In this document: in pieces, positions 1-64,000 of the stretch | Numbering within the stretch: the first letter of the stretch is position 1 | Layout of the letters: each line of letters starts with the position of its first letter | Assembly (NCBI GenBank): GCA_017460515.1 | Contig: JAFUAY010000012.1 | Span: forward strand, 62,001-126,000 | DNA: 64,000 bases | Source: Prevotella sp. | GTDB taxonomy: Bacteria > Bacteroidota > Bacteroidia > Bacteroidales > Bacteroidaceae | Reading direction: 5' to 3' | Made by a program: the position numbers and the translations under genes | The notes under the pieces: model-generated | Database searches by the model: none | The model's input: the letters and a program-made list of their open reading frames with translations, nothing else | What the model was told of the DNA's origin: nothing

Positions 1-275
1 TTCAGAAAGAGCGATTCTCTGACCTGATGGAATATGAACGTGTAAAAAATGTATATGTGTTAAACAACGACTTGTTGCGTCTGGCAAAGCCTAACATGAA
101 GATTCTGCACCCACTGCCACGTGTCAACGAGATTGCTTACGAGGTTGACGACAACCCACACGCTTATTATATACAGCAAGCCGGCAACGGACTATATGCT
201 CGTGAAGCAATTTTCTGTGACGTATTGGGTATTCATCTGGACCAAGTAAAGAACGACAAAACCATCATATTATGA
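1..275 (+). CDS. pyrB: Aspartate carbamoyltransferase catalytic chain, C-terminal part
   Basis: This is the 3' end of the gene for the catalytic subunit of aspartate transcarbamoylase, which joins carbamoyl phosphate to aspartate in pyrimidine synthesis. The reading frame is open from base 3 to the window edge, so the gene starts upstream. The visible 91 or so residues include the family segment ending [10 protein letters not shown], which contributes to the active site, and the C-terminal helix region with [11 protein letters not shown]. The stop codon overlaps the pyrI start as ATGA, so the two subunits are translationally coupled. The presence of PyrI right behind confirms the assignment. 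Confidence 0.95.
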
Positions 276-718
276 ATAAGAAAGAACGACTGGTAGCCGC
301 TATTGAGCAAGGCACCGTTATCGACCATATTCCTGCAGAAAAGACATATCAGGTTGCATGTCTGTTAGGCTTGTTTGACTTGAAGACACCTGTAACCATT
401 GGTATCAATTATCCTTCACAAAAAGTGGGTAATAAAGGTATTATCAAGGTAAGCGACAAGTTCTTCACAGACGACGAGATTTCCCGTCTCTCAGTTGTTG
501 CACCCAAAGTTATTCTGAATATCATCCGCGACTATGAGGTAGTGGAAAAGAAAACGGTTGAGACTCCCAGTGTAATCAAAGGTATCGTACGATGCAACAA
601 TCCAAAATGTATTACCAATAATGAACCAATGCCTACTCATTTCCATGTGGAAGGCAACATCCTGACTTGCCATTACTGTGAAAAAGAACAGGACATCAGC
701 AAGGTTGAACTTGTATAG
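272..718 (+). CDS. pyrI: Aspartate carbamoyltransferase regulatory chain
   Basis: The 148-residue product is the regulatory subunit that binds nucleotide effectors and holds catalytic trimers together in the ATCase holoenzyme. The N-terminal half has the effector-binding fold (start [20 protein letters not shown]). The C-terminal half has the four-cysteine zinc site, seen as CNNPKC followed by CHYC (cysteines near residues 109, 114, 134 and 137). Length is normal for the family (about 150). The start overlaps the pyrB stop by four bases. A hairpin terminator lies about 30 bases after the stop, so pyrBI looks like the end of its transcript. Confidence 0.96.
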
Positions 719-745
719 CCCTGTTCAGATTTCATTATACCTAAA

Positions 746-783
746 CGGCTGTATCATCTCAGAATGACACAGCCGCTTTTTTT
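746..783 (+). terminator. Rho-independent terminator after pyrBI
   Basis: The arms CGGCTGT (746-752) and ACAGCCG (769-775) pair. The stem continues after one mismatch with TCAT/ATGA around the loop CTCAGA, and a run of T follows at once on the + strand. The carB stop on the opposite strand lies inside the T run, so the convergent transcripts share this spacer. Confidence 0.85.
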
Positions 784-3700
784 ATTTATATTCGCTCCAG
801 GCTTTAATACCGATTTTTTCTATAGGTACGGTGCAAAAAGCTTGAATGAATGCAGACGCCAAACGAGAATTGGTAATCAGAGGAATATTCAAGTCAATCG
901 CAGCTCTACGAATCTTATAGCCATTGGTCAACTCATGAGTGGTAAGGTCTTTGGGGATGTTGACGACCATATCTATCTTGTGTTCATGCAGCAACTGTAG
1001 CGCCTGTGGCTGACTATCTGATTCACTGGGCCAGTGAACGAGTGTATTCTCAATACCATTCTCAGTGAGATAACGAGATGTTCCGCCAGTCGCATACAGT
1101 TCGTAGCCATGATTAACCAACATTCGTGCCGCATCCAGCATTTCTGCTTTCTGCTTGGCGCTACCCGTTGATAGCAGTACCGTTTTCTTGGGAATACGAT
1201 GACCTACAGAGAGCATAGATTTCAGAAGGGCTGTATTCGTATTGTCACCTATACATCCTACCTCACCCGTTGACGCCATGTCAACGCCAAGAACTGGATC
1301 TGCTTTCTGCAAACGGTTGAAGGAGAACTGACTGGCTTTGATTCCCACATAATCCAGGTCGAAAAGATTCTTGGAAGGTTTCTCTACAGGCAAGCCAAGC
1401 ATCACCTTCGTTGCCAATTCAATCAGATTGAGTTTAAGAACCTTGGAAACAAACGGGAATGAACGCGAAGCACGAAGATTACACTCAATGACCAGGATAT
1501 CATTATCACGAGCCATAAACTGGATGTTGAATGGTCCATTGATATGTAAAGCTTTTGCTATCTGACGGGTAATTCGCTTGATGCGTCGAACTGTCTCAAC
1601 ATATAGTTTCTGCGGTGGGAACTGAATAGTAGCATCACCTGAGTGAACACCAGCAAACTCGATATGCTCCGAGATAGCGTATGCAAGGATTTCTCCCCCA
1701 CGAGCCACGGCATCCATCTCAATTTCTTTGGCATGTTCGATGAATTTCGAAACGACGACTGGATGATCTTCTGAGACATTGGCTGCCAGTTTCAAGAAGC
1801 GTTCCAGCTCATCGCGGTTCGAACAAACATTCATAGCAGCACCACTTAGCACATAACTGGGGCGGACGAGAACAGGAAATCCTACTCTTTCCACAAAGCG
1901 ATCGATATCTTCCATCGAGGTCAGAGCAGACCACTCAGGCTGGTTGACCCCCAGATTATTCAGCATCTCAGAGAACTTCGCACGATCCTCTGCACCATCG
2001 ATATCCTGAGCAGAAGTTCCCAAAATAGGCACGTGTTGCTCATCAAGGTACATGGCCAGGTTATTGGGTATCTGTCCGCCAGTTGAGACAATCACGCCAT
2101 GAGGATGTTCCATATCGATGATATCAAGCACACGTTCAAAAGTAAGCTCATCAAAATACAGACGATCGCACATATCGTAATCTGTCGATACGGTCTCAGG
2201 GTTATAGTTAATCATTACTGAGCGCCAACCTTCCTTACGAATAGTGTTCAGCGCCTGCACACCGCACCAGTCGAACTCAACACTCGATCCAATACGGTAG
2301 GCACCAGAGCCAAGTACGAGGATGCTCTTGCTGTCATTCTCATACTGAATGTCACTCGCTGTGCCTGAATAAGTAACATACAGATAGTTTGTTTGTGCGG
2401 GATATTCTGCTGCCAACGTATCTATCTGCTTAACAACAGGCAGAACACCGAGTTGCTTACGACGATTGCGGACAATCAGTAAAGCCTTGTGCATGTTTCC
2501 AATCTCACTCTCAAGACCTAAGGCGCGAGCTATCTGGAAGTCTGTAAAGCCATACACTTTTGCCTCGCGGAGCAATTCTGCATCAAGTGTATTGATATTC
2601 TGCTTCTTCAGTCGCTCATCAATATCAATAATGTGCTGCAATTTCTGCAGGAACCATTTATCAATCTTTGTCAACTCATGAATACGATCTATATCATACT
2701 GCGGCAGATGCATTGCCTTTGAGATAACGAATACACGCTTGTCAGTAGGTTCGCGCAGAGCTGCATCAATATCAGGGATTTTCAATTCCTTGTTTTCCAC
2801 AAATCCGTGCATACCTTGACCTATCATTCTGAGACCTTTCTGAAGCGCTTCTTCAAACGTGCGTCCGATAGCCATTACCTCTCCCACAGACTTCATCGAA
2901 GAACCCAGTTCCTTGTCAACCCCGTGGAACTTCGACAGATCCCAACGTGGTATCTTACAAACCACATAGTCAAGAGCTGGCTCAAAGAAGGCGCTGGTGG
3001 TCTTGGTTACAGAATTCTTCAGTTCAAACAATCCATAACCCATACCCAGTTTGGCTGCTACGAAAGCCAAGGGATAACCTGTTGCCTTCGAAGCCAATGC
3101 AGAGGAGCGGGACAAACGGGCATTTACCTCAATGACGCGATAATCTTCTGATTCCGGGTCGAAGGCATATTGCACGTTACACTCACCTACGATACCGATG
3201 TGACGGATAATCTTGATAGCCAACGCGCGCAGTTTATGATACTCGCTGTTAGTTAGTGTCTGTGAAGGAGCAACCACGATACTTTCGCCTGTATGGATAC
3301 CAAGTGGGTCGAAGTTCTCCATATTGCATACCGTGATACAGTTGTCATAACGGTCTCGCACCACTTCATACTCAACCTCCTTCCATCCTTTAAGCGATTT
3401 CTCGACGAGAACCTGTGGTGAGAACGCGAAAGCCTTCTCAGCCAACTTGTCCAGTTCCTGTTCATTATCGCAGAAGCCAGAACCAAGTCCACCTAATGCA
3501 TAAGCAGCGCGAAGAATGACAGGATAGCCCAGTTCAGCAGCCGCCTTACGTGCGCTCTCTATATCTGAACAGGCTTCGCTCTTGATAGTCTTCACGTCAA
3601 TCTCATCAAGTTTCTTGACAAACAGTTCGCGATCCTCTGTATCAATGATGGCCTGAACGGGTGTTCCCAAGACTCTTACATTATACTTCTCAAGTACACC

Positions 3701-4012
3701 GCTTTTATATAGCTCCACGCCACAGTTCAAGGCTGTCTGTCCACCAAAGGCCAACAGGATGCCGTCAGGACGCTCTTTCTCAATGACCCGTTCTACGAAA
3801 TAGGGCTGTACAGGCAGGAAATAGATTTCGTCAGCTACTCCTTCCGATGTCTGGACAGTTGCGATGTTCGGGTTGATAAGTACCGTCTTGATACCCTCCT
3901 CACGCATTGCCTTCAATGCCTGTGAACCGCTATAGTCAAACTCGCCAGCTTCGCCAATCTTCAAAGCACCTGAACCCAGCAGTAATACTTTCTTGATATT
4001 ATCGTATTTCAT
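782..4012 (-). CDS. carB: Carbamoyl-phosphate synthase large subunit
   Basis: The 1076-residue protein is the synthetase subunit that makes carbamoyl phosphate from bicarbonate, two ATP and ammonia delivered by CarA. Two homologous ATP-grasp halves are visible. The first opens with VLLLGSGALKIGEAGEFDYSG and the second with ILVLGSGAYRIGSSVEFDW near residue 560. A C-terminal methylglyoxal-synthase-like allosteric domain contains LYATGGTSRYL. Length matches the family. The gene lies 24 bases after carA on the same strand, so the two are one operon. It feeds the same pathway as the convergent pyrBI and also arginine synthesis. Confidence 0.97.
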   Translation of the reverse strand: MKYDNIKKVLLLGSGALKIGEAGEFDYSGSQALKAMREEGIKTVLINPNIATVQTSEGVADEIYFLPVQPYFVERVIEKERPDGILLAFGGQTALNCGVELYKSGVLEKYNVRVLGTPVQAIIDTEDRELFVKKLDEIDVKTIKSEACSDIESARKAAAELGYPVILRAAYALGGLGSGFCDNEQELDKLAEKAFAFSPQVLVEKSLKGWKEVEYEVVRDRYDNCITVCNMENFDPLGIHTGESIVVAPSQTLTNSEYHKLRALAIKIIRHIGIVGECNVQYAFDPESEDYRVIEVNARLSRSSALASKATGYPLAFVAAKLGMGYGLFELKNSVTKTTSAFFEPALDYVVCKIPRWDLSKFHGVDKELGSSMKSVGEVMAIGRTFEEALQKGLRMIGQGMHGFVENKELKIPDIDAALREPTDKRVFVISKAMHLPQYDIDRIHELTKIDKWFLQKLQHIIDIDERLKKQNINTLDAELLREAKVYGFTDFQIARALGLESEIGNMHKALLIVRNRRKQLGVLPVVKQIDTLAAEYPAQTNYLYVTYSGTASDIQYENDSKSILVLGSGAYRIGSSVEFDWCGVQALNTIRKEGWRSVMINYNPETVSTDYDMCDRLYFDELTFERVLDIIDMEHPHGVIVSTGGQIPNNLAMYLDEQHVPILGTSAQDIDGAEDRAKFSEMLNNLGVNQPEWSALTSMEDIDRFVERVGFPVLVRPSYVLSGAAMNVCSNRDELERFLKLAANVSEDHPVVVSKFIEHAKEIEMDAVARGGEILAYAISEHIEFAGVHSGDATIQFPPQKLYVETVRRIKRITRQIAKALHINGPFNIQFMARDNDILVIECNLRASRSFPFVSKVLKLNLIELATKVMLGLPVEKPSKNLFDLDYVGIKASQFSFNRLQKADPVLGVDMASTGEVGCIGDNTNTALLKSMLSVGHRIPKKTVLLSTGSAKQKAEMLDAARMLVNHGYELYATGGTSRYLTENGIENTLVHWPSESDSQPQALQLLHEHKIDMVVNIPKDLTTHELTNGYKIRRAAIDLNIPLITNSRLASAFIQAFCTVPIEKIGIKAWSEYK

Positions 4013-4036
4013 ATTGTTCTGTTGTCTGTTATGATT

Positions 4037-5122
4037 CTACAATGTGGTGATAAAACGGTCAAACATAAACTCTGTGTCTACAGGACCAGCACAGGCTTCC
4101 GGGTGGAACTGGCTACTGAACCAGGGATTTGAGATATGTCGGATACCTTCGTTTGAGCCATCGTTCATATTGACGAACAGTTCGCGCCATTCAGTACCCA
4201 GCGTAGAGGCATCTACAGCATAGCCATGATTCTGTGAGGTGACATAGCAGCGATTCGTTCCCACCTCACGAACCGGTTGGTTATGCGAACGATGTCCGTA
4301 CTTCAGTTTATAAATCGTTGCTCCACCAGCCTTCGCCAACAGCTGATTACCCATACAGATTCCACAGATTGGCTTTCTGGATGACGACATCTGTTTCTTC
4401 AGGATCTCTACTGCCTCGCCACACATATCGGGGTCACCAGGTCCGTTTGCCAGGAAGAGACCATCGAATGAGAGTGAAGTATAATCATAATTCCAAGGCA
4501 CGCGAATGACTTCAACGCCTCTCTTAATTAGGCAACGGATAATATTGGCCTTAACACCACAATCCACGAGAACGACTTTCTTGCCAGCACCCTCGTTGTA
4601 ACGAATGACATCTTTGCACGAAACACGTTCTACCCAGTTTACGCTGCCGTAGTCTTCATTCTCAGAAAGCGAGGAAATAGTTTCAGCACCTTCTATCTCC
4701 AAGCGTCCCATCATCACTCCATGTTCGCGAAGCACCTTTGTCAGCTGACGGGTATCAATACCTGTAACACCAGGAATATGTTCACGTTTCAGCCAGTCGC
4801 CCAAGCTCTCCTTAGCATTCCAATGTGAGAACGACTCGCTATAATCAGAAACGATAATGGCTGAAGCGTAAATCCTATCACTCTCCATGAAGTCTGGCAG
4901 TTTACCATCCTGACCAAACGAGAAGGGAGGAACACCATAGTTACCTACCAACGGATAGGTAAGCACCATCATCTGTCCTGCATACGATGGGTCGGTTAAT
5001 GACTCCGGATAGCCCATCATGGCAGTGTTGAACACTACTTCGCCTGATACGCAAGCATCATAACCAAACGATTTCCCGTAAAAACGCGTTCCATCGCTCA
5101 ACACTAATGTTACATCTTTCAT
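4037..5122 (-). CDS. carA: Carbamoyl-phosphate synthase small (glutaminase) subunit
   Basis: The protein hydrolyses glutamine and passes ammonia to CarB. I place the start at 5122 (MKDVTLVLSDGT), giving 361 residues, the usual CarA length. The open frame extends 78 codons further upstream, but that part would run into glmS and has no CarA similarity. The class I amidotransferase domain shows the nucleophile in GICMGNQLL and the His-Glu pair in FHPEA. The N-terminal CarA domain shows FNTAMMGYPESLTDPSY. carB follows after 24 bases. A -7-like box at 5152-5159 suggests an own promoter in addition to any read-through from glmS. Confidence 0.96.
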   Translation of the reverse strand: MKDVTLVLSDGTRFYGKSFGYDACVSGEVVFNTAMMGYPESLTDPSYAGQMMVLTYPLVGNYGVPPFSFGQDGKLPDFMESDRIYASAIIVSDYSESFSHWNAKESLGDWLKREHIPGVTGIDTRQLTKVLREHGVMMGRLEIEGAETISSLSENEDYGSVNWVERVSCKDVIRYNEGAGKKVVLVDCGVKANIIRCLIKRGVEVIRVPWNYDYTSLSFDGLFLANGPGDPDMCGEAVEILKKQMSSSRKPICGICMGNQLLAKAGGATIYKLKYGHRSHNQPVREVGTNRCYVTSQNHGYAVDASTLGTEWRELFVNMNDGSNEGIRHISNPWFSSQFHPEACAGPVDTEFMFDRFITTL

Positions 5123-5151
5123 TCGCTTTACCTTATTTGTTATTATGATCC

Positions 5152-5159
5152 CAAATATA
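5152..5159 (-). promoter_or_regulatory. Possible carA promoter (-7 box)
   Basis: TATATTTG on the - strand matches the Bacteroidetes -7 consensus TAnnTTTG. It lies about 30 bases before the chosen carA start. I do not see a clear TTTG at the -33 position, so the call is tentative. Confidence 0.4.
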
Positions 5160-5174
5160 ATTGTATTCCCTAAA

Positions 5175-5206
5175 ATGAGGGGCGAACCGAATAAACAGCT
5201 CGCCCC
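5175..5206 (-). terminator. Possible terminator between glmS and carA
   Basis: The arms GGGGCGA (5179-5185) and TCGCCCC (5200-5206) pair perfectly around a 14-base loop, just after the glmS stop. On the - strand the stem is followed by TCATTTTAG, a weak T tract. It may only attenuate, letting some glmS transcript continue into carAB. Confidence 0.5.
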
Positions 5207-5213
5207 AAATAAA

Positions 5214-7058
5214 TTATTCAACAGTGACAGACTTAGCCAAGTTTCTTGGCTGGTCGACATTCTTTCCTTTGCAGACAGCAACATGATAGGACAACAGCTG
5301 AAGAGGAATCGTTGCCACCAACGGTTCGAGACATTCGAGAACATCTGGCAACTCAATGACCTCGTCAGCTATCTTGGCTATCTTGTCATCACCCTTAGTG
5401 ACCAGAGCTATCACCCTACCCTTGCGGGCTTTTATTTCCTGTATGTTCGAGAGTACTTTCTCATACATCGTGTCATGAGTAGCAATCACTACAACAGGCA
5501 TATCAGAGTCAATCAGTGCAATAGGCCCATGCTTCATTTCTGCAGCAGGATAGCCTTCTGCATGAATATAGGAGATTTCCTTCAACTTCAGGGCACCTTC
5601 AAGCGCTACGGGGTAATTGAAACCACGTCCCAGATAGAGGAAGTTATGTGCATAGGTGAACGTACGGGCCAGATCAGCAACGCGATCATTGGTTTTCAGC
5701 ACTTCCTTAATCATCTCAGGTATCTCGCTCAGTCCCTTCACCACCTTTACATATTCATCTCTCGACATAGTACCCTTGGCATCTGCCAGCGCGAGGGCAA
5801 ACATAGTCAACACAGTTACCTGACCCGTGAAAGCCTTTGTAGAAGCCACACCAATCTCAGGTCCCACATGGATATAAGTACCTGTATCTGTTGCTCTGGG
5901 AATACTGCTTCCGATAGCATTACAGATACCGTAGATAAAGGCGCCACGCTCTTTTGCCAGCTGAACAGCAGCCAGCGTATCGGCAGTCTCACCGCTTTGT
6001 GAAATAGCAATCACCACATCGTCTTCCGTAACGACAGGATTACGATAGCGGAACTCGCTGGCATACTCCACTTCGACAGGAATACGACAGAACGACTCAA
6101 TGAGCTGCTTGCCAATCAGTCCTGCGTGCCATGAGGTTCCACAGGCCACGATCAGCACACGTTTAGCTGATAGCAGTTGTCTGCGATAGTCTATCAGCGC
6201 TGAAAGGGTTACATGGTCTGCCTCCACATTGACACGTCCTCGCATACAATTGGTGAGGCACTCCGGCTGTTCGAAAATCTCTTTCAGCATGAAGTGTGGG
6301 AATCCACCCTTCTCAATCTGTCCGAGGTCGATATCCACTTTCTTGACTGTCAGTTCCTGCTCTTCGCCTAAGATACTGATGACTTTCAACTCTTCACCCA
6401 AACGAAGTACGGCGATGTTTCCATCCTCCAGATAGACCACCTTGTCAGTATACTCAATGATTGGGCTGGCATCGGAACCCAAGAAGAACTCGTTGTCACC
6501 AATACCAACTACTAACGGACTCTGTTTGCGGGCTGCTACAATCTGGTTCGGATCACGCTTATCGATGATAGCAATGGCATAAGCACCAATTACCTGATAG
6601 AGGGCCACCTGAACAGCAGTCAACAAGTCCAGCTGTTTCTTGTTCATGATATACTCTACCAACTGAACAACAACTTCCGTATCGGTATCCGACTGGAACG
6701 TTACGCCTTTCTCAATGAGCTTTGCCTTCAGATCAGCATAGTTCTCGATAATACCATTATGGATAATGGCAAGATTGCGGGATTCAGAATAGTGAGGATG
6801 GGCGTTTCTTGCTGAGGGCTCACCATGAGTGGCCCAGCGGGTGTGAGCAATACCTACGCCACCTGTAACATCCTTGTCATTACAATATTCCACCAGATTG
6901 TCGACCTTTCCCTTGGTCTTAAACACATTCAAGTCGTTATTCTTATTGATGAGTGCCACACCAGCACTGTCATAACCACGATATTCCAAACGTCGCAATC
7001 CTTTGATGAGAACAGGAAAAGCCTCACGCTTGCCCAGATAACCTACTATTCCACACAT
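5214..7058 (-). CDS. glmS: Glutamine--fructose-6-phosphate aminotransferase (isomerizing)
   Basis: GlmS makes glucosamine 6-phosphate from fructose 6-phosphate and glutamine, the first step toward UDP-GlcNAc for peptidoglycan and lipid A. The 614-residue length is typical. The N-terminal nucleophile hydrolase domain begins MCGIVGYLGKR with catalytic Cys2 and contains IAHTRWATHGEPS. Two SIS sugar-isomerase domains follow (ISQSGETADTLAA near residue 350). The protein ends NLAKSVTVE, the conserved GlmS C-terminus that closes the active site. I see no glmS ribozyme upstream, as expected outside Firmicutes. The gene precedes carA on the same strand. Confidence 0.97.
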   Translation of the reverse strand: MCGIVGYLGKREAFPVLIKGLRRLEYRGYDSAGVALINKNNDLNVFKTKGKVDNLVEYCNDKDVTGGVGIAHTRWATHGEPSARNAHPHYSESRNLAIIHNGIIENYADLKAKLIEKGVTFQSDTDTEVVVQLVEYIMNKKQLDLLTAVQVALYQVIGAYAIAIIDKRDPNQIVAARKQSPLVVGIGDNEFFLGSDASPIIEYTDKVVYLEDGNIAVLRLGEELKVISILGEEQELTVKKVDIDLGQIEKGGFPHFMLKEIFEQPECLTNCMRGRVNVEADHVTLSALIDYRRQLLSAKRVLIVACGTSWHAGLIGKQLIESFCRIPVEVEYASEFRYRNPVVTEDDVVIAISQSGETADTLAAVQLAKERGAFIYGICNAIGSSIPRATDTGTYIHVGPEIGVASTKAFTGQVTVLTMFALALADAKGTMSRDEYVKVVKGLSEIPEMIKEVLKTNDRVADLARTFTYAHNFLYLGRGFNYPVALEGALKLKEISYIHAEGYPAAEMKHGPIALIDSDMPVVVIATHDTMYEKVLSNIQEIKARKGRVIALVTKGDDKIAKIADEVIELPDVLECLEPLVATIPLQLLSYHVAVCKGKNVDQPRNLAKSVTVE

Positions 7059-7104
7059 ATTGCTCTTTCTCTCTTTTATTAATTTCTATTCCGTATCGTC
7101 TATT

Positions 7105-7141
7105 AGAAAAATGAGATTGGAAATACGATTCCAATCTCATT
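7105..7141 (-). terminator. Terminator after the polysaccharide export gene
   Basis: Thirteen-base arms (7110-7122 and 7129-7141) pair perfectly around the six-base loop ATACGA. On the - strand a run of five T follows the stem. The hairpin starts seven bases after the stop of the export lipoprotein gene, separating it from glmS. Confidence 0.85.
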
Positions 7142-7148
7142 ATCTTTA

Positions 7149-7955
7149 TTATCTTAAGATATTGTAAAGAAGTGAAGTCAACGAAATGAGAATTGACGTT
7201 GCCGAGAACCATAACGTTGTCATACTACCTACACTTGAGTTCTGTGCCTTCACCTTGTTAGGTGTGACATAGAGCACATCATTCTGCTGCATATAATAAT
7301 ATGGTGAATTGATGATGTTGGCATCATTCAAGTTCAGGAAATGAATCGACTTCTTTCCATTAGCATCCTCACGAATGAGCTGAACATTATTACGGACACC
7401 ATAAATCGTCAGGTCACCTGCCTGTGCCAATGCCTCCAATACGGTAATCTTCTCACGACTTACCGTAAACGTACCAGGACGGTTTACCTCACCTAATACA
7501 GAAATCTGATAACCCGTCATACGAACGGTAACAATGGGATTCTCAGCCTCTGACATGAAAGGGAGGATCTTTTCGCGAATCATATTCTCAGCTTCCGACT
7601 TGGTCAGACCTCCTACGTGCAACTCGCCAACGATGGGGAAATTGATTTTACCATCGTTATCGACCAGATAGGTCTGAAGCATTGCCTGTGAATAGGTAGA
7701 GCGCTGATTGGCTGTATAAGGAGTGGGGACTGTCATGTTAAAAGGCGCTGCTGCCAAATCGTTGGTAGCACTTACCGTGATAGTCAACTGGTCCTTTGGC
7801 ATGATGCGAGCATCATAAAGCATCTGCGAGGCAGTAAGGTCCACATCCTTACTATTCTGGAAATAAGCCACATCCTTCGTGCTTCCGCAACTGGAGAGGA
7901 ATGTCACGAATGCCACTATAAGAATATAAAAAGAATTCTTTTGATAAGATCTCAT
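7149..7955 (-). CDS. Polysaccharide export outer-membrane lipoprotein (Wza/BexD type)
   Basis: The 268-residue protein has a lipoprotein signal with lipobox cysteine (FLSSCGS, near residue 23). A polysaccharide-biosynthesis/export domain follows (MPKDQLTITVSATN, then DNDGKINFPIVGELHVGGL), and then a SLBB-type beta-grasp domain (ISVLGEVNRPGTFTVSREKITVLEALAQAGDLT). A hydrophobic C-terminal helix (near residues 245-265) fits the outer-membrane pore helix of Wza relatives. Such proteins export capsule or exopolysaccharide with a Wzc-type tyrosine kinase. No Wzc or glycosyltransferase gene is adjacent, so it stands alone here, bounded by terminators on both sides. A -7 box lies at 7990-7997. Confidence 0.88.
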   Translation of the reverse strand: MRSYQKNSFYILIVAFVTFLSSCGSTKDVAYFQNSKDVDLTASQMLYDARIMPKDQLTITVSATNDLAAAPFNMTVPTPYTANQRSTYSQAMLQTYLVDNDGKINFPIVGELHVGGLTKSEAENMIREKILPFMSEAENPIVTVRMTGYQISVLGEVNRPGTFTVSREKITVLEALAQAGDLTIYGVRNNVQLIREDANGKKSIHFLNLNDANIINSPYYYMQQNDVLYVTPNKVKAQNSSVGSMTTLWFSATSILISLTSLLYNILR

Positions 7956-7989
7956 TTTGCTAAAACGCTTTTTCTATAATAATCGGGTG

Positions 7990-7997
7990 CAAAATTA
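7990..7997 (-). promoter_or_regulatory. -7 box upstream of the export lipoprotein gene
   Basis: TAATTTTG on the - strand matches TAnnTTTG and is followed by C, as in many promoters of this window. It lies 35 bases before the start codon. The -33 element is not clear. Confidence 0.5.
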
Positions 7998-8032
7998 ATA
8001 CATTTTTTCTAATTGAAAAAATTTTCCGCCCA

Positions 8033-8067
8033 AAAAGTATAAGGCAAGCCAAAAGACTTGCCTTATA
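8033..8067 (-). terminator. Terminator of uxaC
   Basis: Eleven-base arms TATAAGGCAAG (8038-8048) and CTTGCCTTATA (8057-8067) pair perfectly around an eight-base loop. On the - strand the stem is followed by CTTTTTGG. It lies about 120 bases after the uxaC stop, beyond a tandem-repeat tract that would therefore be in the 3' untranslated region. Confidence 0.8.
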
Positions 8068-8078
8068 TTAATTCATTG

Positions 8079-8166
8079 GATCGCTAAAAGCGAAGCCTAG
8101 GAACGCTGGGAGTGAAGCCTAGGAACGCTATGAGTGAAACCTAGGAACGCTATGAGTGAAACCTAG
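8079..8166. repeat. Four tandem copies of a 22-bp repeat
   Basis: Units start at 8079, 8101, 8123 and 8145. The last two are identical and the first two have a few substitutions. A seven-base piece of a fifth unit (GAACGCT) follows. Every unit ends in CCTAG and the junction makes the palindrome CCTAGG in three places. The array lies between the uxaC stop and its terminator. No spacers are present, so it is not a CRISPR array. Confidence 0.9.
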
Positions 8167-8184
8167 GAACGCTCATCGAGATCC

Positions 8185-9594
8185 TTAATAGAACTTGAAA
8201 TAGCGACGGGCATTGTTGTATGAGATGTCCTCAACCATACGTCCGAGTGTCTCGCGATCGTCAGGCAGCAATCCCTTCTCTACATCATTACCCAGCAGGT
8301 TGCAGAGAATACGGCGGAAGTACTCATGACGAGGATAGCTCAAGAACGAACGGCTGTCGGTAAACATACCTACGAAGCGGCTCAGCAGTCCCAGTACTGA
8401 GAGAGCATTCATCTGACGAATCATGCCATCCATCTGATCATTGAACCACCAGCCTGAACCAAACTGAATCTTGCCTGGCTCGCCACCCTTGAAGTTACCC
8501 AGCATCGTAGCAATCACCTCATTGGCACATGGGTTAAGTGTATATAATATGGTACGCGTGAGCTTGCCTTCCATATTCAGCTTGTTGAGGAACTTCGACA
8601 TAGCCTTAGCCGTATTGAACTCACCAATAGAGTCGAAGCCTGTGTCAGCACCCAACTTGTTGTACATAGCTGTATTGTTGTCGCGGATAGCACCATAGTG
8701 GAACTGCTGAGTCCATCCTGCATCAGCATCCATCTCAGCCATCACCGTCAGGAAGCAGTGCTTGAACTGACGAATCTCGAAGTTAGAAAGCTGCTGTCCA
8801 CGCATAGCTTTCTCGAAGATAGTCTCAATCTGTGAATCGGTGTACTCCTCATCATAGAACTCCTCAATGCCGTGGTCTGAGAGCTTAGAGCCCTGTGCCT
8901 CGAAGAACTCATGACGCTTCTTCAGGGCATCAACCATATCGGCAAACTTCACAATGTTCACGCCAGAAACTTCAGCCAACTGCTCCACATACTTTGAGAA
9001 CTCAGGCTTTTCAATGTTCATTGCCTTATCAGGACGCCAAGCGGGAATCATCAGAGGATCTTTCTCGCCACGTGTCTTGGCATACTCGATATGATTATGC
9101 AAATCATCAACGGGATCGTCGGTTGTGCAGACGCACTCCACGTTATAATGACGCATCAGACCACGAGCGGTGAAGTTAGGATCGTTAGCCAACTTATCGT
9201 TACACTCATCGAAGATCTCGCGAGCTGTTTGGGGCGACAACAGCTTCTCGATACCAAAGGCTGTCTTCAGCTCCAAATGAGTCCAGTGGTAAAGAGGGTT
9301 GCGGAATGTGTAGGGAACGGTCTCAGCCCACTTCTCGAATTTCTCCCAGTCAGTAGTATCCTTACCGGTGCAGAAGCGCTCATCGATACCATTGGTACGC
9401 ATAGCACGCCACTTATAGTGGTCACCTCCAAGCCATAACTCGGTGATACTCTTAAACTTATGGTCCTTTGCCACCATTTCAGGAATCAGGTGACAGTGGT
9501 AGTCAATGATTGGCATTTTGGCCGCATGGTTGTGATACAAGTCCTGAGCAACCTCAGTCTCCAACACGAAGTTTTTGTCGTTAAACTGTTTCAT
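8185..9594 (-). CDS. uxaC: Glucuronate (uronate) isomerase
   Basis: UxaC converts D-glucuronate to fructuronate, and galacturonate to tagaturonate, at the start of hexuronate breakdown. I choose the ATG at 9594 (MKQFNDKNFVL), which gives 469 residues, the family length. The frame extends 12 codons upstream without similarity. Metal-binding amidohydrolase-fold features are visible: IDYHCHL near residue 30, the arginine-rich region KWRAMRTNGI, and the C-terminal SYPRHEYFRRILC with GMFTDSRSFLSY. A -7 box 38 bases upstream fits a short leader. No other hexuronate genes adjoin it. Confidence 0.95.
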   Translation of the reverse strand: MKQFNDKNFVLETEVAQDLYHNHAAKMPIIDYHCHLIPEMVAKDHKFKSITELWLGGDHYKWRAMRTNGIDERFCTGKDTTDWEKFEKWAETVPYTFRNPLYHWTHLELKTAFGIEKLLSPQTAREIFDECNDKLANDPNFTARGLMRHYNVECVCTTDDPVDDLHNHIEYAKTRGEKDPLMIPAWRPDKAMNIEKPEFSKYVEQLAEVSGVNIVKFADMVDALKKRHEFFEAQGSKLSDHGIEEFYDEEYTDSQIETIFEKAMRGQQLSNFEIRQFKHCFLTVMAEMDADAGWTQQFHYGAIRDNNTAMYNKLGADTGFDSIGEFNTAKAMSKFLNKLNMEGKLTRTILYTLNPCANEVIATMLGNFKGGEPGKIQFGSGWWFNDQMDGMIRQMNALSVLGLLSRFVGMFTDSRSFLSYPRHEYFRRILCNLLGNDVEKGLLPDDRETLGRMVEDISYNNARRYFKFY

Positions 9595-9631
9595 TAGATT
9601 TGATGTTTTAAAGTTTATTGTTTTCAACATG

Positions 9632-9639
9632 CAAAGATA
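9632..9639 (-). promoter_or_regulatory. -7 box of uxaC
   Basis: TATCTTTG followed by C on the - strand matches the Bacteroidetes -7 consensus. It lies about 38 bases before the chosen uxaC start, which supports that start. No good -33 TTTG is visible. Confidence 0.55.
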
Positions 9640-9642
9640 ATA

Positions 9643-9678
9643 AAACGCCTCCGTATTTAATGATTTACAGAGGTGTTT
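9643..9678 (-). terminator. Possible terminator after the MFS gene
   Basis: AAACGCCTC (9643-9651) and GAGGTGTTT (9670-9678) form a nine-base stem with one G-T pair when read on +, and with one mismatch when read on -. The - strand continues TTATTATC. It separates the MFS gene from the uxaC promoter, which overlaps its downstream edge. Confidence 0.5.
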
Positions 9679-9706
9679 TTTTATTTTTTTAGCGTTTTAC
9701 GTGGAT

Positions 9707-10861
9707 TTACCTGTTCTTATGCCTGACGAACCATTGATGAATAATGGCTACGTAGACCATCAATCCTACAATTGTGAGGACGAGAGATGCAGATAGCAGC
9801 GAATGCGTATTTCCTTCAAAGAGGCAATAGCCCATTCCGATGCCAAGATAGAGCCCACTCTCCCATCCTATCAGATAGGTGCTCTGTGCTGTTCCTCGCT
9901 GGCAGTGACGACTCAGTTTGATGAAGAACAGGAGGAAGCGCGAACCAATAAGTCCCAACCCCAGTCCCATAAGCGGTGAAGTCAGCAGCGATGTGGGGGC
10001 AAACATCAGAAGCAGTTGGGCTGCAATCAGAAGTATCACACCTGAGACCACCTCGCTCATTAGCTCTGCATCGGGGAATACGAAACGCTGAGCCAACAAA
10101 GCCAGCAGGAAGCCCACCATCATCAACGCATAAAACTCGATACCAAGATTCAGCGAGAGCAATAATCCCATAGAAACGGTGATGAGAAGCAAATTGAACA
10201 GCAGAGGCCATCCTGACAATAAAAGGAATCGGTCGAAACTGAACAGATTGATATGATCATCAGGGGTTCTGAAAGGAATATGCACCAACATCACCAGCAG
10301 AGCTGAAGCTACACAACAGCCTGAAGCTACGAAGAGCATCGTCTTGAGACCCAGGAACTGAATCAGCAACAATCCCACCAGCGGACCTAATGAGAGTGAG
10401 AACCTTCCGAACCAGGTTGCAGCATAATTCGCTTCAGTACGGTGCGTTGACTCACATGTATCAATAATCAATGTTGAAGCCAGCACCATCTGTGCCAGTC
10501 CGAATGCCATTCCCTGTACCAATCGCATCGCAACCACCATCCAGAAAGGCATGTGGTACAGATAGACTGGCGGGATGATGGCAGCAGCCAGCAGAATGAT
10601 AGCCCATACACATACTTGATTACGACGATAGCTCTGTACCAAATAGGAACAGAAGACGCCCGGAAGCAGCAGGCCGAGTGCGAAAATGCCCATTGAGAAG
10701 CCTGTCTCTTCTGAGGTCAGTCCGTCAGCCATCATCATCCAGTTTGGCAACGTTGGAATCATCATCGTGATAGCCATCGACAGCAACATATTTGCTATAG
10801 AGACCATCCAGAAGTCCTTGTGCCACAATCGGATATGTACGGGTGTGTTCTGTGTATTCAT
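9707..10861 (-). CDS. Major facilitator superfamily transporter
   Basis: The 384-residue protein is almost entirely hydrophobic helices (about 12) and has the look of a DHA1-like MFS permease. The first helix starts near residue 16 (FWMVSIANMLLSMAITMMIP). Between helices 2 and 3 is a charged loop, SYRRNQV, in the place of the family's conserved loop motif. Substrate cannot be told from the sequence. It is the last gene of a - strand set with panB (20 bases away) and a HAD phosphatase, so a metabolite or pantothenate-related substrate is possible but only a guess. Confidence 0.8.
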   Translation of the reverse strand: MNTQNTPVHIRLWHKDFWMVSIANMLLSMAITMMIPTLPNWMMMADGLTSEETGFSMGIFALGLLLPGVFCSYLVQSYRRNQVCVWAIILLAAAIIPPVYLYHMPFWMVVAMRLVQGMAFGLAQMVLASTLIIDTCESTHRTEANYAATWFGRFSLSLGPLVGLLLIQFLGLKTMLFVASGCCVASALLVMLVHIPFRTPDDHINLFSFDRFLLLSGWPLLFNLLLITVSMGLLLSLNLGIEFYALMMVGFLLALLAQRFVFPDAELMSEVVSGVILLIAAQLLLMFAPTSLLTSPLMGLGLGLIGSRFLLFFIKLSRHCQRGTAQSTYLIGWESGLYLGIGMGYCLFEGNTHSLLSASLVLTIVGLMVYVAIIHQWFVRHKNR

Positions 10862-10881
10862 CTATTGACAATTAGCAACAA

Positions 10882-11703
10882 TTAGTACGACTCCGCCTCA
10901 TTGGGGAAATCGCCGCTCTTCACGTCGCCTACATAGCGTCCGATGGCATCAGTCATCATGCTGTTCAGGTCAGCATAGCGACGAAGGAAACGGGGTGAGA
11001 AGCCCTGCGTCATTCCCAGCATATCAGCAACCACCAGTATCTGGCCATCACAATGGTTGCCCGCACCAATACCGATAGTAGGAACGCTGATTTCGTTGGT
11101 CACCTTCTCTGCCAAAGCAGCAGGCACTTTTTCAAGTGTCACAGCAAAACATCCTGCCTCTGAAAGTGCTTTGGCATCGCTGATCAGCTTTTCTGCCTCG
11201 CGCTCTTCCTTGGCACGTACGGCATAGGTACCGAACTTATTGAGAGACTGAGGCGTCAGTCCCAGATGAGCCATCACAGGGATGCCTGCATCCAAGATAG
11301 CCTTCACAGTATCGATGATTTCTACGCCACCCTCCATCTTCACAGCATCACATCCACTCTCTTTCATGATACGGATAGCATTCACCACACCATCATGAAC
11401 ACCTGTCTGATAAGAACCGAAAGGCATATCGCATACCACGAGGGCTCGCTTTACTGCGTTCATCACCGAACGGGCATGATAGATCATCTGATCTACTGTC
11501 ATGGGGAGCGTGGTAGCATTTCCCACCATCACATTTGAAGCAGAGTCGCCAATCAGGATGCCATCAATACCTGCCTTGTCTACAATGCCTGCTGTAGTAT
11601 AGTCATAACTAGTGAGCATCGAAATCTTCTCACCTTTTTGCTTCATTTCAATAAAACGGTGTGTTGTCACCTTGCGTGTGTCACTTACTAAATATCCTGC
11701 CAT
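10882..11703 (-). CDS. panB: 3-methyl-2-oxobutanoate hydroxymethyltransferase
   Basis: PanB adds a hydroxymethyl group from methylene-tetrahydrofolate to ketoisovalerate, the first committed step to pantothenate and CoA. The 273-residue length is typical. Family signatures are visible: [42 protein letters not shown] with the metal-binding aspartate, [11 protein letters not shown], and AVKMEGG. Further on are [10 protein letters not shown] and [15 protein letters not shown]. Its start overlaps the end of the upstream HAD gene by 16 bases, indicating one transcript and coupled translation. panC and panD are not in the window. Confidence 0.96.
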
Positions 11704-12341
11704 AATTCTTTTAATTGGTTATAATCCATATTCTTGTAATCAGCTATCTGACAGTCAGATAAGCTTTCTATTGCTTCCTTGCTGTTCGTTGTGGTGAGTC
11801 CCACGACGTACATTGCCGCTGCACGCCCCGAACGGAGTCCGTTGATGCTGTCTTCAAACACAACGCACTCATCCGTTTGAGCACCAAAGCGCTGAGCTGC
11901 CCGCAGATAGCAGTCGGGCGAAGGCTTGCTTTCTGCAAAGTCCTCGCTTGTCAGCACAGCGTCGAATAATGTTTTGAATTCCGGATGTTTGCGATAAACG
12001 CTTTCCATCTTAGGCACATTAGAACTGGTGACAACTGCCGTCTTTACGCCGTGACTACGTAGGTCTTTCAGGAATTGCTCCAGCCCATCTATATAGATGT
12101 AATCCATCTGGGCCTCATATGCATCCAGGCGTTCTGTGATCTTCGACCTGAACTGTGCCAGTTCACCATCGAACCATTTATCATAAATCTGGGTAAGCGT
12201 AGACCCTTTGATTTCGAGTTCCAATCCCGGATGTTCAGGATGGAATTCACGGCACTGAGCTCCCCAGAAAATGGTGTATTGCGGCTCAGTATCAAACACG
12301 ACCCCGTCCAAATCAAAAAGTGCTGCTTTGAGTTCTCTCAT
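11688..12341 (-). CDS. HAD-family phosphatase (beta-phosphoglucomutase-like)
   Basis: The 217-residue protein is a haloacid-dehalogenase hydrolase of the subfamily with an alpha-helical cap. Motif I is [15 protein letters not shown] (nucleophile Asp near residue 10). Motif II is TAVVTSSN. Motif III lies in [13 protein letters not shown], and motif IV is [17 protein letters not shown]. This pattern matches beta-phosphoglucomutases and sugar-phosphate phosphatases. The exact substrate is unknown. It is the first gene of a unit with panB (16-base overlap) and an MFS transporter, and it has its own upstream -7 box. Confidence 0.88.
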
Positions 12342-12366
12342 GTGCTAAATTTTTCAAAATCGGCTG

Positions 12367-12374
12367 CAAAGGTA
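12367..12374 (-). promoter_or_regulatory. -7 box of the HAD-panB-MFS unit
   Basis: TACCTTTG followed by C on the - strand matches TAnnTTTG and lies 25 bases before the HAD gene start. It is divergent from the promoter of the MgtC gene about 75 bases away. No clear -33 element is seen. Confidence 0.55.
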
Positions 12375-12447
12375 CTAAATAATTAGCAATAAGGTGTCTA
12401 ACGACCAGCTTTTTTCCTAAAAGAATCTTATTTTTGAAAATATTTTG

Positions 12448-12455
12448 TATCTTTG
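12448..12455 (+). promoter_or_regulatory. -7 box of the MgtC-family gene
   Basis: TATCTTTG followed by C on the + strand matches the -7 consensus and lies 36 bases before the start codon. The expected -33 TTTG about 20 bases upstream is not evident. Confidence 0.55.
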
Positions 12456-12491
12456 CAAGCTGTATAGAACAAAATAACTTAGATTTAGAAC

Positions 12492-12971
12492 ATGACGGAA
12501 GATTATATTCTAACCATATTTATCGCTGCGATGCTGGGTGGTGCCATCGGACTTGAGCGCGAATATCGCTCCAAAGAAGCAGGCTTCCGCACTCACTTCC
12601 TTGTAGGACTTGGCAGCGCATTGTTCATGGTGCTGTCAATGCACGGGTTCGACGGTTTCGAGGGACAGCCTGGCGTCGTCATCCAGCGAGATCCAGCCCG
12701 AATGGCAGCACAGGTAGTCAGTGGTATCGGCTTTATCGGAGCAGGCACCATCATCTTCCAGAAGAATGTGGTGAAAGGCCTGACGACGGCAGCAGGCCTT
12801 TGGGTTACCTCGGCTATCGGAATGACAGCTGGTGTTGGAATGTACGCTTTGGCTACCGCAGCTACTGTGATGGTACTGGTGTGTCTGGAAGCTATGAATT
12901 TCCTGCATCACCGTGTGTTCAAGCACCCTCATCGCGAATATGATGCCGATGAAAATCAGACGGAAGAATAA
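12492..12971 (+). CDS. MgtC/SapB family membrane protein
   Basis: The 159-residue inner-membrane protein matches the MgtC/SapB domain. It has AAMLGGAIGLEREYRSKEAGFRTHFLVGLGSALF near the N-terminus, then VVSGIGFIGAGTIIF and VKGLTTAAGLWVTSAIG. The charged motif GLEREYR and glycine-rich helices are typical. About four transmembrane helices are predicted. MgtC relatives help cells cope with low magnesium and, in pathogens, modulate the F-ATPase; the role here is unknown. The C-terminal soluble domain of true MgtC is absent, so it is the short SapB-like form. serB follows after 43 bases. Confidence 0.88.
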   Translation: MTEDYILTIFIAAMLGGAIGLEREYRSKEAGFRTHFLVGLGSALFMVLSMHGFDGFEGQPGVVIQRDPARMAAQVVSGIGFIGAGTIIFQKNVVKGLTTAAGLWVTSAIGMTAGVGMYALATAATVMVLVCLEAMNFLHHRVFKHPHREYDADENQTEE

Positions 12972-13014
12972 CAGATTACACCTTAATTATATATAAAGGA
13001 CAAACACTACGACT

Positions 13015-14268
13015 ATGGAACAGATTATTGAGAACGCAACCCGCGAAGAACAGATACTCGTTCGTATCACCGGACAGGATCGTCCGGGACTTACGGCATC
13101 AGTCATGAACATCCTGGCAAAATATGATGCACAGATTCTCGACATCGGTCAGGCTGATATTCACTCCACCCTATCATTGGGCATTCTAATCCGTATGGAC
13201 GAGAGCCACAGTGGTCAGGTCATGAAAGAATTGCTATTCAAGGCTACCGAACTGAATGTCAACATCGGTTTCTCACCTATCAGCGATGAGGAATACGAAG
13301 ACTGGGTAGGTCATCAGGGCAAGAACCGCTACATTCTGATGGTGATGGGCCGACAGTTGGAAGCCAAGCAGATTGAAGCTGCCACGCGTATCATTGCCGA
13401 CCAGGGATTCAATATTGACGCCATCCGTAGAATGACGGGACGTAAGAGTATCAAGAATCCTGGCAAGCATGTGCGCGCCTGCATTGAATTCTCACTGCGA
13501 GGTGAACCGCGCGACCGTCAGGAGATGCAGTCGAAATTCCTGAAGCTCTCGGCAGAGATGGAGATTGACTGCTCGTTCCAGAAAGACGACATGTTCCGTC
13601 GAATGCGCCGACTGATTTGTTTCGATATGGATTCTACACTCATTCAGACGGAGTGTATCGACGAACTGGCAGAACGTGCTGGTGTGGGGGCTGAAGTGAA
13701 AGCCATCACGGAGAGTGCGATGCGAGGTGAGATTGACTTCAAGGAAAGTTTCACGCGACGCGTTTCCTTACTGAAAGGACTGGATGTCAGCGTCATGCAG
13801 GATATAGCAGAGCACCTTCCCATTACTGAAGGTGTTGATCGCCTGATGACCATTCTGAAACGCTGTGGCTACAAGATTGCTATTCTCTCAGGCGGATTCA
13901 CCTATTTTGGTGAACACCTGCAGCGCAAATACGGTATTGACTATGTCTATGCCAACGAACTGGAAGTTGATGAGAACGGAAAGTTGACAGGCCGATATGT
14001 GGGTGAGATTGTGGATGGGCAGCGAAAGGCTGAGTTGCTGAAGCTCATTGCACAGGTAGAGAAAGTCAATCTGGCTCAGACAATTGCCGTAGGCGACGGA
14101 GCCAACGACCTGCCAATGATCTCAGAGGCAGGACTGGGAATAGCCTTCCACGCTAAACCTCGTGTAGTGGCAAACGCAAAGCAATCCATCAATACCATTG
14201 GTCTTGATGGAGTGCTCTACTTCCTTGGGTTCAAGGATTCCTATCTGGGTGAACAGGGCAAGCTGTAA
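13015..14268 (+). CDS. serB: Phosphoserine phosphatase with two N-terminal ACT domains
   Basis: SerB removes phosphate from O-phosphoserine, the last step of serine synthesis. The 417-residue protein starts with two ACT-type domains: ILVRITGQDRPGLTASVMNIL near residue 15, and a second from about residue 100 with YILMVMGRQL. These probably bind an amino acid for feedback. A HAD domain follows from about residue 200. Its motif I is ICFDMDSTLIQTECIDELAERAGVG, motif II is IAILSGGFTYF, and the C-terminal motif is IAVGDGANDLPMISEAGLGIAF. This long form is common in Bacteroidetes and Actinobacteria. Confidence 0.95.
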   Translation: MEQIIENATREEQILVRITGQDRPGLTASVMNILAKYDAQILDIGQADIHSTLSLGILIRMDESHSGQVMKELLFKATELNVNIGFSPISDEEYEDWVGHQGKNRYILMVMGRQLEAKQIEAATRIIADQGFNIDAIRRMTGRKSIKNPGKHVRACIEFSLRGEPRDRQEMQSKFLKLSAEMEIDCSFQKDDMFRRMRRLICFDMDSTLIQTECIDELAERAGVGAEVKAITESAMRGEIDFKESFTRRVSLLKGLDVSVMQDIAEHLPITEGVDRLMTILKRCGYKIAILSGGFTYFGEHLQRKYGIDYVYANELEVDENGKLTGRYVGEIVDGQRKAELLKLIAQVEKVNLAQTIAVGDGANDLPMISEAGLGIAFHAKPRVVANAKQSINTIGLDGVLYFLGFKDSYLGEQGKL

Positions 14269-14314
14269 AGCAGGAATCCTGTTCTGCCAAGCTTACTGAT
14301 ACAGTCGGTAAGGA

Positions 14315-15175
14315 CTATTTCTTCGTTTTGATATGAATAGTCTTTACCGCTTTTTTATTTGTGCTGTTCGATGACTTGTAGTATTTCAAGGCCTCCGGCA
14401 TCCAGCCTTGAATATCCTTCACGCGCTTCTCGTCTGAAGGGTGATCGCTGAACAAGCCTCCGCTTCCGCTTGACTGAGCTGCCATTCGTTGCCAGAAGTC
14501 AACAGCCACTTGCGGATCATATCCTGCCATTGCTGCAAAGACAAGTCCCATGTGGTCTGCTTCGCTCTCCTGTTTGCGAGAGAAGCCTGAAGTCCAAAGC
14601 TGAGAGCCCAGTGAAGTGCCTAAAGCCAGCAGTTGCTGGGTGCCTGTTCCAAGCCCAGCCCCCTGAGCCACCGCACCGATGATAGTAGACTGATACTGGC
14701 TGCGATAAGCATTACTCAGTCGTTCTGCCGAATGTTTGGCCACGGCATGCGCAATCTCGTGTCCCAGGACGATAGCCAGCGAAGCCTCGTTCTGAGTGAC
14801 AGGCAGCAGACCTTCATAAACGACAATCTTTCCGCCAGGCAGACAGAAAGCGTTGACCTGATTGTCCTGTACCAGGTTGAACTCCCATGAATACTTCTGA
14901 GCATCGGCAGCCAGACCATTCTTGTTCAGATAGGAAACGACTGCACTGGCCAATGCCTGTCCCACACGCTTCACCATAGCCGTATTCGTAGCGTTCGTAG
15001 ACAACTTGGCCGACTGCATGTATGACTGGTATTCCTGATACGAGAGCGTAAGCACCTCATCGTCTGTCACCAAGAGATTCTGTGTTCTGCCAGTGATAGG
15101 AACTGTCGAACTGGTTCCGCAACCTACCAGTACGGCAGTCAGCATAAGAACCAACAGCATTTTTACTTTTTTCAT
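14315..15175 (-). CDS. M48-family metalloprotease lipoprotein
   Basis: The chosen start at 15175 (MKKVKMLLVLML) gives 286 residues with a clear lipoprotein signal and lipobox cysteine (VLVGCGTS). The open frame runs 21 codons further upstream without a signal peptide. The zinc-protease motif HExxH is visible as LGHEIAHAVAKHSAERL, and the third ligand is likely in KQESEADHMGLVFAAMAGYDP. This is the M48B/LoiP-BepA type of periplasmic, outer-membrane-anchored protease that takes part in envelope protein quality control. A conserved segment FCLPGGKIVVYEGLL precedes the catalytic site. The C-terminus is basic. Confidence 0.92.
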   Translation of the reverse strand: MKKVKMLLVLMLTAVLVGCGTSSTVPITGRTQNLLVTDDEVLTLSYQEYQSYMQSAKLSTNATNTAMVKRVGQALASAVVSYLNKNGLAADAQKYSWEFNLVQDNQVNAFCLPGGKIVVYEGLLPVTQNEASLAIVLGHEIAHAVAKHSAERLSNAYRSQYQSTIIGAVAQGAGLGTGTQQLLALGTSLGSQLWTSGFSRKQESEADHMGLVFAAMAGYDPQVAVDFWQRMAAQSSGSGGLFSDHPSDEKRVKDIQGWMPEALKYYKSSNSTNKKAVKTIHIKTKK

Positions 15176-15248
15176 ACTCAATTGTTCTTTAATGAAATAT
15201 TTTCTGCAAAAGTACAACAAAAAATCATTTCTCACCAATTATTTAGGC

Positions 15249-15277
15249 AAAAAAAGCGTTCCAATTACTTGGAACGC
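15249..15277 (-). terminator. Terminator of the small exported protein gene
   Basis: GCGTTCCAA (15256-15264) and TTGGAACGC (15269-15277) pair perfectly around the loop TTAC. On the - strand seven T follow directly. It lies 39 bases after the stop of the gene at 15316-15678. Confidence 0.9.
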
Positions 15278-15315
15278 CCTTACTCAAATGAAATAATCTA
15301 ATGAAAAACCTTTTC

Positions 15316-15678
15316 TTACTTCAGACCACGATTGTGGAGCGTGGTGTTCAGCAGCATCAAATACTTGCGATACTGATCCTTGTCGAGCACATAGCGCATG
15401 TAACGAAGGTCTTTGTTGATTGCCTTGTCGAGCAGCTGTGCGCGCTCATCTTTATTAGCGTGAGCAGCCAGCATCATCTCTGCGCAGAATGTGCGGTGGA
15501 TGTCTTCAACACTCTCCATCTGATCGAATGTCATGTCGAGTGCAACAGCCAGTTTACGCATGTTGATTGTCATGTCATAGCTCTCTACGTTGTTCACGTT
15601 TGCCACATTGTCATTTTCAGCGAATGAAGTCATTGACATGCTGAGCATAGCCATTACCATAAAAATCATCTTTTTCAT
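15316..15678 (-). CDS. Small exported protein of unknown function
   Basis: The 120-residue product has a signal peptide (MKKMIFMVMAMLSMSMTSFA) and a mature part of about 100 residues predicted to be helical and charged, with one cysteine. The mature part contains MRKLAVALDMTFDQMESVEDIHRTF and ends YRKYLMLLNTTLHNRGLK. I recall similar short exported proteins in Prevotella and Bacteroides but none with a known role. It stands alone between its own strong terminator and an unusually long, pyrimidine-rich upstream region (purine-rich on the mRNA). The leader of about 165 bases suggests post-transcriptional control. Confidence 0.75.
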   Translation of the reverse strand: MKKMIFMVMAMLSMSMTSFAENDNVANVNNVESYDMTINMRKLAVALDMTFDQMESVEDIHRTFCAEMMLAAHANKDERAQLLDKAINKDLRYMRYVLDKDQYRKYLMLLNTTLHNRGLK

Positions 15679-15841
15679 CTTTTTACCCTTTCTTTTCTTT
15701 ACTCGGAGCCGAAGAATGTTTTTTTACTTTGTTATCCTTTTAATCTTTTTACTTTTTTAATCCTGAATTCTTCTCCGACTCTTACCTTAATATAAAAGTG
15801 TTGTTATCCTTGTCGCCAGGGTTTTGTTCCTTTTGACGATG
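15679..15841 (-). promoter_or_regulatory. Long purine-rich 5' leader with a hairpin
   Basis: Between the predicted promoter and the start codon the - strand transcript would have about 160 untranslated bases. TCGGAGCCGAAGAAT (15703-15717, + strand) and ATTCTTCTCCGA (15767-15778) are inverted repeats with a small bulge, closing a 49-base loop. The loop carries repeated AAGTAAAAA-like segments on the - strand. No known riboswitch pattern is recognisable. The rest of the 345-base gap (to 16023) holds the promoters of the two flanking divergent genes. Confidence 0.4.
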
Positions 15842-15849
15842 CAAAGGTA
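15842..15849 (-). promoter_or_regulatory. -7 box of the small exported protein gene
   Basis: TACCTTTG followed by C on the - strand is an exact TAnnTTTG match. It is 163 bases before the start codon, implying a long leader. The -33 element is uncertain. Confidence 0.5.
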
Positions 15850-15966
15850 AGGCGTTTTTCTGAACCCACCATGGATTTTTGACAATTGTGTGCGCAAACA
15901 GCCGCTTTTGTTGACTCAAATCAAAGAATTGGATGCTATTCATCTCTTAAAATGAAATATATTTAT

Positions 15967-15974
15967 TAATTTTG
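15967..15974 (+). promoter_or_regulatory. -7 box of the SlyD-like gene
   Basis: TAATTTTG followed by C on the + strand matches the consensus and lies 49 bases before the start codon. A TTG at 15929-15931 is too far away (35 bases) to be a normal -33 element. Confidence 0.5.
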
Positions 15975-16023
15975 CAGTCTGTAACGGAAATATAAACAAT
16001 AACGGCAATATTCACAGAAAAAT

Positions 16024-16641
16024 ATGGATAATCAACAGAACAAGTACATTTCAGTAAGCTATCAGCTTTATTCCATCAGCACCGAAGGGACGAAGAATCT
16101 TGAGGAAGAAACCCAGCAAGACCGTCCGTTCCAGTTTATCAGCGGTTTCGGTTTCTCACTTGATGCCTTCGAGAAGCATATTGTCACTTTGGAGGCTGGC
16201 GAGAAGTTTGACTTCACCCTGACTCCTGCTGAAGCTTTCGGCAACTATGAGCAGGAGGGAGTCCACAAGCTCTCACGTGACGTATTTTCTATCAACGGTC
16301 ACTTCGATCACGAAAACATCTTCCCTGGTGCCGTCATCACCCTCATGAACGAAGACGAGAAGCGCTTCATGGCCCGTATCGTCTCAGTTGAGGAAGATGG
16401 TGTTACTGTCGACACCAATCATCCTCTTGCTGGCAAGACCCTGCAGTTCATTGGTACTGTGCTTGAGAAGCGCGATGCCACCAACGAAGAGATTCAGCAC
16501 ATGCTGAACCACCTGAGCGGTGAAGGATGCGGATGTGGATGTGACGACTGCGAGGGTGGCTGCGGACATCATCATGAAGACGGTTGCGGACACCATCATC
16601 ACCACGAAGATGGATGCGGATGCGGTCATTGCCACCATTAA
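16024..16641 (+). CDS. slyD: SlyD-like FKBP-type peptidyl-prolyl isomerase with metal-binding tail
   Basis: The 205-residue protein matches SlyD. An FKBP half lies around an inserted chaperone (IF) domain: FQFISGFGFSLDAFEKHIVTL, EAFGNYEQEGVHKLSRDVF, then the flap region and DTNHPLAGKTLQFIGTVLE. It catalyses prolyl isomerisation and assists folding. The last 35 residues are a Cys/His-rich tail (repeated GCG and HHHHHEDGCG patterns). In SlyD such a tail binds nickel or zinc and helps load metalloenzymes such as hydrogenase. No hydrogenase or urease gene is in the window. aroC follows after 15 bases, probably on the same transcript. Confidence 0.92.
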   Translation: MDNQQNKYISVSYQLYSISTEGTKNLEEETQQDRPFQFISGFGFSLDAFEKHIVTLEAGEKFDFTLTPAEAFGNYEQEGVHKLSRDVFSINGHFDHENIFPGAVITLMNEDEKRFMARIVSVEEDGVTVDTNHPLAGKTLQFIGTVLEKRDATNEEIQHMLNHLSGEGCGCGCDDCEGGCGHHHEDGCGHHHHHEDGCGCGHCHH

Positions 16642-16656
16642 ACAAAAAATAAGCTC

Positions 16657-17730
16657 ATGCGCAATACATTTGGCAATATCTTTACACTGACCACCTTTGG
16701 CGAAAGTCATGGAGCAGGCGTTGGCGGTGTTGTCGACGGGATGCCGGCAGGTATTGAGGTTGATCTCGACTTCATTCAGTCTGAACTGAACCGTCGGCGC
16801 CCTGGTCAAAGCAAGATTACCACTTCCCGTCAAGAAGCCGACCAGGTGGAGTTGTTGAGTGGAGTCTTTGAGGGACGCACGACGGGTGCCCCCATCGGTT
16901 TCCTGGTGCGTAACCAGAATCAGCACTCACAAGACTACGAGAACCTGCGCGGACTATTCCGTCCCTCTCATGCTGATTTCACTTACTATAATAAATATGG
17001 TACGCGCGACCATCGCGGAGGCGGACGCACCTCAGCCCGAATCACCATCAGTCGTTGTGTAGGCGGTGCGCTGGCTAAACTCGCTCTTCGTCAGTTGGGT
17101 ATCACCATCAATGCCTACACCTCACAAGTAGGTCCTATTCAGCTCCAGCGAGACTACCGCCAGTATGACCTGTCACTGACAGAGCAGAATGCTGTACGCT
17201 GTCCTGATCCTGTCAAAGCCCAGGAGATGGAGTCTCTTATTGCCAAGATGAAAAGCGAGGGCGACACCATCGGAGGCGTGATTACCTGTGTTATCAAAGG
17301 CTGTCCCGTAGGATTGGGCGAGCCGGAATTCTCTAAGCTACACGCCGAACTGGGTGCAGCCATGCTGAGCATCAATGCCGTGAAAGGCTTCGAATATGGT
17401 GACGGATTCGATTGTGTAAGCAGCAGAGGCTCTGAGCAGAATGACGTATTTGTTCCATCTACTCCCCCGCAGACGCTGACGAACCATAGCGGCGGCATCC
17501 AGGGAGGTATTTCGAACGGACAGGACATCTATTTCCGTGTGGCCTTCAAGCCAGTAGCCACTATCCTCAAGGAGCAGCGGACAGTCGACATCAATGGTGA
17601 AGCCACCACTTTTTGTGCCAAAGGGCGCCACGATCCTTGTGTACTTCCCCGTGCTGTTCCTGTCGTTGAGGCAATGGCGGCAATGGTTATCTTAGACTAT
17701 TATATGTTAAACAGAACAATAATTCTGTAG
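16657..17730 (+). CDS. aroC: Chorismate synthase
   Basis: AroC removes phosphate from 5-enolpyruvylshikimate 3-phosphate to give chorismate, using reduced FMN. The 357-residue protein carries the three family signatures: [18 protein letters not shown] near residue 14, [11 protein letters not shown] in the form [16 protein letters not shown] near residue 120, and [22 protein letters not shown] near residue 285. Length is standard. It follows the SlyD-like gene by 15 bases. The promoter of a candidate small RNA begins 37 bases after its stop codon. No other aro gene adjoins it. Confidence 0.97.
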
Positions 17731-17766
17731 AAAATACATAGTTTCTGTAAAAAATTCCTTTACAAA

Positions 17767-17798
17767 TTTGGAAGATTCAAATAATATGTATAACTTTG
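17767..17798 (+). promoter_or_regulatory. Full-consensus promoter of a candidate small RNA
   Basis: TTTG (17767-17770), exactly 20 bases, then TAACTTTG (17791-17798) followed by C make a full match to the Bacteroidetes promoter consensus. No protein gene follows on this strand: the next downstream features are two tRNA genes on the opposite strand. Confidence 0.75.
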
Positions 17799-17804
17799 CA
17801 AACG

Positions 17805-17899
17805 CTATAGGGGTTTGTGAAAATCCCAACAAGCTTTAGTTAAGTCTAGTTTAGTTTTTGTGTTGGTTGGGGGTCCGCAGTGGCCCCCAAATTTTGTTT
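17805..17899 (+). ncRNA. Candidate structured small RNA of about 95 nt
   Basis: Downstream of a full-consensus promoter the transcript would start near 17805. It would form a seven-pair hairpin (17810-17827, including one G-U pair) capped by the tetraloop GUGA, a GNRA type. A possible second helix pairs CCAACA (17826-17831) with TGTTGG (17861-17866). A G/C-rich terminator stem TTGGGGG (17867-17873) with CCCCCAA (17884-17890) is followed by ATTTTGTTT. There is no open reading frame of note. It does not look like tmRNA, and I do not see the conserved loop motifs of SRP RNA or a 6S-type bulge. Identity is unknown; it could also be a leader fragment. Confidence 0.5.
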
Positions 17900-17913
17900 C
17901 ATGGGTAAGAAAC

Positions 17914-17943
17914 AAAAAAGAAATTCTGTAGCCACAGAATTTC
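17914..17943 (-). terminator. Terminator of the tRNA operon
   Basis: GAAATTCTGT (17920-17929) and ACAGAATTTC (17934-17943) form a perfect ten-base stem with a four-base loop. Six T follow on the - strand. It lies 38 bases after the end of tRNA-Gly and faces the terminator of the candidate small RNA. Confidence 0.88.
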
Positions 17944-17981
17944 CAACCATCTTAAACCCAATAAAAAAACATGAAAAGAGG

Positions 17982-18054
17982 AGCGGAATACGGGACTCGA
18001 ACCCGCGACCCTCGGCTTGGGAAGCCAATGCTCTACCAACTGAGCTAATTCCGC
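17982..18054 (-). tRNA. tRNA-Gly (anticodon CCC)
   Basis: The 73-base gene folds as a cloverleaf. The acceptor GCGGAAT pairs with ATTCCGC, with discriminator T on the - strand. The D-arm is AGCTCAGTTGGTAGAGC. The anticodon loop TTCCCAA gives anticodon CCC. The T-arm contains GGGTTCGAGTCCC. CCA is not encoded. It lies seven bases after tRNA-Thr and shares its promoter. Confidence 0.95.
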
Positions 18055-18061
18055 AACCGAG

Positions 18062-18134
<73 letters not shown>

Positions 18135-18156
18135 GACCCTTTTTCTTTTGCGGGTG

Positions 18157-18188
18157 CAAAGGTAATTATTTATTCTTTAATCAACAAA
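18157..18188 (-). promoter_or_regulatory. Full-consensus promoter of the tRNA-Thr/tRNA-Gly operon
   Basis: On the - strand, TTTG (18185-18188), exactly 20 bases, then TACCTTTG (18157-18164) followed by C. This is a textbook Bacteroidetes promoter placed 23 bases before tRNA-Thr. Confidence 0.85.
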
Positions 18189-18274
18189 TTTTCGAATCGT
18201 TTTTTCTTTTCGCATCATTCGTTTTTGCTTTTTTTTGCAGTTTCAGAGTCCACGGCCCTTTAGCCATCATGTCG

Positions 18275-18820
18275 TTACTGTTGAAAACTGCCGAAACGAC
18301 ATTGATACGTAATCATGCGGTCGATGAATGAGTCAACCAGTTTCCAGTCGCCCCTCTGTACCAATGTGTTCAGTCGGGCAAACGACTCTCTGATATATTT
18401 CTGATGTTCCAGCCCTACTGATTCCGGCACCTTGTCGGTAGGTGCATACCAGTCTACGCGTCTCTTCTGCACATGTGGGAATATGCGTAGCGTCTGTCCG
18501 CTATGCAGCTCGTCCATCAGCATCCGTCCCTGTCCGCGACTATAGGGCATGGGCTCCCTACTCCATTCATCAAAGAAGAAGATCAGCCCTGTAAAGATCT
18601 GCTCAGCCGTGTAATCACCGTAATGATCATCATGACAAATCAGCATGGTAAGCCTGCGGGCATAGACGCTAAGAGGATATACGCGTCCCTCACCGTCATT
18701 GACCATGAGCCTGCAGAAGCGAGCAGCCTGTTGCCGGGGCAGTACACGAGGACTTGAAAATACCGGTCCTGCCGCCATGAGCAGGACCAGTATAAAAGCA
18801 AATTTTCTGATTATCATCAT
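18275..18820 (-). CDS. Exported protein resembling a periplasmic segment of Ccs cytochrome-c-assembly proteins
   Basis: The 181-residue protein has a signal peptide (ends near VFSSPRVLP). The mature part contains LPRQQAARFCRLMVND, GRVYPLSVYARRLT and TAEQIFTGLIFFFDEW. From memory, this order resembles the periplasmic stretch found in Bacteroidetes fused ResB-CcsA cytochrome c biogenesis proteins, where a similar LP-A-FG, CPLQTLARDFT and TAEQVLTGW pattern occurs. Here it stands alone with no membrane helices beyond the signal. Its start overlaps the stop of the di-haem cytochrome gene by four bases. I infer, without proof, a role in haem attachment or handling for that cytochrome. Confidence 0.55.
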   Translation of the reverse strand: MMIIRKFAFILVLLMAAGPVFSSPRVLPRQQAARFCRLMVNDGEGRVYPLSVYARRLTMLICHDDHYGDYTAEQIFTGLIFFFDEWSREPMPYSRGQGRMLMDELHSGQTLRIFPHVQKRRVDWYAPTDKVPESVGLEHQKYIRESFARLNTLVQRGDWKLVDSFIDRMITYQCRFGSFQQ

Positions 18821-20562
18821 ATAGCACGCAGGAATTTCACCACAGCATCACGGTCGGCCTTCGGCAGTTTGTAGAACTTCAGCGTTGCTCTGTAGGCATC
18901 CGAATTCTTTGAATAGCCGTGCCAGAGGATAGCCTCAATCTCATTACGTGCCCTACAGTCGTGCAGACGGTCCTCAGCACCTGTGCTGATGAGTGACAGG
19001 CCGCGTCCCCAAAGCGGAGTTGTGCGGCACCACGAACCATGAATACCGTTCTTCATATAGAGCCGGTGCTGAATCATATCCGTATAAGGCCAGATGGTCT
19101 GATTCGGATAGCGGGGCAGTTGCAAGTTCTGTGAGGCGATGATATTCGGCATCCAGCAGTCATCTTTCGTAGTCTTCCATGAGGGTCGATGACAGGTGGC
19201 ACAGCCAATCTCGTTAAACACATCCTTACCGCGCTGCACTTCAGGATCCTGCAGATTTCGCGCACGGGGTATAGCCAATCCGCGATGCCACACCTGGAAG
19301 GCCCAGAAGTTATTGTCACTCATCTCAGGCGTGAAGTTATGCCATTGGTTATCAAACTGATTCGTCGACGGAAGCAGCAGGTTGTAGACAGCCTCGCGAA
19401 TACCCTCATCCGTACCGTCAGCATAGTAAGGCGAGGTAGGGTCTTTCTTGATGGCGGCAATCACTTTCGGATTTTCCGACATAGCCTTGGCCCATGCTGC
19501 CGTAGAGTACAGCTTCGGACGGTCAGAACGGCTCACGTTGGTGATGTTCCAGATGGCATTGGCTCCTGCTCCGTCCTGTAGTGATCCGCGCGTCATGGCA
19601 TAGGTGAACTTCTTTAGTCGGTTCACCTGCTCTGTGCCGCTTGAAGCATTCACATACCAGGCAGTACTTGCGAAATCATTCTTCTCCTTGTCCCAGAAGG
19701 CAGGATTCAGTTCTACGTAAGGGGCTTCACGCTGATACTGAGCCCGGATGCTATCGTCGGGAATAGCATCCAGCAGTCCGGTACCAGGTATACCGATGGT
19801 ACTCTCCAGTCGGAATGCCACTGCTCCGTTGCCTGTTTCCCAAGGAGTAGGATTGGTGTTGAATGCCTCTCGGTCTATACTCACTTCCGGGTATATCAGT
19901 TCGTATTTCTCACCGTCAGGGAACTGTGTTGGTGAGATCTCGCTGCCATCCGCCATTTCAGTGACGGGGAGCCAACTGATGTGAATACCACTTTCATCCA
20001 CAGGCGGCAGGAACGGACTCACGGCACGTGTCTGCGGCATACCCGTCACCTCTGAGACGTAGGGGCCGTCATCGCTGTTCAGGCCGTCGGCAGGATGATA
20101 GATCACCAACAGATAGCCATTCCCCCATTCTGCCCTATACTGGCTGACGCGCTTGCCGTGACCATAGGCCGGATGGCAGTCCAAGCACGACTTACGCACA
20201 TAGGCAGGTCCCAGTCCGTTGAAAGGCGTCTGGAACTCTGTTACATTGCGTTCAAAGAACTGTTCACCGCGATTGAAGGCTTCTGAGAGCCCCATCTCGG
20301 TGACTGCGGGTGTCTCGTCTTCGTAGCATCCCTGTGTCACGTTCATCGTGGTACCCTTTTCACCTCCCACGAACCATTCTTCGGCGCTGAAGTTTCCGAC
20401 GGCCTTGCCTATATAGCTCTCATCATCCACGGGCTTCACCGACGCGCTTCCGGAGCCATTGTTATCACTCGTACTGTCATCGTCAGTACACGAAGTCATG
20501 GCAGACCCCACTATGAGGGCTGCCATGAACAAGAAGTGATGATATTTACTCAGTTTTATCAT
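18817..20562 (-). CDS. Di-haem oxidoreductase (putative peroxidase) lipoprotein
   Basis: The 581-residue protein has a lipobox (SAMTSCTDDDS, Cys25) and a low-complexity Asp/Ser/Asn linker, as in surface or periplasm-facing lipoproteins. Two c-type haem sites are visible: CLDCH at residues 126-130 and CATCH at 454-458. The arrangement matches the DHOR family, remote relatives of di-haem cytochrome c peroxidase MauG. Members often sit beside imelysin genes, as here (12 bases after imelysin). The probable role is periplasmic redox chemistry linked to iron uptake or peroxide. It shares a four-base stop/start overlap with the following Ccs-like gene. Confidence 0.88.
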   Translation of the reverse strand: MIKLSKYHHFLFMAALIVGSAMTSCTDDDSTSDNNGSGSASVKPVDDESYIGKAVGNFSAEEWFVGGEKGTTMNVTQGCYEDETPAVTEMGLSEAFNRGEQFFERNVTEFQTPFNGLGPAYVRKSCLDCHPAYGHGKRVSQYRAEWGNGYLLVIYHPADGLNSDDGPYVSEVTGMPQTRAVSPFLPPVDESGIHISWLPVTEMADGSEISPTQFPDGEKYELIYPEVSIDREAFNTNPTPWETGNGAVAFRLESTIGIPGTGLLDAIPDDSIRAQYQREAPYVELNPAFWDKEKNDFASTAWYVNASSGTEQVNRLKKFTYAMTRGSLQDGAGANAIWNITNVSRSDRPKLYSTAAWAKAMSENPKVIAAIKKDPTSPYYADGTDEGIREAVYNLLLPSTNQFDNQWHNFTPEMSDNNFWAFQVWHRGLAIPRARNLQDPEVQRGKDVFNEIGCATCHRPSWKTTKDDCWMPNIIASQNLQLPRYPNQTIWPYTDMIQHRLYMKNGIHGSWCRTTPLWGRGLSLISTGAEDRLHDCRARNEIEAILWHGYSKNSDAYRATLKFYKLPKADRDAVVKFLRAI

Positions 20563-20574
20563 ATCCTCTGCTAA

Positions 20575-21828
20575 TTAATTCTCTGCAATCCAAGAAGAAG
20601 CCTGGTTGATAGCCTTGTCCAGTTCGGCAATGGCATCCATCGCAGCCTTGGCGTTGGCGCTGTGCGACTCCACGACAAAGGGTGTTCCTGCCTTGGCGGT
20701 ATTCAGCGCCTGGAGTGTTGCGTTCAGCTTAGCCTTCAGGTCGGCAGCCATAGTTGCGTTATACTTCTCCAGATAAGCCATGATGCTGTTGGCGTGAGCC
20801 GTTGCGCCCTCCTGTCCGTTCAGGCTGTACTGGACGCTGCTGATGTTGTCGAAGAAATCAAAGTAAGAACGCTGGCTGTAGGGCGACTCGATATAGTCGG
20901 GATCAGTACCCAGATAAGCCTGTCCGATTTTCTGTCCCGACACCTCAGCACAGATATTGCTGCATCCTGCCACGAGGATGGTGCTCATCACCTTGCGCCA
21001 TGTTGAGAAGGTGCTGCCTGCCTTTGTACTGTTCAGCATGTTGACACCGTAAGAGTTGTCGCCACCAGCAACCGTTGTGGGGAACTCACACTCCTCTACC
21101 CTGTCCTGATGTTCTTGTGGAGCATTTTCGCCTAACCAACTGACTTCTAACTGGAAACACTTGTCGCGCAAGTCACCTGCTACAGCTGCAGCAAACACCA
21201 ATTCCTGTTCGCCTGTGATGTTACGTCCGCTGAATGCCTCATCATCCTCAATGCCTTTCAGGGCTGCAAGACTGCGGTGCTGTCCGTTGCGGAAGATGAT
21301 GAACTCAATGCCATGGAATCCCAGCTGCTGTTCGCCTACCAGTGAGCGGGCATTGTTGATACCCTCCTCCTCTACATCGTCCAGGTCCTCAATAATCTCG
21401 GCACTGCTCAGCGCCTTTGCCAGCGCGGTGCGATCCAGTGGCCAGGTGTCAATGTGCGGGTCGATGCCGAAGTCGGTAGCTGCGCCATAGAGGAACGACT
21501 CACTGCGCTCCCATGCCGAACGTGCAGCAACGAATGTGGTGCAGAGCTGGTCAATGTCGGCCTGTGTCAGCGTTCCATTACGATACTTGGCCTTTGCCTC
21601 TACGAAGAGGTCGAAGAGTTCCGACGTCTGAGCCGCCAGCGACCTGTAGATGGGGAACACCACGTTGTTGACATACTGAGTGGTAATGGCCTGCATAGCC
21701 TGCTCCTTCTCAGCGGCAGTATTGGTGTTGGTGGTGTTCGTACTGTTGTCATCATCATCACTCGAACATGCGGTAAAAGCCACTGTGCTTGCTGCAAAGA
21801 GCATAGCGTAGATAAAATACTTTTTCAT
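20575..21828 (-). CDS. Imelysin-family (M75) lipoprotein, probable iron-uptake component
   Basis: The 417-residue protein has a lipobox (STVAFTACSSD, Cys21) followed by an Asp/Asn/Thr-rich linker. The imelysin GxHxxE motif is GFHGIEF at residues 170-176, and the other conserved segments are AWERSESFLYG and DPHIDTWPLD near residues 106-131. Imelysin-like proteins (EfeO/ICMP type) are periplasmic or surface proteins tied to iron acquisition. Despite the name they are probably not proteases here. The gene sits between a porin-like gene (26 bases upstream) and a di-haem peroxidase (12 bases downstream) in one operon. Confidence 0.92.
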   Translation of the reverse strand: MKKYFIYAMLFAASTVAFTACSSDDDDNSTNTTNTNTAAEKEQAMQAITTQYVNNVVFPIYRSLAAQTSELFDLFVEAKAKYRNGTLTQADIDQLCTTFVAARSAWERSESFLYGAATDFGIDPHIDTWPLDRTALAKALSSAEIIEDLDDVEEEGINNARSLVGEQQLGFHGIEFIIFRNGQHRSLAALKGIEDDEAFSGRNITGEQELVFAAAVAGDLRDKCFQLEVSWLGENAPQEHQDRVEECEFPTTVAGGDNSYGVNMLNSTKAGSTFSTWRKVMSTILVAGCSNICAEVSGQKIGQAYLGTDPDYIESPYSQRSYFDFFDNISSVQYSLNGQEGATAHANSIMAYLEKYNATMAADLKAKLNATLQALNTAKAGTPFVVESHSANAKAAMDAIAELDKAINQASSWIAEN

Positions 21829-21854
21829 TTTGGTTTACTTGTTATGATTGTTGT

Positions 21855-23180
21855 TTATAGAAAGAATCCCTCGTAGGCCACGCCGATGTTCAGGCTTGGC
21901 TCATTATTATAAGGTGTTTTCAGGTTGCGGATGCTATAGTCGGCCTTGATCACTATTTCCGGCAGCGGATAATAGTTCAGTCCGAAGGCCAGCCGGCTGA
22001 CATTCGTATAGTCAAACATATCCTTATCGCCTCGCGGGATATAGCTGTCGTAGTATTCGTAGCGCCCGAAGACGTAGAGTTTCTTCTCGTTGCTACGCAT
22101 CTTGGCTATCTGCGAGAACACGTCGTAGCCGGCCTCAATGCCCATAGCCACAGCATTCTTTCCGATCATCGCACTCTTTACCGGCGAGTTGGAGGCATGT
22201 GCCTTGGCATCCTTGATCTCGTTCAGCTCAGCCGTATTGCCCACGTAGCCATAGTCGGCCTGGCCTCTGACTATCCAGTTCCAGCGGTTCAGCGTCACGT
22301 CGATGCTGCCTACAGCAACCGTTCCCTTCACCTTATCATAGGGTTTGCCGTCGCCTTTCAGGTCGTTCGGATAAGTATTGTGGGCTGAATTGCCGTAGTA
22401 TCCGCTCATACCAACACGCAGTCCTCTGGTGGCAAACCAGTCCACGCGAGCGGCAAAGCCATACTGATTGGCAGGCTTAAACTCAAAGGGCGAACCCGCT
22501 CCGTGGTGAATCCATTTGTCGCGATTGAAGAGCATCGCGTTCAGGCCTGCCACCATCTGCAGCTCATACTTGAAACTACCGTAGCGTCCCCAGAACGACA
22601 CGCCCGTGTCGTGCCAGGTGGAAGGCAGGATGGCGTTCTCGCCCTCCGGACGATAGACGGTGAAATAGTTCAGCGGTTCATGGAAGGCGTTGTTCAGTCC
22701 CACAGGCACGATGATGTGACCCATCTTCAGGTTGATGGCCTTCGAGAAGCGCTTGTTGATCCAGAACTGCTCCAGTTCCACCTCGCCGCCCTTCTCCTGT
22801 TCGCGCTCCCATTCGGCAGCCTCGTCAGCCTCATTCTCGATAGCCGAACCCGTACCGGTGTGCTCAAACTCTATCTCGGTACCCATCGTCCATCCCTTGC
22901 CGAAGTCATAACCCAGGTAGATGACGGCATGCGGAATGTCGAACTTTCCATGACTGGGGTCATTCCTGTAGTTCTGGGGTGAGCTGTAGCGGTTCACGTG
23001 GTCACTGTAGTACTCGCGCGAGAATCCTATTTCTCCATAGCCTCCCACGCTGAGTCTGTTACCCCTCACATGTTCCATCACGCTGTCGGCTACCGTTGTC
23101 TGCTCCACCTGAGCCTCTGCCGTCAGCGCTATCGAAACCATTGAAATCAATCCAAATAATACTTTCATTCTTTTTACCAT
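21855..23180 (-). CDS. Outer-membrane beta-barrel porin-like protein
   Basis: The 441-residue protein has a signal peptide ending near LTAEAQ. It contains alternating aromatic beta-strand segments typical of a 16-18 strand barrel, and ends in phenylalanine (YEGFFL-like end). The segments RLSVGGYGEIGFSREYY and MGHIIVPVGLNNAFHEPLNYF resemble phosphate-selective porin-like (OprO/OprP) proteins of Bacteroidetes. A start at the second Met (23168, MKVLFGL) is equally possible. As first gene of the imelysin/di-haem operon it probably gives the substrate passage through the outer membrane. The promoter at 23198-23228 matches the consensus. Confidence 0.8.
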   Translation of the reverse strand: MVKRMKVLFGLISMVSIALTAEAQVEQTTVADSVMEHVRGNRLSVGGYGEIGFSREYYSDHVNRYSSPQNYRNDPSHGKFDIPHAVIYLGYDFGKGWTMGTEIEFEHTGTGSAIENEADEAAEWEREQEKGGEVELEQFWINKRFSKAINLKMGHIIVPVGLNNAFHEPLNYFTVYRPEGENAILPSTWHDTGVSFWGRYGSFKYELQMVAGLNAMLFNRDKWIHHGAGSPFEFKPANQYGFAARVDWFATRGLRVGMSGYYGNSAHNTYPNDLKGDGKPYDKVKGTVAVGSIDVTLNRWNWIVRGQADYGYVGNTAELNEIKDAKAHASNSPVKSAMIGKNAVAMGIEAGYDVFSQIAKMRSNEKKLYVFGRYEYYDSYIPRGDKDMFDYTNVSRLAFGLNYYPLPEIVIKADYSIRNLKTPYNNEPSLNIGVAYEGFFL

Positions 23181-23197
23181 TATTTTGAAAACGACTG

Positions 23198-23228
23198 CAA
23201 AATTACGCCAATCAACTCTTCACGGCAA
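23198..23228 (-). promoter_or_regulatory. Promoter of the porin-imelysin-DHOR operon
   Basis: On the - strand, TTG (23226-23228), 20 bases, then TAATTTTG (23198-23205) followed by C. It lies about 18 bases before the porin start. It is divergent from the regulator promoter; the two -33 elements are about 75 bases apart, leaving room for a shared operator. Confidence 0.7.
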
Positions 23229-23304
23229 TACCTAAAAATAGTGAAATGGGCTTTACAGAGCCGTTTCCGACGATAATGAGTGTTGAAAATACCTATTACT
23301 GATT

Positions 23305-23336
23305 ATTGCACAGGTCGCAAATTATGCCTACCTTTG
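23305..23336 (+). promoter_or_regulatory. Promoter of the hemerythrin-LuxR regulator gene
   Basis: ATTG (23305-23308), exactly 20 bases, then TACCTTTG (23329-23336) followed by C on the + strand. TACCTATT (23290-23297) upstream and its reverse complement AATAGGTA (23352-23359), just before the start codon, flank this promoter and could be an operator pair. AATACCTA also occurs at 23227-23234 near the divergent promoter. Confidence 0.7.
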
Positions 23337-23361
23337 CACCCAGTAACAAAAAATAGGTAAA

Positions 23362-24324
23362 ATGAAGAATCTGAAGATGTACGAACCCGATGACAAAATG
23401 ATTTCGCTCATACGCGACAACTACGATCTGCTGCAGTCACTGGGCAGTTTCGGAATCAGTCTCGGATTCGGCGACAAAACGGTCCGTGAGACCTGCGAAG
23501 ACAATCATGTAGACACCTACACCTTCCTGGCAGTAGTCAACTTCACCATCAACGGCTATGGCGAGTTCGACAACGACGAACAGCTCTCCGTGCCCACCTT
23601 ATTACATTACCTGGAAGCCTGTCATGCCTATTTCCTCGACTTCCAGCTGCCCTACATCCGCAGGGAGCTGATGGAGTCGCTCGACGAACACGACTCGCTT
23701 GCCAGCCTCATTCTGCGCCTATACGATGAGTATGCCCACGAGATACGTCGCCACATGAAGTACGAACAGAAGACGCTCTTCCCCTACGTGCAGTCACTCA
23801 TCAAAGGTCAGCCCTCGTCCGACTATAACGTTGACACCTTCTCAAAGCACCACAGCGCCACCGATAATAAACTGCGCGAGCTGAAACTGCTCATCATCAA
23901 GTATCTGCCCCAAGACGGACTCCACAACAACCAGCTTACCGCCACACTCCACGATATCTATGAGAACGAGGTATGGCTACAGCAGCATGCCTTGGTTGAA
24001 GACAATATCTTCGTACCGGCCATCCGCCGACTGGAGCAGCTCACCAAGCAGAGCGGCGTCACCCGCAACATCTCCGACATGGTGTTCAAGGCTGGTCCCA
24101 GCCAGAACTCGGAAGCCCTCTCCGACCGGGAGAAAGACGTCATCGTCTCTTTGGTGCAGGGCATGCAGAACAAGGAGATTGCCGACCACCTCTGCATCTC
24201 TGTCAATACCGTCATCACCCATCGGCGCAACATTGCCCGCAAGCTGCAGATTCACAGTCCGGCAGGTCTCACCATCTACGCCATTGTCAACAACCTCGTC
24301 GACATCTCGTCGGTGAAGCTGTAA
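23362..24324 (+). CDS. RIC/YtfE-like hemerythrin domain fused to a LuxR-type DNA-binding domain
   Basis: The 320-residue protein combines three parts. Residues about 15-60 resemble the ScdA/YtfE N-terminal domain (SLGSFGISLGFGDKTVRETC), but the usual CCGG cysteines are replaced by GFGD. Residues about 80-225 form a hemerythrin-type four-helix bundle. Its ligand set is H88, H131-x3-E135, H163 or H164, and H209-x3-E213, the same order and near-identical spacing as the di-iron site of E. coli YtfE/RIC. Residues about 251-315 are a LuxR-type helix-turn-helix (LSDREKDVIVSLVQGMQNKEIADHL). It probably senses NO, oxygen or iron through the di-iron centre and controls transcription, likely of the divergent porin-imelysin-di-haem operon. 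I know no characterised homologue. Confidence 0.88.
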   Translation: MKNLKMYEPDDKMISLIRDNYDLLQSLGSFGISLGFGDKTVRETCEDNHVDTYTFLAVVNFTINGYGEFDNDEQLSVPTLLHYLEACHAYFLDFQLPYIRRELMESLDEHDSLASLILRLYDEYAHEIRRHMKYEQKTLFPYVQSLIKGQPSSDYNVDTFSKHHSATDNKLRELKLLIIKYLPQDGLHNNQLTATLHDIYENEVWLQQHALVEDNIFVPAIRRLEQLTKQSGVTRNISDMVFKAGPSQNSEALSDREKDVIVSLVQGMQNKEIADHLCISVNTVITHRRNIARKLQIHSPAGLTIYAIVNNLVDISSVKL

Positions 24325-24359
24325 ACAAAGTCTTAGGTTTTTCTGTAAAGGGCCACAAA

Positions 24360-24394
24360 AAACATGGTGTTTATGCCCTCTAATCACCATGTTT
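24360..24394. repeat. Inverted repeat with 10-base arms
   Basis: AAACATGGTG (24360-24369) and CACCATGTTT (24385-24394) pair perfectly around 15 bases. It begins 35 bases after the regulator stop. No T run follows on +, so it is a poor terminator, though it could be a binding site or mRNA end structure. Confidence 0.8.
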
Positions 24395-24400
24395 ACACCT

Positions 24401-24456
24401 CGTAATCAATAGAGTTAGCATCACTAATCCTATTGATTACGACTCACAATCAATAG
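24401..24456. repeat. Inverted repeat with 12-base arms plus a third half-site
   Basis: CGTAATCAATAG (24401-24412) and CTATTGATTACG (24430-24441) pair perfectly around 17 bases. A third copy of the core, AATCAATAG, follows at 24448-24456 in direct orientation. The spacing looks like an array of protein-binding sites more than a terminator. Confidence 0.8.
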
Positions 24457-24519
24457 GGTTTGAAAACGTCAAAACAGTTCAGTATCCGTATTAATGATTT
24501 TCATGGGAATTACAGGGGG

Positions 24520-24592
24520 CGTAAAAGCCTCCATCTCATATCTAGTTCCCCCTATAGGGGAACAGATATAAGAGATGGCAGAGGCTTTTCGG
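24520..24592. repeat. Long imperfect palindrome of about 70 bp
   Basis: The arms share AAAAGCCTC, CATCTC, ATATCT and GTTCCCC blocks in mirrored order with small bulges. They meet at the perfect palindrome CCCCTATAGGGG (24549-24560). GGGGG runs lie just outside both ends (24515-24519 and 24591-24596). A very stable hairpin or cruciform is expected. It is not followed by a T run. The remainder of the 24325-24743 gap holds only a small GATTAG/CTAATC repeat (24664-24679) and the promoter of the next gene. Confidence 0.75.
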
Positions 24593-24663
24593 GGGGTGCG
24601 TCATTCCCTAAGACGACAGTATTTTGTTGTCTTCGCAAAGCTTGTAAAAAAAATATTACTTCC

Positions 24664-24700
24664 GATTAGACTCCTAATCAGAATAGTTTTTGTATCTTTG
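24664..24700 (+). promoter_or_regulatory. -7 box with upstream operator-like repeat before the sialidase-fold gene
   Basis: TATCTTTG (24693-24700) followed by C matches the -7 consensus. GATTAG (24664-24669) and CTAATC (24674-24679) form an inverted repeat where the -33 region would be, and no TTTG is present there. Activator-dependent transcription is possible. Confidence 0.45.
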
Positions 24701-24791
24701 CAATGTCCAAAAACTATATATCACATGAAACATATATGTAATCTTGCAGAGGAAGTATTCAATCACAAAAGGAACTTTTAGAATATTTATC

Positions 24792-25943
24792 GTGAAATAT
24801 CTTTGTCTATTATTAGCATGTTTGGCATTACCGATGTTTGCTCAGGAACAAATTTTCTTGAGCAAAGGACTGCTGGATTCTACCAAGACGGAAACACTGG
24901 GGCTTCAAATGGCAGGGGGGATGGAGACACACACCATCTTCTTGCCAACAGACAGTACAGACCACTATAGCAACGGGGTGGTGATGACAGCCTTCAAGGG
25001 GATGCTATACTGTATGTGGCAGAGTTCACCCACCAACGAGGACAGCGATGATACTTGGGTAGCATACAGCATAAGTACTGACGAAGGGACAACATGGTCG
25101 GTTCCGCGCCCCCTCGCCCAGCCTACAGACTCCTTCTACTGCACATCGGGCGGATGGATCGTTCACGGCGACACGCTGACTGCCTTGATCGATACATGGA
25201 AGAAAGGCTTGGAACCAAGAGGCGGAGAAACGCGTTATATCACATCGACCGACGGAGAGCACTGGAGCGACATGCGGCCTGTGATGATGGCTAACGGCAA
25301 AGTGATGAGGGGTGTGCTGGAACAAGACCCCTTGCGCCTGACCAACGGCAGTCTTGTAGGAGCAACCCACTTCCAGCCGGGGCTGCATCTCTGTCCTGTG
25401 ATCACCTCTGACTGCTCAGGACATAGCGGATGGCAACGGAGTGCGTTTGAAGGAAAGGACCAGGGCAAACAGTCGCGCGAACTGGAGCCAAGCCAATATA
25501 TAAGACCCGACAGCACACTGGTAATGGTGTTTCGTGATCAGAGCAGTTCATTTCATAAGTTAGTATCATTCAGCAGTAACTATGGACTGTCATGGACGAA
25601 GCCTGCTGTTACTGCAATTCCTGACGCACGCACCAAACAATGTGCGGGCAATCTGCCAGACGGTAGAGCTTTCATGGTGTGCTGTCCTGTTGCAAAGAAA
25701 CAACGCTGGCCACTGGTACTGCTGCTCAGCAACGACGGAAAGATGTTTGACAAGACTTTCCTGCTTCGCAGCGGAAGCGCCACCGACCTCCCACCCCGCC
25801 AATATGAAGGAAAAGCAAAGACCCTGGGGTATAACTATCCAAAGGCTTTCGTTCATAATGGTTGGCTATATGTAGCTTATTCCACCAATAAAGAGTTGGT
25901 GGAGTTCACAAAAATCAATATCAAGCACCTGCCTCTGCAGTAG
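24792..25943 (+). CDS. Exported sialidase-fold (BNR/Asp-box) protein
   Basis: I favour the GTG start at 24792 (MKYLCLLLACLALPMFAQ, a good signal peptide), giving 383 residues. The frame also opens from a TTG at 24744. The mature protein shows Asp-box motifs of the sialidase beta-propeller fold: STDEGTTW (about residues 95-102) and SSNYGLSW further on, plus ITSTDGEHWSD. Such folds occur in exo-alpha-sialidases and in other six-bladed glycosidases or lyases. I do not see a clear full sialidase catalytic set (arginine triad, FRIP motif), so the activity is uncertain. It is probably secreted and acts on host or plant glycans. rlmN follows on its own promoter. Confidence 0.75.
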   Translation: MKYLCLLLACLALPMFAQEQIFLSKGLLDSTKTETLGLQMAGGMETHTIFLPTDSTDHYSNGVVMTAFKGMLYCMWQSSPTNEDSDDTWVAYSISTDEGTTWSVPRPLAQPTDSFYCTSGGWIVHGDTLTALIDTWKKGLEPRGGETRYITSTDGEHWSDMRPVMMANGKVMRGVLEQDPLRLTNGSLVGATHFQPGLHLCPVITSDCSGHSGWQRSAFEGKDQGKQSRELEPSQYIRPDSTLVMVFRDQSSSFHKLVSFSSNYGLSWTKPAVTAIPDARTKQCAGNLPDGRAFMVCCPVAKKQRWPLVLLLSNDGKMFDKTFLLRSGSATDLPPRQYEGKAKTLGYNYPKAFVHNGWLYVAYSTNKELVEFTKINIKHLPLQ

Positions 25944-25967
25944 CCTTCAGGTATTTTACCATATTTA

Positions 25968-25999
25968 TTTGCATAGACGAGAAAAAAATATTACCTTTG
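25968..25999 (+). promoter_or_regulatory. Full-consensus promoter abutting the rlmN start codon
   Basis: TTTG (25968-25971), exactly 20 bases, then TACCTTTG (25992-25999) followed by C. The rlmN ATG is at 26004, only four bases after the box, so transcription would begin at or very near the start codon. Confidence 0.75.
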
Positions 26000-26003
26000 C
26001 ACC

Positions 26004-27077
26004 ATGATTGGAAAGAAAAAGGTACTTTTAGGCTTGTCTACGCCCGAACTGGTTGAGATAGTGAAAGGCTACGGCTTCCCTGCATTTACGGGAAAGCAGA
26101 TTTCACAATGGCTCTCCAAGAAGTTCGCAGGCAGCATCGAGGAGATGACGAATCTGTCGAAGGACAACCGCCAACGGCTGTCAGCGGATTTCTGCGTAGG
26201 CGCCGTTCCGCCGATAGACTGCCAACGGAGCACAGACGGCACTATCAAATACCTGTTTCCCGTTCGTTGCAGCGAGGAGGCTGAAGAGCCGGAGACGAAA
26301 ACAGGTAAATTCGTGGAGACGGTGTTCATCCCCGATGGTGACCGCGCCACGCTCTGCGTATCATGTCAGGTGGGCTGCAAGATGAACTGCCTGTTCTGTC
26401 AGACTGGCAAACAGGGCTTCGACGGACAGTTGACGGCTGCCGACATTCTGAATCAGATATACTCACTGCCTGAGCGCGAGCGCCTGACGAACATTGTATT
26501 CATGGGACAAGGCGAGCCGATGGACAATTTGGACAACGTGCTACGCGCCATCAACTGGCTGACTGCCGAAGACGGAATGGCATGGAGTCCGAAACGTATC
26601 ACCGTCAGTTCGGTAGGCATCTACAGCAAGCTGAAGCGATACCTGGATGAGAGCCAATGCCACGTGGCTATCTCGATGCACTCACCTTTCCACGAGCAGC
26701 GAACGCAACTGATGCCTGCCGAGAAAGCCACACCGCTGAGTCAGACCATCGACCTGCTGAAACAGTATGATTTCACCCACCAGCGCCGCTGTTCGTTTGA
26801 ATACATCTGCTTCGCCGGACTCAACGACACCATAGAACATGCCCGTGAGATTGTCAGGTTGCTGAAGGGACTGGAGTGCAGAGTGAACCTGATCAGATTC
26901 CACGCTATTCCAGACGTAGACCTGCCTGGCTCTGACGAGCAGCGGATAGAGCAGTTCCGCGACTACCTTACCACCCACGGCGTGTTTACTACCATACGTG
27001 CCAGTCGGGGGCAGGACATCTTCGCAGCATGCGGACTGCTCTCAACAGCAAAGCTAAAGGAGAACGAAACAACGTAA
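26004..27077 (+). CDS. rlmN: 23S rRNA A2503 / tRNA A37 C2-methyltransferase
   Basis: RlmN is a radical SAM enzyme that methylates C2 of A2503 in 23S rRNA and of A37 in some tRNAs. The 357-residue protein has the iron-sulfur motif CxxxCxxC at C125, C129 and C132 (CKMNCLFC). It also has GQGEPMDNLDNVLRAI, ITVSSVGI, and the C-terminal AACGLL with the catalytic cysteine that forms the methyl-cysteine intermediate. The start is supported by its promoter only if the mRNA is leaderless. pdxA follows after 21 bases. Confidence 0.96.
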   Translation: MIGKKKVLLGLSTPELVEIVKGYGFPAFTGKQISQWLSKKFAGSIEEMTNLSKDNRQRLSADFCVGAVPPIDCQRSTDGTIKYLFPVRCSEEAEEPETKTGKFVETVFIPDGDRATLCVSCQVGCKMNCLFCQTGKQGFDGQLTAADILNQIYSLPERERLTNIVFMGQGEPMDNLDNVLRAINWLTAEDGMAWSPKRITVSSVGIYSKLKRYLDESQCHVAISMHSPFHEQRTQLMPAEKATPLSQTIDLLKQYDFTHQRRCSFEYICFAGLNDTIEHAREIVRLLKGLECRVNLIRFHAIPDVDLPGSDEQRIEQFRDYLTTHGVFTTIRASRGQDIFAACGLLSTAKLKENETT

Positions 27078-27098
27078 TTACTCAATAACTGAATCGAA

Positions 27099-28214
27099 AT
27101 GGAAAACAAGAAGAATTACATAGCCATCACTCATGGCGACATCAATGGAACCGGATACGAGATGATTCTCAAGTCGTTTGACGATCCAGCAATGTTTGAA
27201 CTGTGCACACCCATCGTCTACGGTTCAGCAAAGGTTGCCGACTATTATGCACACCTGCTGGGTATTGAGACGAACATCTTTGTCATCAACGACGTCAGCG
27301 AGGCTCAGCCGAACCGACTGAACATCATCAACTGTCTGGGTAAGGAGGAAATAGAAGTCACCCCCGGTACGCCAACGCCAGAATCGGGACAGGCAGCACA
27401 GCGCGCCATTGATTGCGCCATCAACGATCTCAAGGCTGGAAAATTGGACAAGCTCGTCACGCTGCCAGTGAACCGCAGCATGATGAAATCGTTTAACGGA
27501 CATACACACTATATTGAATCGAAACTGGGCCAGGCAGCCAACGGACTCAGCATCATCATCGGTGAGGATATCAGAGTGTCGCTGGTGACCAACAACCTGG
27601 CTATCAAAGACATTGCCGAATCAATCACACGACAGAAAATTGTAGAGAAAGGCGAACTGCTCCATCAGGCATTGCGCCGCGACCTGCGTATTTCGAGTCC
27701 GCGCATCGCCGTACTGTCACTGAATCCGCGCTGTGGAGAGGACGGTGCGCTGGGTGATGAAGAGAACGATATCATCATGCCTGCCGTTCAGGACCTGGAA
27801 GAGAAAGGTATCCAGACATTCGGTCCCTACGCAGCCGATAATTTCTTTGGCAACGGCGAATACATCCATTTCGATGGCATACTGGCAATGTATCACGACC
27901 AGGGCCTGTCACCTTTCAAGACGCTGAGCCCGGAATGGGGCGTACGCTTCACTACCGGACTGCCATTCATCCGTACGGCACCGGCATGCAGCGCACAGTT
28001 TGAGATAGCCGGACGCAATCAGGCACAGCCCGACTCGCTCCGCCACGCTATCTATATGGCCCTTGACGCACAGCGCAACCGAAAGGACTATGACGAACCC
28101 TATGCCAACCCGCTGCCAAAGCTCTATCACGAAAAGCGCGATGATAGCGAAAAAGTGCGCTTCCGTTCGTCAGACGACAAGCGTCAACAGCCTGCACAAG
28201 CTAAAAACGCTTAA
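27099..28214 (+). CDS. pdxA: 4-hydroxythreonine-4-phosphate dehydrogenase (PdxA family)
   Basis: PdxA oxidises 4-phosphohydroxy-threonine in the DXP-dependent route to pyridoxal phosphate. The 371-residue protein shows ITHGDINGTGYEMILKSF at the start, LPVNRSMMKSFNGHTHYIE, AVLSLNPRCGEDGALG and DGILAMYHDQGLSPFKTL. The last two include metal and substrate ligands of the family. The C-terminus carries a charged tail of about 30 residues (DDSEKVRFRSSDDKRQQP) beyond the usual end. It follows rlmN by 21 bases and precedes the sigma-54 activator/LptE gene. Confidence 0.93.
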   Translation: MENKKNYIAITHGDINGTGYEMILKSFDDPAMFELCTPIVYGSAKVADYYAHLLGIETNIFVINDVSEAQPNRLNIINCLGKEEIEVTPGTPTPESGQAAQRAIDCAINDLKAGKLDKLVTLPVNRSMMKSFNGHTHYIESKLGQAANGLSIIIGEDIRVSLVTNNLAIKDIAESITRQKIVEKGELLHQALRRDLRISSPRIAVLSLNPRCGEDGALGDEENDIIMPAVQDLEEKGIQTFGPYAADNFFGNGEYIHFDGILAMYHDQGLSPFKTLSPEWGVRFTTGLPFIRTAPACSAQFEIAGRNQAQPDSLRHAIYMALDAQRNRKDYDEPYANPLPKLYHEKRDDSEKVRFRSSDDKRQQPAQAKNA

Positions 28215-28252
28215 TTTCATGACAAATTTGCAGCGTTTACAAAAATAATGTG

Positions 28253-28260
28253 TAATTTTG
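28253..28260 (+). promoter_or_regulatory. Possible -7 box before the sigma-54 activator gene
   Basis: TAATTTTG matches TAnnTTTG, with TTTG at 28226-28229 but a spacing near 23 bases, longer than usual. The box ends ten bases before the chosen ATG at 28270, so the leader would be only a few bases. Confidence 0.4.
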
Positions 28261-28269
28261 TCAGCCAAA

Positions 28270-30027
28270 ATGAAGAGTACGGAACTACAAGCCATCAAGC
28301 AGAAGTATAACATCGTGGGAAACTGCGATGCGCTGAATCATGTGTTAGACGTTGCCATGCAGGTAGCGCCTACCGATCTGAGCGTACTCATCATTGGCGA
28401 AAGCGGCGTAGGTAAGGAGATTATTCCCCGTATCATTCACGACAGCTCACCACGCAGGCGCGAGAAGTATTTCGCCATCAACTGCGGATCTATCCCCGAA
28501 GGAACCATCGACTCCGAACTGTTCGGACACGTGAAAGGCTCATATACAGGTGCGTTCAGCGACTCGCCCGGCTATTTCGGCGTGGCCAACAAGGGCACAC
28601 TGTTTCTTGACGAGGTGGGCGAACTGCCGCTGGCTACTCAAGCCCGACTGCTACGCGTACTTGAAAACGGAGAGTATATCCCCGTGGGGGCCACAGAGGT
28701 GAGGAAGACTGACGTCAGAATCGTGGCTGCAACCAACGTGAATATACAGAAAGCTATCAGCGAGGGGCGCTTCCGCGAAGACCTCTACTACCGATTGAAC
28801 GAGGTGGCTGTGCAGATGCCTCCCCTACGTGAACGTGGTGAGGATATCGTACTGCTGTTCCGCCTGTTCGCCATGCAGATGGCAGAGAAATACAAGATGG
28901 ACCGTGTGCAGCTGACCGATGAGGCCAAACAGATGCTGATGCGCTATAAATGGCCTGGCAACGTCAGACAGCTTAAGAACATCACCCAGCAAATCTCAGT
29001 GCTGAGTCAGGAACGACTCATCACACCCGATGTGCTGATGAACTTCATCCCACAGGACCGCGAGAGCACACAGCTGGCTGTGGTAAGTCAGAACGGCAGC
29101 GACCACTCTTTTGAGAACGAACGCGAGATACTCTATAAGATACTGTTCGAACTGCGCGGAAACGTCAACGACATGCGGCGCGAGATGGGACAGCTGAAGA
29201 AACAGATAGAGAACGTACGCGAAGGAGGAGCTGCCACCATCATTGACTCTACGCCGACTACTGCCGTACAGCCTGTACATGCCATTCAGCCAGCTCAGCC
29301 AGTACAAGCCATTCAGCCTATCCAACCCGTGACGTCCCAACTTGAGGATGCCATCGCTGAAGAGTATGTTGAGCCAACACCAGAGAAGGAGAACCTGAAC
29401 CTGGACGACATCAGCCGACAGATGCTGGTGAAAGCGCTGGAACGCAACAACGGCAACCGGAAGAAGGCCGCACAGGAACTGGGCATCAGCGACCGCACAC
29501 TCTACCGCCGACTGAAACTCTACGGAATGACTGTCTGCATCCTGTTGCTCTCGTTGCTAACGATGACAGCATGCTCGGTATCGTACAAGTTCAATGGCGC
29601 CAGCATCGACTATACGAAGACGAAGACCATACAGATCAACGACTTCCCTATCCGCTCAGCCTACGTATGGGGCCCAATGGCAAACATCTTCAATAACCAG
29701 CTGAAGGATCAGTATGCCAACCATACAAAACTCATCCAGGTGAAACGTAACGGCGACCTGAGAGTGGATGGCGAGATAACACGCTATGAACAGCGAAACA
29801 AAGCAGTATCGGCTGAGGGCTATTCGGCACAGACGGAACTATCGATGACTGTCAACGTGCGCTTCACCAACAATGCCAACCACGCAGAGGACTTTGAACG
29901 ACAGTTCACCGCCACCTCGACCTACGAGACCACACAGTCACTCAATGCCGTACAGGAAGAACTGGTAACGCAGATGGTGAAAGATATAACAGATCAGATA
30001 TTCAACGCAACAGTAGCTAACTGGTAG
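28270..30027 (+). CDS. Sigma-54-dependent activator fused in frame to LPS-assembly lipoprotein LptE
   Basis: One open frame of 585 residues (ATG at 28270; a TTG four codons upstream is less likely) holds two proteins that are normally separate. Residues 1-419 are a sigma-54 activator without a receiver domain: Walker A GESGVGKE (43-50), a GAFTGA-type loop seen as GSYTGA, Walker B LFLDEVGEL, a proline/glutamine-rich linker, and a Fis-type helix-turn-helix (KKAAQELGISDRTLYRRLK). From Met420 (ATG at 29527) a lipoprotein signal begins (MTVCILLLSLL with lipobox TMTAC), then an LptE domain (SVSYKFNGASIDYTKTKT). LptE works with LptD in the outer membrane, so separate synthesis from the internal ATG, or processing, seems necessary. 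Confidence 0.85.
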   Translation: MKSTELQAIKQKYNIVGNCDALNHVLDVAMQVAPTDLSVLIIGESGVGKEIIPRIIHDSSPRRREKYFAINCGSIPEGTIDSELFGHVKGSYTGAFSDSPGYFGVANKGTLFLDEVGELPLATQARLLRVLENGEYIPVGATEVRKTDVRIVAATNVNIQKAISEGRFREDLYYRLNEVAVQMPPLRERGEDIVLLFRLFAMQMAEKYKMDRVQLTDEAKQMLMRYKWPGNVRQLKNITQQISVLSQERLITPDVLMNFIPQDRESTQLAVVSQNGSDHSFENEREILYKILFELRGNVNDMRREMGQLKKQIENVREGGAATIIDSTPTTAVQPVHAIQPAQPVQAIQPIQPVTSQLEDAIAEEYVEPTPEKENLNLDDISRQMLVKALERNNGNRKKAAQELGISDRTLYRRLKLYGMTVCILLLSLLTMTACSVSYKFNGASIDYTKTKTIQINDFPIRSAYVWGPMANIFNNQLKDQYANHTKLIQVKRNGDLRVDGEITRYEQRNKAVSAEGYSAQTELSMTVNVRFTNNANHAEDFERQFTATSTYETTQSLNAVQEELVTQMVKDITDQIFNATVANW

Positions 30028-30040
30028 AGAAAGAAAACAG

Positions 30041-30799
30041 ATGGAACTGACTGAACTGATAAAACATCCGGAACAACTGGACAGGGAAACGCTCTATGAA
30101 CTGCGCTCCCTGCTGGCTCTCTACCCCTACTTCCAGACGGCAAGACTGCTGATGCTGCAGAATCTGTTCTTGCTACACGACCCATCGTTCGATGAGGAAC
30201 TGCGTAGTGCAGCCATCTATATCACCGACAGGAAGGCACTGTTCCAAATGATTGAGGCTGCCCACTACCGGTTGAAACAGAAACAGAACGTACAGCCAGC
30301 CGCAGCACCAAAGGATAAAGAGAGCCGCACCATCTCGCTGATTGACAACTTCCTGGACTCTATTCCCAAGGATAGCCAAGAGGCTGCCGACAAGACCAAG
30401 AAGCGCAAGCCGACTCCTGCCGATGCAGCCGTTGACTACGTGGCTTACCTGCTGGAAACAGAAAGTGAAGAGGAAAAGATACAAGAGACTGAGGCGCCAC
30501 AGCTGATAGGTCACAACCTGATTGATTCCTTCATCGAAAATGACAGAGGAAAGATCGTTCTGAACGAAAATCCAACGCTGACACCGGAAATAGAAGAAAA
30601 CACGCCTGTTGACGAAAAATCAACCGATGAAGGCTATTTTACCGAAACTTTAGCCCGAATTTACATCAAACAAGGCAGATATTCGAAGGCTTTAGAAATT
30701 ATTAGGCGTTTAAGTTTGCAATATCCAAAAAAAAATGCTTACTTTGCAGACCAAATTCGATTTCTCGAAAAATTGATTATAAATAACAACAAAAAATAA
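30041..30799 (+). CDS. TPR-like protein of unknown function
   Basis: The 252-residue protein is soluble with no signal peptide. The N-terminal third is helical (YELRSLLALYPYFQTARLLMLQNL). The middle is charged and low in complexity (KKRKPTPAD, ETESEEEKIQ). The C-terminus has one clear TPR-like helix pair (TETLARIYIKQGRYSKALEIIRRLSLQYP). Genes of this kind lie between LptE and SecG in several Bacteroidetes, as I recall. The gene is 13 bases after LptE and 10 before secG, so they are co-transcribed. Function is unknown; a cytoplasmic scaffold role is only a guess. Confidence 0.8.
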   Translation: MELTELIKHPEQLDRETLYELRSLLALYPYFQTARLLMLQNLFLLHDPSFDEELRSAAIYITDRKALFQMIEAAHYRLKQKQNVQPAAAPKDKESRTISLIDNFLDSIPKDSQEAADKTKKRKPTPADAAVDYVAYLLETESEEEKIQETEAPQLIGHNLIDSFIENDRGKIVLNENPTLTPEIEENTPVDEKSTDEGYFTETLARIYIKQGRYSKALEIIRRLSLQYPKKNAYFADQIRFLEKLIINNNKK

Positions 30800-30809
30800 C
30801 AACAAAACA

Positions 30810-31166
30810 ATGTACACAGTATTAGTAATTCTTATCGTTTTAGCAGCCTTGCTGATGATTGGCATTGTGCTGATTCAAGAGTCTAAAGGTGGCGGTTTGG
30901 CATCAAACTTCGCCTCTTACAACCAGATTGGTGGTGTTCGCAAGACTACCGACTTCATAGAGAAGGCAACATGGAGCCTGGCTGCATTCATGGTAGTCAT
31001 CAGCATCGCATGTGCATACGTAGCTCCTACGGGCAACACTTCAGGTTCAATTATCGAGGGTATCGAAACACCCGCAAGCACCGTTCCCGGATTCGCAGCT
31101 AATCCTGCTCAGGCCGATGCTCCTGCAGCTGCTACTGAAGCACCCGCTACTGAGGCTGCTGAATAA
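30810..31166 (+). CDS. secG: Preprotein translocase subunit SecG
   Basis: SecG is the small accessory subunit of the SecYEG protein channel. The 118-residue protein shows two membrane helices, VLVILIVLAALLMIGIVLIQESKGGGLASNF followed by ATWSLAAFMVVISIACAY. Between them lies the family signature around SKGGGLASNFASYNQIGGVRKTTDFIEKATW. The C-terminus is an alanine/proline/glutamate tail typical of Bacteroidetes SecG. It ends the pdxA-LptE-TPR-secG run, and a strong terminator follows. Confidence 0.93.
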   Translation: MYTVLVILIVLAALLMIGIVLIQESKGGGLASNFASYNQIGGVRKTTDFIEKATWSLAAFMVVISIACAYVAPTGNTSGSIIEGIETPASTVPGFAANPAQADAPAAATEAPATEAAE

Positions 31167-31187
31167 AAGCAAGAAAGACAATAACAG

Positions 31188-31230
31188 AATAAAGGAGTCC
31201 TCTGAAAACAGGGAACTCCTTTATTTCTTT
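31188..31230 (+). terminator. Terminator after secG
   Basis: AATAAAGGAGT (31188-31198) and ACTCCTTTATT (31215-31225) pair perfectly around a loop of 16 bases that itself can add a few pairs. TCTTTTAT follows on +. The convergent leuB stop is 17 bases further on, and the hairpin may serve both strands. Confidence 0.85.
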
Positions 31231-31242
31231 TATCTCCAACCG

Positions 31243-32307
31243 TTACGGACGGGTCTCAATATAGTTGACGATCCATTCACCAACCTCTTTCGTACCGTAT
31301 TTCTTACCACCCTCAACCTGTATTTCAGGAGTACGCACATTGGCACTCAGCGAAGCATCAACGGCTTCACGCACCAAAGCACCCTCAGCACGAAGGCCGA
31401 AATGTTCCAGCAGCATGGCGGCAGAGAGAATCTGTGCCAACGGGTTTGCCAGATTCTGTCCAGCAGCCTGAGGCCACGATCCATGAACGGGTTCAAAGAG
31501 TGGTGTGTGCTCACCCAGTGATGAAGAAGGCTGCAAACCCATCGAACCGGTAATACACGAGGTCTCGTCTGTCAGAATATCACCAAATGTATTCTCAGTG
31601 ACGATGACGTCGAAGAAACGCGGTTCCGTCAACACACGCATCGAAGCATTATCGATAAACATATAATCGGTGGTTACATCAGGATACAGCGGTTCCATCT
31701 CTTTCGATATCTGACGCCAGAGGCGGCTTGATGCCAACACATTTGCCTTATCAACCACCGTAAGATGGTGGCGACGCGACCTAGCCATCTCGAATGCCAG
31801 CTTCAGAATACGTTCAATCTCAGGACGCGTATATATATCGGTATCGTAGGCCTTGTCGTTGTCCTGATATTTCTCACCAAAATACATACCACCCGTAAGC
31901 TCGCGAAGAACAACAAAGTCGGCACCGCGCAACAGATCTTCTTTCAGAGGTGATTTGTGAAGCAAACAATCGAACGTGGCAACAGGACGAACATTAGCAA
32001 AGAGACCCAACTTCTTTCGCATGGCCAGCAATCCCTGTTCAGGACGCACTGGCGACGTAGGATCATTATCATATTTCAGGTCACCGACAGCGGCAAAGAG
32101 TACCGCATCGGCCTGCATGCAGACGTGATGTGTCTCATCAGGATACGGGTCACCGACAGCGTCAATGGCACAGGCACCAACAAGGGCTTCCTGATAAACA
32201 AAGTTATGATGATACTTTTTGGCAATAGCCTCCAAAACAGCCACGCCTTGTTTCATAATCTCCGGGCCGATTCCATCGCCAGGAAGAACTGCAATGCTAA
32301 GTTTCAT
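31243..32307 (-). CDS. leuB: 3-isopropylmalate dehydrogenase
   Basis: LeuB oxidises and decarboxylates 3-isopropylmalate in leucine synthesis, using NAD+. The 354-residue protein shows [14 protein letters not shown] at the start, [14 protein letters not shown] with substrate contacts, [14 protein letters not shown], and the signature [24 protein letters not shown] near residue 245. It ends normally. leuA, leuC and leuD are not in the window, so the pathway is split or leuB sits at the edge of another arrangement. The glucosaminidase gene lies 19 bases upstream on the same strand and may be co-transcribed. Confidence 0.96.
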
Positions 32308-32326
32308 AGTTTTTATGTTTAATAAA

Positions 32327-33223
32327 TTATCTCAATCTCAATTCATCGTTGACCTGTATCTGATAGTCAGGCTTCAATTTGTTCAGCTTGTAAAGAGAAC
32401 GAAGACGAATGCCATAGGTCTGAGCGATGCTGTACATAGATTCTCCTGCACGAACATAATGCAGACGTCCCTTATAGTCCTTGGGCGCATTCGAGCGCTT
32501 CTTCTTCAACCATACATATTCGCCCTCTTCCAAGACGTCATCCTTATCACGCTCATTATACTTTGCAAGTTTTTTGTATGACACATCCAGTTCCTCACCA
32601 AGAGAGCGGAACGTGTCGCCTGCCTTTGCAACGACATAGTAGTTCTTATTGAAGTACATGATGGAACGATGGATGGCTGGACCTTTCGTCTTATCAGCAA
32701 GATACTTGTCGTAGTCCTTGGCGGAATCGTAACGATGAAGCTTATACAGCTCGATGATATCAATGAGCTGATTGGCATAGCGCGGATTGGTAGCATAGCC
32801 AGCTGCTTTCAGTCCCCTAGCCCACCCTTTGTAATCGGTGGTCTTCAGATTGAACAGCGAACGGTAACGCTGACCGGATGCCAGGAAACGGGAGTGATCC
32901 TCATAGGATTCAAACACTGATTTATAAGAACGGAAACACTCATTGCGTGCATCATCGTCCTGATAGAAAGTCTTGCCATTCCATCCGTGACACTTGATGC
33001 CAAAGTGATTGTTGGCTTTAACAGCCAGACGACTTCTGCCGGCACCTGATTCCAGCAGTCCTTGGGCCAAAGTGATAGAGGCAGGAATCTTCCATCGTTT
33101 CATTTCCTCGATAGCAAGATCCTTATATTGGTCTAAATATTGCTGTGACTGTTGGTTCCATTTTATCTGTCCGTGGGCACAGACAGACAGCAGCAAAGCG
33201 ATAGAAGCTAATAGTTTTCTCAT
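32327..33223 (-). CDS. Secreted glucosaminidase (FlgJ/lysozyme-like) with C-terminal LysM
   Basis: The 298-residue protein has a signal peptide (ends near CAHGQ) and an N-acetylglucosaminidase domain, residues about 35-160. Visible blocks include [45 protein letters not shown] and the catalytic-site glutamate in LLESG, then [18 protein letters not shown] first LysM-like segment ([21 protein letters not shown]) and a clear second one ([36 protein letters not shown]) bind peptidoglycan. It cuts the glycan strands of the cell wall during growth or division. The long motif quoted here is split by position in the text of the protein, with the domain covering residues 35-160. Confidence 0.9.
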
Positions 33224-33302
33224 CTTTTTGATAAATTCTTGTGCAAAAGTAATGATTTCTGATGATATTTTACTATTTTTGCATCAGAAAATCTATTAGC
33301 TT

Positions 33303-33776
33303 ATGAAAGAACTTAATCTAACCTCCACTATTCAGAGCTTTGGAATGGAGGAATTAACAAATGAAGAACGCCTGTTGGTTGAAGCTGCTATCACTGCTAC
33401 CAACTCGTCATACGCTCCCTATTCACACTTCCATGTAGGAGCCGCTGTATTGTTGGCTAACGGTGAAATCATTCCCGGATGCAATCAGGAGAACGCCGTT
33501 CTGCCCGCCGGAATATGTGCTGAACGTTCTGCCATTTTCAGTGCAGGAGCCCAATACCCTGAGCAGCCCATCCTGATGCTGGCTATTGCAGCCCGCGATA
33601 CGAAGGGAGAACTAACCAAGCAACCAGTATCACCATGCGGTATCTGTAGGCAAGTGATTGTTGAGGTAGAGACGCGTTTCAATCAACCTGTCCGCATCCT
33701 TCTATACGGACAAGAAAGTGTCTATGTCATTGATGGTATACGCAAGCTGGTGCCCCTGACTTTTTCAGAGTTCTGA
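33303..33776 (+). CDS. cdd: Cytidine deaminase
   Basis: Cdd deaminates cytidine and deoxycytidine for pyrimidine salvage. The 157-residue protein has both zinc motifs: CAERSAIFSA, with the first zinc cysteine and the proton-shuttle glutamate, and PCGICRQVI, with the other two zinc cysteines. The segment YAPYSHFHVGAAVLLANG is the usual substrate-binding start. Length is that of the dimer/tetramer Cdd form. A -7-like TATTTTTG lies about 30 bases before the start. The gene is alone on + between two - strand genes. Confidence 0.95.
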   Translation: MKELNLTSTIQSFGMEELTNEERLLVEAAITATNSSYAPYSHFHVGAAVLLANGEIIPGCNQENAVLPAGICAERSAIFSAGAQYPEQPILMLAIAARDTKGELTKQPVSPCGICRQVIVEVETRFNQPVRILLYGQESVYVIDGIRKLVPLTFSEF

Positions 33777-33819
33777 TGCTTAATTGCCCTCTTGCGGCAA
33801 GCCACTATTCACTTTTCAC

Positions 33820-35160
33820 TCAATAGCATCCCATTCCCTTTGCGGTAGAGAGCGAGTCGAGATGGAAATCATACTTCATGTTCTTTTCATCAATGAGCAC
33901 GAAGTGCTTCTTGCCTTGAATCTCGTCAGTAGGCCGTTCGAAGATGATATTCTTGAAACGGACTGTATCATTGACAGCGGGCGTGCGAATCAGACAATTC
34001 TCAAACTGGTACTCGAATGCTGCATTCTCTTTGGTTTGCGTACCAAAGAGTTCGTCATCAGCATACCCCGTAATAATACTGTTCTTACAGAGTAACTGAA
34101 CAAGCGGATAATCATATTTTCCATATCCGTTGACAAAGCGGAAGGCAACGCCACGATTGGCTGAGAACGGATAGAATTGGGCTATCGTACAGTTCTGGAT
34201 ATTCATTGCGCCACCGTATATCATCATGCAATCACCCAGTGAATTGGTTAACTGACAATTCAACATGCCTACGTAAGAATGGAACAATTCCATACCGATT
34301 CCCTTGCAATTATGAATCACGCAGCGTTCCATATACAGGCGCTGATGGTCGGCTGATACCAGCGAAGAGTCACAGCGAATGCCGTACATACCATTGCGCA
34401 ACTCGGTGGCATGCATGATGTTTCCTTCAGAACTGCCATAGAACCGGATGCCTTCCCATTGACCGCTCACCCGATCGTAGGGAAGATAGGAAAACATGTG
34501 ATCTAAGCGGTCACCTCGCATCAGTACACTATCAGTCACAAGTGTTCCCTTCACCTGAACACCTGCCTTATCATGAAAATAGAGGTCGACATTCTTCAGA
34601 ATGAGGGTCGAACCTTCATTCACCGTAATACCACCATAGACAACAATGGGACTTGAGGAAGTGATGAGGGTATCACTACTGATGACAAGATCACGAATGG
34701 CTACAGCATCCCACGTGTATGCCTTCAGGTTCATCTTTTGTTCTACGCCACTCTCTAACTGAAACACAATATCGTCTGACAAAAGTTGGGCCGCATCCTT
34801 CTTGTTTGGCGAGGCGGTGAGCTCAACAAATACGCGGATACTATCACCTTTTCTCACTTCCAAATCAGTAATCGTAGAACCCAGGGAGTTGTCCAAATAG
34901 TCACCGTCGACATTCACTCGGAACCCTGTCTGATTACCTTGTCTCAGCGATACCTTTGAAATTCGGATACCATCAGAAGCGTAATTGTAAGCCCAGAAAG
35001 AATAGGTTGATGAGCCCACGTTGGAGAACACGGTATCCAACCTGACCGTATCGACCGAAAACGTCAGTTTGGCATCACGACTGGTGGTGAAACTGTCATC
35101 ATCCGAACAGCCAATCAATATGGCGATGAGTGATAAAAAGAAAAAAATCCGTTTTGTCAT
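33820..35160 (-). CDS. Lipoprotein with predicted right-handed parallel beta-helix
   Basis: The start at 35160 (MTKRIFFFLSL) gives 446 residues with a lipobox (ILIGCSDDD). The N-terminal 150 residues look like a beta-sandwich (LTFSVDTVRLDTVFSNVGSSTYSFW). The rest has repeating short beta-strands with conserved hydrophobic and asparagine positions, such as LILKNVDLYFH, HATELRNGMYGIRCDS, MERCVIHNCKGIGMEL and IQNCTIAQFYPFS, as in right-handed beta-helix proteins. I recall proteins of this architecture across Bacteroidales. The fold suggests carbohydrate binding or adhesion, but no catalytic residues can be named. Surface exposure is likely. Confidence 0.75.
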   Translation of the reverse strand: MTKRIFFFLSLIAILIGCSDDDSFTTSRDAKLTFSVDTVRLDTVFSNVGSSTYSFWAYNYASDGIRISKVSLRQGNQTGFRVNVDGDYLDNSLGSTITDLEVRKGDSIRVFVELTASPNKKDAAQLLSDDIVFQLESGVEQKMNLKAYTWDAVAIRDLVISSDTLITSSSPIVVYGGITVNEGSTLILKNVDLYFHDKAGVQVKGTLVTDSVLMRGDRLDHMFSYLPYDRVSGQWEGIRFYGSSEGNIMHATELRNGMYGIRCDSSLVSADHQRLYMERCVIHNCKGIGMELFHSYVGMLNCQLTNSLGDCMMIYGGAMNIQNCTIAQFYPFSANRGVAFRFVNGYGKYDYPLVQLLCKNSIITGYADDELFGTQTKENAAFEYQFENCLIRTPAVNDTVRFKNIIFERPTDEIQGKKHFVLIDEKNMKYDFHLDSLSTAKGMGCY

Positions 35161-35195
35161 ATAGAACAAAACGGATTATTACTAAATTTATTGCC

Positions 35196-35753
35196 TTACT
35201 TACCGAAGTAACGCTTCAACAGACCTGCGAAGCCAGCACCGTGACGGGCCTCGTCCTTTGCCATCTCATGAACAGTGTCGTGGATAGCATCAAAACCGGC
35301 AGCCTTAGCGTTCTTGGCAATACGGAACTTATCCTCGCAAGCGCCTGCCTCGGCAGCAGCACGCTTCTCAAGATTGGTCTTGGTGTCCCAAACAACCTCA
35401 CCCAGCAGTTCAGCGAAACGGCTAGCATGATCAGCCTCCTCAAAAGCATAACGCTTAAAAGCTTCGGCAATCTCAGGATAACCTTCACGATCGGCCTGGC
35501 GAGCCATAGCCAGATACTGACCGACCTCACTACACTCACCATTGAAATGAGCACGCAGGTCGTTGATCATCTCCTCGCTGACACCTTCGGGCTTACCGTC
35601 ACCAATCTTATGAACAGTAGCATATGTCATATCAGCATCATCCTTCAGTTCAGAGAACTTTGAGGCAGGAGCCTTGCAGATGGGGCACTTCTCGGGAGCT
35701 GCATCGCCTTCATAGATATATCCACAAACGGCGCAAATAAATTTTTTCTTCAT
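35196..35753 (-). CDS. Reverse rubrerythrin (rubredoxin domain first)
   Basis: The 185-residue protein has an N-terminal rubredoxin-type iron site ([10 protein letters not shown] and CPICKAPAS) and then a ferritin-like di-iron domain. The latter shows the ExxH patterns [14 protein letters not shown] and [13 protein letters not shown] plus [13 protein letters not shown]. The order is the reverse of classical rubrerythrin. Such proteins reduce hydrogen peroxide with NADH-derived electrons and protect anaerobes from oxygen. A full-consensus promoter lies 52 bases upstream. The gene is a single unit. Confidence 0.92.
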
Positions 35754-35804
35754 AATTAGTACTTGTTTTAAAAATAATGATTAGTGAATACTAGATAGTT
35801 TTTG

Positions 35805-35836
35805 CAAATATACGGATAAAAAAATGAATCAGCAAA
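35805..35836 (-). promoter_or_regulatory. Full-consensus promoter of the rubrerythrin gene
   Basis: On the - strand, TTTG (35833-35836), exactly 20 bases, then TATATTTG (35805-35812) followed by C. It lies about 52 bases before the start codon and just beyond the end of gluQ. Confidence 0.85.
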
Positions 35837-35861
35837 TATTTTCAATAATTAGTTCCGCTAT

Positions 35862-36770
35862 TTATACAAAGTCTACAATGATATCATTAACAGGAACTTT
35901 CTCCCAAGTGAACCGAGCTGTCAACTCCTGTGGAGAGACTGGCAAGGGTTCTGACTGTAAACCTGCCCAACAAGCCAGTAGACCGATTATCTCGTGTGCC
36001 TCATAACGCTGACGCAGAGAACCCATATCAAGACTCTTATCACGTTTGGACAGTCGCTGACCGACAGTGTTGCAAAGCAAAGGAAGATGAATGAACTGTG
36101 GTGGCTCAAAGCCCAGTAATTCCGCTATATACATTTGCTGGGGAGAAGACAATAACAAGTCGCGTCCCCTCACCACTTCATTGACTCCCATGAGTCCATC
36201 ATCGACAACAACTGCCAATTGGTATGCCCAAGCACCATCCTTACGTCGGATGATGAAGTCGCCCACCTGCTGTGCCAACCGTACGGAATGCGTGCCATAA
36301 TGTCCGTCAGTGAATGTGACCTCACTATCTGGAACCATCAATCGGGTGGCTGCTGCCTTACCCGGCTGAGGAGGAAGATGCCGGCAAGTGCCTTTGTAGA
36401 CCACACGTCCGTCGCTCTCATGCGGTGCCTGTGTTGAGAGAATATCATTTCGCGTACAATAGCAAGGATACGTTAGTCCGCGTTCACCGAGTAGCCGGAA
36501 GTAATGTTCATAGATGTCAGAACGCTCACTTTGGAAGACAACCTCGTCATCCCACGTCAGCCCTAACCACTGTAGGTCATCCATCAGCCATTTGGCATGT
36601 TCCTTACGTGATCGCTCCGGGTCGATATCCTCTATACGTAGGAGCCATCGTCCTCCCTTGCTCTTGACAGAAAGATACGAAAGCAGTGCGCTGAACACAT
36701 TACCCAGATGCATTCGGCCCGTCGGTGAGGGGGCAAATCGTCCGGTTGAACATAGCGCACTGCTTACCAT
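35862..36770 (-). CDS. gluQ: Glutamyl-Q tRNA(Asp) synthetase / GluRS-like protein
   Basis: The 302-residue protein is the catalytic half of a glutamyl-tRNA synthetase without anticodon-binding domain. The class I HIGH-type motif is RFAPSPTGRMHLGN, and the KMSKS-type motif is RLSKRDKS near residue 245. The segments LRIEDIDPERS and DDGLMGVNEVVRGRDLL are family hallmarks. A CYC pair and CRH near residues 107-133 fit the zinc site. GluQRS attaches glutamate to queuosine at position 34 of tRNA-Asp. The end is near the rubrerythrin promoter. Confidence 0.92.
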   Translation of the reverse strand: MVSSALCSTGRFAPSPTGRMHLGNVFSALLSYLSVKSKGGRWLLRIEDIDPERSRKEHAKWLMDDLQWLGLTWDDEVVFQSERSDIYEHYFRLLGERGLTYPCYCTRNDILSTQAPHESDGRVVYKGTCRHLPPQPGKAAATRLMVPDSEVTFTDGHYGTHSVRLAQQVGDFIIRRKDGAWAYQLAVVVDDGLMGVNEVVRGRDLLLSSPQQMYIAELLGFEPPQFIHLPLLCNTVGQRLSKRDKSLDMGSLRQRYEAHEIIGLLACWAGLQSEPLPVSPQELTARFTWEKVPVNDIIVDFV

Positions 36771-36797
36771 AGATGTATTGTTACGAAGAGATGACTC

Positions 36798-38999
36798 TTA
36801 AACGAAAGCAATCGTTAAGCCTGCCATCACAATGCTAACCATTGACATCAGTTTAATCAGGATGTTCAGCGACGGACCGCTGGTATCTTTAAACGGATCA
36901 CCCACCGTATCGCCAACGATTGTTGCTTTATGACATGCAGAACCTTTACCGCCAAAATTGCCTTCCTCTACCATCTTCTTAGCATTATCCCAGGCACCTC
37001 CTGCGTTGGCCATAAAGACTGCAAGGGTGAAACCTGCAGTAAGACCTCCAACGAGCAGACCCATCACACCTGCTACACCCAGCACGACACCCACCACAAT
37101 GGGAATGGCAATTGCCAGCAGTGAGGGGAAAATCATTTCCTTCTGAGCCGAACGGGTAGAGATTTCTACACAGCGTCCATAATCGGGAGTGGCCTCACCT
37201 GCAAGAATACCCTTAATCTCACGGAACTGACGGCGCACTTCTTCAACCATCGACTGTGCTGCACGACCTACTGCTCCCATCGTCAGACCACAGAACAGGA
37301 AGGCTGCCATACCACCGATAAAGGCTCCAACAAGTACCTTCGGGTTCATGAGGTTCACCTGGAAGAAGTCCATGAACTGAGCCATATCGGCCGTCTCAGG
37401 ATTAAAAACATTGCCTGCAGCATCAACGAACTCACGTCCGTTTTCAACGGCACGAGCCATCGCAATCTTGATTTCTTCCACATAGGAAGCCAAAAGTGCT
37501 AATGCTGTCAGCGCTGCCGAACCGATAGCAAAGCCTTTACCCGTAGCGGCAGTCGTATTTCCGAGTGCATCAAGAGCATCGGTACGCTGGCGAACCTGTG
37601 GCTCCAGTTCACTCATCTCAGCATTACCACCAGCATTATCGGCAATAGGACCATAAGCATCTGTAGCCAATGTGATGCCAAGTGTTGAAAGCATACCAAC
37701 GGCAGCAATACCGATACCATAGAGTCCGCGAGACATACTGGCAGACGACATAGAGAGATCAAAACCATTGGCACAAAGGAACGACAGCATAATGGCTACC
37801 GAGATAGTAACAACAGGAATCATCGTGGAGATCATACCCGTTCCGATACCTTTGATAATTACCGTAGCGGCACCTGTCTGCGATGATTCAGCTATCTGCT
37901 GAGTAGGACGATAAGAATGAGATGTGTAATACTCTGTACCTTGTCCGATAATCACACCTGCCACCAAGCCAGTAATAACTGAGAACGAAACACCTACCCA
38001 GTTTTCAATCTGGAAGAGGTATAATATAATAAAGGTGGCAATGGCAATGAGAACAGCACTCACATTGGTACCCAAAGAGAGTGACTTAAGAAGTTCCTTC
38101 ATACCGGCTCCCTCCTTGGTCTGAACCAGGAAGATGCCTATCAGCGAGAGGAAGATGCCTACTGAAGCAATAATCATCGGGGCAATGACTGCCTTCAACT
38201 GCATCTCTCCATCCAGCGCGAAGGCAGTGGCACCCAGGGCTGCCGTAGATAAGATACTGCCGCAATAACTCTCATAAAGGTCGGCACCCATACCTGCTAC
38301 GTCTCCCACATTATCACCCACGTTATCGGCAATCGTAGCAGGATTGCGCGGGTCATCCTCTGGGATATCTTGCTCTACCTTACCCACCAGGTCAGCACCC
38401 ACATCGGCTGCCTTCGTATAGATACCTCCACCGACACGGGCAAAAAGAGCCTGTGTGGATGCACCCATTCCGAAGGTCAACATCGTAGTGGTAATAGTAA
38501 TGAGGGCAACGCCAGTACCAGGATAGAAATAGCTGAGCACAAGGAACCAGATGGCAATATCAAGCAGCCCCAGTCCTACAACAACCAGTCCCATCACGGC
38601 ACCAGAGCGGAAAGCTACGCGAAGACCTTGATTGAGTCCCTTACGAGCTGCATTGGCAGTACGTCCACTGGCATAAGTAGCTGTTTTCATACCAAAGAAT
38701 CCGGCAAGTCCAGAGAAGAAACCGCCTGTCAGGAATGCAAACGGCACCCAAGGGTTCTGAACCTTCAATACGTATGCCATAAACGCAAAGATTACAGCAA
38801 GAACCACAAACACAAGAGTTACCACACGGTACTGCTGCTTCAAATAAGCCATAGCGCCGTGACGCACATAGCCAGCAATTTCACGCATACGCGCTGTACC
38901 TTCATCTTCCTTCATCATCTGACGGAAGAAATACCAAGCCATGCTCAGTGCCACCAATGAAGCCAGAGGCACCAACCAGAAAGTCTGAGGAATCATCAT
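36798..38999 (-). CDS. hppA: Membrane-bound K+-dependent pyrophosphatase (ion pump)
   Basis: The 733-residue protein, with about 16 membrane helices, hydrolyses pyrophosphate to pump H+ or Na+ out of the cell. Key motifs are GGGIYTKAADVGADLVGKVE, the pyrophosphate and Mg2+ site EDDPRNPATIADNVGDNVGD, and the C-terminal region GDTVGDPFKDTSGPSLNIL. The segment GNTTAATGKGFAIGS has alanine where K+-independent enzymes have lysine, so a K+-dependent enzyme, often Na+-pumping, is expected. The ion transported cannot be settled by eye. It stands 27 bases from gluQ on the same strand. Confidence 0.95.
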   Translation of the reverse strand: MMIPQTFWLVPLASLVALSMAWYFFRQMMKEDEGTARMREIAGYVRHGAMAYLKQQYRVVTLVFVVLAVIFAFMAYVLKVQNPWVPFAFLTGGFFSGLAGFFGMKTATYASGRTANAARKGLNQGLRVAFRSGAVMGLVVVGLGLLDIAIWFLVLSYFYPGTGVALITITTTMLTFGMGASTQALFARVGGGIYTKAADVGADLVGKVEQDIPEDDPRNPATIADNVGDNVGDVAGMGADLYESYCGSILSTAALGATAFALDGEMQLKAVIAPMIIASVGIFLSLIGIFLVQTKEGAGMKELLKSLSLGTNVSAVLIAIATFIILYLFQIENWVGVSFSVITGLVAGVIIGQGTEYYTSHSYRPTQQIAESSQTGAATVIIKGIGTGMISTMIPVVTISVAIMLSFLCANGFDLSMSSASMSRGLYGIGIAAVGMLSTLGITLATDAYGPIADNAGGNAEMSELEPQVRQRTDALDALGNTTAATGKGFAIGSAALTALALLASYVEEIKIAMARAVENGREFVDAAGNVFNPETADMAQFMDFFQVNLMNPKVLVGAFIGGMAAFLFCGLTMGAVGRAAQSMVEEVRRQFREIKGILAGEATPDYGRCVEISTRSAQKEMIFPSLLAIAIPIVVGVVLGVAGVMGLLVGGLTAGFTLAVFMANAGGAWDNAKKMVEEGNFGGKGSACHKATIVGDTVGDPFKDTSGPSLNILIKLMSMVSIVMAGLTIAFV

Positions 39000-39071
39000 A
39001 TTTACAATTTTTATTTAGTTAAGAGGTTATTGATGTTACTAATATATACTTTTTTTCGATACCCAATGCAG

Positions 39072-40052
39072 TTACTCGTTCATTGCCCCACACTTCGGAC
39101 AACGTCCCTTTTTGTGAAGTTGGAATCCGCAACTACCACAGAGATAGTTGATGCGTGTTCTACGGAAATAGGAGCGGAACGACACATACACATACGCAAC
39201 ATAAAGCGGATAGCCAATATAATAAAGCGTAGAAAGGCTAAATACCACATAGTTGACAGCACATATACTTGCAAGTCCCAGGCAATAGAAAACGACATCG
39301 CCCGAAGAGAGATGACGCCTGATATCATCGAGTGACGCGATACCCACGAGCACCAGTGTCCAAACAGAAATCAGGAAAATGCTGATATGGAACGGAACGA
39401 CGAACGGGTTAAGCGTTGGGTGATAATAGTAATGACGCCATGACTCAGGCGCAAACATCTGAATACTACTGTAAAGAACTGCTGATGAAGCCACCATCAG
39501 ACAGAGAAGCGTGGGATAGAAAGAGTCAATATCGTTGAAGTGAACTATCTTGGCCCCTAATCGCAAGAGTTTTCGCAACAGGTAAACGGCAATCATCAGA
39601 ATGACAATCGTCATAAAGATGAGCAGATGGGAGTTGGAGAAAAAGTCAATGAATTCAGATATTGGCTCATCGGGCGAAACGCCTGGCAACATTTGGTTCT
39701 CATGAATCCATCCTAACGTGTGCTCATCACGTGCCACACGCACCCATACACTATCAATTGTATCAGTAGGCATCACAGTAATGTCGGCTACTACAAGGCG
39801 CTCACCATGATGAACGGAAAAGGTATCGACAGCGAGGCCATTGACATATTCCGTAGGATGCTGGCTGATGAGCTGGAGAGAGTCGGAACGAACTATGAAA
39901 TTGAAGTTCTGGGTGTAATGATGGGTTGTATAGAAAGAGATAGAATCCAACTGTCGTTGTGTCAAATCCCATGCATCAGAGGTGTAGGGCCCCTGATAGT
40001 AACATGACGACAGCATGATGATAGCAAATAAGTAACTAATGACTTTCAGCAT
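39072..40052 (-). CDS. Membrane protein with C-terminal zinc ribbon, unknown function
   Basis: The 326-residue protein has an N-terminal lipoprotein-like signal (IIMLSSCYYQ). An extracytoplasmic domain of about 120 residues follows (SH3-like in feel: VWVRVARDEHTLGWIHENQML). Then come about five hydrophobic segments (LLIFMTIVILMIAVYLL, PTLLCLMVASSAVLY, ISIFLISVWTLVLVGIA, GDVVFYCLGLASICAVNYV). The C-terminal tail holds a zinc ribbon (CGSC then CPKCG). I do not recognise a named family. Its start overlaps the end of the U32 peptidase gene by 17 bases, so the two are co-expressed. Confidence 0.7.
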   Translation of the reverse strand: MLKVISYLFAIIMLSSCYYQGPYTSDAWDLTQRQLDSISFYTTHHYTQNFNFIVRSDSLQLISQHPTEYVNGLAVDTFSVHHGERLVVADITVMPTDTIDSVWVRVARDEHTLGWIHENQMLPGVSPDEPISEFIDFFSNSHLLIFMTIVILMIAVYLLRKLLRLGAKIVHFNDIDSFYPTLLCLMVASSAVLYSSIQMFAPESWRHYYYHPTLNPFVVPFHISIFLISVWTLVLVGIASLDDIRRHLSSGDVVFYCLGLASICAVNYVVFSLSTLYYIGYPLYVAYVYVSFRSYFRRTRINYLCGSCGFQLHKKGRCPKCGAMNE

Positions 40053-41961
40053 AAATATTCATCTGACAATGACGACAATCAAACTCCACAGGAAAACAGC
40101 GACCATCAGCCAAACGTAACTGAAGCGGTTCGCACCATTGCGGCTTGCGCCCTCCATTCTTCACACAGAATCCTAACGAATAGCGGAGACAATGTCGACA
40201 CTGCATGATAAGCGCACAAGTGTTCGACGATTTTTGTTTGGCTATCCGGGGAGATGTATGAAGTTCAAACGCAGCTTCGGCATTTTTGAGCCCCTGCTGT
40301 TCATAGAATGCACGAGCCCGACTATTCGCTATATTATAAAAATAGGTACGCGCGTAAGAAGTAGGTGAAGAGTGGCGACTTGAAAGAGAAGAGACAAGAG
40401 AAAGATTCTTTTGTACATCACTTGGTTGAACGGATTGCGATGCCACACCTGATGCAATTCGCTGCTGAGCTGTTTCCGAAAATTTGGCGATGGCCAAACG
40501 ACGTAGTTCTGCCAATTGACTACTGGGGATGAAGTAGTCAAAATCATCGGGCAGCAATACCTCAGAACACTCATAAGGAGTACCACCAAGCTTAGAAAGC
40601 TGACGAATGATATTGTCACGCTGTGGCTTCTCTGCACGTTGATGCTCTAACGACATTGACACCTCTACATCTTCAACCATAAGAGAGAATCCGTTAGCAG
40701 TAGTCTTTAACATCATTCGAACAGGAATCTTTCGCTCAGCACTGGGGTGCGATAATAATAACTCAAAAGCCTGGTCATTATTACGATATAAACGAATACC
40801 CGGACGAAGAGAGGAAAGAGGACTCTTTTGTTCAGGAGTGTTTTTTTGAGGGGGCAAGAAGAGGCGGTTGCCCACTACCCTATTTACTCGAAAGCCTACA
40901 AGTTCCTGCTGTTCGTTGATAAAACAAAGACCATCGCCATTAACAAATGAAGCTGTTCCGGCAACGGTAAAAGACAGACGATCACGTATCTCCTTGACTG
41001 TTCCTACGAACTCCCCAATGGCTTTGGGCGTATCGAACGAGGCGATATCGGGCTGACGCCCCCCTGCAAAATAGGTGGTATAACCACGATTGAACGTTTT
41101 GCGTAGATCTGGCTTAAAAGTGTAGCGACAGATTCCACGCGAAGCACGCTGATAGCGGTCAGGATAACGCGTCACCAACTGGTTCAGCAATGTACTGTAA
41201 GCTGCTGTCACATTCTTTGCATAACTGAGACCCTTCAGGCGACCCTCAATTTTGAACGATGTAACACCTGCATCGGCAAGTTCCTCCAACTGATTACTCA
41301 AATTGAGATCCTTCAGTGATAACAGATAGCGCTGTTGCTCCACCATCTTACCATCAGCATCCAGCAGGTCGAACTTCATGCGACAAAACTGGGCACACTC
41401 ACCTCTGTTCGCACTTCTTCCGAAACAATGCTGGGAAGCATAACAGAGCCCTGAATAGCTAACGCAGAGCGCACCATGAACGAATGCTTCAAGTTCTACA
41501 TCGGGAACAGCCTCATGTATACTGCGAATCTCCTTAATACTCGTCTCACGCGCCAGTACTACACGTTGGAATCCTTGTTGTTTGAGCCACGCCACCTTCT
41601 CGGCATCCCGGTTATCTGTCTGAGTAGACGCATGCAGGACAAGCGATGATGGACAGACTGTCAACAGCGCCATATCTTGCACCAATACAGCATCCACATG
41701 GATATCAGCCAACTGTTGCAGCAATGCAGCCGTATCAGCCAGTTCATCCTCGTAAATAATGGTGTTGACCGTAACGTAGACCTTCACTCCGAACTGATGC
41801 GCATACCGGCACAACTGGGCAATATCCTCAACGCTATTGCCTGCTGATGCCCTTGCGCCAAAACGCTGGGCACCGATATAAACAGCATCAGCACCATGAT
41901 CAATGGCAGCTATGCCGCATTCCAGATTCTTGGCAGGAGCCAGTAACTCAAGAGCTCGCAT
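40036..41961 (-). CDS. U32-family peptidase-like protein (RlhA/TrhP group)
   Basis: The 641-residue protein begins with the U32 signature ELLAPAKNLECGIAAIDHGADAVYIG. It continues with VYVTVNTIIYEDEL, LEAFVHGALCVSYSGLCY, and a cysteine set (GLCYASQHCFGRSANRGECAQFCRM) that binds an iron-sulfur centre in RlhA/TrhP. These proteins hydroxylate rRNA or tRNA uridine/cytidine with prephenate and are not shown to be proteases in most cases. A C-terminal extension follows the domain. It ends with a zinc-type cysteine set (CALIMQCRHCLRYSLGFC and CRHC). It precedes the zinc-ribbon membrane protein gene with a 17-base overlap. Confidence 0.88.
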   Translation of the reverse strand: MRALELLAPAKNLECGIAAIDHGADAVYIGAQRFGARASAGNSVEDIAQLCRYAHQFGVKVYVTVNTIIYEDELADTAALLQQLADIHVDAVLVQDMALLTVCPSSLVLHASTQTDNRDAEKVAWLKQQGFQRVVLARETSIKEIRSIHEAVPDVELEAFVHGALCVSYSGLCYASQHCFGRSANRGECAQFCRMKFDLLDADGKMVEQQRYLLSLKDLNLSNQLEELADAGVTSFKIEGRLKGLSYAKNVTAAYSTLLNQLVTRYPDRYQRASRGICRYTFKPDLRKTFNRGYTTYFAGGRQPDIASFDTPKAIGEFVGTVKEIRDRLSFTVAGTASFVNGDGLCFINEQQELVGFRVNRVVGNRLFLPPQKNTPEQKSPLSSLRPGIRLYRNNDQAFELLLSHPSAERKIPVRMMLKTTANGFSLMVEDVEVSMSLEHQRAEKPQRDNIIRQLSKLGGTPYECSEVLLPDDFDYFIPSSQLAELRRLAIAKFSETAQQRIASGVASQSVQPSDVQKNLSLVSSLSSRHSSPTSYARTYFYNIANSRARAFYEQQGLKNAEAAFELHTSPRIAKQKSSNTCALIMQCRHCLRYSLGFCVKNGGRKPQWCEPLQLRLADGRCFPVEFDCRHCQMNIYAESH

Positions 41962-41970
41962 GTAGGATGA

Positions 41971-42888
41971 TCAGCTAATAGAGTTGATATCGAACGGTGT
42001 CTCCTGGTAAACATAATAGTTCACCCAGTTGTTGTAAAACAGGTTGGCATGAGCACGCCAGGTAACAAATGGTGGCTTCGAGGGGTCATCGTCATGATAA
42101 TAATTGCGAGGGACCTCAACATCGCTGCGTATATCCTTATCTCGACGATACTCATTGTCAAGTGTATTGGGAGCATACTCCAGATGTCCGGTAATGAAAA
42201 ATTCTCTTCCATTGCGGGCCATCACAATACTCACGCCACTATCGTCCGACTCGGCTATCAGCGACAGGGCGGGATTGGCAAGGATATCCTCACGATGCAA
42301 CTCAGTATGACGACTATGAGGCATCATGAATTCATCATCAAACCCGCGGAAAATAGGTAACTGCGCATCAAGCATACGCTGAGGAAAGATGCCGAACATC
42401 TTCTTATCCAACGGATACTTGGGCACACCATAATGGTAATAAAGGCCTGCCTGAGCAGCCCAACAGATATAGAGAGTACTCGTCACATGGGTCTTTGCCC
42501 ATTCAAAGATGGTTGTGATTTCTTCCCAATAGCTTACCTTCTCGAAGTCAAGTTGCTCAACAGGAGCCCCCGTGATAATCATCCCGTCGAACTTCTCGTT
42601 TCGCATGGAATCAAAATCGCGATAGAACATCATCATGTGTTCGATAGGCGTATTCTTGGGGGTATGACTTTTCAGCTTCATGAAGTTGATATCCAACTGA
42701 AGAGGCGTATTCGAGAGCAGACGTATCAGGTCTGTCTCTGTGGTAATCTTCAGCGGCATCAGGTTTAATATAACGATGCGCAACGGACGGATATCCTGTG
42801 AATGCGCACGTGTATCGTCCATGACAAAGATATTCTCACGCTTCAAGATATCAATGGCAGGGAGTCTGTCAGGAAGTCTTAAGGGCAT
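41971..42888 (-). CDS. metA: Homoserine O-acyltransferase, predicted O-acetyl type
   Basis: MetA activates homoserine for methionine synthesis. The 305-residue protein has the glutamine-amidotransferase-like fold with nucleophile Cys142 in ICWAAQAGL and the His-Glu pair in the C-terminal half (HSRHTEL and GHLEYAP). Residue 111 is glutamate (GAPVEQLDFE). In this family, E at 111 goes with acetyl-CoA use and G with succinyl-CoA, so O-acetylhomoserine is the expected product. The family name in databases is often succinyltransferase. It lies ten bases upstream of the U32 gene, in the order metA, U32, zinc-ribbon protein on the - strand. Confidence 0.94.
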   Translation of the reverse strand: MPLRLPDRLPAIDILKRENIFVMDDTRAHSQDIRPLRIVILNLMPLKITTETDLIRLLSNTPLQLDINFMKLKSHTPKNTPIEHMMMFYRDFDSMRNEKFDGMIITGAPVEQLDFEKVSYWEEITTIFEWAKTHVTSTLYICWAAQAGLYYHYGVPKYPLDKKMFGIFPQRMLDAQLPIFRGFDDEFMMPHSRHTELHREDILANPALSLIAESDDSGVSIVMARNGREFFITGHLEYAPNTLDNEYRRDKDIRSDVEVPRNYYHDDDPSKPPFVTWRAHANLFYNNWVNYYVYQETPFDINSIS

Positions 42889-42933
42889 ATTCTATTTTCA
42901 GATTTATCGAAAGTTGTTATATGTTTTGAATGA

Positions 42934-43692
42934 TCACTTTTCGCGAACAGTAGCCAAGATGACTGACACATTATCATAGCCGCCATACTCTTCGGCAGCC
43001 TTGCAGAGGTTCAATGCGTCACTGCCATTATTCAGCAGACGTTCAATCTCGCCATCGGCAATCATATCGGTAAGTCCGTCGCTACAAAGCATGAGTGTAT
43101 CTCCCACAGCAATATCATCATTACACTCCACAATATCAATAAAACTGGTAGTACATCCGCCACCGATACAGTTGGTGATAACATTGGAGTAATCTTTTGA
43201 ATCTGTTCCCATGAGATTGTTCAGCGAATGATCGGTAGTCAGCTGAGTGAGCTTTCCATCACGTAAGCGGTAGAGGCGGCTGTCGCCACAGTTCATCCAG
43301 TAGAAGTTGTCTTCATAAAATGCCAAAGCTACCAGTGTAGTACCCATACCCTTACAGTGCTCATCAACGCGCCCCTTCGCCTCCAGGTTGTTGTTCATAC
43401 TCTTCAGCCATTCGTAAATGACCTCATTGAAGTCGGCTATCTTCAAGCCTGCAGGTATATCTCCGTAGAAGAAACGAAGATTATGCAGCACATCGCTACT
43501 GGCCACTTCGCCCGACTGGTGACCTCCCATACCATCGGCAAGAGCCAAGATGAAACGATCAGAGCTGGACAAGTCGTGTTTCATGGCTGTCGAATCATTC
43601 CGAAGCAATAAGCTGTCGATCAACAGCATGTCTTCATTATTTTCTCTTACACAGCCTACACAACTGGCTGCCGTAATATCAAGTATATACAT
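42934..43692 (-). CDS. PP2C-family protein serine/threonine phosphatase
   Basis: The 252-residue soluble phosphatase has all key PP2C motifs. These are VRENNEDMLL (metal Asp), LADGMGGHQSGEVAS, GMGTTLVAL, CGDSRLYRLRDGKL, LCSDGLTDMI and the final GYDNVSVILA (metal Asp). A pair of cysteines near the N-terminus (ASCVGC) is not usual. It is the last gene of the five-gene kinase operon, four bases after the FHA gene, so it most likely removes phosphate from the kinase, its repeats or the AAA+ protein. It acts in the cytoplasm. Confidence 0.94.
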   Translation of the reverse strand: MYILDITAASCVGCVRENNEDMLLIDSLLLRNDSTAMKHDLSSSDRFILALADGMGGHQSGEVASSDVLHNLRFFYGDIPAGLKIADFNEVIYEWLKSMNNNLEAKGRVDEHCKGMGTTLVALAFYEDNFYWMNCGDSRLYRLRDGKLTQLTTDHSLNNLMGTDSKDYSNVITNCIGGGCTTSFIDIVECNDDIAVGDTLMLCSDGLTDMIADGEIERLLNNGSDALNLCKAAEEYGGYDNVSVILATVREK

Positions 43693-43696
43693 AATA

Positions 43697-44287
43697 TTAT
43701 TTTACACTAACTTGAAGGTTAACATTTGCTATCATAACCACATCACCATCATGAAGAGACATCTCGACATCGGGCTGCATGCGGTGTCCGTTCAACTTCG
43801 TTCCGTTTGACGAATGCTTATCGACAATACTCCAACCGGAATCGGCCTTATATCGCAACTGTGCATGAAGACCCGACACATACATATTGTTTTGGAAGAA
43901 CTGAGCAAACGGACCTTGACGGCGACCTATCACAGCTCCATCCTGTCCCTCGATCACAATGCCAAGTGTGCTGTTGCTAAGCGTCAGCGTCTGCATGCTC
44001 TTTGATACAACAACATTTGCACCACGCAACGATATCTGGTTGTAGTTTCCATTTGTGTTCACGACCCCTGAACCGACTACCGATATTTGTGAAGGAATAG
44101 CCGATCTGCTGGAGCTAATGCTCTTTATCATATCCTCAAGAGATACCATCATGCCGCCACAACTGGTACAGCGACGCCCCAGTCCTACTCTTCCGCAACG
44201 GTTACAATAGCGGAGGGCCTGTCCACACTGGTCACAGTAGTGGGAACTGTCTTCTATCTCTTCTTTACAATTCGGACAAATAATCAT
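43697..44287 (-). CDS. Zinc-ribbon and FHA-domain protein
   Basis: The 196-residue protein begins with a double zinc ribbon (CPNC, CDQC, CNRC, CTSC; cysteines between residues 4 and 43). A linker follows with beta-strand-like repeats. The C-terminal FHA domain (about residues 105-196) binds phosphothreonine. Its key residues are visible in AVIGRRQGPF (Gly-Arg), VSGLHAQLRY (Ser-Gly-His) and HSSNGTKLNG (Asn-Gly-Thr). The start overlaps the stop of the AAA+ gene by four bases. It is the likely reader of threonines phosphorylated by the neighbouring kinase. No membrane segment is seen. Confidence 0.93.
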   Translation of the reverse strand: MIICPNCKEEIEDSSHYCDQCGQALRYCNRCGRVGLGRRCTSCGGMMVSLEDMIKSISSSRSAIPSQISVVGSGVVNTNGNYNQISLRGANVVVSKSMQTLTLSNSTLGIVIEGQDGAVIGRRQGPFAQFFQNNMYVSGLHAQLRYKADSGWSIVDKHSSNGTKLNGHRMQPDVEMSLHDGDVVMIANVNLQVSVK

Positions 44288-47200
44288 AAATCTCTAATAT
44301 CTTCAGGTAGTATTAACTGATAAGTCTCTTTCGTCACCTGGTCAGGCGGTAGTTGAGAGACACGCATTGACAACTGTTGGATAGTCTCATCGAGCAGATT
44401 TCTCATCTCACGTGCATTGCCGAAACTTTCGGTCTTATGGCTAACCATCTTGTAGATAACATCGAGAATCTTGAACTCGGCAGCAGGTGCAAGTGAATAC
44501 TGTTCGCGCTGAGCCATCTTCTTATAGATAGCCAACAGTTCGTCTTCATTATAATCATCAATATGCAGCTTGTGGGTAAAACGACTTGCAAGGCCGGCAT
44601 TCATTTCCAGGAACTCTTCCATCTTATCCTTATAACCAGCTGCAATCACCACAAACTTACCACGATCGTCTTCCATTCGTTTCATCAGCGTATCGATTGC
44701 CTCCTTGCCATACTGGTCGTTTTGGTCGGACAAGGTATAGGCTTCATCAATAAACAAGATGCCGCCCATCGCTTTGTCACACATATTGTTGACTATCTTC
44801 GGCGTCTCACCCATGTATTTACCAACCAACGTAGCACGACTGGCCTCAATGACTCTTGAGGTGGGTAATATCTCCATTGACTGGAGCACCTCACCCATCT
44901 TACGTGCAATAGAGGTCTTGCCCGTACCGGGATTACCCGTCAGGATGAAGTTCATTGACATCTGCTGAACCTTTCCAGCTCCCATTGCAGCGCGCTGTTT
45001 CATAAACATGCTCTGAACGGCAAGACGACGGATGGCATTCTTCACTGAACGCATGCCGATAAACTCATCGAGTTCGTTGAGCACCTCATCAAGCGGACGT
45101 GCAACACCGCTATTGCCCATCGGCAGGTCATCGGCAGTTATCTTGAACATATCTGCCTCCTCAAAGTTCGGGTTGCCCATCATGGTTACCAGGCGCTGGC
45201 TCTGTTTCTCAACGGCCTCATCAAAGATGCGGCGAGCTTCACGCGCATTGCCGAAGTTCTTGTCGCGACGCAGGTAGAGCTGTTCAAACTGACGATGGAT
45301 GGCATTCTCTGTCGCTTCATCAACCGTGAACTTCTTATTCTTGGCAAGATTGAGGAATATCTGTGTCAGCTCATCAGGTGTATAGTCCTCGAAATGAATC
45401 GTTTGCGTAAAGCGGCTCTTCAATCCTGGGTTCGTATCAATGAAGTCGTGCATCTGGTCAGTATATCCAGCTACGATACAGATGAACTTTCCTCTATCGT
45501 CCTCCAATCGTTTCAGCAGCGTATCGATAGCTTCAGCACCGAAAGAATCGCTATCGTTCGACTTCAAGGTATATGCCTCATCAATAAACAGCACACCACC
45601 CATTGCAGTATCTATCAACTGATTGGTCTTGATAGCGGTTTGGCCGGAATAGCCAGCAACCAACTTAGAGCGATCAGCCTCAACCAACTGTCCACGAGAT
45701 ACGATGCCAAGAGTCTTAAACACATCAGCCATGATACGTGCAACCGTTGTCTTACCTGTACCTGGATTTCCCGTAAAGACATAATGTTTCCCCTGGAACG
45801 TGTTTGTCTCTCCGCGTTTGATCTGCAACGTGAGGAACGAAGCCAGATTAGTGATTTCTTTCTTCACACTGGCCAAACCAACCATTCCATCCAGTTTCTT
45901 CAGGCAGTCGCCCAAATCAACCTCCTTCGGTGCCTCATATGGAATATCCTCTTCAACAATGGTCATGAGTTCCTCATTACTCATCATCGTCAGATCACCG
46001 CCCTGCAATCGTTGTGCCTGCTTCTTGCAAATCTGGTCAAAGAGACTACGCATCGTACGTCCGTTGGCAAAATCTTTATCGCGGGAATCATAAAGTTCGG
46101 TAATCATCTTTCTTGCTAGGGCCTCGGCATCGGGTGAGAAGATGTATTTCTTCTCTTTGGCAAACACCATCATGATCTGGAACAGCTCGTCGGGCGTATA
46201 GTCCTCGATATTCAGGAAATAGTTGAAACGACTGTGCATACCTGGGTTCACACGGAAGAGATTCTCCATTTCCGTCCGGTATCCAGCTGCAATGACAACG
46301 AATTTATCGCGGTCATCCTCCATACGCTTCATGAGGGTCTCTAAAGCCTGAGCGCCCTGGTTATCGCGATCACCTGTCTGGCTGACGGGTGCTAATGTGT
46401 ATGCCTCGTCAACAAAAAGGATTCCTCCCATCGCTTTGTCGCAAAGGCGATTGACTACCTTGGGAGTTTCTCCCTGATACTGGCTGACCATTTGCGAGCG
46501 GTCGACCTCGACCACATGGCCCGAATCAAGATAACCTATTGATGAGAGAATCTCACCCAACTTACGGGCAATTGTAGTCTTACCAGTACCAGGATTACCT
46601 GTGAGCACGATATGCATAGCCATTTTCTCCTGCTCACCCAATCCGCGCTCGGCACGCTGAAGGCTGTTCTGAACAGAATAGGCAATTTCTCGTACAGCTT
46701 GTTTCACCTCACTCATGCCGATATACTTATCCAAATCGGAGAGTATCTCGTCGAGCGAGCGCTCTTCGGGCACATAACCACGAATATCCCCCAGTTCAAC
46801 CTTGCTGGCTCCAGCACCTCTGCTGATGAACGACGAGAAGATGTCCTCTGCCGTCTTCATAGCAAGATGGGCATTTCCGAATGTTTCGTCCTTGATCTTT
46901 ATCTGATACTTGAAATACCGCGTCAGCTGATTGTCGGCTTCAGGAGTAAAATCAATGATGCCGTACTTCATGCGGAGCGCCAGTTTTGTGATGGCAGTCA
47001 GTTCCTGATAGTTGGGTACGGGCAGACGGAAGGTATACTTGAATCTGTTCTTCACCGCCGGATTATTCTCCAGGAAGTCATCAAGTCCTTTAGGAAGTCC
47101 TGCCATCACGACGATGGGATTATCCTCCCACTTATCCATTTCGACGAAAAGTTTGTCGAGCGGATTTACCTGATTTGAATATTTGTCAGGGAGAAGCTTC

Positions 47201-47598
47201 TGTACATTATCAAAGAAGAGAATGCCGTCTTTCGCCTTTTTAATATTCTCGTCCCAATTGTCAACGAATCTGGAATAGTCGACTGCATCAACAATTGTTA
47301 TCTTCGACTTGCTGATAATGCGGTGCTGATAAAAATACTCCCGGAGTATTTCAGTCAGCGCGGTCTTACCTGTACCTGTCTCACCAATAATAATCGAGTT
47401 GACTGAGAGACGGACGGTGGCCACATCCTTGCGCGAGCGCATATATGTATAGGTGTCGACAATGGTCTTCAGCTGTGCCTTCAGGTCTTCTAATCCTACC
47501 AACCTGTCGAGCACATTCTGTGAGACAAGTGGCTTGCCGCACCACTTGCAGAACTTGGCTATATTTCTATTTTCCTTATGACAGTATTCGCAAATCAT
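44284..47598 (-). CDS. Giant AAA+ protein with N-terminal zinc ribbon and four AAA modules
   Basis: The 1104-residue protein starts with a zinc ribbon (C3, C6, C17, C20). Four AAA+ modules follow with Walker A at 72-79 (GETGTGKT), 334-341, 610-617 and 888-895 (each GNPGTGKT). Modules 2-4 have intact Walker B (ILFVDEAYTL type) and belong to the CbbX/EccA-like clade. Module 1 has FFDN in place of DE, so it probably binds but hardly hydrolyses ATP. CbbX relatives remodel or activate other protein complexes. Start and stop each overlap the neighbour by four bases (kinase upstream, FHA gene downstream). The target is unknown. Confidence 0.92.
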   Translation of the reverse strand: MICEYCHKENRNIAKFCKWCGKPLVSQNVLDRLVGLEDLKAQLKTIVDTYTYMRSRKDVATVRLSVNSIIIGETGTGKTALTEILREYFYQHRIISKSKITIVDAVDYSRFVDNWDENIKKAKDGILFFDNVQKLLPDKYSNQVNPLDKLFVEMDKWEDNPIVVMAGLPKGLDDFLENNPAVKNRFKYTFRLPVPNYQELTAITKLALRMKYGIIDFTPEADNQLTRYFKYQIKIKDETFGNAHLAMKTAEDIFSSFISRGAGASKVELGDIRGYVPEERSLDEILSDLDKYIGMSEVKQAVREIAYSVQNSLQRAERGLGEQEKMAMHIVLTGNPGTGKTTIARKLGEILSSIGYLDSGHVVEVDRSQMVSQYQGETPKVVNRLCDKAMGGILFVDEAYTLAPVSQTGDRDNQGAQALETLMKRMEDDRDKFVVIAAGYRTEMENLFRVNPGMHSRFNYFLNIEDYTPDELFQIMMVFAKEKKYIFSPDAEALARKMITELYDSRDKDFANGRTMRSLFDQICKKQAQRLQGGDLTMMSNEELMTIVEEDIPYEAPKEVDLGDCLKKLDGMVGLASVKKEITNLASFLTLQIKRGETNTFQGKHYVFTGNPGTGKTTVARIMADVFKTLGIVSRGQLVEADRSKLVAGYSGQTAIKTNQLIDTAMGGVLFIDEAYTLKSNDSDSFGAEAIDTLLKRLEDDRGKFICIVAGYTDQMHDFIDTNPGLKSRFTQTIHFEDYTPDELTQIFLNLAKNKKFTVDEATENAIHRQFEQLYLRRDKNFGNAREARRIFDEAVEKQSQRLVTMMGNPNFEEADMFKITADDLPMGNSGVARPLDEVLNELDEFIGMRSVKNAIRRLAVQSMFMKQRAAMGAGKVQQMSMNFILTGNPGTGKTSIARKMGEVLQSMEILPTSRVIEASRATLVGKYMGETPKIVNNMCDKAMGGILFIDEAYTLSDQNDQYGKEAIDTLMKRMEDDRGKFVVIAAGYKDKMEEFLEMNAGLASRFTHKLHIDDYNEDELLAIYKKMAQREQYSLAPAAEFKILDVIYKMVSHKTESFGNAREMRNLLDETIQQLSMRVSQLPPDQVTKETYQLILPEDIRDL

Positions 47599-50500
47599 TC
47601 GTCTAAATCATTTTGAACTTGTTCTATGACTTGTTTCACCTCTTCACGTCCAAAAGTCGGATTCTTGATATTCAGCAGCTTCGGGCTGAACGCACAGAAC
47701 TCCACGATCAAGATGAGGTACAGCAATCCCCATAATGCATAGTGAAGCACGTTTTCGCCTGAAATGCTTCTAACCTGATTGGAGATATCATCCAGCAATC
47801 CGAATTTCGTACTCTTATAGCGGAACGATTTTGTCTTGAACGTATAGTAGAGCGGTTCCATCAACGAGGTATTAATATCTTCGGTAGTTAGGATTTCGCG
47901 GATGGCTTTTGCACTGGTCTTATCATCATGCTGGAACACCGTCAGATGGCAAATCACCATATAGATTAGTGATATCAGTACCATCACGGGAATAAAGAGT
48001 GACGGACTCCATGACTGTGCGAACTTCAACATGTAGATAGGTGCGAATGCCGACCCGAACCCTAAACATCCTAACAGGAATGCGAGGAAGGCACCGATAC
48101 CGCCAAAGAATGCACGAATGGCAACGATGACAGCGGTCATAGATCCTACGGGGAGCAGAATTGTCAGATAAGGATGCTCCAGGATGTAGGTACGATTATC
48201 AATGCCTACTACCACCAAGAGACCAATCCAAACGGCAGCCAGGAAATAATACAGATAACGCCAAAGCATTTCTCTGCTTCGTGCCGAATTCCAGTCATGC
48301 CTTACCTCAGCAATACGTTCGGTAGTATCTTCACGCGCCTTGATGAAACGCTTGTAATACATTTGTTGAGCATCCAGTTCACCAAGTGCCAACAACCATT
48401 TCTCCAGTTCATGCTCATAGCTGTATTCTTCAGCGAAATCCATGTTCGGATTCTCGTGATAGAATACTGACAACCACTGTGACAATGAGCCGGTACGAAG
48501 CTCGTTTCGGATAGCATTCGCCAGACGCTTTTCTTTCACGTCTTCCACTTTCTTCAACTTGGTGCCGTCAGGAAGTTTGTAATAAGGAGTGGCACCGAGA
48601 ATAGAACAATAACGATAGAGCGCTGTATGCAGGTCATAGGCGCTGAGGCGCTCACGGTTCTCTTCTGAATTGAGATTGAAACAACGCTCAGCTTCCGACA
48701 TCTCGTGATACCATCCGTGCAGCTGGGCATAATAACGGAACCGACCGTTCTCGTCACAGAAGTCCTGCATCTCAACAGCCAGATCGTCATTGGTCGTATG
48801 CTGAACTGTCGTCAACAGGTCGCACAGCAGTTCTCCCACCAGGGCCGGTGTGTTTGCCTCACGCAGGTCATAGGCAGCTGTACGATCCAGGTTGTACAGT
48901 ACTTTATAGGCCAGCGACATTGAGAACGGCTGCCCCTGTGTCATGATACGCAATGACTCGCAAGCCATCACGTCTTCATGGCTAATCATCCAGGACAGGA
49001 GTCGTCCGTCAGTCAATGAATGCCAGTCATCCTCAGTCATATTGCCACTACCGAAAGACTTGACAATCTCTGACAGTGACGCTGACGACGAATTGGAGAG
49101 GAATGGAATATCAGGATCTATCTCATAGACCAAGCGCATGATTGCCACATGGGGCTCTGCATCTGGTGTAAAGTAAGAGCGCAGACGATTGACATCAGCC
49201 TTGGTATGCGACTCCAACCAGAGGAACAGTGAATCATTGGCATTCTGCAGTTCCAACGCATAACGCTCCTTATAACTTAACAGCGACAGTGCGATGCTAT
49301 GAACATCCTCGCAGGCTTCGTTCTGGACATCATGATACGGATAAGACGCATCCATCACGTAGACAGAAGCCATCAGACCTGCCTTTTGATCAACGGGATA
49401 GCGATTGGTGATAATGTCTTTCACCAATGCTGACAACTTTGTATTGCCACACGTCTCCAACCAAGTTGTGATACGTCCGTTATACAGATAGTTGATGGCA
49501 AGGTTCTTGTTCTCCAACAGCATCGGAATGAGCTCCTGAATATTATCGGCAACCAGGTTACGGTCAGGGTCAACGATGAAACTCTTATAACGAAGGAATG
49601 GAGATGACAAGTCGATGGGCACATCTTCACCCAGGAACCAGCGCTCCACCTCTTCATACTTCCAACGACTTAAGGGATTCACGGCAGTAAGTCCCTGAAC
49701 GAGACGCTTCACTCTGGGAGGCAACTCCTCGATACGTGGCAGACGTCCCTCGTTCTTCTGGCGCATCATGGCACGCTCGTTCGAACTCATCGGGTTTTCG
49801 CCTAACCAAAGCGCAAAAAGAGTAATACCCAGGGAATAATAATCTGCTGCAGGTGTTATCTCTACCTCTCCGTCAATCACATCGGCATACATCTCCGGTG
49901 CGGCATAAACTGGTGTACGTGCTTGTGTCGTACGATATGATTTCCCGTCATTCTCCACCATAGACGAGATGCCGAAATCGCCCAACACCAACTGGGTATG
50001 TGCTTCGTCGCGGAAAAAGAAGTTTGAGGGTTTGATATCCTTGTGCAGGATGTTATTCTTATGACAGAAAGCGAGTGCTGCAGCAGCTTGCAGGGTAATA
50101 CGACGAAATGCATTGACATCGCCTCCTAAATGATACTCCTGAAGCGATCCTCCCTTCAGGTATTCCATCAGTTCATAGAAACGATGCTTTCCGTCAACGT
50201 AGGTCTTGCCGAAGTCATCAAGACTGACAATCATCTCAAAATGGAAGTTTCGGATGACCTGCATCAATTTCCTGTTGACGTCATAGTTCGGGTAATAGAC
50301 CTTCAATACCCGCTCCACCCCATTTCGATTTACCAGGAACACCTGTGCCTCACCGGAATTCTCGCTCAATGACTTCACTAATTTCCAGCGTTCGCCCTTC
50401 AGCATGAATCCGTCACCCTCCATATCTTCGTCCATGATGATAGGAGCTGAAGGTCTCACCTCAGGTCTGATGGTATGGAATTCGCCATCGAGAAGATCAT

Positions 50501-50780
50501 CCTGCGGAACGCTATTTGCCACGATAGTACGATCTGCAACTATCGTTTTGTCGGCGACAATTGTTTTGTCAGCAACTATTGTCTTATCTGCGACTATCGT
50601 CCTGTCAGCGACAATGGTCTTGTCGGCGACTATTGTCTTATCAGAGACGATGGTACGATCTCCCATAGCCGAACGGTTTATGACTATTGTCCGGTCATTA
50701 TCTACCTGGGGGGTCTGTCTTTTATTATCGTTTGCTTCTGGCACGTTGTCCAGTTCTGTATCGTTGATGAATTCGCTCAT
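47595..50780 (-). CDS. Membrane Ser/Thr protein kinase with N-terminal TIV repeat array
   Basis: The 1061-residue protein has four parts. Residues 31-93 carry ten TIV motifs, nine of them at exact six-residue spacing (pattern D-K/R-T-I-V-A). Residues about 135-395 are a Hanks-type kinase: K166 (RVLKVYY), HKD at 252-254 with N259, DFG at 274-276 and APE at 300-302, all catalytic residues present. Residues 400-840 are a long, mostly helical region without a recognised family. The last 200 residues have about five membrane helices, then a cytoplasmic tail. The repeats look like phospho-acceptor or docking sites for the FHA protein. The stop overlaps the AAA+ gene start by four bases. Confidence 0.92.
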   Translation of the reverse strand: MSEFINDTELDNVPEANDNKRQTPQVDNDRTIVINRSAMGDRTIVSDKTIVADKTIVADRTIVADKTIVADKTIVADKTIVADRTIVANSVPQDDLLDGEFHTIRPEVRPSAPIIMDEDMEGDGFMLKGERWKLVKSLSENSGEAQVFLVNRNGVERVLKVYYPNYDVNRKLMQVIRNFHFEMIVSLDDFGKTYVDGKHRFYELMEYLKGGSLQEYHLGGDVNAFRRITLQAAAALAFCHKNNILHKDIKPSNFFFRDEAHTQLVLGDFGISSMVENDGKSYRTTQARTPVYAAPEMYADVIDGEVEITPAADYYSLGITLFALWLGENPMSSNERAMMRQKNEGRLPRIEELPPRVKRLVQGLTAVNPLSRWKYEEVERWFLGEDVPIDLSSPFLRYKSFIVDPDRNLVADNIQELIPMLLENKNLAINYLYNGRITTWLETCGNTKLSALVKDIITNRYPVDQKAGLMASVYVMDASYPYHDVQNEACEDVHSIALSLLSYKERYALELQNANDSLFLWLESHTKADVNRLRSYFTPDAEPHVAIMRLVYEIDPDIPFLSNSSSASLSEIVKSFGSGNMTEDDWHSLTDGRLLSWMISHEDVMACESLRIMTQGQPFSMSLAYKVLYNLDRTAAYDLREANTPALVGELLCDLLTTVQHTTNDDLAVEMQDFCDENGRFRYYAQLHGWYHEMSEAERCFNLNSEENRERLSAYDLHTALYRYCSILGATPYYKLPDGTKLKKVEDVKEKRLANAIRNELRTGSLSQWLSVFYHENPNMDFAEEYSYEHELEKWLLALGELDAQQMYYKRFIKAREDTTERIAEVRHDWNSARSREMLWRYLYYFLAAVWIGLLVVVGIDNRTYILEHPYLTILLPVGSMTAVIVAIRAFFGGIGAFLAFLLGCLGFGSAFAPIYMLKFAQSWSPSLFIPVMVLISLIYMVICHLTVFQHDDKTSAKAIREILTTEDINTSLMEPLYYTFKTKSFRYKSTKFGLLDDISNQVRSISGENVLHYALWGLLYLILIVEFCAFSPKLLNIKNPTFGREEVKQVIEQVQNDLDE
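50505..50690 (-). repeat. 18-bp coding repeats for the TIVAD hexapeptide array
   Basis: The kinase gene has about nine in-frame 18-bp units, each coding for D-K/R-T-I-V-A. Third codon positions vary among units (for instance ATC/ATT, GTT/GTC, GAC/GAT), while the peptide is nearly constant. This points to selection on the protein sequence and not to a recent DNA expansion alone. Confidence 0.9.
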
Positions 50781-50799
50781 GAATTACTGAAGGAATAAG

Positions 50800-51729
50800 C
50801 TATTTATCGTCTTTGATTTCTTGTTTGCTGCCACGTCCCAAGATGACCCACTTACCTCCCATCTGAGGCTTGGCGCATCCACAGGGGCTGCTATGCATTG
50901 CGTGCTTCCAGTTACAGACCCAAGCCAGACGGACGCCAGCAGGTTTCTGTGCCATTGCATAATTACGAACCTTGGCCGGAGTGGGTTCAGCAGGTTCTGG
51001 CATTTTACTGAGCAGTTCTGCGATACGGGCCAGCTTTTCCTCTTTAGCCTTCGCAAGCTCGTCTTTGCTCATGCGCACTCTCTCCATCTTTGGGATGACT
51101 GGGTCGGTAACGCCCTCATCCTGTGCCAACAGTTTCAGCACATGCTCACGGAATTTCTGAGAAGCATCATCGCGAGCTTTTTCACGTTCGGTAGAGATGG
51201 GATTCTCTAACTGAAGCGAGTCATATTCTTTGGCCAACCGAACCATCTCCTGATATTCGGGCATCTGTTTCATTTGTTTCATCAGCATCTGTGCCTCTTC
51301 TGTCAGTGGAGTACCGCACTGCTTGCAGAACGCGAAATCGCTCAGGGTATGACAAGTAGGACAAACGATACCGCCACGGGGAGAGCCACATTCAGGACAG
51401 AAGGCATCCTGTGGTGCAAAACGGGCACCGCAGAAGGAACAGACGTCCTGTCTTACGTAATGATGACAGACCTCACAATAGTCTGCATCATCATCGAGCG
51501 GACTTCCACAATGTGGGCACGATCCCGAATGAAGCGCCGAGCCGCATGAGACACAATAAAGAGTGCCTAAAGTGTTGGTCGTTCCGCATTGCTGACAGAC
51601 AACCGACCCAGGCATATTAAACTGCTGAGCTTGCTGACTTTGTTGATTGTTCATTGGAGCAGATTGCACTCTTCCGTCCATCTGGCGCTGCTGGTTAAAC
51701 ACCGGATTTTGTGTTGTTTCGTTGGCCAT
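50800..51729 (-). CDS. Protein with four zinc ribbons, first gene of the kinase operon
   Basis: The 309-residue protein has a glutamine/asparagine-rich N-terminus. Four consecutive zinc ribbons follow with 16 cysteines (CQQC/CVSC, CPHC/CEVC, CSFC/CPEC, CPTC/CKQC; residues about 44-145). Then comes a charged helical stretch with coiled-coil character (residues about 150-250), and a C-terminal segment with WVCNWKH and SPCGC cysteines. No enzyme signature or membrane helix is present. Similar ribbons occur at the N-termini of the AAA+ and FHA proteins in this operon, which suggests a shared scaffold or interaction mode. It lies 19 bases upstream of the kinase gene. Confidence 0.88.
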   Translation of the reverse strand: MANETTQNPVFNQQRQMDGRVQSAPMNNQQSQQAQQFNMPGSVVCQQCGTTNTLGTLYCVSCGSALHSGSCPHCGSPLDDDADYCEVCHHYVRQDVCSFCGARFAPQDAFCPECGSPRGGIVCPTCHTLSDFAFCKQCGTPLTEEAQMLMKQMKQMPEYQEMVRLAKEYDSLQLENPISTEREKARDDASQKFREHVLKLLAQDEGVTDPVIPKMERVRMSKDELAKAKEEKLARIAELLSKMPEPAEPTPAKVRNYAMAQKPAGVRLAWVCNWKHAMHSSPCGCAKPQMGGKWVILGRGSKQEIKDDK

Positions 51730-51757
51730 AAAAATTTACTTTAGCTAAAATACTGTG

Positions 51758-51765
51758 CAAAGTTA
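51758..51765 (-). promoter_or_regulatory. -7 box of the kinase operon
   Basis: TAACTTTG followed by C on the - strand matches the consensus and lies 28 bases before the zinc-ribbon gene. It sits right after the terminator of the upstream peptidase gene. A clear -33 element is lacking, so an activator may be needed. Confidence 0.55.
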
Positions 51766-51787
51766 ATGAAATTGAACGAAATAAAAG

Positions 51788-51816
51788 AAAAAACCGCCAC
51801 ATTTTTTTGTGACGGT
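51788..51816 (-). terminator. Terminator of the M13 peptidase gene
   Basis: ACCGCCACA (51793-51801) and TGTGACGGT (51808-51816) pair with one mismatch. Six T follow on the - strand. It isolates the kinase operon from the peptidase gene. Confidence 0.85.
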
Positions 51817-51868
51817 CTTTAAGTTTTTATTTTGAAGAGCCTTAGTGCCCCTCAAAGCGCCTGAACGC

Positions 51869-53905
51869 TTACCACAAAGGCAGGCGTTCTTCCTTGGGAA
51901 TATACATTTTGTTATCTGGCTTGATATCGAATGCTTCATACCATGCATCGATATGAGGCAACGCACCGTTGACGCGCCATCTGCCAAGTGAATGAGGGTC
52001 AATCTTGGTCAGTCGGCGAATCTCAGCCTCATTGATATTACCTGCCCACACACCAGCATAGGCCAAGAAGAAGCGCTGGTCGGCAGTAAAGCCATCCATA
52101 TCAGGCAGCGGCTGATCCTTTGTAGCATTCTTATAGGCTGAATAAGCCACCATCAGACCTCCGTGATCAGCCAGGTTCTCACCCAGTGTCAATCTGCCAT
52201 TGGCATTCAGGTCGGGCAGTACTTTGATAGCTGAGAAGAAGTCTGCATAACGGTCGGTACGAGCCTTGAAGTTTTCGGCATCGGCTTCCGTCCACCAGTC
52301 GTGCATGTTTCCATCCTTATCAAACTGGCGTCCCTGATCGTCGAATCCGTGAGTCATCTCATGTCCGATAACCACTCCGATAGCACCGTAGTTAAAGGCA
52401 TCATCAGCCTCCATATTGAAGAACGGATGCTGCAGAATGCCTGCAGGGAAACAGATTTCGTTGGTAGTAGGATTATAGTAGGCCTACACCGTCAGAGGAT
52501 ACATGTGCCAGTCATCGCGGTCGACAGGCTTACCAGCCTTATGCTCGATATCCCACTTCGTCCAGAAACGGTTACACTCCCTCATATTCTCCAGATAACT
52601 CTTGGCAGGATCGATGGTGAGTGCTGAGATATCCGTCCACTTATCAGGATAGCCCACCTTCACATAGAACGTATTCAGTTTGTCATGAGCGTTCAGCTTG
52701 GTGGAGTCACTCATCCAATCCTGTGCATCGATGCGTTCGCCGAGAGCAATCTGCAGGTTCTTTACCAACTGAACCATACGTTCCTTGGCTTCAGCAGGGA
52801 AATATTTCTTGACGTAGATTTGCCCGAGCGCCTCACCCATCACGCTTTCCAACTGGCGAGTTGAACGACGCCACAGCGGATGGTCTTCCTTGCGACCGGA
52901 AAGGACTTTGCCAAAGAACTCGAAGTTGACTTTCTGCACCTCATCGCTCAGCTGTGAGGCTGCATCGTGAATCTGTCCGAGCTCCATGTAATCACGATAT
53001 TCAGCGGGGGTCAGCGCTGAGATAATCTTGTCGGCTCCGGCCATGAATTCAGGCTGTCCCACTACCAGTTCCTGGAAGTACTTGCTGTCTAATCCCTTTG
53101 CATTAAGCAATTTCTCCAACTGGAGGTGAGGATAGTTCTTCTGGAAGTCCTGCAAGGTGGTCTTGTTGTAGTTCTTCTGCGGATCACGAAGCTCAGTACG
53201 CGAACGTGACACGCGAGCCAGTGCTGTTTCAATCTTAATGATGTTATCACGCTTTGCCTGTGCCTGCTGTTCGGTGAATCCGAAGAGCTGGAACATCTTT
53301 ACGATGTGTTTCTTGTATTCCTCACGAATATTGACGGTAGCTGAATCGGTAGCCAGATAATAGTCCTTTTCACCCAGCGTCAATCCACTCTGAAAGACGT
53401 TCACGATATTCTCCGTTGCGTTCTTCTCGTCTGCACCGAGATAGGCACCCCAGAACTCCGAATCGCCCATAGGAGCCAGTTCCAGTTGGATAGCGAACAG
53501 TTCATCAACAGTTTTGGCCTGTTCCATACGCTCGATAAGAGGCATCAGCGGCTTCACGCCGTCCTGGTCACGCTTCACGCTATCCATAGCCAACTTGTAG
53601 AGGTCGCTCAGCTTCTGTTCAATCGTTCCCTGCTCAAAGCTTCCTTTCAGCAGTTCATCCAAGATACCGTTCACACGCTTGTTGTTCTCCTCAGCCAACA
53701 CGTCGAAGGATCCATAACGGGAGTAGGCAGCGGGGAGCGGATTGTTCTGCATCCATCCGCCGCAGGCATACTGGTAGAAATCATCACCAGCCGTTGCGGT
53801 CGAATCCAGGTTGCTTAAGTCAAGTCCTGACTTCATTGAATTACTGTTACTGCAGCCCACGACGGTGGCCATCGAAGCAGCTGCAACCATTAGTTTCATA
53901 TTCAT
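51869..53905 (-). pseudogene. pepO: M13 (neprilysin/PepO) metallopeptidase gene interrupted by an amber codon
   Basis: The same frame runs from 53905 to 51869, a full M13 length of 678 codons, but TAG at 52484-52486 stops it after residue 473. The N-terminal part has a lipobox (VVGCSNS) and the family opening GDDFYQYACGGWMQNNPLP. After the stop the frame continues at once with family sequence (AYYNPTTNEICFPAGIL), then the zinc motif VIGHEMTHGFDDQG, the third ligand in GENLADHGG, and the C-terminal CxxW-like end. The TAG stands where relatives usually have asparagine (V-N-AYYNP). The zinc site is lost unless the codon is read through. Everything else is intact, so this is a recent mutation, a sequence error or recoding. 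A terminator follows. Confidence 0.85.
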
Positions 53906-53920
53906 ACTGTAATTATTTGG

Positions 53921-55867
53921 TTATATGTTACTTATACTCTCTAACTCTTCTGAAAGTTTTTCCCATTTCTCTACCTCTTCGTCCAGCTGTCGTTTGATGT
54001 CGGTATACTCTGTGACGAGTGTCATATCGGATGCATTCTTAGGGTCGCAAAGCAGGCTGTCGAGTTCCTTCAAGCGGGCCTCCATCGAGGCTATCTTTCG
54101 CTCACTTTCCTCTACGGAACGTTCCGCTTTCCTGATGCGTTTCTGCTGTTCCTTATGCTCGGCATAGGACGCTTCGGAAGCCTGGGGCGATAAGTCAGAA
54201 ACAGACATTGAGGGAGCTTTCTCTTCTCGCTCCTCCTTCCTCTCTCCGCCAAGAAGCACTCGCTCGCCCCTGTCTCTGAGGAAGTCATAGATGCCTCCGA
54301 TATGCTCTCTGACCTTGCCATCACCGAACTCAAAGACCTTGGTCACCAAGCCATCGAGGAACTCACGGTCGTGACTCACGATGATGGCTGTTCCGTCGAA
54401 AGCACGGATGGCCTCTTTCAGCACGTCTTTCGAAGGCATATCCAGATGATTGGTGGGCTCGTCGAGGATGAGCAGGTTGACTGGTTCGAGCAACAGGCGA
54501 ATCATGGCCAGTCGACTGCGCTCGCCGCCACTGAGCACCTTGACGCGTTTCTCAGATGCCTCCCCGCCAAACATGAAGGCTCCCAGGATATCGTTGATGC
54601 GCAGGCGCACGTCTCCCTTCGCCACATCATCGATGGTTTGGAACACGGTTCGGCTCTCATCGAGCAACTGTGCCTGGTTCTGAGCGAAGTAGCCTATCTG
54701 CACATTATGTCCTATCTTCAGATGACCATCAAAAGGAATCTCGCCCATGATACACTTCACCAGCGTTGATTTTCCCTCACCGTTTTTACCTACGAAAGCC
54801 ACTTTCTCACCTCGCTTGATGGTCAGGTTCACCTTTGCGAACACGTTATGATTACCATAGCTCTTGGCCACCTCATCACAAATGACGGGGTAGTCGCCGC
54901 TACGCAGACAGGGGGGAAACTTCAAGTGCATCGCAGAGTTATCCACCTCATCTACTTCGATAGGTACGATTTTCTCCAGCTGACGCAGTCGCTGCTGCAC
55001 CTGTACGGCTTTGGTGGGCTTATAGCGAAAACGCTCCACGAACTCCCTGATATCGGCAATCTCCTTCTGCTGATTCTCAAAGGCCCTGAGCTGCTGTTCG
55101 CGCCGTTCCTTACGCAGAATGACGTACTCATCATACTTCACTCGATAATCGATGATCTGTCCACAAGAGATTTCCAGTGTTCGGTTCGATACATTGTTGA
55201 TAAACGCTCTATCGTGACTGACCAGCACCACTGCCCCACTCCATGCAGCCAACAGCTGTTCGAGCCATTGTATGGACTCAATGTCCAGGTGGTTGGTAGG
55301 CTCGTCGAGCAACAGCACGTCAGGGCGTCCCAACAGGATTTTTGCCAACTCGATACGCATGCGCCAACCACCGGAGAACTCGTTGGTGGGACGATCCAAA
55401 TCTGAGCGCAGGAATCCCAATCCCATCAGCGTGCGCTCAATCTCGGCCTCATAGCCTTCAGCGCCCAGCATCAGATAGCGTTCGTGCTCAGAAGTGAAGC
55501 GCTCCACGAGTTCCATATAGTCAGTACTCTCATAGTCGGTTCGCTCGCCCAACAGCCTTTCCATCTTGTCTATACGGTCCTTCATCAACCTGATGTCGGC
55601 AAAGGCTTTCTGAGCCTCTTCACGCACCGTTGTGGTGTCTTGCAGAATCATTACTTGAGGCAGATAGCCGATAGTGACATCGGTAGCCACAGCGACATTG
55701 CCTGCAGTTGGTTTCTCCTTGCCACAGAGTATTTTCAGCAAGGTTGACTTGCCCGCACCGTTTTTGCCTACCAGTGCGATGCGGTCGTTAGCATTTATTA
55801 CAAAGGTGGCGTCAGTAAAGAGTGGTTTGATACCGAACTCCACCTTCAGTCCTTCTACAGAAATCAC
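53921..55867 (-). CDS. ABC-F family ATP-binding protein
   Basis: The 648-residue soluble protein has two ABC ATPase domains and no membrane part. Walker A GKNGAGKSTLLK and GKNGEGKSTLVK are visible, as are signatures NEFSGGWRMRIELAK and VLSGGERSRLAMIR, and two LLLDEPTNHLD / LILDEPTNHLD Walker B segments. The linker between domains (about residues 230-320) is the charged P-site tRNA-interaction motif. The C-terminus is a coiled coil. ABC-F proteins act on the ribosome (EttA, Uup, YheS types) or protect it from antibiotics. The type here cannot be fixed by eye, but a housekeeping Uup/YdiF-like role is likely. It lies 15 bases upstream of the M13 gene. Confidence 0.92.
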   Translation of the reverse strand: MISVEGLKVEFGIKPLFTDATFVINANDRIALVGKNGAGKSTLLKILCGKEKPTAGNVAVATDVTIGYLPQVMILQDTTTVREEAQKAFADIRLMKDRIDKMERLLGERTDYESTDYMELVERFTSEHERYLMLGAEGYEAEIERTLMGLGFLRSDLDRPTNEFSGGWRMRIELAKILLGRPDVLLLDEPTNHLDIESIQWLEQLLAAWSGAVVLVSHDRAFINNVSNRTLEISCGQIIDYRVKYDEYVILRKERREQQLRAFENQQKEIADIREFVERFRYKPTKAVQVQQRLRQLEKIVPIEVDEVDNSAMHLKFPPCLRSGDYPVICDEVAKSYGNHNVFAKVNLTIKRGEKVAFVGKNGEGKSTLVKCIMGEIPFDGHLKIGHNVQIGYFAQNQAQLLDESRTVFQTIDDVAKGDVRLRINDILGAFMFGGEASEKRVKVLSGGERSRLAMIRLLLEPVNLLILDEPTNHLDMPSKDVLKEAIRAFDGTAIIVSHDREFLDGLVTKVFEFGDGKVREHIGGIYDFLRDRGERVLLGGERKEEREEKAPSMSVSDLSPQASEASYAEHKEQQKRIRKAERSVEESERKIASMEARLKELDSLLCDPKNASDMTLVTEYTDIKRQLDEEVEKWEKLSEELESISNI

Positions 55868-55883
55868 AGTTTATCTATTTTTC

Positions 55884-58007
55884 TTATCTCACTTCTTCCC
55901 ATCTCAGTACCGAGCCGTTCTTGCGGGCTGGGTCGGCACCAGTGTAATCCATCGAATAAGGACTTCCCGTGGTAGGGCTCTTGCCTATGTAGCGGTGGTT
56001 TCGCATCGACATCAGCATGAACTCGCCCCTCAGATAATCCTGCCACATGAACACCTCAGCCTTCGCGACATCGCTGGTGAGACGCACATCGCCAGGCAAT
56101 CCCAAGCCCGACACCCACACATAGCGGCCGTCTTCACATTGCAGGATCACCTTACCCTGTCCCTTGTCAATCACGCGGAAGTGAGTTTGCTTCGAGTTGT
56201 TCCTGACGTCGGTATCATACATCAGTCCGTGGCCGAGCGCCACCATTGGGCGTCCTGTAGCCAGATTGATGATGCGGATGGTCTTGCCGCAGGGGATGTT
56301 CTGTGAGCGGTCGGCCTCCGGCTCAACAATGGTGAAATTGTCAAACTCGGCATAACCGCCGTTCTGTCCTTTCTTGTTGAAGGCGAACAGCGCATGACGC
56401 GAACCCTGGAAGGTGACAAGCTGATAACTCAGACGCATGGTACGTCCCATCGGATAGAACTTCTCGCCGTCAATGCTGTAGCTATACTCTGCCTGATCAT
56501 CATCATACTCGCCACACATACGCAGCCATATCTTTTGCTGAGGCAGTTCAATGGGCTGATCGATAGTATCGTTCGAAGCCTGTTCAAACCAGCGAAGCGT
56601 CAGTTTGTTGTTTTCCTTGACGATACCTATCCACGAACAGGGGATATTGATATTGCCCAATCCACACACGTCACCGTCCTTTAAGCCCTTCGTATAGAGT
56701 TCAACCGTTGTTATAGACGACGGTCCTATCACGCGCTGAGTCAAAGAGTTACGAGCCCACATCAACTGGTCAGCAGGCATCGTTTGCAGACGCAGTCTAC
56801 CTTTCTTCAGGCTCCACATCTTGTCGTTCGGATTGTGGTTCCACTGCCATACGCGTCCCAACTGTTTGCCATCGAAATTCTCTGAGCGGTTATAGGGTGC
56901 GTGGGGCTTCACGTCGGCAGCAGTACTGCCCACGTTCGGCTTCACCCAAGTACGCGGTGCGCGCCCTAAGTTACCAGGCAATCCGAGGAAGGGCCATCCG
57001 TCTTTCCAGGTGATGGGAGCCAGCGTAACCGTTCGTCCGATGCTGTGGAAGTCCTGCATCAGCAGCGCCCACCACTGTCCGCTCTGGTCTTCCACGATAC
57101 CGCCCTGATGGATGTTAGAGCAAGCCGTTGCGTTGACGTCTGGCTGAGGGATGCCGAAGCGAGAGCCGTCAGGGAGAATGCGGCCACGGAACTGCGTCAG
57201 CGGTGCTGCATGGTATCCGTAGGTCTCATCGGCTGTGATCACACAAGTTTCGTAAGGGCCCCAGATGCTCTTCGAACGCGAACAGAGTGTGCGTCCGTTG
57301 GGCTTATAGTCGGTAGAGATCAGGTAGTACATACCGTTGATCTTATACATGTGATGTCCCTCGCCTACTGCCGAGCCTTGCGGAATGATGATGCGATCGG
57401 TCTCTTCTATAGGTCCGCTCATGTCGGGCTTCAATTCCGTGCAGTGCACCTCACCGTAGCCGTGAATGGCATATATCTTGCCGTCATCGTCGAACAACAC
57501 GCCCAGGTCATAGATGCGTCCTTTCATATTATGGTGTATCCAGGGGCCGTGAATATCCTTGCTGGTATAGCATTGCAGGCCTTTTCCGTTCACGTTGGAA
57601 AACACGTAGAACTGTCCGTTGGCGTAGCGTATGCAGGGTGCCCAGATACCTTCGCCATAGACTTCACCACGATTCTTTCCCTGCGGGCCTAAGAGCGAGA
57701 AGGCAGGATCATCAAAGTCGAAACGGTCGAAACAGTAGCTGACGTTCTCCCAGTTCACCAAGTCGCGTGAATGCAGAATCACCAATCCGGGCACCGTATG
57801 CATCGTAGTGCCTGCCAGGTAGTAATCATCGCCCACACGGAGGATATCCGGGTCGGAGAACTCATCATACATCAGCGGGTTCGTATACGTTCCATTACCA
57901 TTGTCAGCCGTCCACGAATTCACGTTCTGGGCAGCTGCCGACAAGCCCATTCCGCAGCAAAGCAGAGCCAGGCAAAAATGCTTAACTATCAGGTTGTAGG
58001 TTCTCAT
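55884..58007 (-). CDS. Secreted GH43 glycosidase (arabinofuranosidase/xylosidase type) with C-terminal accessory domains
   Basis: The 707-residue protein has a signal peptide (ends near GLSAAAQ). A five-bladed GH43 propeller follows: general base in YDEFSDPDILRVGDDYYL, the pKa-modulating Asp near YDLGVLFDDDGKIYAIHG, and general acid Glu in AVGEGHHMYKINGMYYL. After about residue 370 comes a beta-sandwich (FDGKQLGRVWQWNHNPNDKMWSL) typical of GH43 subfamilies acting on xylan or arabinan. The last 130 residues look like a fascin-like beta-trefoil (RIINLATGRPM, DGRYVWVSGLG, RNHRYIGKSP). It probably trims plant hemicellulose side chains. No SusC/D pair adjoins it. A full-consensus promoter lies upstream. 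Confidence 0.9.
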   Translation of the reverse strand: MRTYNLIVKHFCLALLCCGMGLSAAAQNVNSWTADNGNGTYTNPLMYDEFSDPDILRVGDDYYLAGTTMHTVPGLVILHSRDLVNWENVSYCFDRFDFDDPAFSLLGPQGKNRGEVYGEGIWAPCIRYANGQFYVFSNVNGKGLQCYTSKDIHGPWIHHNMKGRIYDLGVLFDDDGKIYAIHGYGEVHCTELKPDMSGPIEETDRIIIPQGSAVGEGHHMYKINGMYYLISTDYKPNGRTLCSRSKSIWGPYETCVITADETYGYHAAPLTQFRGRILPDGSRFGIPQPDVNATACSNIHQGGIVEDQSGQWWALLMQDFHSIGRTVTLAPITWKDGWPFLGLPGNLGRAPRTWVKPNVGSTAADVKPHAPYNRSENFDGKQLGRVWQWNHNPNDKMWSLKKGRLRLQTMPADQLMWARNSLTQRVIGPSSITTVELYTKGLKDGDVCGLGNINIPCSWIGIVKENNKLTLRWFEQASNDTIDQPIELPQQKIWLRMCGEYDDDQAEYSYSIDGEKFYPMGRTMRLSYQLVTFQGSRHALFAFNKKGQNGGYAEFDNFTIVEPEADRSQNIPCGKTIRIINLATGRPMVALGHGLMYDTDVRNNSKQTHFRVIDKGQGKVILQCEDGRYVWVSGLGLPGDVRLTSDVAKAEVFMWQDYLRGEFMLMSMRNHRYIGKSPTTGSPYSMDYTGADPARKNGSVLRWEEVR

Positions 58008-58044
58008 AAAAATTAATTATTTGCTTTCTCTTTCAAAGATTTTG

Positions 58045-58076
58045 CAAAATTACGAAAAAACGGAGGAAAAGCCAAA
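58045..58076 (-). promoter_or_regulatory. Full-consensus promoter of the GH43 gene
   Basis: On the - strand, TTTG (58073-58076), exactly 20 bases, then TAATTTTG (58045-58052) followed by C, 37 bases before the start codon. Confidence 0.8.
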
Positions 58077-58118
58077 TAAATTTTCATTGAACTTTGCAGT
58101 CATTACCAAAAAAATTAG

Positions 58119-58126
58119 TACTTTTG
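58119..58126 (+). promoter_or_regulatory. -7 box of phoH
   Basis: TACTTTTG followed by C on +. TTTG at 58093-58096 stands 22 bases upstream, slightly more than the usual 19-21. It lies 25 bases before the TTG start of phoH and supports that start. Confidence 0.55.
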
Positions 58127-58151
58127 CAAGCCAAATCTAAAAAACAACGCT

Positions 58152-59105
58152 TTGATAGAGAAACATTTTGTATTAGAAGACATTGACCCGGTGGTGTTCT
58201 ACGGTGTTGCCAACTGCCACCTGCAGATGATTCGTGCGCTGTATCCGAAACTACGTATTACGGCTCGCGACAATGTGATGCGAATCCTGGGCGACGAGGA
58301 ACAGATGGCCGCTTTCGAGGAGAGTGCCGAGAAGATGCGCCAGCACGTGTTACGGTTCAACTCGCTGAAGGAAGAGGACATCCTGGACATTATAAAAGGT
58401 AAGCGCACGAAGGAAGAAGTGCCCGACGGTGTGGTGTGTTACACAATGTCAGGGCGCCCCATCAAGGCTCGTACCGAGAACCAGCAGCGCCTCATCGACG
58501 CCTATCAGGAAAACGATATGGTGTTTGCCGTAGGACCCGCAGGTACGGGTAAGACCTACCTGAGCATCGCACTGGCTGTCAAAGCGCTGAAAGACAAGAC
58601 TGCGAAGAAGATTATCTTGTCGCGTCCGGCTGTTGAGGCAGGCGAGAAACTGGGTTTCCTGCCAGGCGACATGAAAGACAAGATTGACCCGTACCTGCAG
58701 CCGCTTTACGACGCGCTAGAGGATATGTTGCCGCAGGTAAAACTGCAGGATATGATGGAGAAACACGTCATCCAGATAGCTCCGCTTGCCTTCATGCGAG
58801 GACGTACGCTGAGCGATGCCGTCGTTATCCTGGATGAAGCACAGAACACTACTCCCGCTCAGATTCGCATGTTTCTGACGAGAATGGGCTGGAACACGAA
58901 GATGATTATTACGGGCGATACCTCGCAGATTGACTTGCCGAAGACACAGAAAAGCGGACTCATCGAGGCACTCCACATCCTCAGCGAGGTAGAGGGAATC
59001 GGTGTGGTTCGTCTCGACCGTACTGACATTGTGCGCCACAAACTGGTGACTCGCATCGTTAATGCCTACGAAGCGTTCGACAAAGAAAGCAATTCTAACG
59101 TATGA
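58152..59105 (+). CDS. phoH: PhoH-like ATPase
   Basis: The 317-residue protein has the PhoH nucleotide-binding domain: Walker A GPAGTGKTYLSIALAV near residue 133, SRPAVEAGEKLGFLPGD, and Walker B VVILDEAQNTTPAQI. The motif TGDTSQIDLP and the C-terminal FDRTDIVRH-like segment (VRLDRTDIVRHKLV) follow. A KH-like N-terminal RNA-binding part precedes (LFPKLR-type YPKLRITARDNVMRILG). PhoH proteins are linked to RNA handling, often near ybeY, but their exact role is open. No ATG is available; translation starts at TTG (58152), as I recall for relatives. ybeY is not next to it here. Confidence 0.92.
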   Translation: MIEKHFVLEDIDPVVFYGVANCHLQMIRALYPKLRITARDNVMRILGDEEQMAAFEESAEKMRQHVLRFNSLKEEDILDIIKGKRTKEEVPDGVVCYTMSGRPIKARTENQQRLIDAYQENDMVFAVGPAGTGKTYLSIALAVKALKDKTAKKIILSRPAVEAGEKLGFLPGDMKDKIDPYLQPLYDALEDMLPQVKLQDMMEKHVIQIAPLAFMRGRTLSDAVVILDEAQNTTPAQIRMFLTRMGWNTKMIITGDTSQIDLPKTQKSGLIEALHILSEVEGIGVVRLDRTDIVRHKLVTRIVNAYEAFDKESNSNV

Positions 59106-59153
59106 AAACTGATTGGCTCGGATACTAATCGGCCCGGATTCTGAACGAATTTA

Positions 59154-62100
59154 TTACACCACAATCTTCTGTAGCACCGCTACTGCCTCCTCAACCGAAG
59201 GCACGTCGGCAACCACCATTGAACGTTTGCCCGACTGCTCGCGAAGGCTACAGCGGCGCACATTCATACCCACATAGTTCAGGATGCTGTCGAAGGCGGC
59301 GCTCTGATAGAAAGGACTGCGCACGTTGCTGACAAAGAACAGGAACATCCGACCCTGTTTCAAGAATATCTTCTCGCAACCTAACGACATAGCCAAGCGG
59401 CGCAAGCGAACGACCTGCAGCAACTCTTCGGCTACGTGGGGAATAGGTCCGAAACGATCTATCAGTCGGGTGCGATAGGCGTCCAGTTCCTGATCGTCGC
59501 GCACATGATCCAACTCGCGATATAGTAGCATTCGCTCGCTGTCGCTGGGAACATACTGGTCAGGGAAATACATCTCCAAATCAGATTCGAGCGTGCAGTC
59601 AGAGACAAACAAAACACCCACTAAGCAAGATTGACTAGAACTACTAGAATGACTAGAATTTCCAGATTGACTAGAACCTCCCGATTGATTAGAACTGCTT
59701 GATTGACTAGAACTGCTTGATTGACTAGAACTGCCAGCATCCTCCATCATCTCCGGTTCCTCATTCCTCAGCTCTGCCATTGCCTCGTTCAGAATCTTCT
59801 GGTAGGTCTCGTACCCCAAATCACTGATAAATCCGCTCTGTTCGGCTCCCAGCAGATTGCCAGCTCCACGGATATCAAGGTCTTGCATCGCAATATTGAT
59901 GCCTGAACCCAATCCACTGAAGTTCTCAAGGGCTTCCAAACGGCGACGCGAATCCTGCGGCAGAGCCGACAAGGGTGGCGCCAACAGATAGCAGAAGGCC
60001 TTGCGATTGCCGCGCCCTACCCTGCCTCGCATCTGGTGCAGGTCGGAAAGGCCGAAGTTATGGGCACCATTGATGATGATGGTATTGGCATTGGGGATAT
60101 CAATACCGTTCTCTACTATCGTCGTAGAGAGCAGCACATCATAATCGTAATTGGAGAATCCCAGCACAATCTCTTCCAATTCATCAGACTTCATCTGTCC
60201 GTGACCTATGGCAATGCGACAGTCAGGAATATACTTGTGAATCATCTCGGCCAGATGCACCAAGTCACTGATACGGTTGTTGACGAAATAGACCTGTCCG
60301 TTGCGCGACATCTCGAAATTGATGGCGTCAACAATGATTTCAGGCGAGAAAGTGTGTATCTCCGTCTGAATGGGATAACGGTTGGGCGGAGGCGTCTGGA
60401 TGACGCTGAAGTCGCGCGCACCGAGCAGCGAGAACTGAAGCGTACGTGGGATTGGCGTTGCCGACATCGTCAGCGTGTCTACGTTGGTCTTCATCTGTCG
60501 AAGTTTCTCTTTTGCAGCCACTCCAAACTTCTGTTCCTCATCTATAATAAGAAGTCCTAAGTTCTTGAACTTCACATTCTTACCAATCAGTTTCTGTGTA
60601 CCTATCAGAATATCTATCTTACCCTCTTCCAGATCTTTCAGCAGAGCTGTCGTCTGCTTGCCGGTACGGGCTCTCGTCAGGTAATCGACGCGTACAGGCA
60701 TGTCCTTCAATCGACCGCTGAAGGTGCGGAAGTGCTGATAAGCAAGTACGGTGGTAGGTACCAGGACGGCAACTTGTTTCCCGTCGACAGAAGCCTTGAA
60801 TGCAGCTCGCACCGCTACCTCAGTCTTTCCAAAGCCTACGTCGCCACAGACGAGACGGTCCATCGGACGCGCCATTTCCATATCTGCCTTTACCTCCTGA
60901 GTGGCTTTCAACTGATCGGGTGTATCCTCATAGAGGAACGAGGCCTCCAACTCGTGTTGCAAGTAGGTATCATGACTGAATGCGAAGCCGCGCTGGGAAC
61001 GTCGCTTGGAATAGAGGCGAATCAAGTCGCGCGCAATACTCTTGATATGAGTCTTGGTGCGCTCCTTCAGTCGTTCCCATTGTCCGGTGCCGAGTGTCGA
61101 CACACGCGGTGGCTGACCGTTATCCTGCGCCTTGTATTTCGATACCTTATAGAGCGAGTGGATGGATACATAGATACAGTCGCCGCGCTGGTACTGAATC
61201 TTGATCATTTCCTGGAAGCCGGTTTCGGCGGGGATTCCGGATTGTCCGGAGATTCCGGATATTCCGGATATTCCGGATTGTCCGGAGATTCCGGATATTC
61301 CGGATATTCCGGATTGTCCGGAATTTCCGGAATTTATCGGCATCCGCACCAATCCGCAGAACTTTCCGATTCCGTGATCCACATGAACAACATAGTCGCC
61401 AAGCTCGAACTGCTGAATCTCCTTCAGCGTGAGCGCCACCTTGCCACTACGAGCTTTGTCGCTCTTCAGGTTGTATTTATGGAAACGGTCAAAGATCTGA
61501 TGATCGGTAAAGAAGCAAGCATGAAGATCATCATCGATGAATCCCTCATGCAGCGTGCGGTCAACGCCCTCGAAAATATCCTTCTCATCAATCATCTCAG
61601 CAAATATATCGCTTAGACGTTCTATCTGTTTATGGCTATCAGCAAGAATGAAGATGCGATAGCCCTTCAGCCGATAATCCTCGAAGGTCTTAGTCAGCAG
61701 TTCGAAATTCTTATGGAACAGCGGCTGGGCAGCAATATTGAAATGAATGACTGAGGAGGACGTCTGAGCCGTTCGTGAGAGTTCTATCCTTCGGAAGGGT
61801 TCGCTGTCGGTAAGGAAGCGGGAGGCAGTAATCAACTGACTGTCGCGGTTCAACTGCTGTTCTATCTCTTTCCGCTCCATCTCGCTGACCTCTTCCAACC
61901 GTTCGGTAATGGCTTGCTTTGAGAAACCTTCCTGGTAGATACGGCCTATCGTCTCCTGAACAAACTGGTAGCTGTGATAGACGGTGATAGCCGTTTCCGG
62001 CAGGAAGTGAAAGAGCGACTCCTTCTCTTCTACATCGTTCATCTCAGGCACAATCGTCACCTGCTGACAGCGTTCACGCGAGAGCTGATCTTCAATCTCG

Positions 62101-62741
62101 AACGAACGGATGCTGTCGATATCGTCGCCAAAGAAATCAATGCGGTAAGGATACTCATGACTATAGGAGAAGACATCGAGGATGCTGCCACGAAGGGCGA
62201 ACTGTCCCGGTTCGTAGACATAGTCGACCTCATGGAAACCGAAGCTGCGCAGCGTGGAGCAAATATCCGATACACTGACCGTCTGGTTCTCAGAAAGTTG
62301 CAGTGTGCGGGCATCAAGACTTCTGCGCGATACCACCATTTCGGCAATCGCCTCCGGACAGGTCACGATATAAAGTGGTGAACCATTATCGGTAGCGGTA
62401 GACAGACGAGCCAGAGCTTCCGTACGCAGAATCTCGTTGGCTGCATCTTTCTGTGCATACTTGATGGAACGACGGTAAGATGAAGGGAAGAACAATACAT
62501 CCGTCTCGCCCATCACCTGTGTGAGGTCGTGATAGAAATAGCCTGCCATCTCACTATCGTCGAGAACGAACAGCATGGTTCGGGGAGTCTTTTCTGCCAA
62601 AGCGCTGAACAGCAAGGGCGCACTCGAAGCCAGCAACCCGTCGAGATGAATCACCGAGTTGCCCTTCTTCTCAATAAGACGCTGAAGTGCGCCCACTTGT
62701 GGAATGCGGGCGTAGAGCTTTTGCAGTTGCTGAATGTCCAT
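59154..62741 (-). CDS. mfd: Transcription-repair coupling factor Mfd with repeat insertions
   Basis: Mfd pushes stalled RNA polymerase off damaged DNA and recruits UvrA. The 1195-residue protein has UvrB-like N-terminal domains (LFFPSSYRRSIKYAQ, IVTCPEAIAEMVV) and the RNA-polymerase-interaction domain (LGDYVVHVDHGIGKFCGL). The RecG-like motor has Walker A VCGDVGFGKTEVAVRAA, DEEQKFGV, MSATPIPRTL and QMRGRVGRG. The C-terminal TRCF domain is intact. Two low-complexity insertions are unusual: Ser-Gly-x repeats (about residues 471-503) inside the polymerase-interaction domain, and a Ser/Gln tract (about residues 1002-1037) before the C-terminal domain. Both keep the reading frame. Confidence 0.96.
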   Translation of the reverse strand: MDIQQLQKLYARIPQVGALQRLIEKKGNSVIHLDGLLASSAPLLFSALAEKTPRTMLFVLDDSEMAGYFYHDLTQVMGETDVLFFPSSYRRSIKYAQKDAANEILRTEALARLSTATDNGSPLYIVTCPEAIAEMVVSRRSLDARTLQLSENQTVSVSDICSTLRSFGFHEVDYVYEPGQFALRGSILDVFSYSHEYPYRIDFFGDDIDSIRSFEIEDQLSRERCQQVTIVPEMNDVEEKESLFHFLPETAITVYHSYQFVQETIGRIYQEGFSKQAITERLEEVSEMERKEIEQQLNRDSQLITASRFLTDSEPFRRIELSRTAQTSSSVIHFNIAAQPLFHKNFELLTKTFEDYRLKGYRIFILADSHKQIERLSDIFAEMIDEKDIFEGVDRTLHEGFIDDDLHACFFTDHQIFDRFHKYNLKSDKARSGKVALTLKEIQQFELGDYVVHVDHGIGKFCGLVRMPINSGNSGQSGISGISGISGQSGISGISGISGQSGIPAETGFQEMIKIQYQRGDCIYVSIHSLYKVSKYKAQDNGQPPRVSTLGTGQWERLKERTKTHIKSIARDLIRLYSKRRSQRGFAFSHDTYLQHELEASFLYEDTPDQLKATQEVKADMEMARPMDRLVCGDVGFGKTEVAVRAAFKASVDGKQVAVLVPTTVLAYQHFRTFSGRLKDMPVRVDYLTRARTGKQTTALLKDLEEGKIDILIGTQKLIGKNVKFKNLGLLIIDEEQKFGVAAKEKLRQMKTNVDTLTMSATPIPRTLQFSLLGARDFSVIQTPPPNRYPIQTEIHTFSPEIIVDAINFEMSRNGQVYFVNNRISDLVHLAEMIHKYIPDCRIAIGHGQMKSDELEEIVLGFSNYDYDVLLSTTIVENGIDIPNANTIIINGAHNFGLSDLHQMRGRVGRGNRKAFCYLLAPPLSALPQDSRRRLEALENFSGLGSGINIAMQDLDIRGAGNLLGAEQSGFISDLGYETYQKILNEAMAELRNEEPEMMEDAGSSSQSSSSSQSSSSNQSGGSSQSGNSSHSSSSSQSCLVGVLFVSDCTLESDLEMYFPDQYVPSDSERMLLYRELDHVRDDQELDAYRTRLIDRFGPIPHVAEELLQVVRLRRLAMSLGCEKIFLKQGRMFLFFVSNVRSPFYQSAAFDSILNYVGMNVRRCSLREQSGKRSMVVADVPSVEEAVAVLQKIVV
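59629..59736. repeat. Six 18-bp tandem units inside mfd (Ser/Gln tract)
   Basis: Six consecutive 18-bp units of the type GATTGACTAGAACTGCTT lie in frame in mfd. Units 5 and 6 are nearly identical and the others differ by a few bases. Read on the - strand they encode a serine-rich stretch with regular glutamine or asparagine. The unit length is a multiple of three, so copy-number changes would not break the gene. Confidence 0.9.
61236..61334. repeat. Eleven 9-bp tandem units inside mfd (Ser-Gly-x tract)
   Basis: TCCGGA occurs eleven times at exact nine-base spacing from 61236 to 61331, separated by GAT, TAT, TTG or ATT triplets. A higher-order 36-bp unit repeats about twice. On the - strand it encodes SGI, SGQ and SGN triplets. 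Each core TCCGGA is itself palindromic. Confidence 0.93.
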
Positions 62742-62794
62742 GAAGTGAGTCTTGGTCAGGATAATCGTTACGACAAGATATCCGTTCAGTTTGC

Positions 62795-63412
62795 CTACAA
62801 CTGCTGCATGCGGGCAATATACTTACCGATGATGTCGAACTCAATATTTACAACGCTTCCCACATGAATATCACAGAAGTTTGTATGCTCAAACGTGTAG
62901 GGAATGATGGCCACCTGGAAGGTATCACGCGTGGGGCGGCAAACAGTCAGACTTACACCATTCACTGTTACCGAGCCCTTATCGACGGTGAAATATCCGT
63001 GACGAGCCATCTCTGCATCAAAGTCGTATTGGAATGTGAAGTAAGTAGAGCCATCGGCATCCTTTGTCTCAATGCAGGTAGCCGTCTGGTCAACGTGTCC
63101 CTGAACGATATGTCCGTCGAGGCGTCCGTTCATCAGCATAGAGCGCTCAATATTCACCTTGTCGCCCACCTTCAGCAGCCCCAGGTTCGAACGGTCGAGC
63201 GTCTCCTTCATAGCCGTCACCGTATACGTGGCAGAACAATCGCCAGCGGCAGGTGTGATGCTTACAACCGTCAAGCAGACGCCGTTATGGGCAACGCTCT
63301 GGTCGATGGTAAGCTCATTGACAAACGAGCAGGTAAGCGTGAAATCGATATTCTCTCTGTCTTTTCTGATGGCTACGACGGTAGCAAATTCTTCAATAAT
63401 TCCAGAAAACAT
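62795..63412 (-). CDS. ribE: Riboflavin synthase alpha chain
   Basis: Riboflavin synthase dismutates two lumazine molecules to riboflavin. The 205-residue protein has two homologous lumazine-binding halves. The first begins MFSGIIEEFATVV with the VAHNGVCLTVV segment, then RSNLGLLKVGDKVNIER. The second contains GHIVQGHVDQTATC, GYFTVDKGSVTVNGVSLTV and a similar ending. The length is standard. No other rib gene adjoins it. A leader of about 200 bases separates it from the predicted promoter. mfd follows 53 bases downstream on the same strand. Confidence 0.95.
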   Translation of the reverse strand: MFSGIIEEFATVVAIRKDRENIDFTLTCSFVNELTIDQSVAHNGVCLTVVSITPAAGDCSATYTVTAMKETLDRSNLGLLKVGDKVNIERSMLMNGRLDGHIVQGHVDQTATCIETKDADGSTYFTFQYDFDAEMARHGYFTVDKGSVTVNGVSLTVCRPTRDTFQVAIIPYTFEHTNFCDIHVGSVVNIEFDIIGKYIARMQQL

Positions 63413-63629
63413 AATAGCTTAAGAAATAAGAAATGGGGACGCACAGGTGATGTGATGAAAACTCCTTTATCACAGGTTGTGGGTGCTCTCCGCCTTTGTA
63501 ATCCATCGGCACGTAAATGCTTGGTTAATGGCCCGCCATTGGCAAAAGAAGACGACCCGGTTTTCACAAGTTAATTGATGAGTATCCCGATCGAACGTGC
63601 ACGCCCCCAATGATTTTACTGCAAAGGTA
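63413..63629 (-). promoter_or_regulatory. Long leader and -7 box upstream of ribE
   Basis: TACCTTTG followed by C (63622-63629 on the - strand) is a -7 match about 210 bases before the ribE start. The - strand leader contains the palindromic core CGTGCACG and a bulged hairpin built from GTGAT and ATCAC with A/T pairs. I compared it with the FMN riboswitch consensus (AGGGGCAAGG / GGAGCCGACAGT-like blocks) and do not see those blocks. A regulatory leader of another kind is possible. The 261-base gap holds no convincing gene. Confidence 0.4.
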
Positions 63630-63673
63630 CGGATTTTAATCGAAGAAGAAGCACCGATGAGGCACAAAAGATG

Positions 63674-64000
63674 TTAATTGTCCGTCTTTTTGCCTATCTT
63701 CTTACAGAGGTCACGATACTTCGAAGGCATCATGTCGGTCTTCGACTTAAACTGTCGGTTGAAGGCGTTCGGGTCGGAATAGCCGCAACGATAAGCTATC
63801 TCGGCTATCGTTTCATCCGTATTCTCTAGCATCTCCATCGCTTTCTTGACACGATAATCCAATATGTACTCATTCGGATACATACCTGTATTCTTCAGTA
63901 CCTTATGGGTGAACTTATCGTCGCTAAGGTCGGATGCCGTCACAATATCCTCAACGGTGAGCATCGGGTCAGAGAAATGGATATAGAGGTACTCGTTGAG
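63674..64000 (-). CDS. AraC-family regulator, C-terminal DNA-binding part
   Basis: The frame is open to the window edge, so the gene starts outside. The visible 108 residues form an AraC-type double helix-turn-helix: LNEYLYIHFSDPMLTVEDIVTASDLS-like opening (the first helix-turn-helix), then ETIAEIAYRCGYSDPNAFNRQFKSKTDMMPSKYRD, the conserved second helix-turn-helix signature. Such C-terminal halves occur in simple AraC regulators and in hybrid two-component systems common in Bacteroidetes. The N-terminal sensing part is not in view. It ends 44 bases before the predicted ribE promoter. Confidence 0.88.
   Translation of the reverse strand, partial: LNEYLYIHFSDPMLTVEDIVTASDLSDDKFTHKVLKNTGMYPNEYILDYRVKKAMEMLENTDETIAEIAYRCGYSDPNAFNRQFKSKTDMMPSKYRDLCKKIGKKTDN

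Follow-up and report, generated by a model that had tools for sequence, protein, structure and literature searches.

The window (the whole stretch of 64,000 nucleotides that was analysed) contains a block of five genes at 42934-51729 on the minus strand, ZNR-KIN-AAA-FHA-PP2C as called from open reading frames. We propose that their products work at the inner membrane as a single phospho-switched AAA+ machine, with a membrane switch that recruits a tandem AAA+ remodeller, a reading that we regard as evenly balanced between right and wrong. In the proposed mechanism, the condition sensed by KIN would probably lie in the envelope; KIN would phosphorylate threonines of its own N-terminal array, and the FHA protein would dock on one or several of the resulting phosphothreonines. 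The zinc ribbon of the FHA protein, with ZNR as scaffold, would then bring in or activate the tandem AAA, which would remodel a client as the output of the switch, and PP2C would strip the phosphates and reset it. Within AAA, module 1 would be a fixed or regulatory module that holds ATP but does not hydrolyse it, and the motor would consist of modules 2-4, or 2-5 in three relatives.

Layout, conservation and distribution of the operon

The genes and the features at the upstream end are these:
42934..43692, minus strand: PP2C-type phosphatase, 252 aa (PP2C_2, 1.5e-11)
43697..44287, minus strand: FHA, double zinc ribbon and FHA domain, 196 aa (FHA 3.8e-13, DZR 6.1e-7)
44284..47598, minus strand: AAA, N-terminal zinc ribbon and four CbbX/EccA-type AAA+ modules, 1104 aa (PF00004, 4 stretches; PF17866, 3 stretches)
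47595..50780, minus strand: KIN, membrane Ser/Thr kinase, 1061 aa (Pkinase 4.7e-31)
50800..51729, minus strand: ZNR, multi-zinc-ribbon protein, 309 aa (Pfam DZR 3.2e-21, 3 stretches; orthologues in 32 other complete loci)
51758..51765, minus strand: candidate promoter -7 box TAACTTTG, about 29 bases ahead of the ZNR start
51789..51820, minus strand: terminator-like hairpin after pepO, a 13-pair stem then a T run; the operon's upstream boundary

Intergenic distances are +19 (ZNR/KIN), -4 (KIN/AAA), -4 (AAA/FHA) and +4 bases (FHA/PP2C). The sequence-only reading had described tightly spaced genes on one strand with the domains named above, and open reading frames, Pfam and hydropathy all agree with it. 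The upstream end is sharp, being marked by the terminator-like hairpin and the candidate -7 box. We take TAACTTTG to be the Bacteroidota -7 promoter type, and the promoter pattern TANNTTTG is found 48 times in the window against 29 expected from shuffling. Rfam at the gathering threshold gave no match in 41900-52500.

Gene order, the conservation of which the sequence-only reading had proposed to score, is kept together with strand in all 33 loci that have the five genes uncut, the window included. These comprise 25 from the window's genus (Prevotella), 4 from other families of its order and 4 from outside its class; the FHA proteins of these last are 30-33% identical to that of the window. 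Given that the order is identical in every complete locus, the grouping is more than chance. Among 119 genomes of relatives, the FHA profile matches 24, and 23 of these also have the long kinase; in the remaining one (G040) the contig starts within the AAA gene. The only genome with the long kinase and no FHA (G083) has its locus cut by a contig end. Contig ends aside, the co-occurrence of FHA and long kinase is therefore without counterexample, and the homologues are not scattered, in line with the earlier claim of a self-contained unit.

The five genes come and go together, since pepO directly adjoins metA, leaving an empty site, in 9 of the 16 genomes tested that lack the operon. The site is fixed within the genus, where a 305-aa gene of metA size lies 3' of PP2C in 22 of 25 loci. 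Mean identity within the genus is 78% for AAA and 53-60% for the other four proteins, so that AAA changes slowest. Contigs were also scanned for kinase loci; the matches listed are a lower bound and set no limit on the distribution. None of the 49 genomes reached through kinase loci gave a match; they are mostly of other phyla, with two Bacteroidetes/Bacteroidia, and since the set holds no positive genome this blank carries no weight. The phylum of G879 (locus L119, Lachnospiraceae) also gave ZNR-profile matches, in 11 of 398 genomes, but none was counted as a relative, because all lie within profile positions 8-136 of 309 and are zinc ribbons that lack the C-terminal motif. A plasmid or viral origin of the operon was rejected, ZNR having no match on plasmids or on viral contigs.

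The kinase and its threonine array

The relevant parts of KIN are these:
47694..48257, minus strand: membrane region, five hydrophobic segments, residues 842-1029 (hydropathy)
49641..50393, minus strand: kinase catalytic domain, about residues 130-380 (Pfam stretch 173-378; N-lobe from the alignment)
50517..50696, minus strand: threonine array, nine D[RK]TIV units in the N-terminal tail, residues 29-88 (enrichment across the family)

The catalytic Lys, the HxD Asp, the Asn and the DFG Asp of KIN are each present in 33 of 33 loci, and the best 60 of its 527 matches to solved structures are eukaryotic kinases. By hydropathy the number of membrane segments ranges from 2 to 6 across the kinases looked at, so the side on which the C-terminus lies is not secure. 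KIN in the window ends soon after its last membrane segment, and an envelope sensor is therefore not evident here. The window's genus lacks a C-terminal domain that is present in the kinases of some relatives. Behind the last membrane segment there is a peptidoglycan-binding domain (PG_binding_1, 1.9e-17) in the L064 kinase and a bacterial SH3 domain (5.4e-11) in the L163 kinase.

These two C-terminal domains are also what would be expected if the operon served mainly in envelope-stress signalling of the PknB/StkP type, with many kinase substrates and with AAA as one client and not the output, an alternative that we consider unlikely but not negligible. It is favoured by the Stp1-like phosphatase beside the kinase, by the mycobacterial precedent in which PknB-phosphorylated CwlM binds FhaA (as described in PMC6180346), and by the influence of the StkP juxtamembrane threonines on division (as described in PMC12077195). 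On the other hand, no PASTA repeats were found in the window kinase or in the kinases of 8 relatives, and AAA, which would be one client among many, is the slowest-changing member. The operon is moreover absent from most relatives, as judged by the FHA profile, and is therefore no housekeeping wall regulator. KIN scores 64.6 against the Stk1 model, below its cut-off of 450.

For the phospho-switched machine that we prefer, the best clue to mechanism is the threonine array, which, like the altered AAA+ module 1 described below, goes beyond the sequence-only reading. In the DNA it appears as 18-bp repeats at 50532-50648. Selection acts on the units of the window's array: pN/pS between them is 0.15, and Thr is written with four codons. 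Across relatives the array changes fast. The motif [DE]xT[ILVM], chosen after inspection of the tails, occurs 90 times in 33 kinase tails against 7.5 expected, and its serine version 2 times against 5.1 expected. Its density per 1000 residues is 38 in the kinase tails; elsewhere in the five proteins it is 0.7-4.9, and 69 kinases from other loci give 1.6. The motif is absent from 5 of 36 tails, where Thr is still abundant, in 3 of the 5 in the form of another tandem repeat; several of the 31 motif-bearing tails hold a single copy, no more than shuffles often give.

FHA domains take phosphothreonine and not phosphoserine, so the bias for Thr over Ser fits an FHA reader. The Arg, Ser, His and Asn of the phosphothreonine pocket are each kept in 33 of 33 FHA proteins, and by these residues the FHA protein is predicted to be a phosphothreonine reader. 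Probably, then, the array is where the co-encoded FHA protein docks, after phosphorylation, we suppose, by KIN itself. A weaker excess of the motif is found in the FHA protein (12 against 6.4 expected) and in the N-terminal parts of ZNR (12 against 3.2), so FHA may have ligands besides the kinase tail. In known cases FHA specificity is set by the +3 residue; for 276 tail threonines this is Pro in 47 and Ala in 41, enrichments of 2.6 and 1.6, and hence not strongly fixed.

Both the loose +3 position and the excess in ZNR would also suit a tail that acts as a multisite phosphorylation timer or a kinase decoy, with FHA reading AAA, ZNR or an outside protein. The StkP threonines described in PMC12077195 offer a parallel for such a role. 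Selection for Thr only, with the serine form all but missing, speaks against it, as does the fact that FHA is intact in all complete loci, and we consider it rather improbable.

The AAA+ protein, its partners and the neighbouring genes

Two further features are needed here:
47194..47226, minus strand: Walker B of AAA+ module 1, GILFFDNVQKL, with Asn for the catalytic Glu (Asn in 33 of 33)
50848..50922, minus strand: ZNR C-terminal motif WxCNx5Hx2Px2Cx2Px2GGxW, residues 270-294, with no Pfam match

Pfam finds four AAA and three AAA_lid_6 stretches in AAA, with P-loops that start at residues 72, 334, 610 and 888; N-terminal CxxC pairs were read from the sequence and are invariant in the alignment. 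In all 33 loci, modules 2-4 have retained their Walker-B Glu. Three relatives have five AAA+ modules instead of four. The pairing of an AAA module with AAA_lid_6 is that of the CbbX/EccA/SpoVK family, and the only solved structures matched at E <= 1e-20 are CbbX (3zuh, 3syk) and EccA1 (9lur). AAA also lies above NCBIfam family cut-offs, but these scores cover several modules and are not proof of an orthologue. Eleven phage records match AAA; the best, phage G gp596, was rejected as a relative of the tandem layout because its gene, at 1239 bases, is too short for a tandem.

ZNR keeps C272, H279, C285, G291 and W294 of its C-terminal motif in 33 of 33 loci, and has one weak match to solved structures (E 0.004). 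The zinc ribbons that it shares with FHA and AAA may provide the contacts between them. The five motif residues of PP2C are present in 33 of 33; its score against the Stp1-like model NF033484, 156.5 bits with a cut-off of 230, suggests a relative of the Stp1/IreP phosphatase and not an equivalog.

The remark that the operon has no obvious effector holds within the window. In relatives, however, DUF1963 or DUF4062 genes were found at three loci, one of them the paralogous operon, and SUKH-like genes at three.

Such neighbours, lying beside a core or a paralogous core, together with the patchy, all-or-none distribution, would be in keeping with a defence or conflict system in which the phospho-switch restrains the machine and an attack by phage or competitors releases it. 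PMC3482391 describes SUKH proteins as providing immunity in polymorphic toxin systems, and the best PADLOC matches are to MAD6 of the MADS system for the kinase (114 bits) and to IetA for AAA (95 bits). We nevertheless doubt this reading. In NCBIfam KIN scores 84.9 against MAD6 (cut-off 460), with the match limited to the kinase domain, and AAA scores 80.7 against the anti-phage ATPase IteA (cut-off 510), so that these are domain-level matches. No nuclease or toxin domain appears in the Pfam families listed beyond cross-matches of the AAA P-loops, the operon sits at a fixed site in the genus, and ZNR is not matched on plasmids or viral contigs.

We consider it very improbable that the operon represents a type VI switch (PpkA/Fha/PppA) that has been relocated, or a regulator of type VII (EccA), and membership of either system was rejected. 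The three activities are shared, the FHA protein matches TagH/VI_FHA TIGR03354 weakly (34.9 bits, cut-off 120.25) and EccA is matched with scores summed over four modules, but in the 12 operon genomes, of which 11 have a completeness of at least 90%, neither VipB/TssC (0/12; control positive in E. coli only) nor WXG100 (0/12; control positive in B. subtilis and T. maritima) was found, and the scanned neighbours included no gene for secretion. Linkage to a known secretion system, which would have counted against the sequence-only reading, was not seen in these genomes, and overall the earlier interpretation is partly supported.

A wider form of our proposal is offered only tentatively, since we think it unlikely as a whole. 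The operon would be a new bacterial machine, a single-chain tandem AAA+ of four or five CbbX-type modules, joined covalently and with the first one locked for good, whose assembly at the membrane would depend on multivalent docking of FHA to a Thr array that evolves fast and is phosphorylated by its own kinase. Elsewhere in Bacteroidota it would be wired to wall sensors, DUF4062 (STAND-like) and SUKH conflict genes, and might act as an envelope-surveillance or immune system.

Significance and comparison with known systems

No description of the operon was found in the literature searched, as the sequence-only reading had supposed, and since coverage leaves out most subscription journals this is weak evidence of absence. 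If the proposal is true, five genes encode a complete kinase-reader-eraser circuit, for which no such Bacteroidota system was found in that literature, in a block that occurs in some gut bacteria and distant relatives. Writer, probable docking array, reader, eraser and motor would lie side by side, making it testable with five purified proteins how, in bacteria, a machine is driven by a phosphothreonine switch, and the arrays would form a natural series for gauging how FHA avidity evolves.

In the PpkA-Fha-PppA pathway a kinase, an FHA reader and a PP2C eraser control type VI secretion. The operon resembles this threonine phosphorylation pathway (PMC5995506) in co-encoding the same three activities, as a predicted phosphothreonine switch of a large machine. 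It differs in that the 12 operon genomes searched lack VipB/TssC, in its added tandem AAA+ chain and zinc-ribbon protein, and in a likely docking array that sits in the kinase itself.

GarA/OdhI are FHA partners of PASTA kinase systems. With PknB/StkP, Stp and FhaA the operon shares a membrane kinase, a neighbouring PP2C, an FHA reader and, in two relatives, wall-binding outer domains. Unlike PknB/StkP, KIN has several membrane segments, and PG_binding_1, SH3 or nothing takes the place of PASTA. StkP has seven phosphorylatable threonines in a juxtamembrane position (as described in PMC12077195), whereas the Thr repeats of the operon are N-terminal and accompanied by an AAA+ output candidate.

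The AAA modules have the AAA_lid_6 lid of CbbX/EccA/SpoVK, but there are four or five in a chain, the first lacks the Walker-B Glu, and a zinc ribbon precedes them. Among eukaryotic motors, dynein and midasin, for example, have tandem AAA+ chains with an inactive module; a bacterial chain of this kind would have a layout otherwise familiar from those motors.

The TerY-P triad is a vWA protein with a kinase and PP2C. Kinase-PP2C-vWA modules, which are also described in GAP1-N2 GTPase conflict systems (PMC7159879), resemble the operon in having kinase and PP2C with zinc ribbons. The operon differs in having no vWA (none among the families listed for the five proteins, which for AAA are 25 of 70) and no GTPase, and in its CbbX-type AAA+. 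With MAD6 of MADS the likeness is in the kinase domain, and KIN falls far below that family's cut-off.

Finally, the SDTD motifs of MDC1 are phosphorylated by CK2 and read by the FHA domain of NBS1 (as described in PMC3280358). The proteins are unrelated to those of the operon, but in both cases Thr motifs are repeated and an FHA protein is recruited once they are phosphorylated, as we propose here; for MDC1 the kinase is CK2, whereas in the operon the array-bearing kinase itself presumably does the phosphorylating.

Layout and conservation of the operon

The sequence-only reading described a compact block of same-strand genes, and this is indeed present: the core comprises five minus-strand genes at 42934-51729, with intergenic spacings of +19, -4, -4 and +4 bases, and the domains match in Pfam.

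Core genes in order (domains from Pfam) and associated features in the window
ZNR, minus strand: multi-zinc-ribbon protein, 309 aa
KIN, minus strand: Ser/Thr kinase, 1061 aa
AAA, minus strand: zinc ribbon and four AAA+ modules, 1104 aa
FHA, minus strand: double zinc ribbon and FHA domain, 196 aa
PP2C, minus strand: phosphatase, 252 aa
50848-50922, minus strand: C-terminal motif of ZNR, in which Cys, His, Cys, Gly and Trp are invariant
51758-51765: TAACTTTG box upstream of ZNR
51820-51789: terminator-like hairpin upstream of ZNR

Loci came from a KIN search of 119 relatives, from phylum and order searches and from a named scan; 40 of them were searched in six-frame translation with a profile for each of the five families. 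All five genes were found in 32; five more are cut short by contig ends and are consistent with a full operon (L055 and L025, both of genome G033, L057, L151 and L164), and the remaining three are a paralogue (L061) and two with zinc ribbons only (L165, L166). With the window there are 33 complete loci: 25 of the window's genus, taken as Prevotella (the window, L034-L054, L149, L062, and L063, titled only Prevotellaceae), four from the order's remaining families (L056, L163, and L064 and L065, both titled Bacteroidales) and four from outside the class (L150, L152, L153, L154). One genus genome, G067, holds two copies. Gene order, whose conservation the earlier reading proposed to score, is ZNR, KIN, AAA, FHA, PP2C on one strand in 33/33 complete loci (the 32 and the window), completeness being defined by presence of the five genes and not by their order.

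The core is interrupted or split in three of the 33: L153 has a SUKH-like gene behind ZNR, L065 has a GNAT-domain gene ahead of PP2C, and in L056 (genome G092) the AAA gene at 11250-15151 is divided between one long frame and another of 174 aa; a frameshift, the end of a pseudogene or a genuine split could explain this. A variant, L171 (genome G786), has the five families in order, but its KIN is shorter, at 549 aa, as is its AAA, at 824 aa, and further genes are inserted. Two of the inserts, at 6637-7260 and 10326-11582, encode 207 and 418 aa and have no Pfam match; the 207-aa protein opens with an internal repeat.

Co-occurrence, insertion site and neighbours

The KIN query matched 41 of the 119 relatives. 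A long kinase (E <= 5.5e-73) is present in 24; the other 17 matches, at E >= 4e-21, cover the kinase domain, and one further place covers the membrane region. The FHA profile also matched 24 of the 119, and every match lies no more than about 150 bases downstream of an AAA gene belonging to the family. Both occur together in 23 genomes, and the two exceptions lie at contig ends: G040 has FHA without the kinase on a contig beginning within the AAA gene, and G083 has the kinase without FHA on one stopping within it. The homologues are therefore not scattered, and the proposal of a self-contained unit is supported.

PP2C is followed in 22/25 genus loci by a 305-aa gene, the size of metA (identity as metA confirmed in four genomes); the others are L037 (other neighbours), L046 (cut) and L053 (317 aa). 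Among 16 operon-less genus genomes searched, 14 have metA. The distance from metA to PepO is about 60-300 bases in nine of the 14; in one, ABC-F takes this place, and in four PepO was not seen within the short stretch examined. Given these empty PepO-metA sites and the position of the metA-size gene after PP2C, the core behaves as a single unit, inserted or deleted as a whole at a site that is fixed in most cases. In the window the PP2C-metA gap is 45 bases and no terminator was seen there, so metA may share the operon's transcript. The distribution is sparse: long ZNR matches were found in 7/395 phylum genomes, 5/295 order genomes (10 matched, the other five in zinc ribbons only) and 4/149 genomes of the class of G188.

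It is worth adding that the M13/PepO-like peptidase gene adjoining the operon (51869-53905, minus strand) is broken by one in-frame TAG near 52484-52486, and that in operon-less relatives the two PepO parts are spaced as they are in the window.

Among relatives there are SUKH-like genes (L151, L152, L153), DUF1963 (L056, L172), DUF4062 (L065, L172) and a TPR-like protein (L172, L064, L056); single-sequence searches found none of these in the 24 other genus loci. The SUKH-like match in L151 is weak (19.8 bits, cut-off 27), but the protein is related to that of L153. The DUF4062 protein of L172 (1338 aa) has repeats and weakly matches the P-loop model AAA_16, at 23.7 bits under a cut-off of 32.6. 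The Pfam scan took in 34 non-core neighbours, a part of the total, and many of these are ordinary metabolic genes.

Upstream, the paralogous operon L061 extends into L172; its genome, G037, has a normal operon as well. L061 reads AAA-ZNR-KIN-AAA-FHA, with no PP2C match. The full order on contig G037:C26 is TPR-like, DUF1963, DUF4062 protein, AAA, ZNR, kinase, AAA, FHA, then pentapeptide and SH3 proteins. Its kinase has a shortened core, with GDYD at the expected DFG, and by eye no threonine array.

The AAA, ZNR and KIN proteins

AAA is the slowest-evolving member of the core, with a mean identity within the genus of 78% vs 53-60% for the other four, and among solved structures its closest matches are CbbX and EccA1. 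By motif it has four P-loops in 29 of the 33 loci, five in L152-L154 and three in L064. The Walker B residues are Asp-Glu in modules 2, 3 and 4 in 33/33. In module 1 the second residue is Asn in 33/33 (the first is Asp in 30/33), the Walker-A Lys is kept in 33/33 and the arginine finger in 30/33; the Asn together with the retained Lys suggests that module 1 probably binds ATP without hydrolysing it. Tandem CbbX-type proteins (at least two adjacent modules, open frames of 876-1126 aa) were also seen in five other order genomes (G081:C96, G091:C124, G106:C230, G107:C228, G098:C58), with no match there to this operon's FHA profile, and a wider tandem-AAA+ family may exist.

In the ZNR motif, W-C-H-C-GG-W, the five counted positions are kept in 33/33 and no Pfam model covers the region, which is a candidate uncharacterised zinc-binding domain.

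Nine D[RK]TIV units lie at residues 29-88, in the N-terminal tail of the window KIN; this array was absent from the sequence-only reading and is new here. Between units pN/pS is 0.15: codons vary (four for Thr) and residues stay constant. The relatives' tails vary in length, repeat number and spacer, yet keep the idea of Thr repeats.

Tail repeats in relatives
DKTIANL: L037
QDMTMRGAS: L041
SDATLVGM: L051
DKTLKPD: L056
DDKTIR: L151, L153

In 36 tails (the 33 complete loci, L057, L151 and L164), [DE]xT[ILVM] occurs 95 times vs 8.3 expected (never above 18 in 2000 shuffles), although the shuffles are no blind test because the motif was picked after the tails had been seen; single-copy tails are not individually significant. 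Around the 276 tail Thr, Asp is enriched 3.2-fold at -2, Ile 4.0-fold and Leu 3.5-fold at +1, and Arg 6.6-fold at +2. Per 1000 residues, the motif reaches 38 in the 33 complete-locus tails, vs 0.9 in the rest of KIN, 4.9 in ZNR N-parts, 1.6 in AAA, 1.9 in FHA, 1.1 in PP2C and 1.6 in a set of 69 kinases from other loci. Its serine version occurs twice in tails (5.1 expected). Five of the 36 tails lack it: L035 and L040 have TVR/TLR sites with no acid at -2, and L064, L065 and L164 have other one-Thr tandem repeats (PQPTAAA, PQKTA, PDGTDV). L163 has it once, and SGTQRP predominates. All four phosphothreonine-pocket residues of FHA are present in 33/33 complete loci. Such a Thr-only, repeat-built, fast-changing tail is what would be expected of a phosphothreonine docking array for FHA.

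By hydropathy the window KIN has five membrane segments, and 14 other KIN have two to six; an odd number would place the C-terminus outside. Past the last segment, 27-54 residues are left in the window and three genus relatives. On this side Pfam finds PG_binding_1 in L064 (1.9e-17), which the L065 KIN resembles by eye, and a bacterial SH3 domain in L163 (5.4e-11); no domain of either type was found in six other relatives' KIN scanned. A GxWxGx[FI] region is common, by eye, to L056, L061, L151 and L153. Two further kinase-like genes lie in the window's genome, outside the window, at G000:C50:218728-219399 (L002) and G000:C46:65618-66055 (L003), the latter scoring just below the family cut-off.

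Comparison with known systems

No linkage to a known secretion system was seen: VipB (T6SS) and WXG100 (T7SS) were each found in 0/12 operon genomes. Nor did searches of open-licence papers turn up a description of the operon. PASTA kinases, the vWA-containing triad and MADS were rejected: Pfam gave no PASTA repeats in the window KIN or in eight relatives' kinases and no vWA domain among the families shown for the core proteins (25 of 70 for AAA), and the NCBIfam MAD6 model scored below its cut-off (84.9 vs 460). In the excerpted text of PMC7159879, GAP1-N2 conflict systems unite kinase, PP2C and vWA, and the AAA+ type of this operon has no counterpart there. The closest described design to the putative array with FHA is MDC1-NBS1, as excerpted from PMC3280358. 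We judge the operon to be a kinase-FHA-PP2C switch of a known kind, joined to an unusual motor and a putative docking array that it carries itself.
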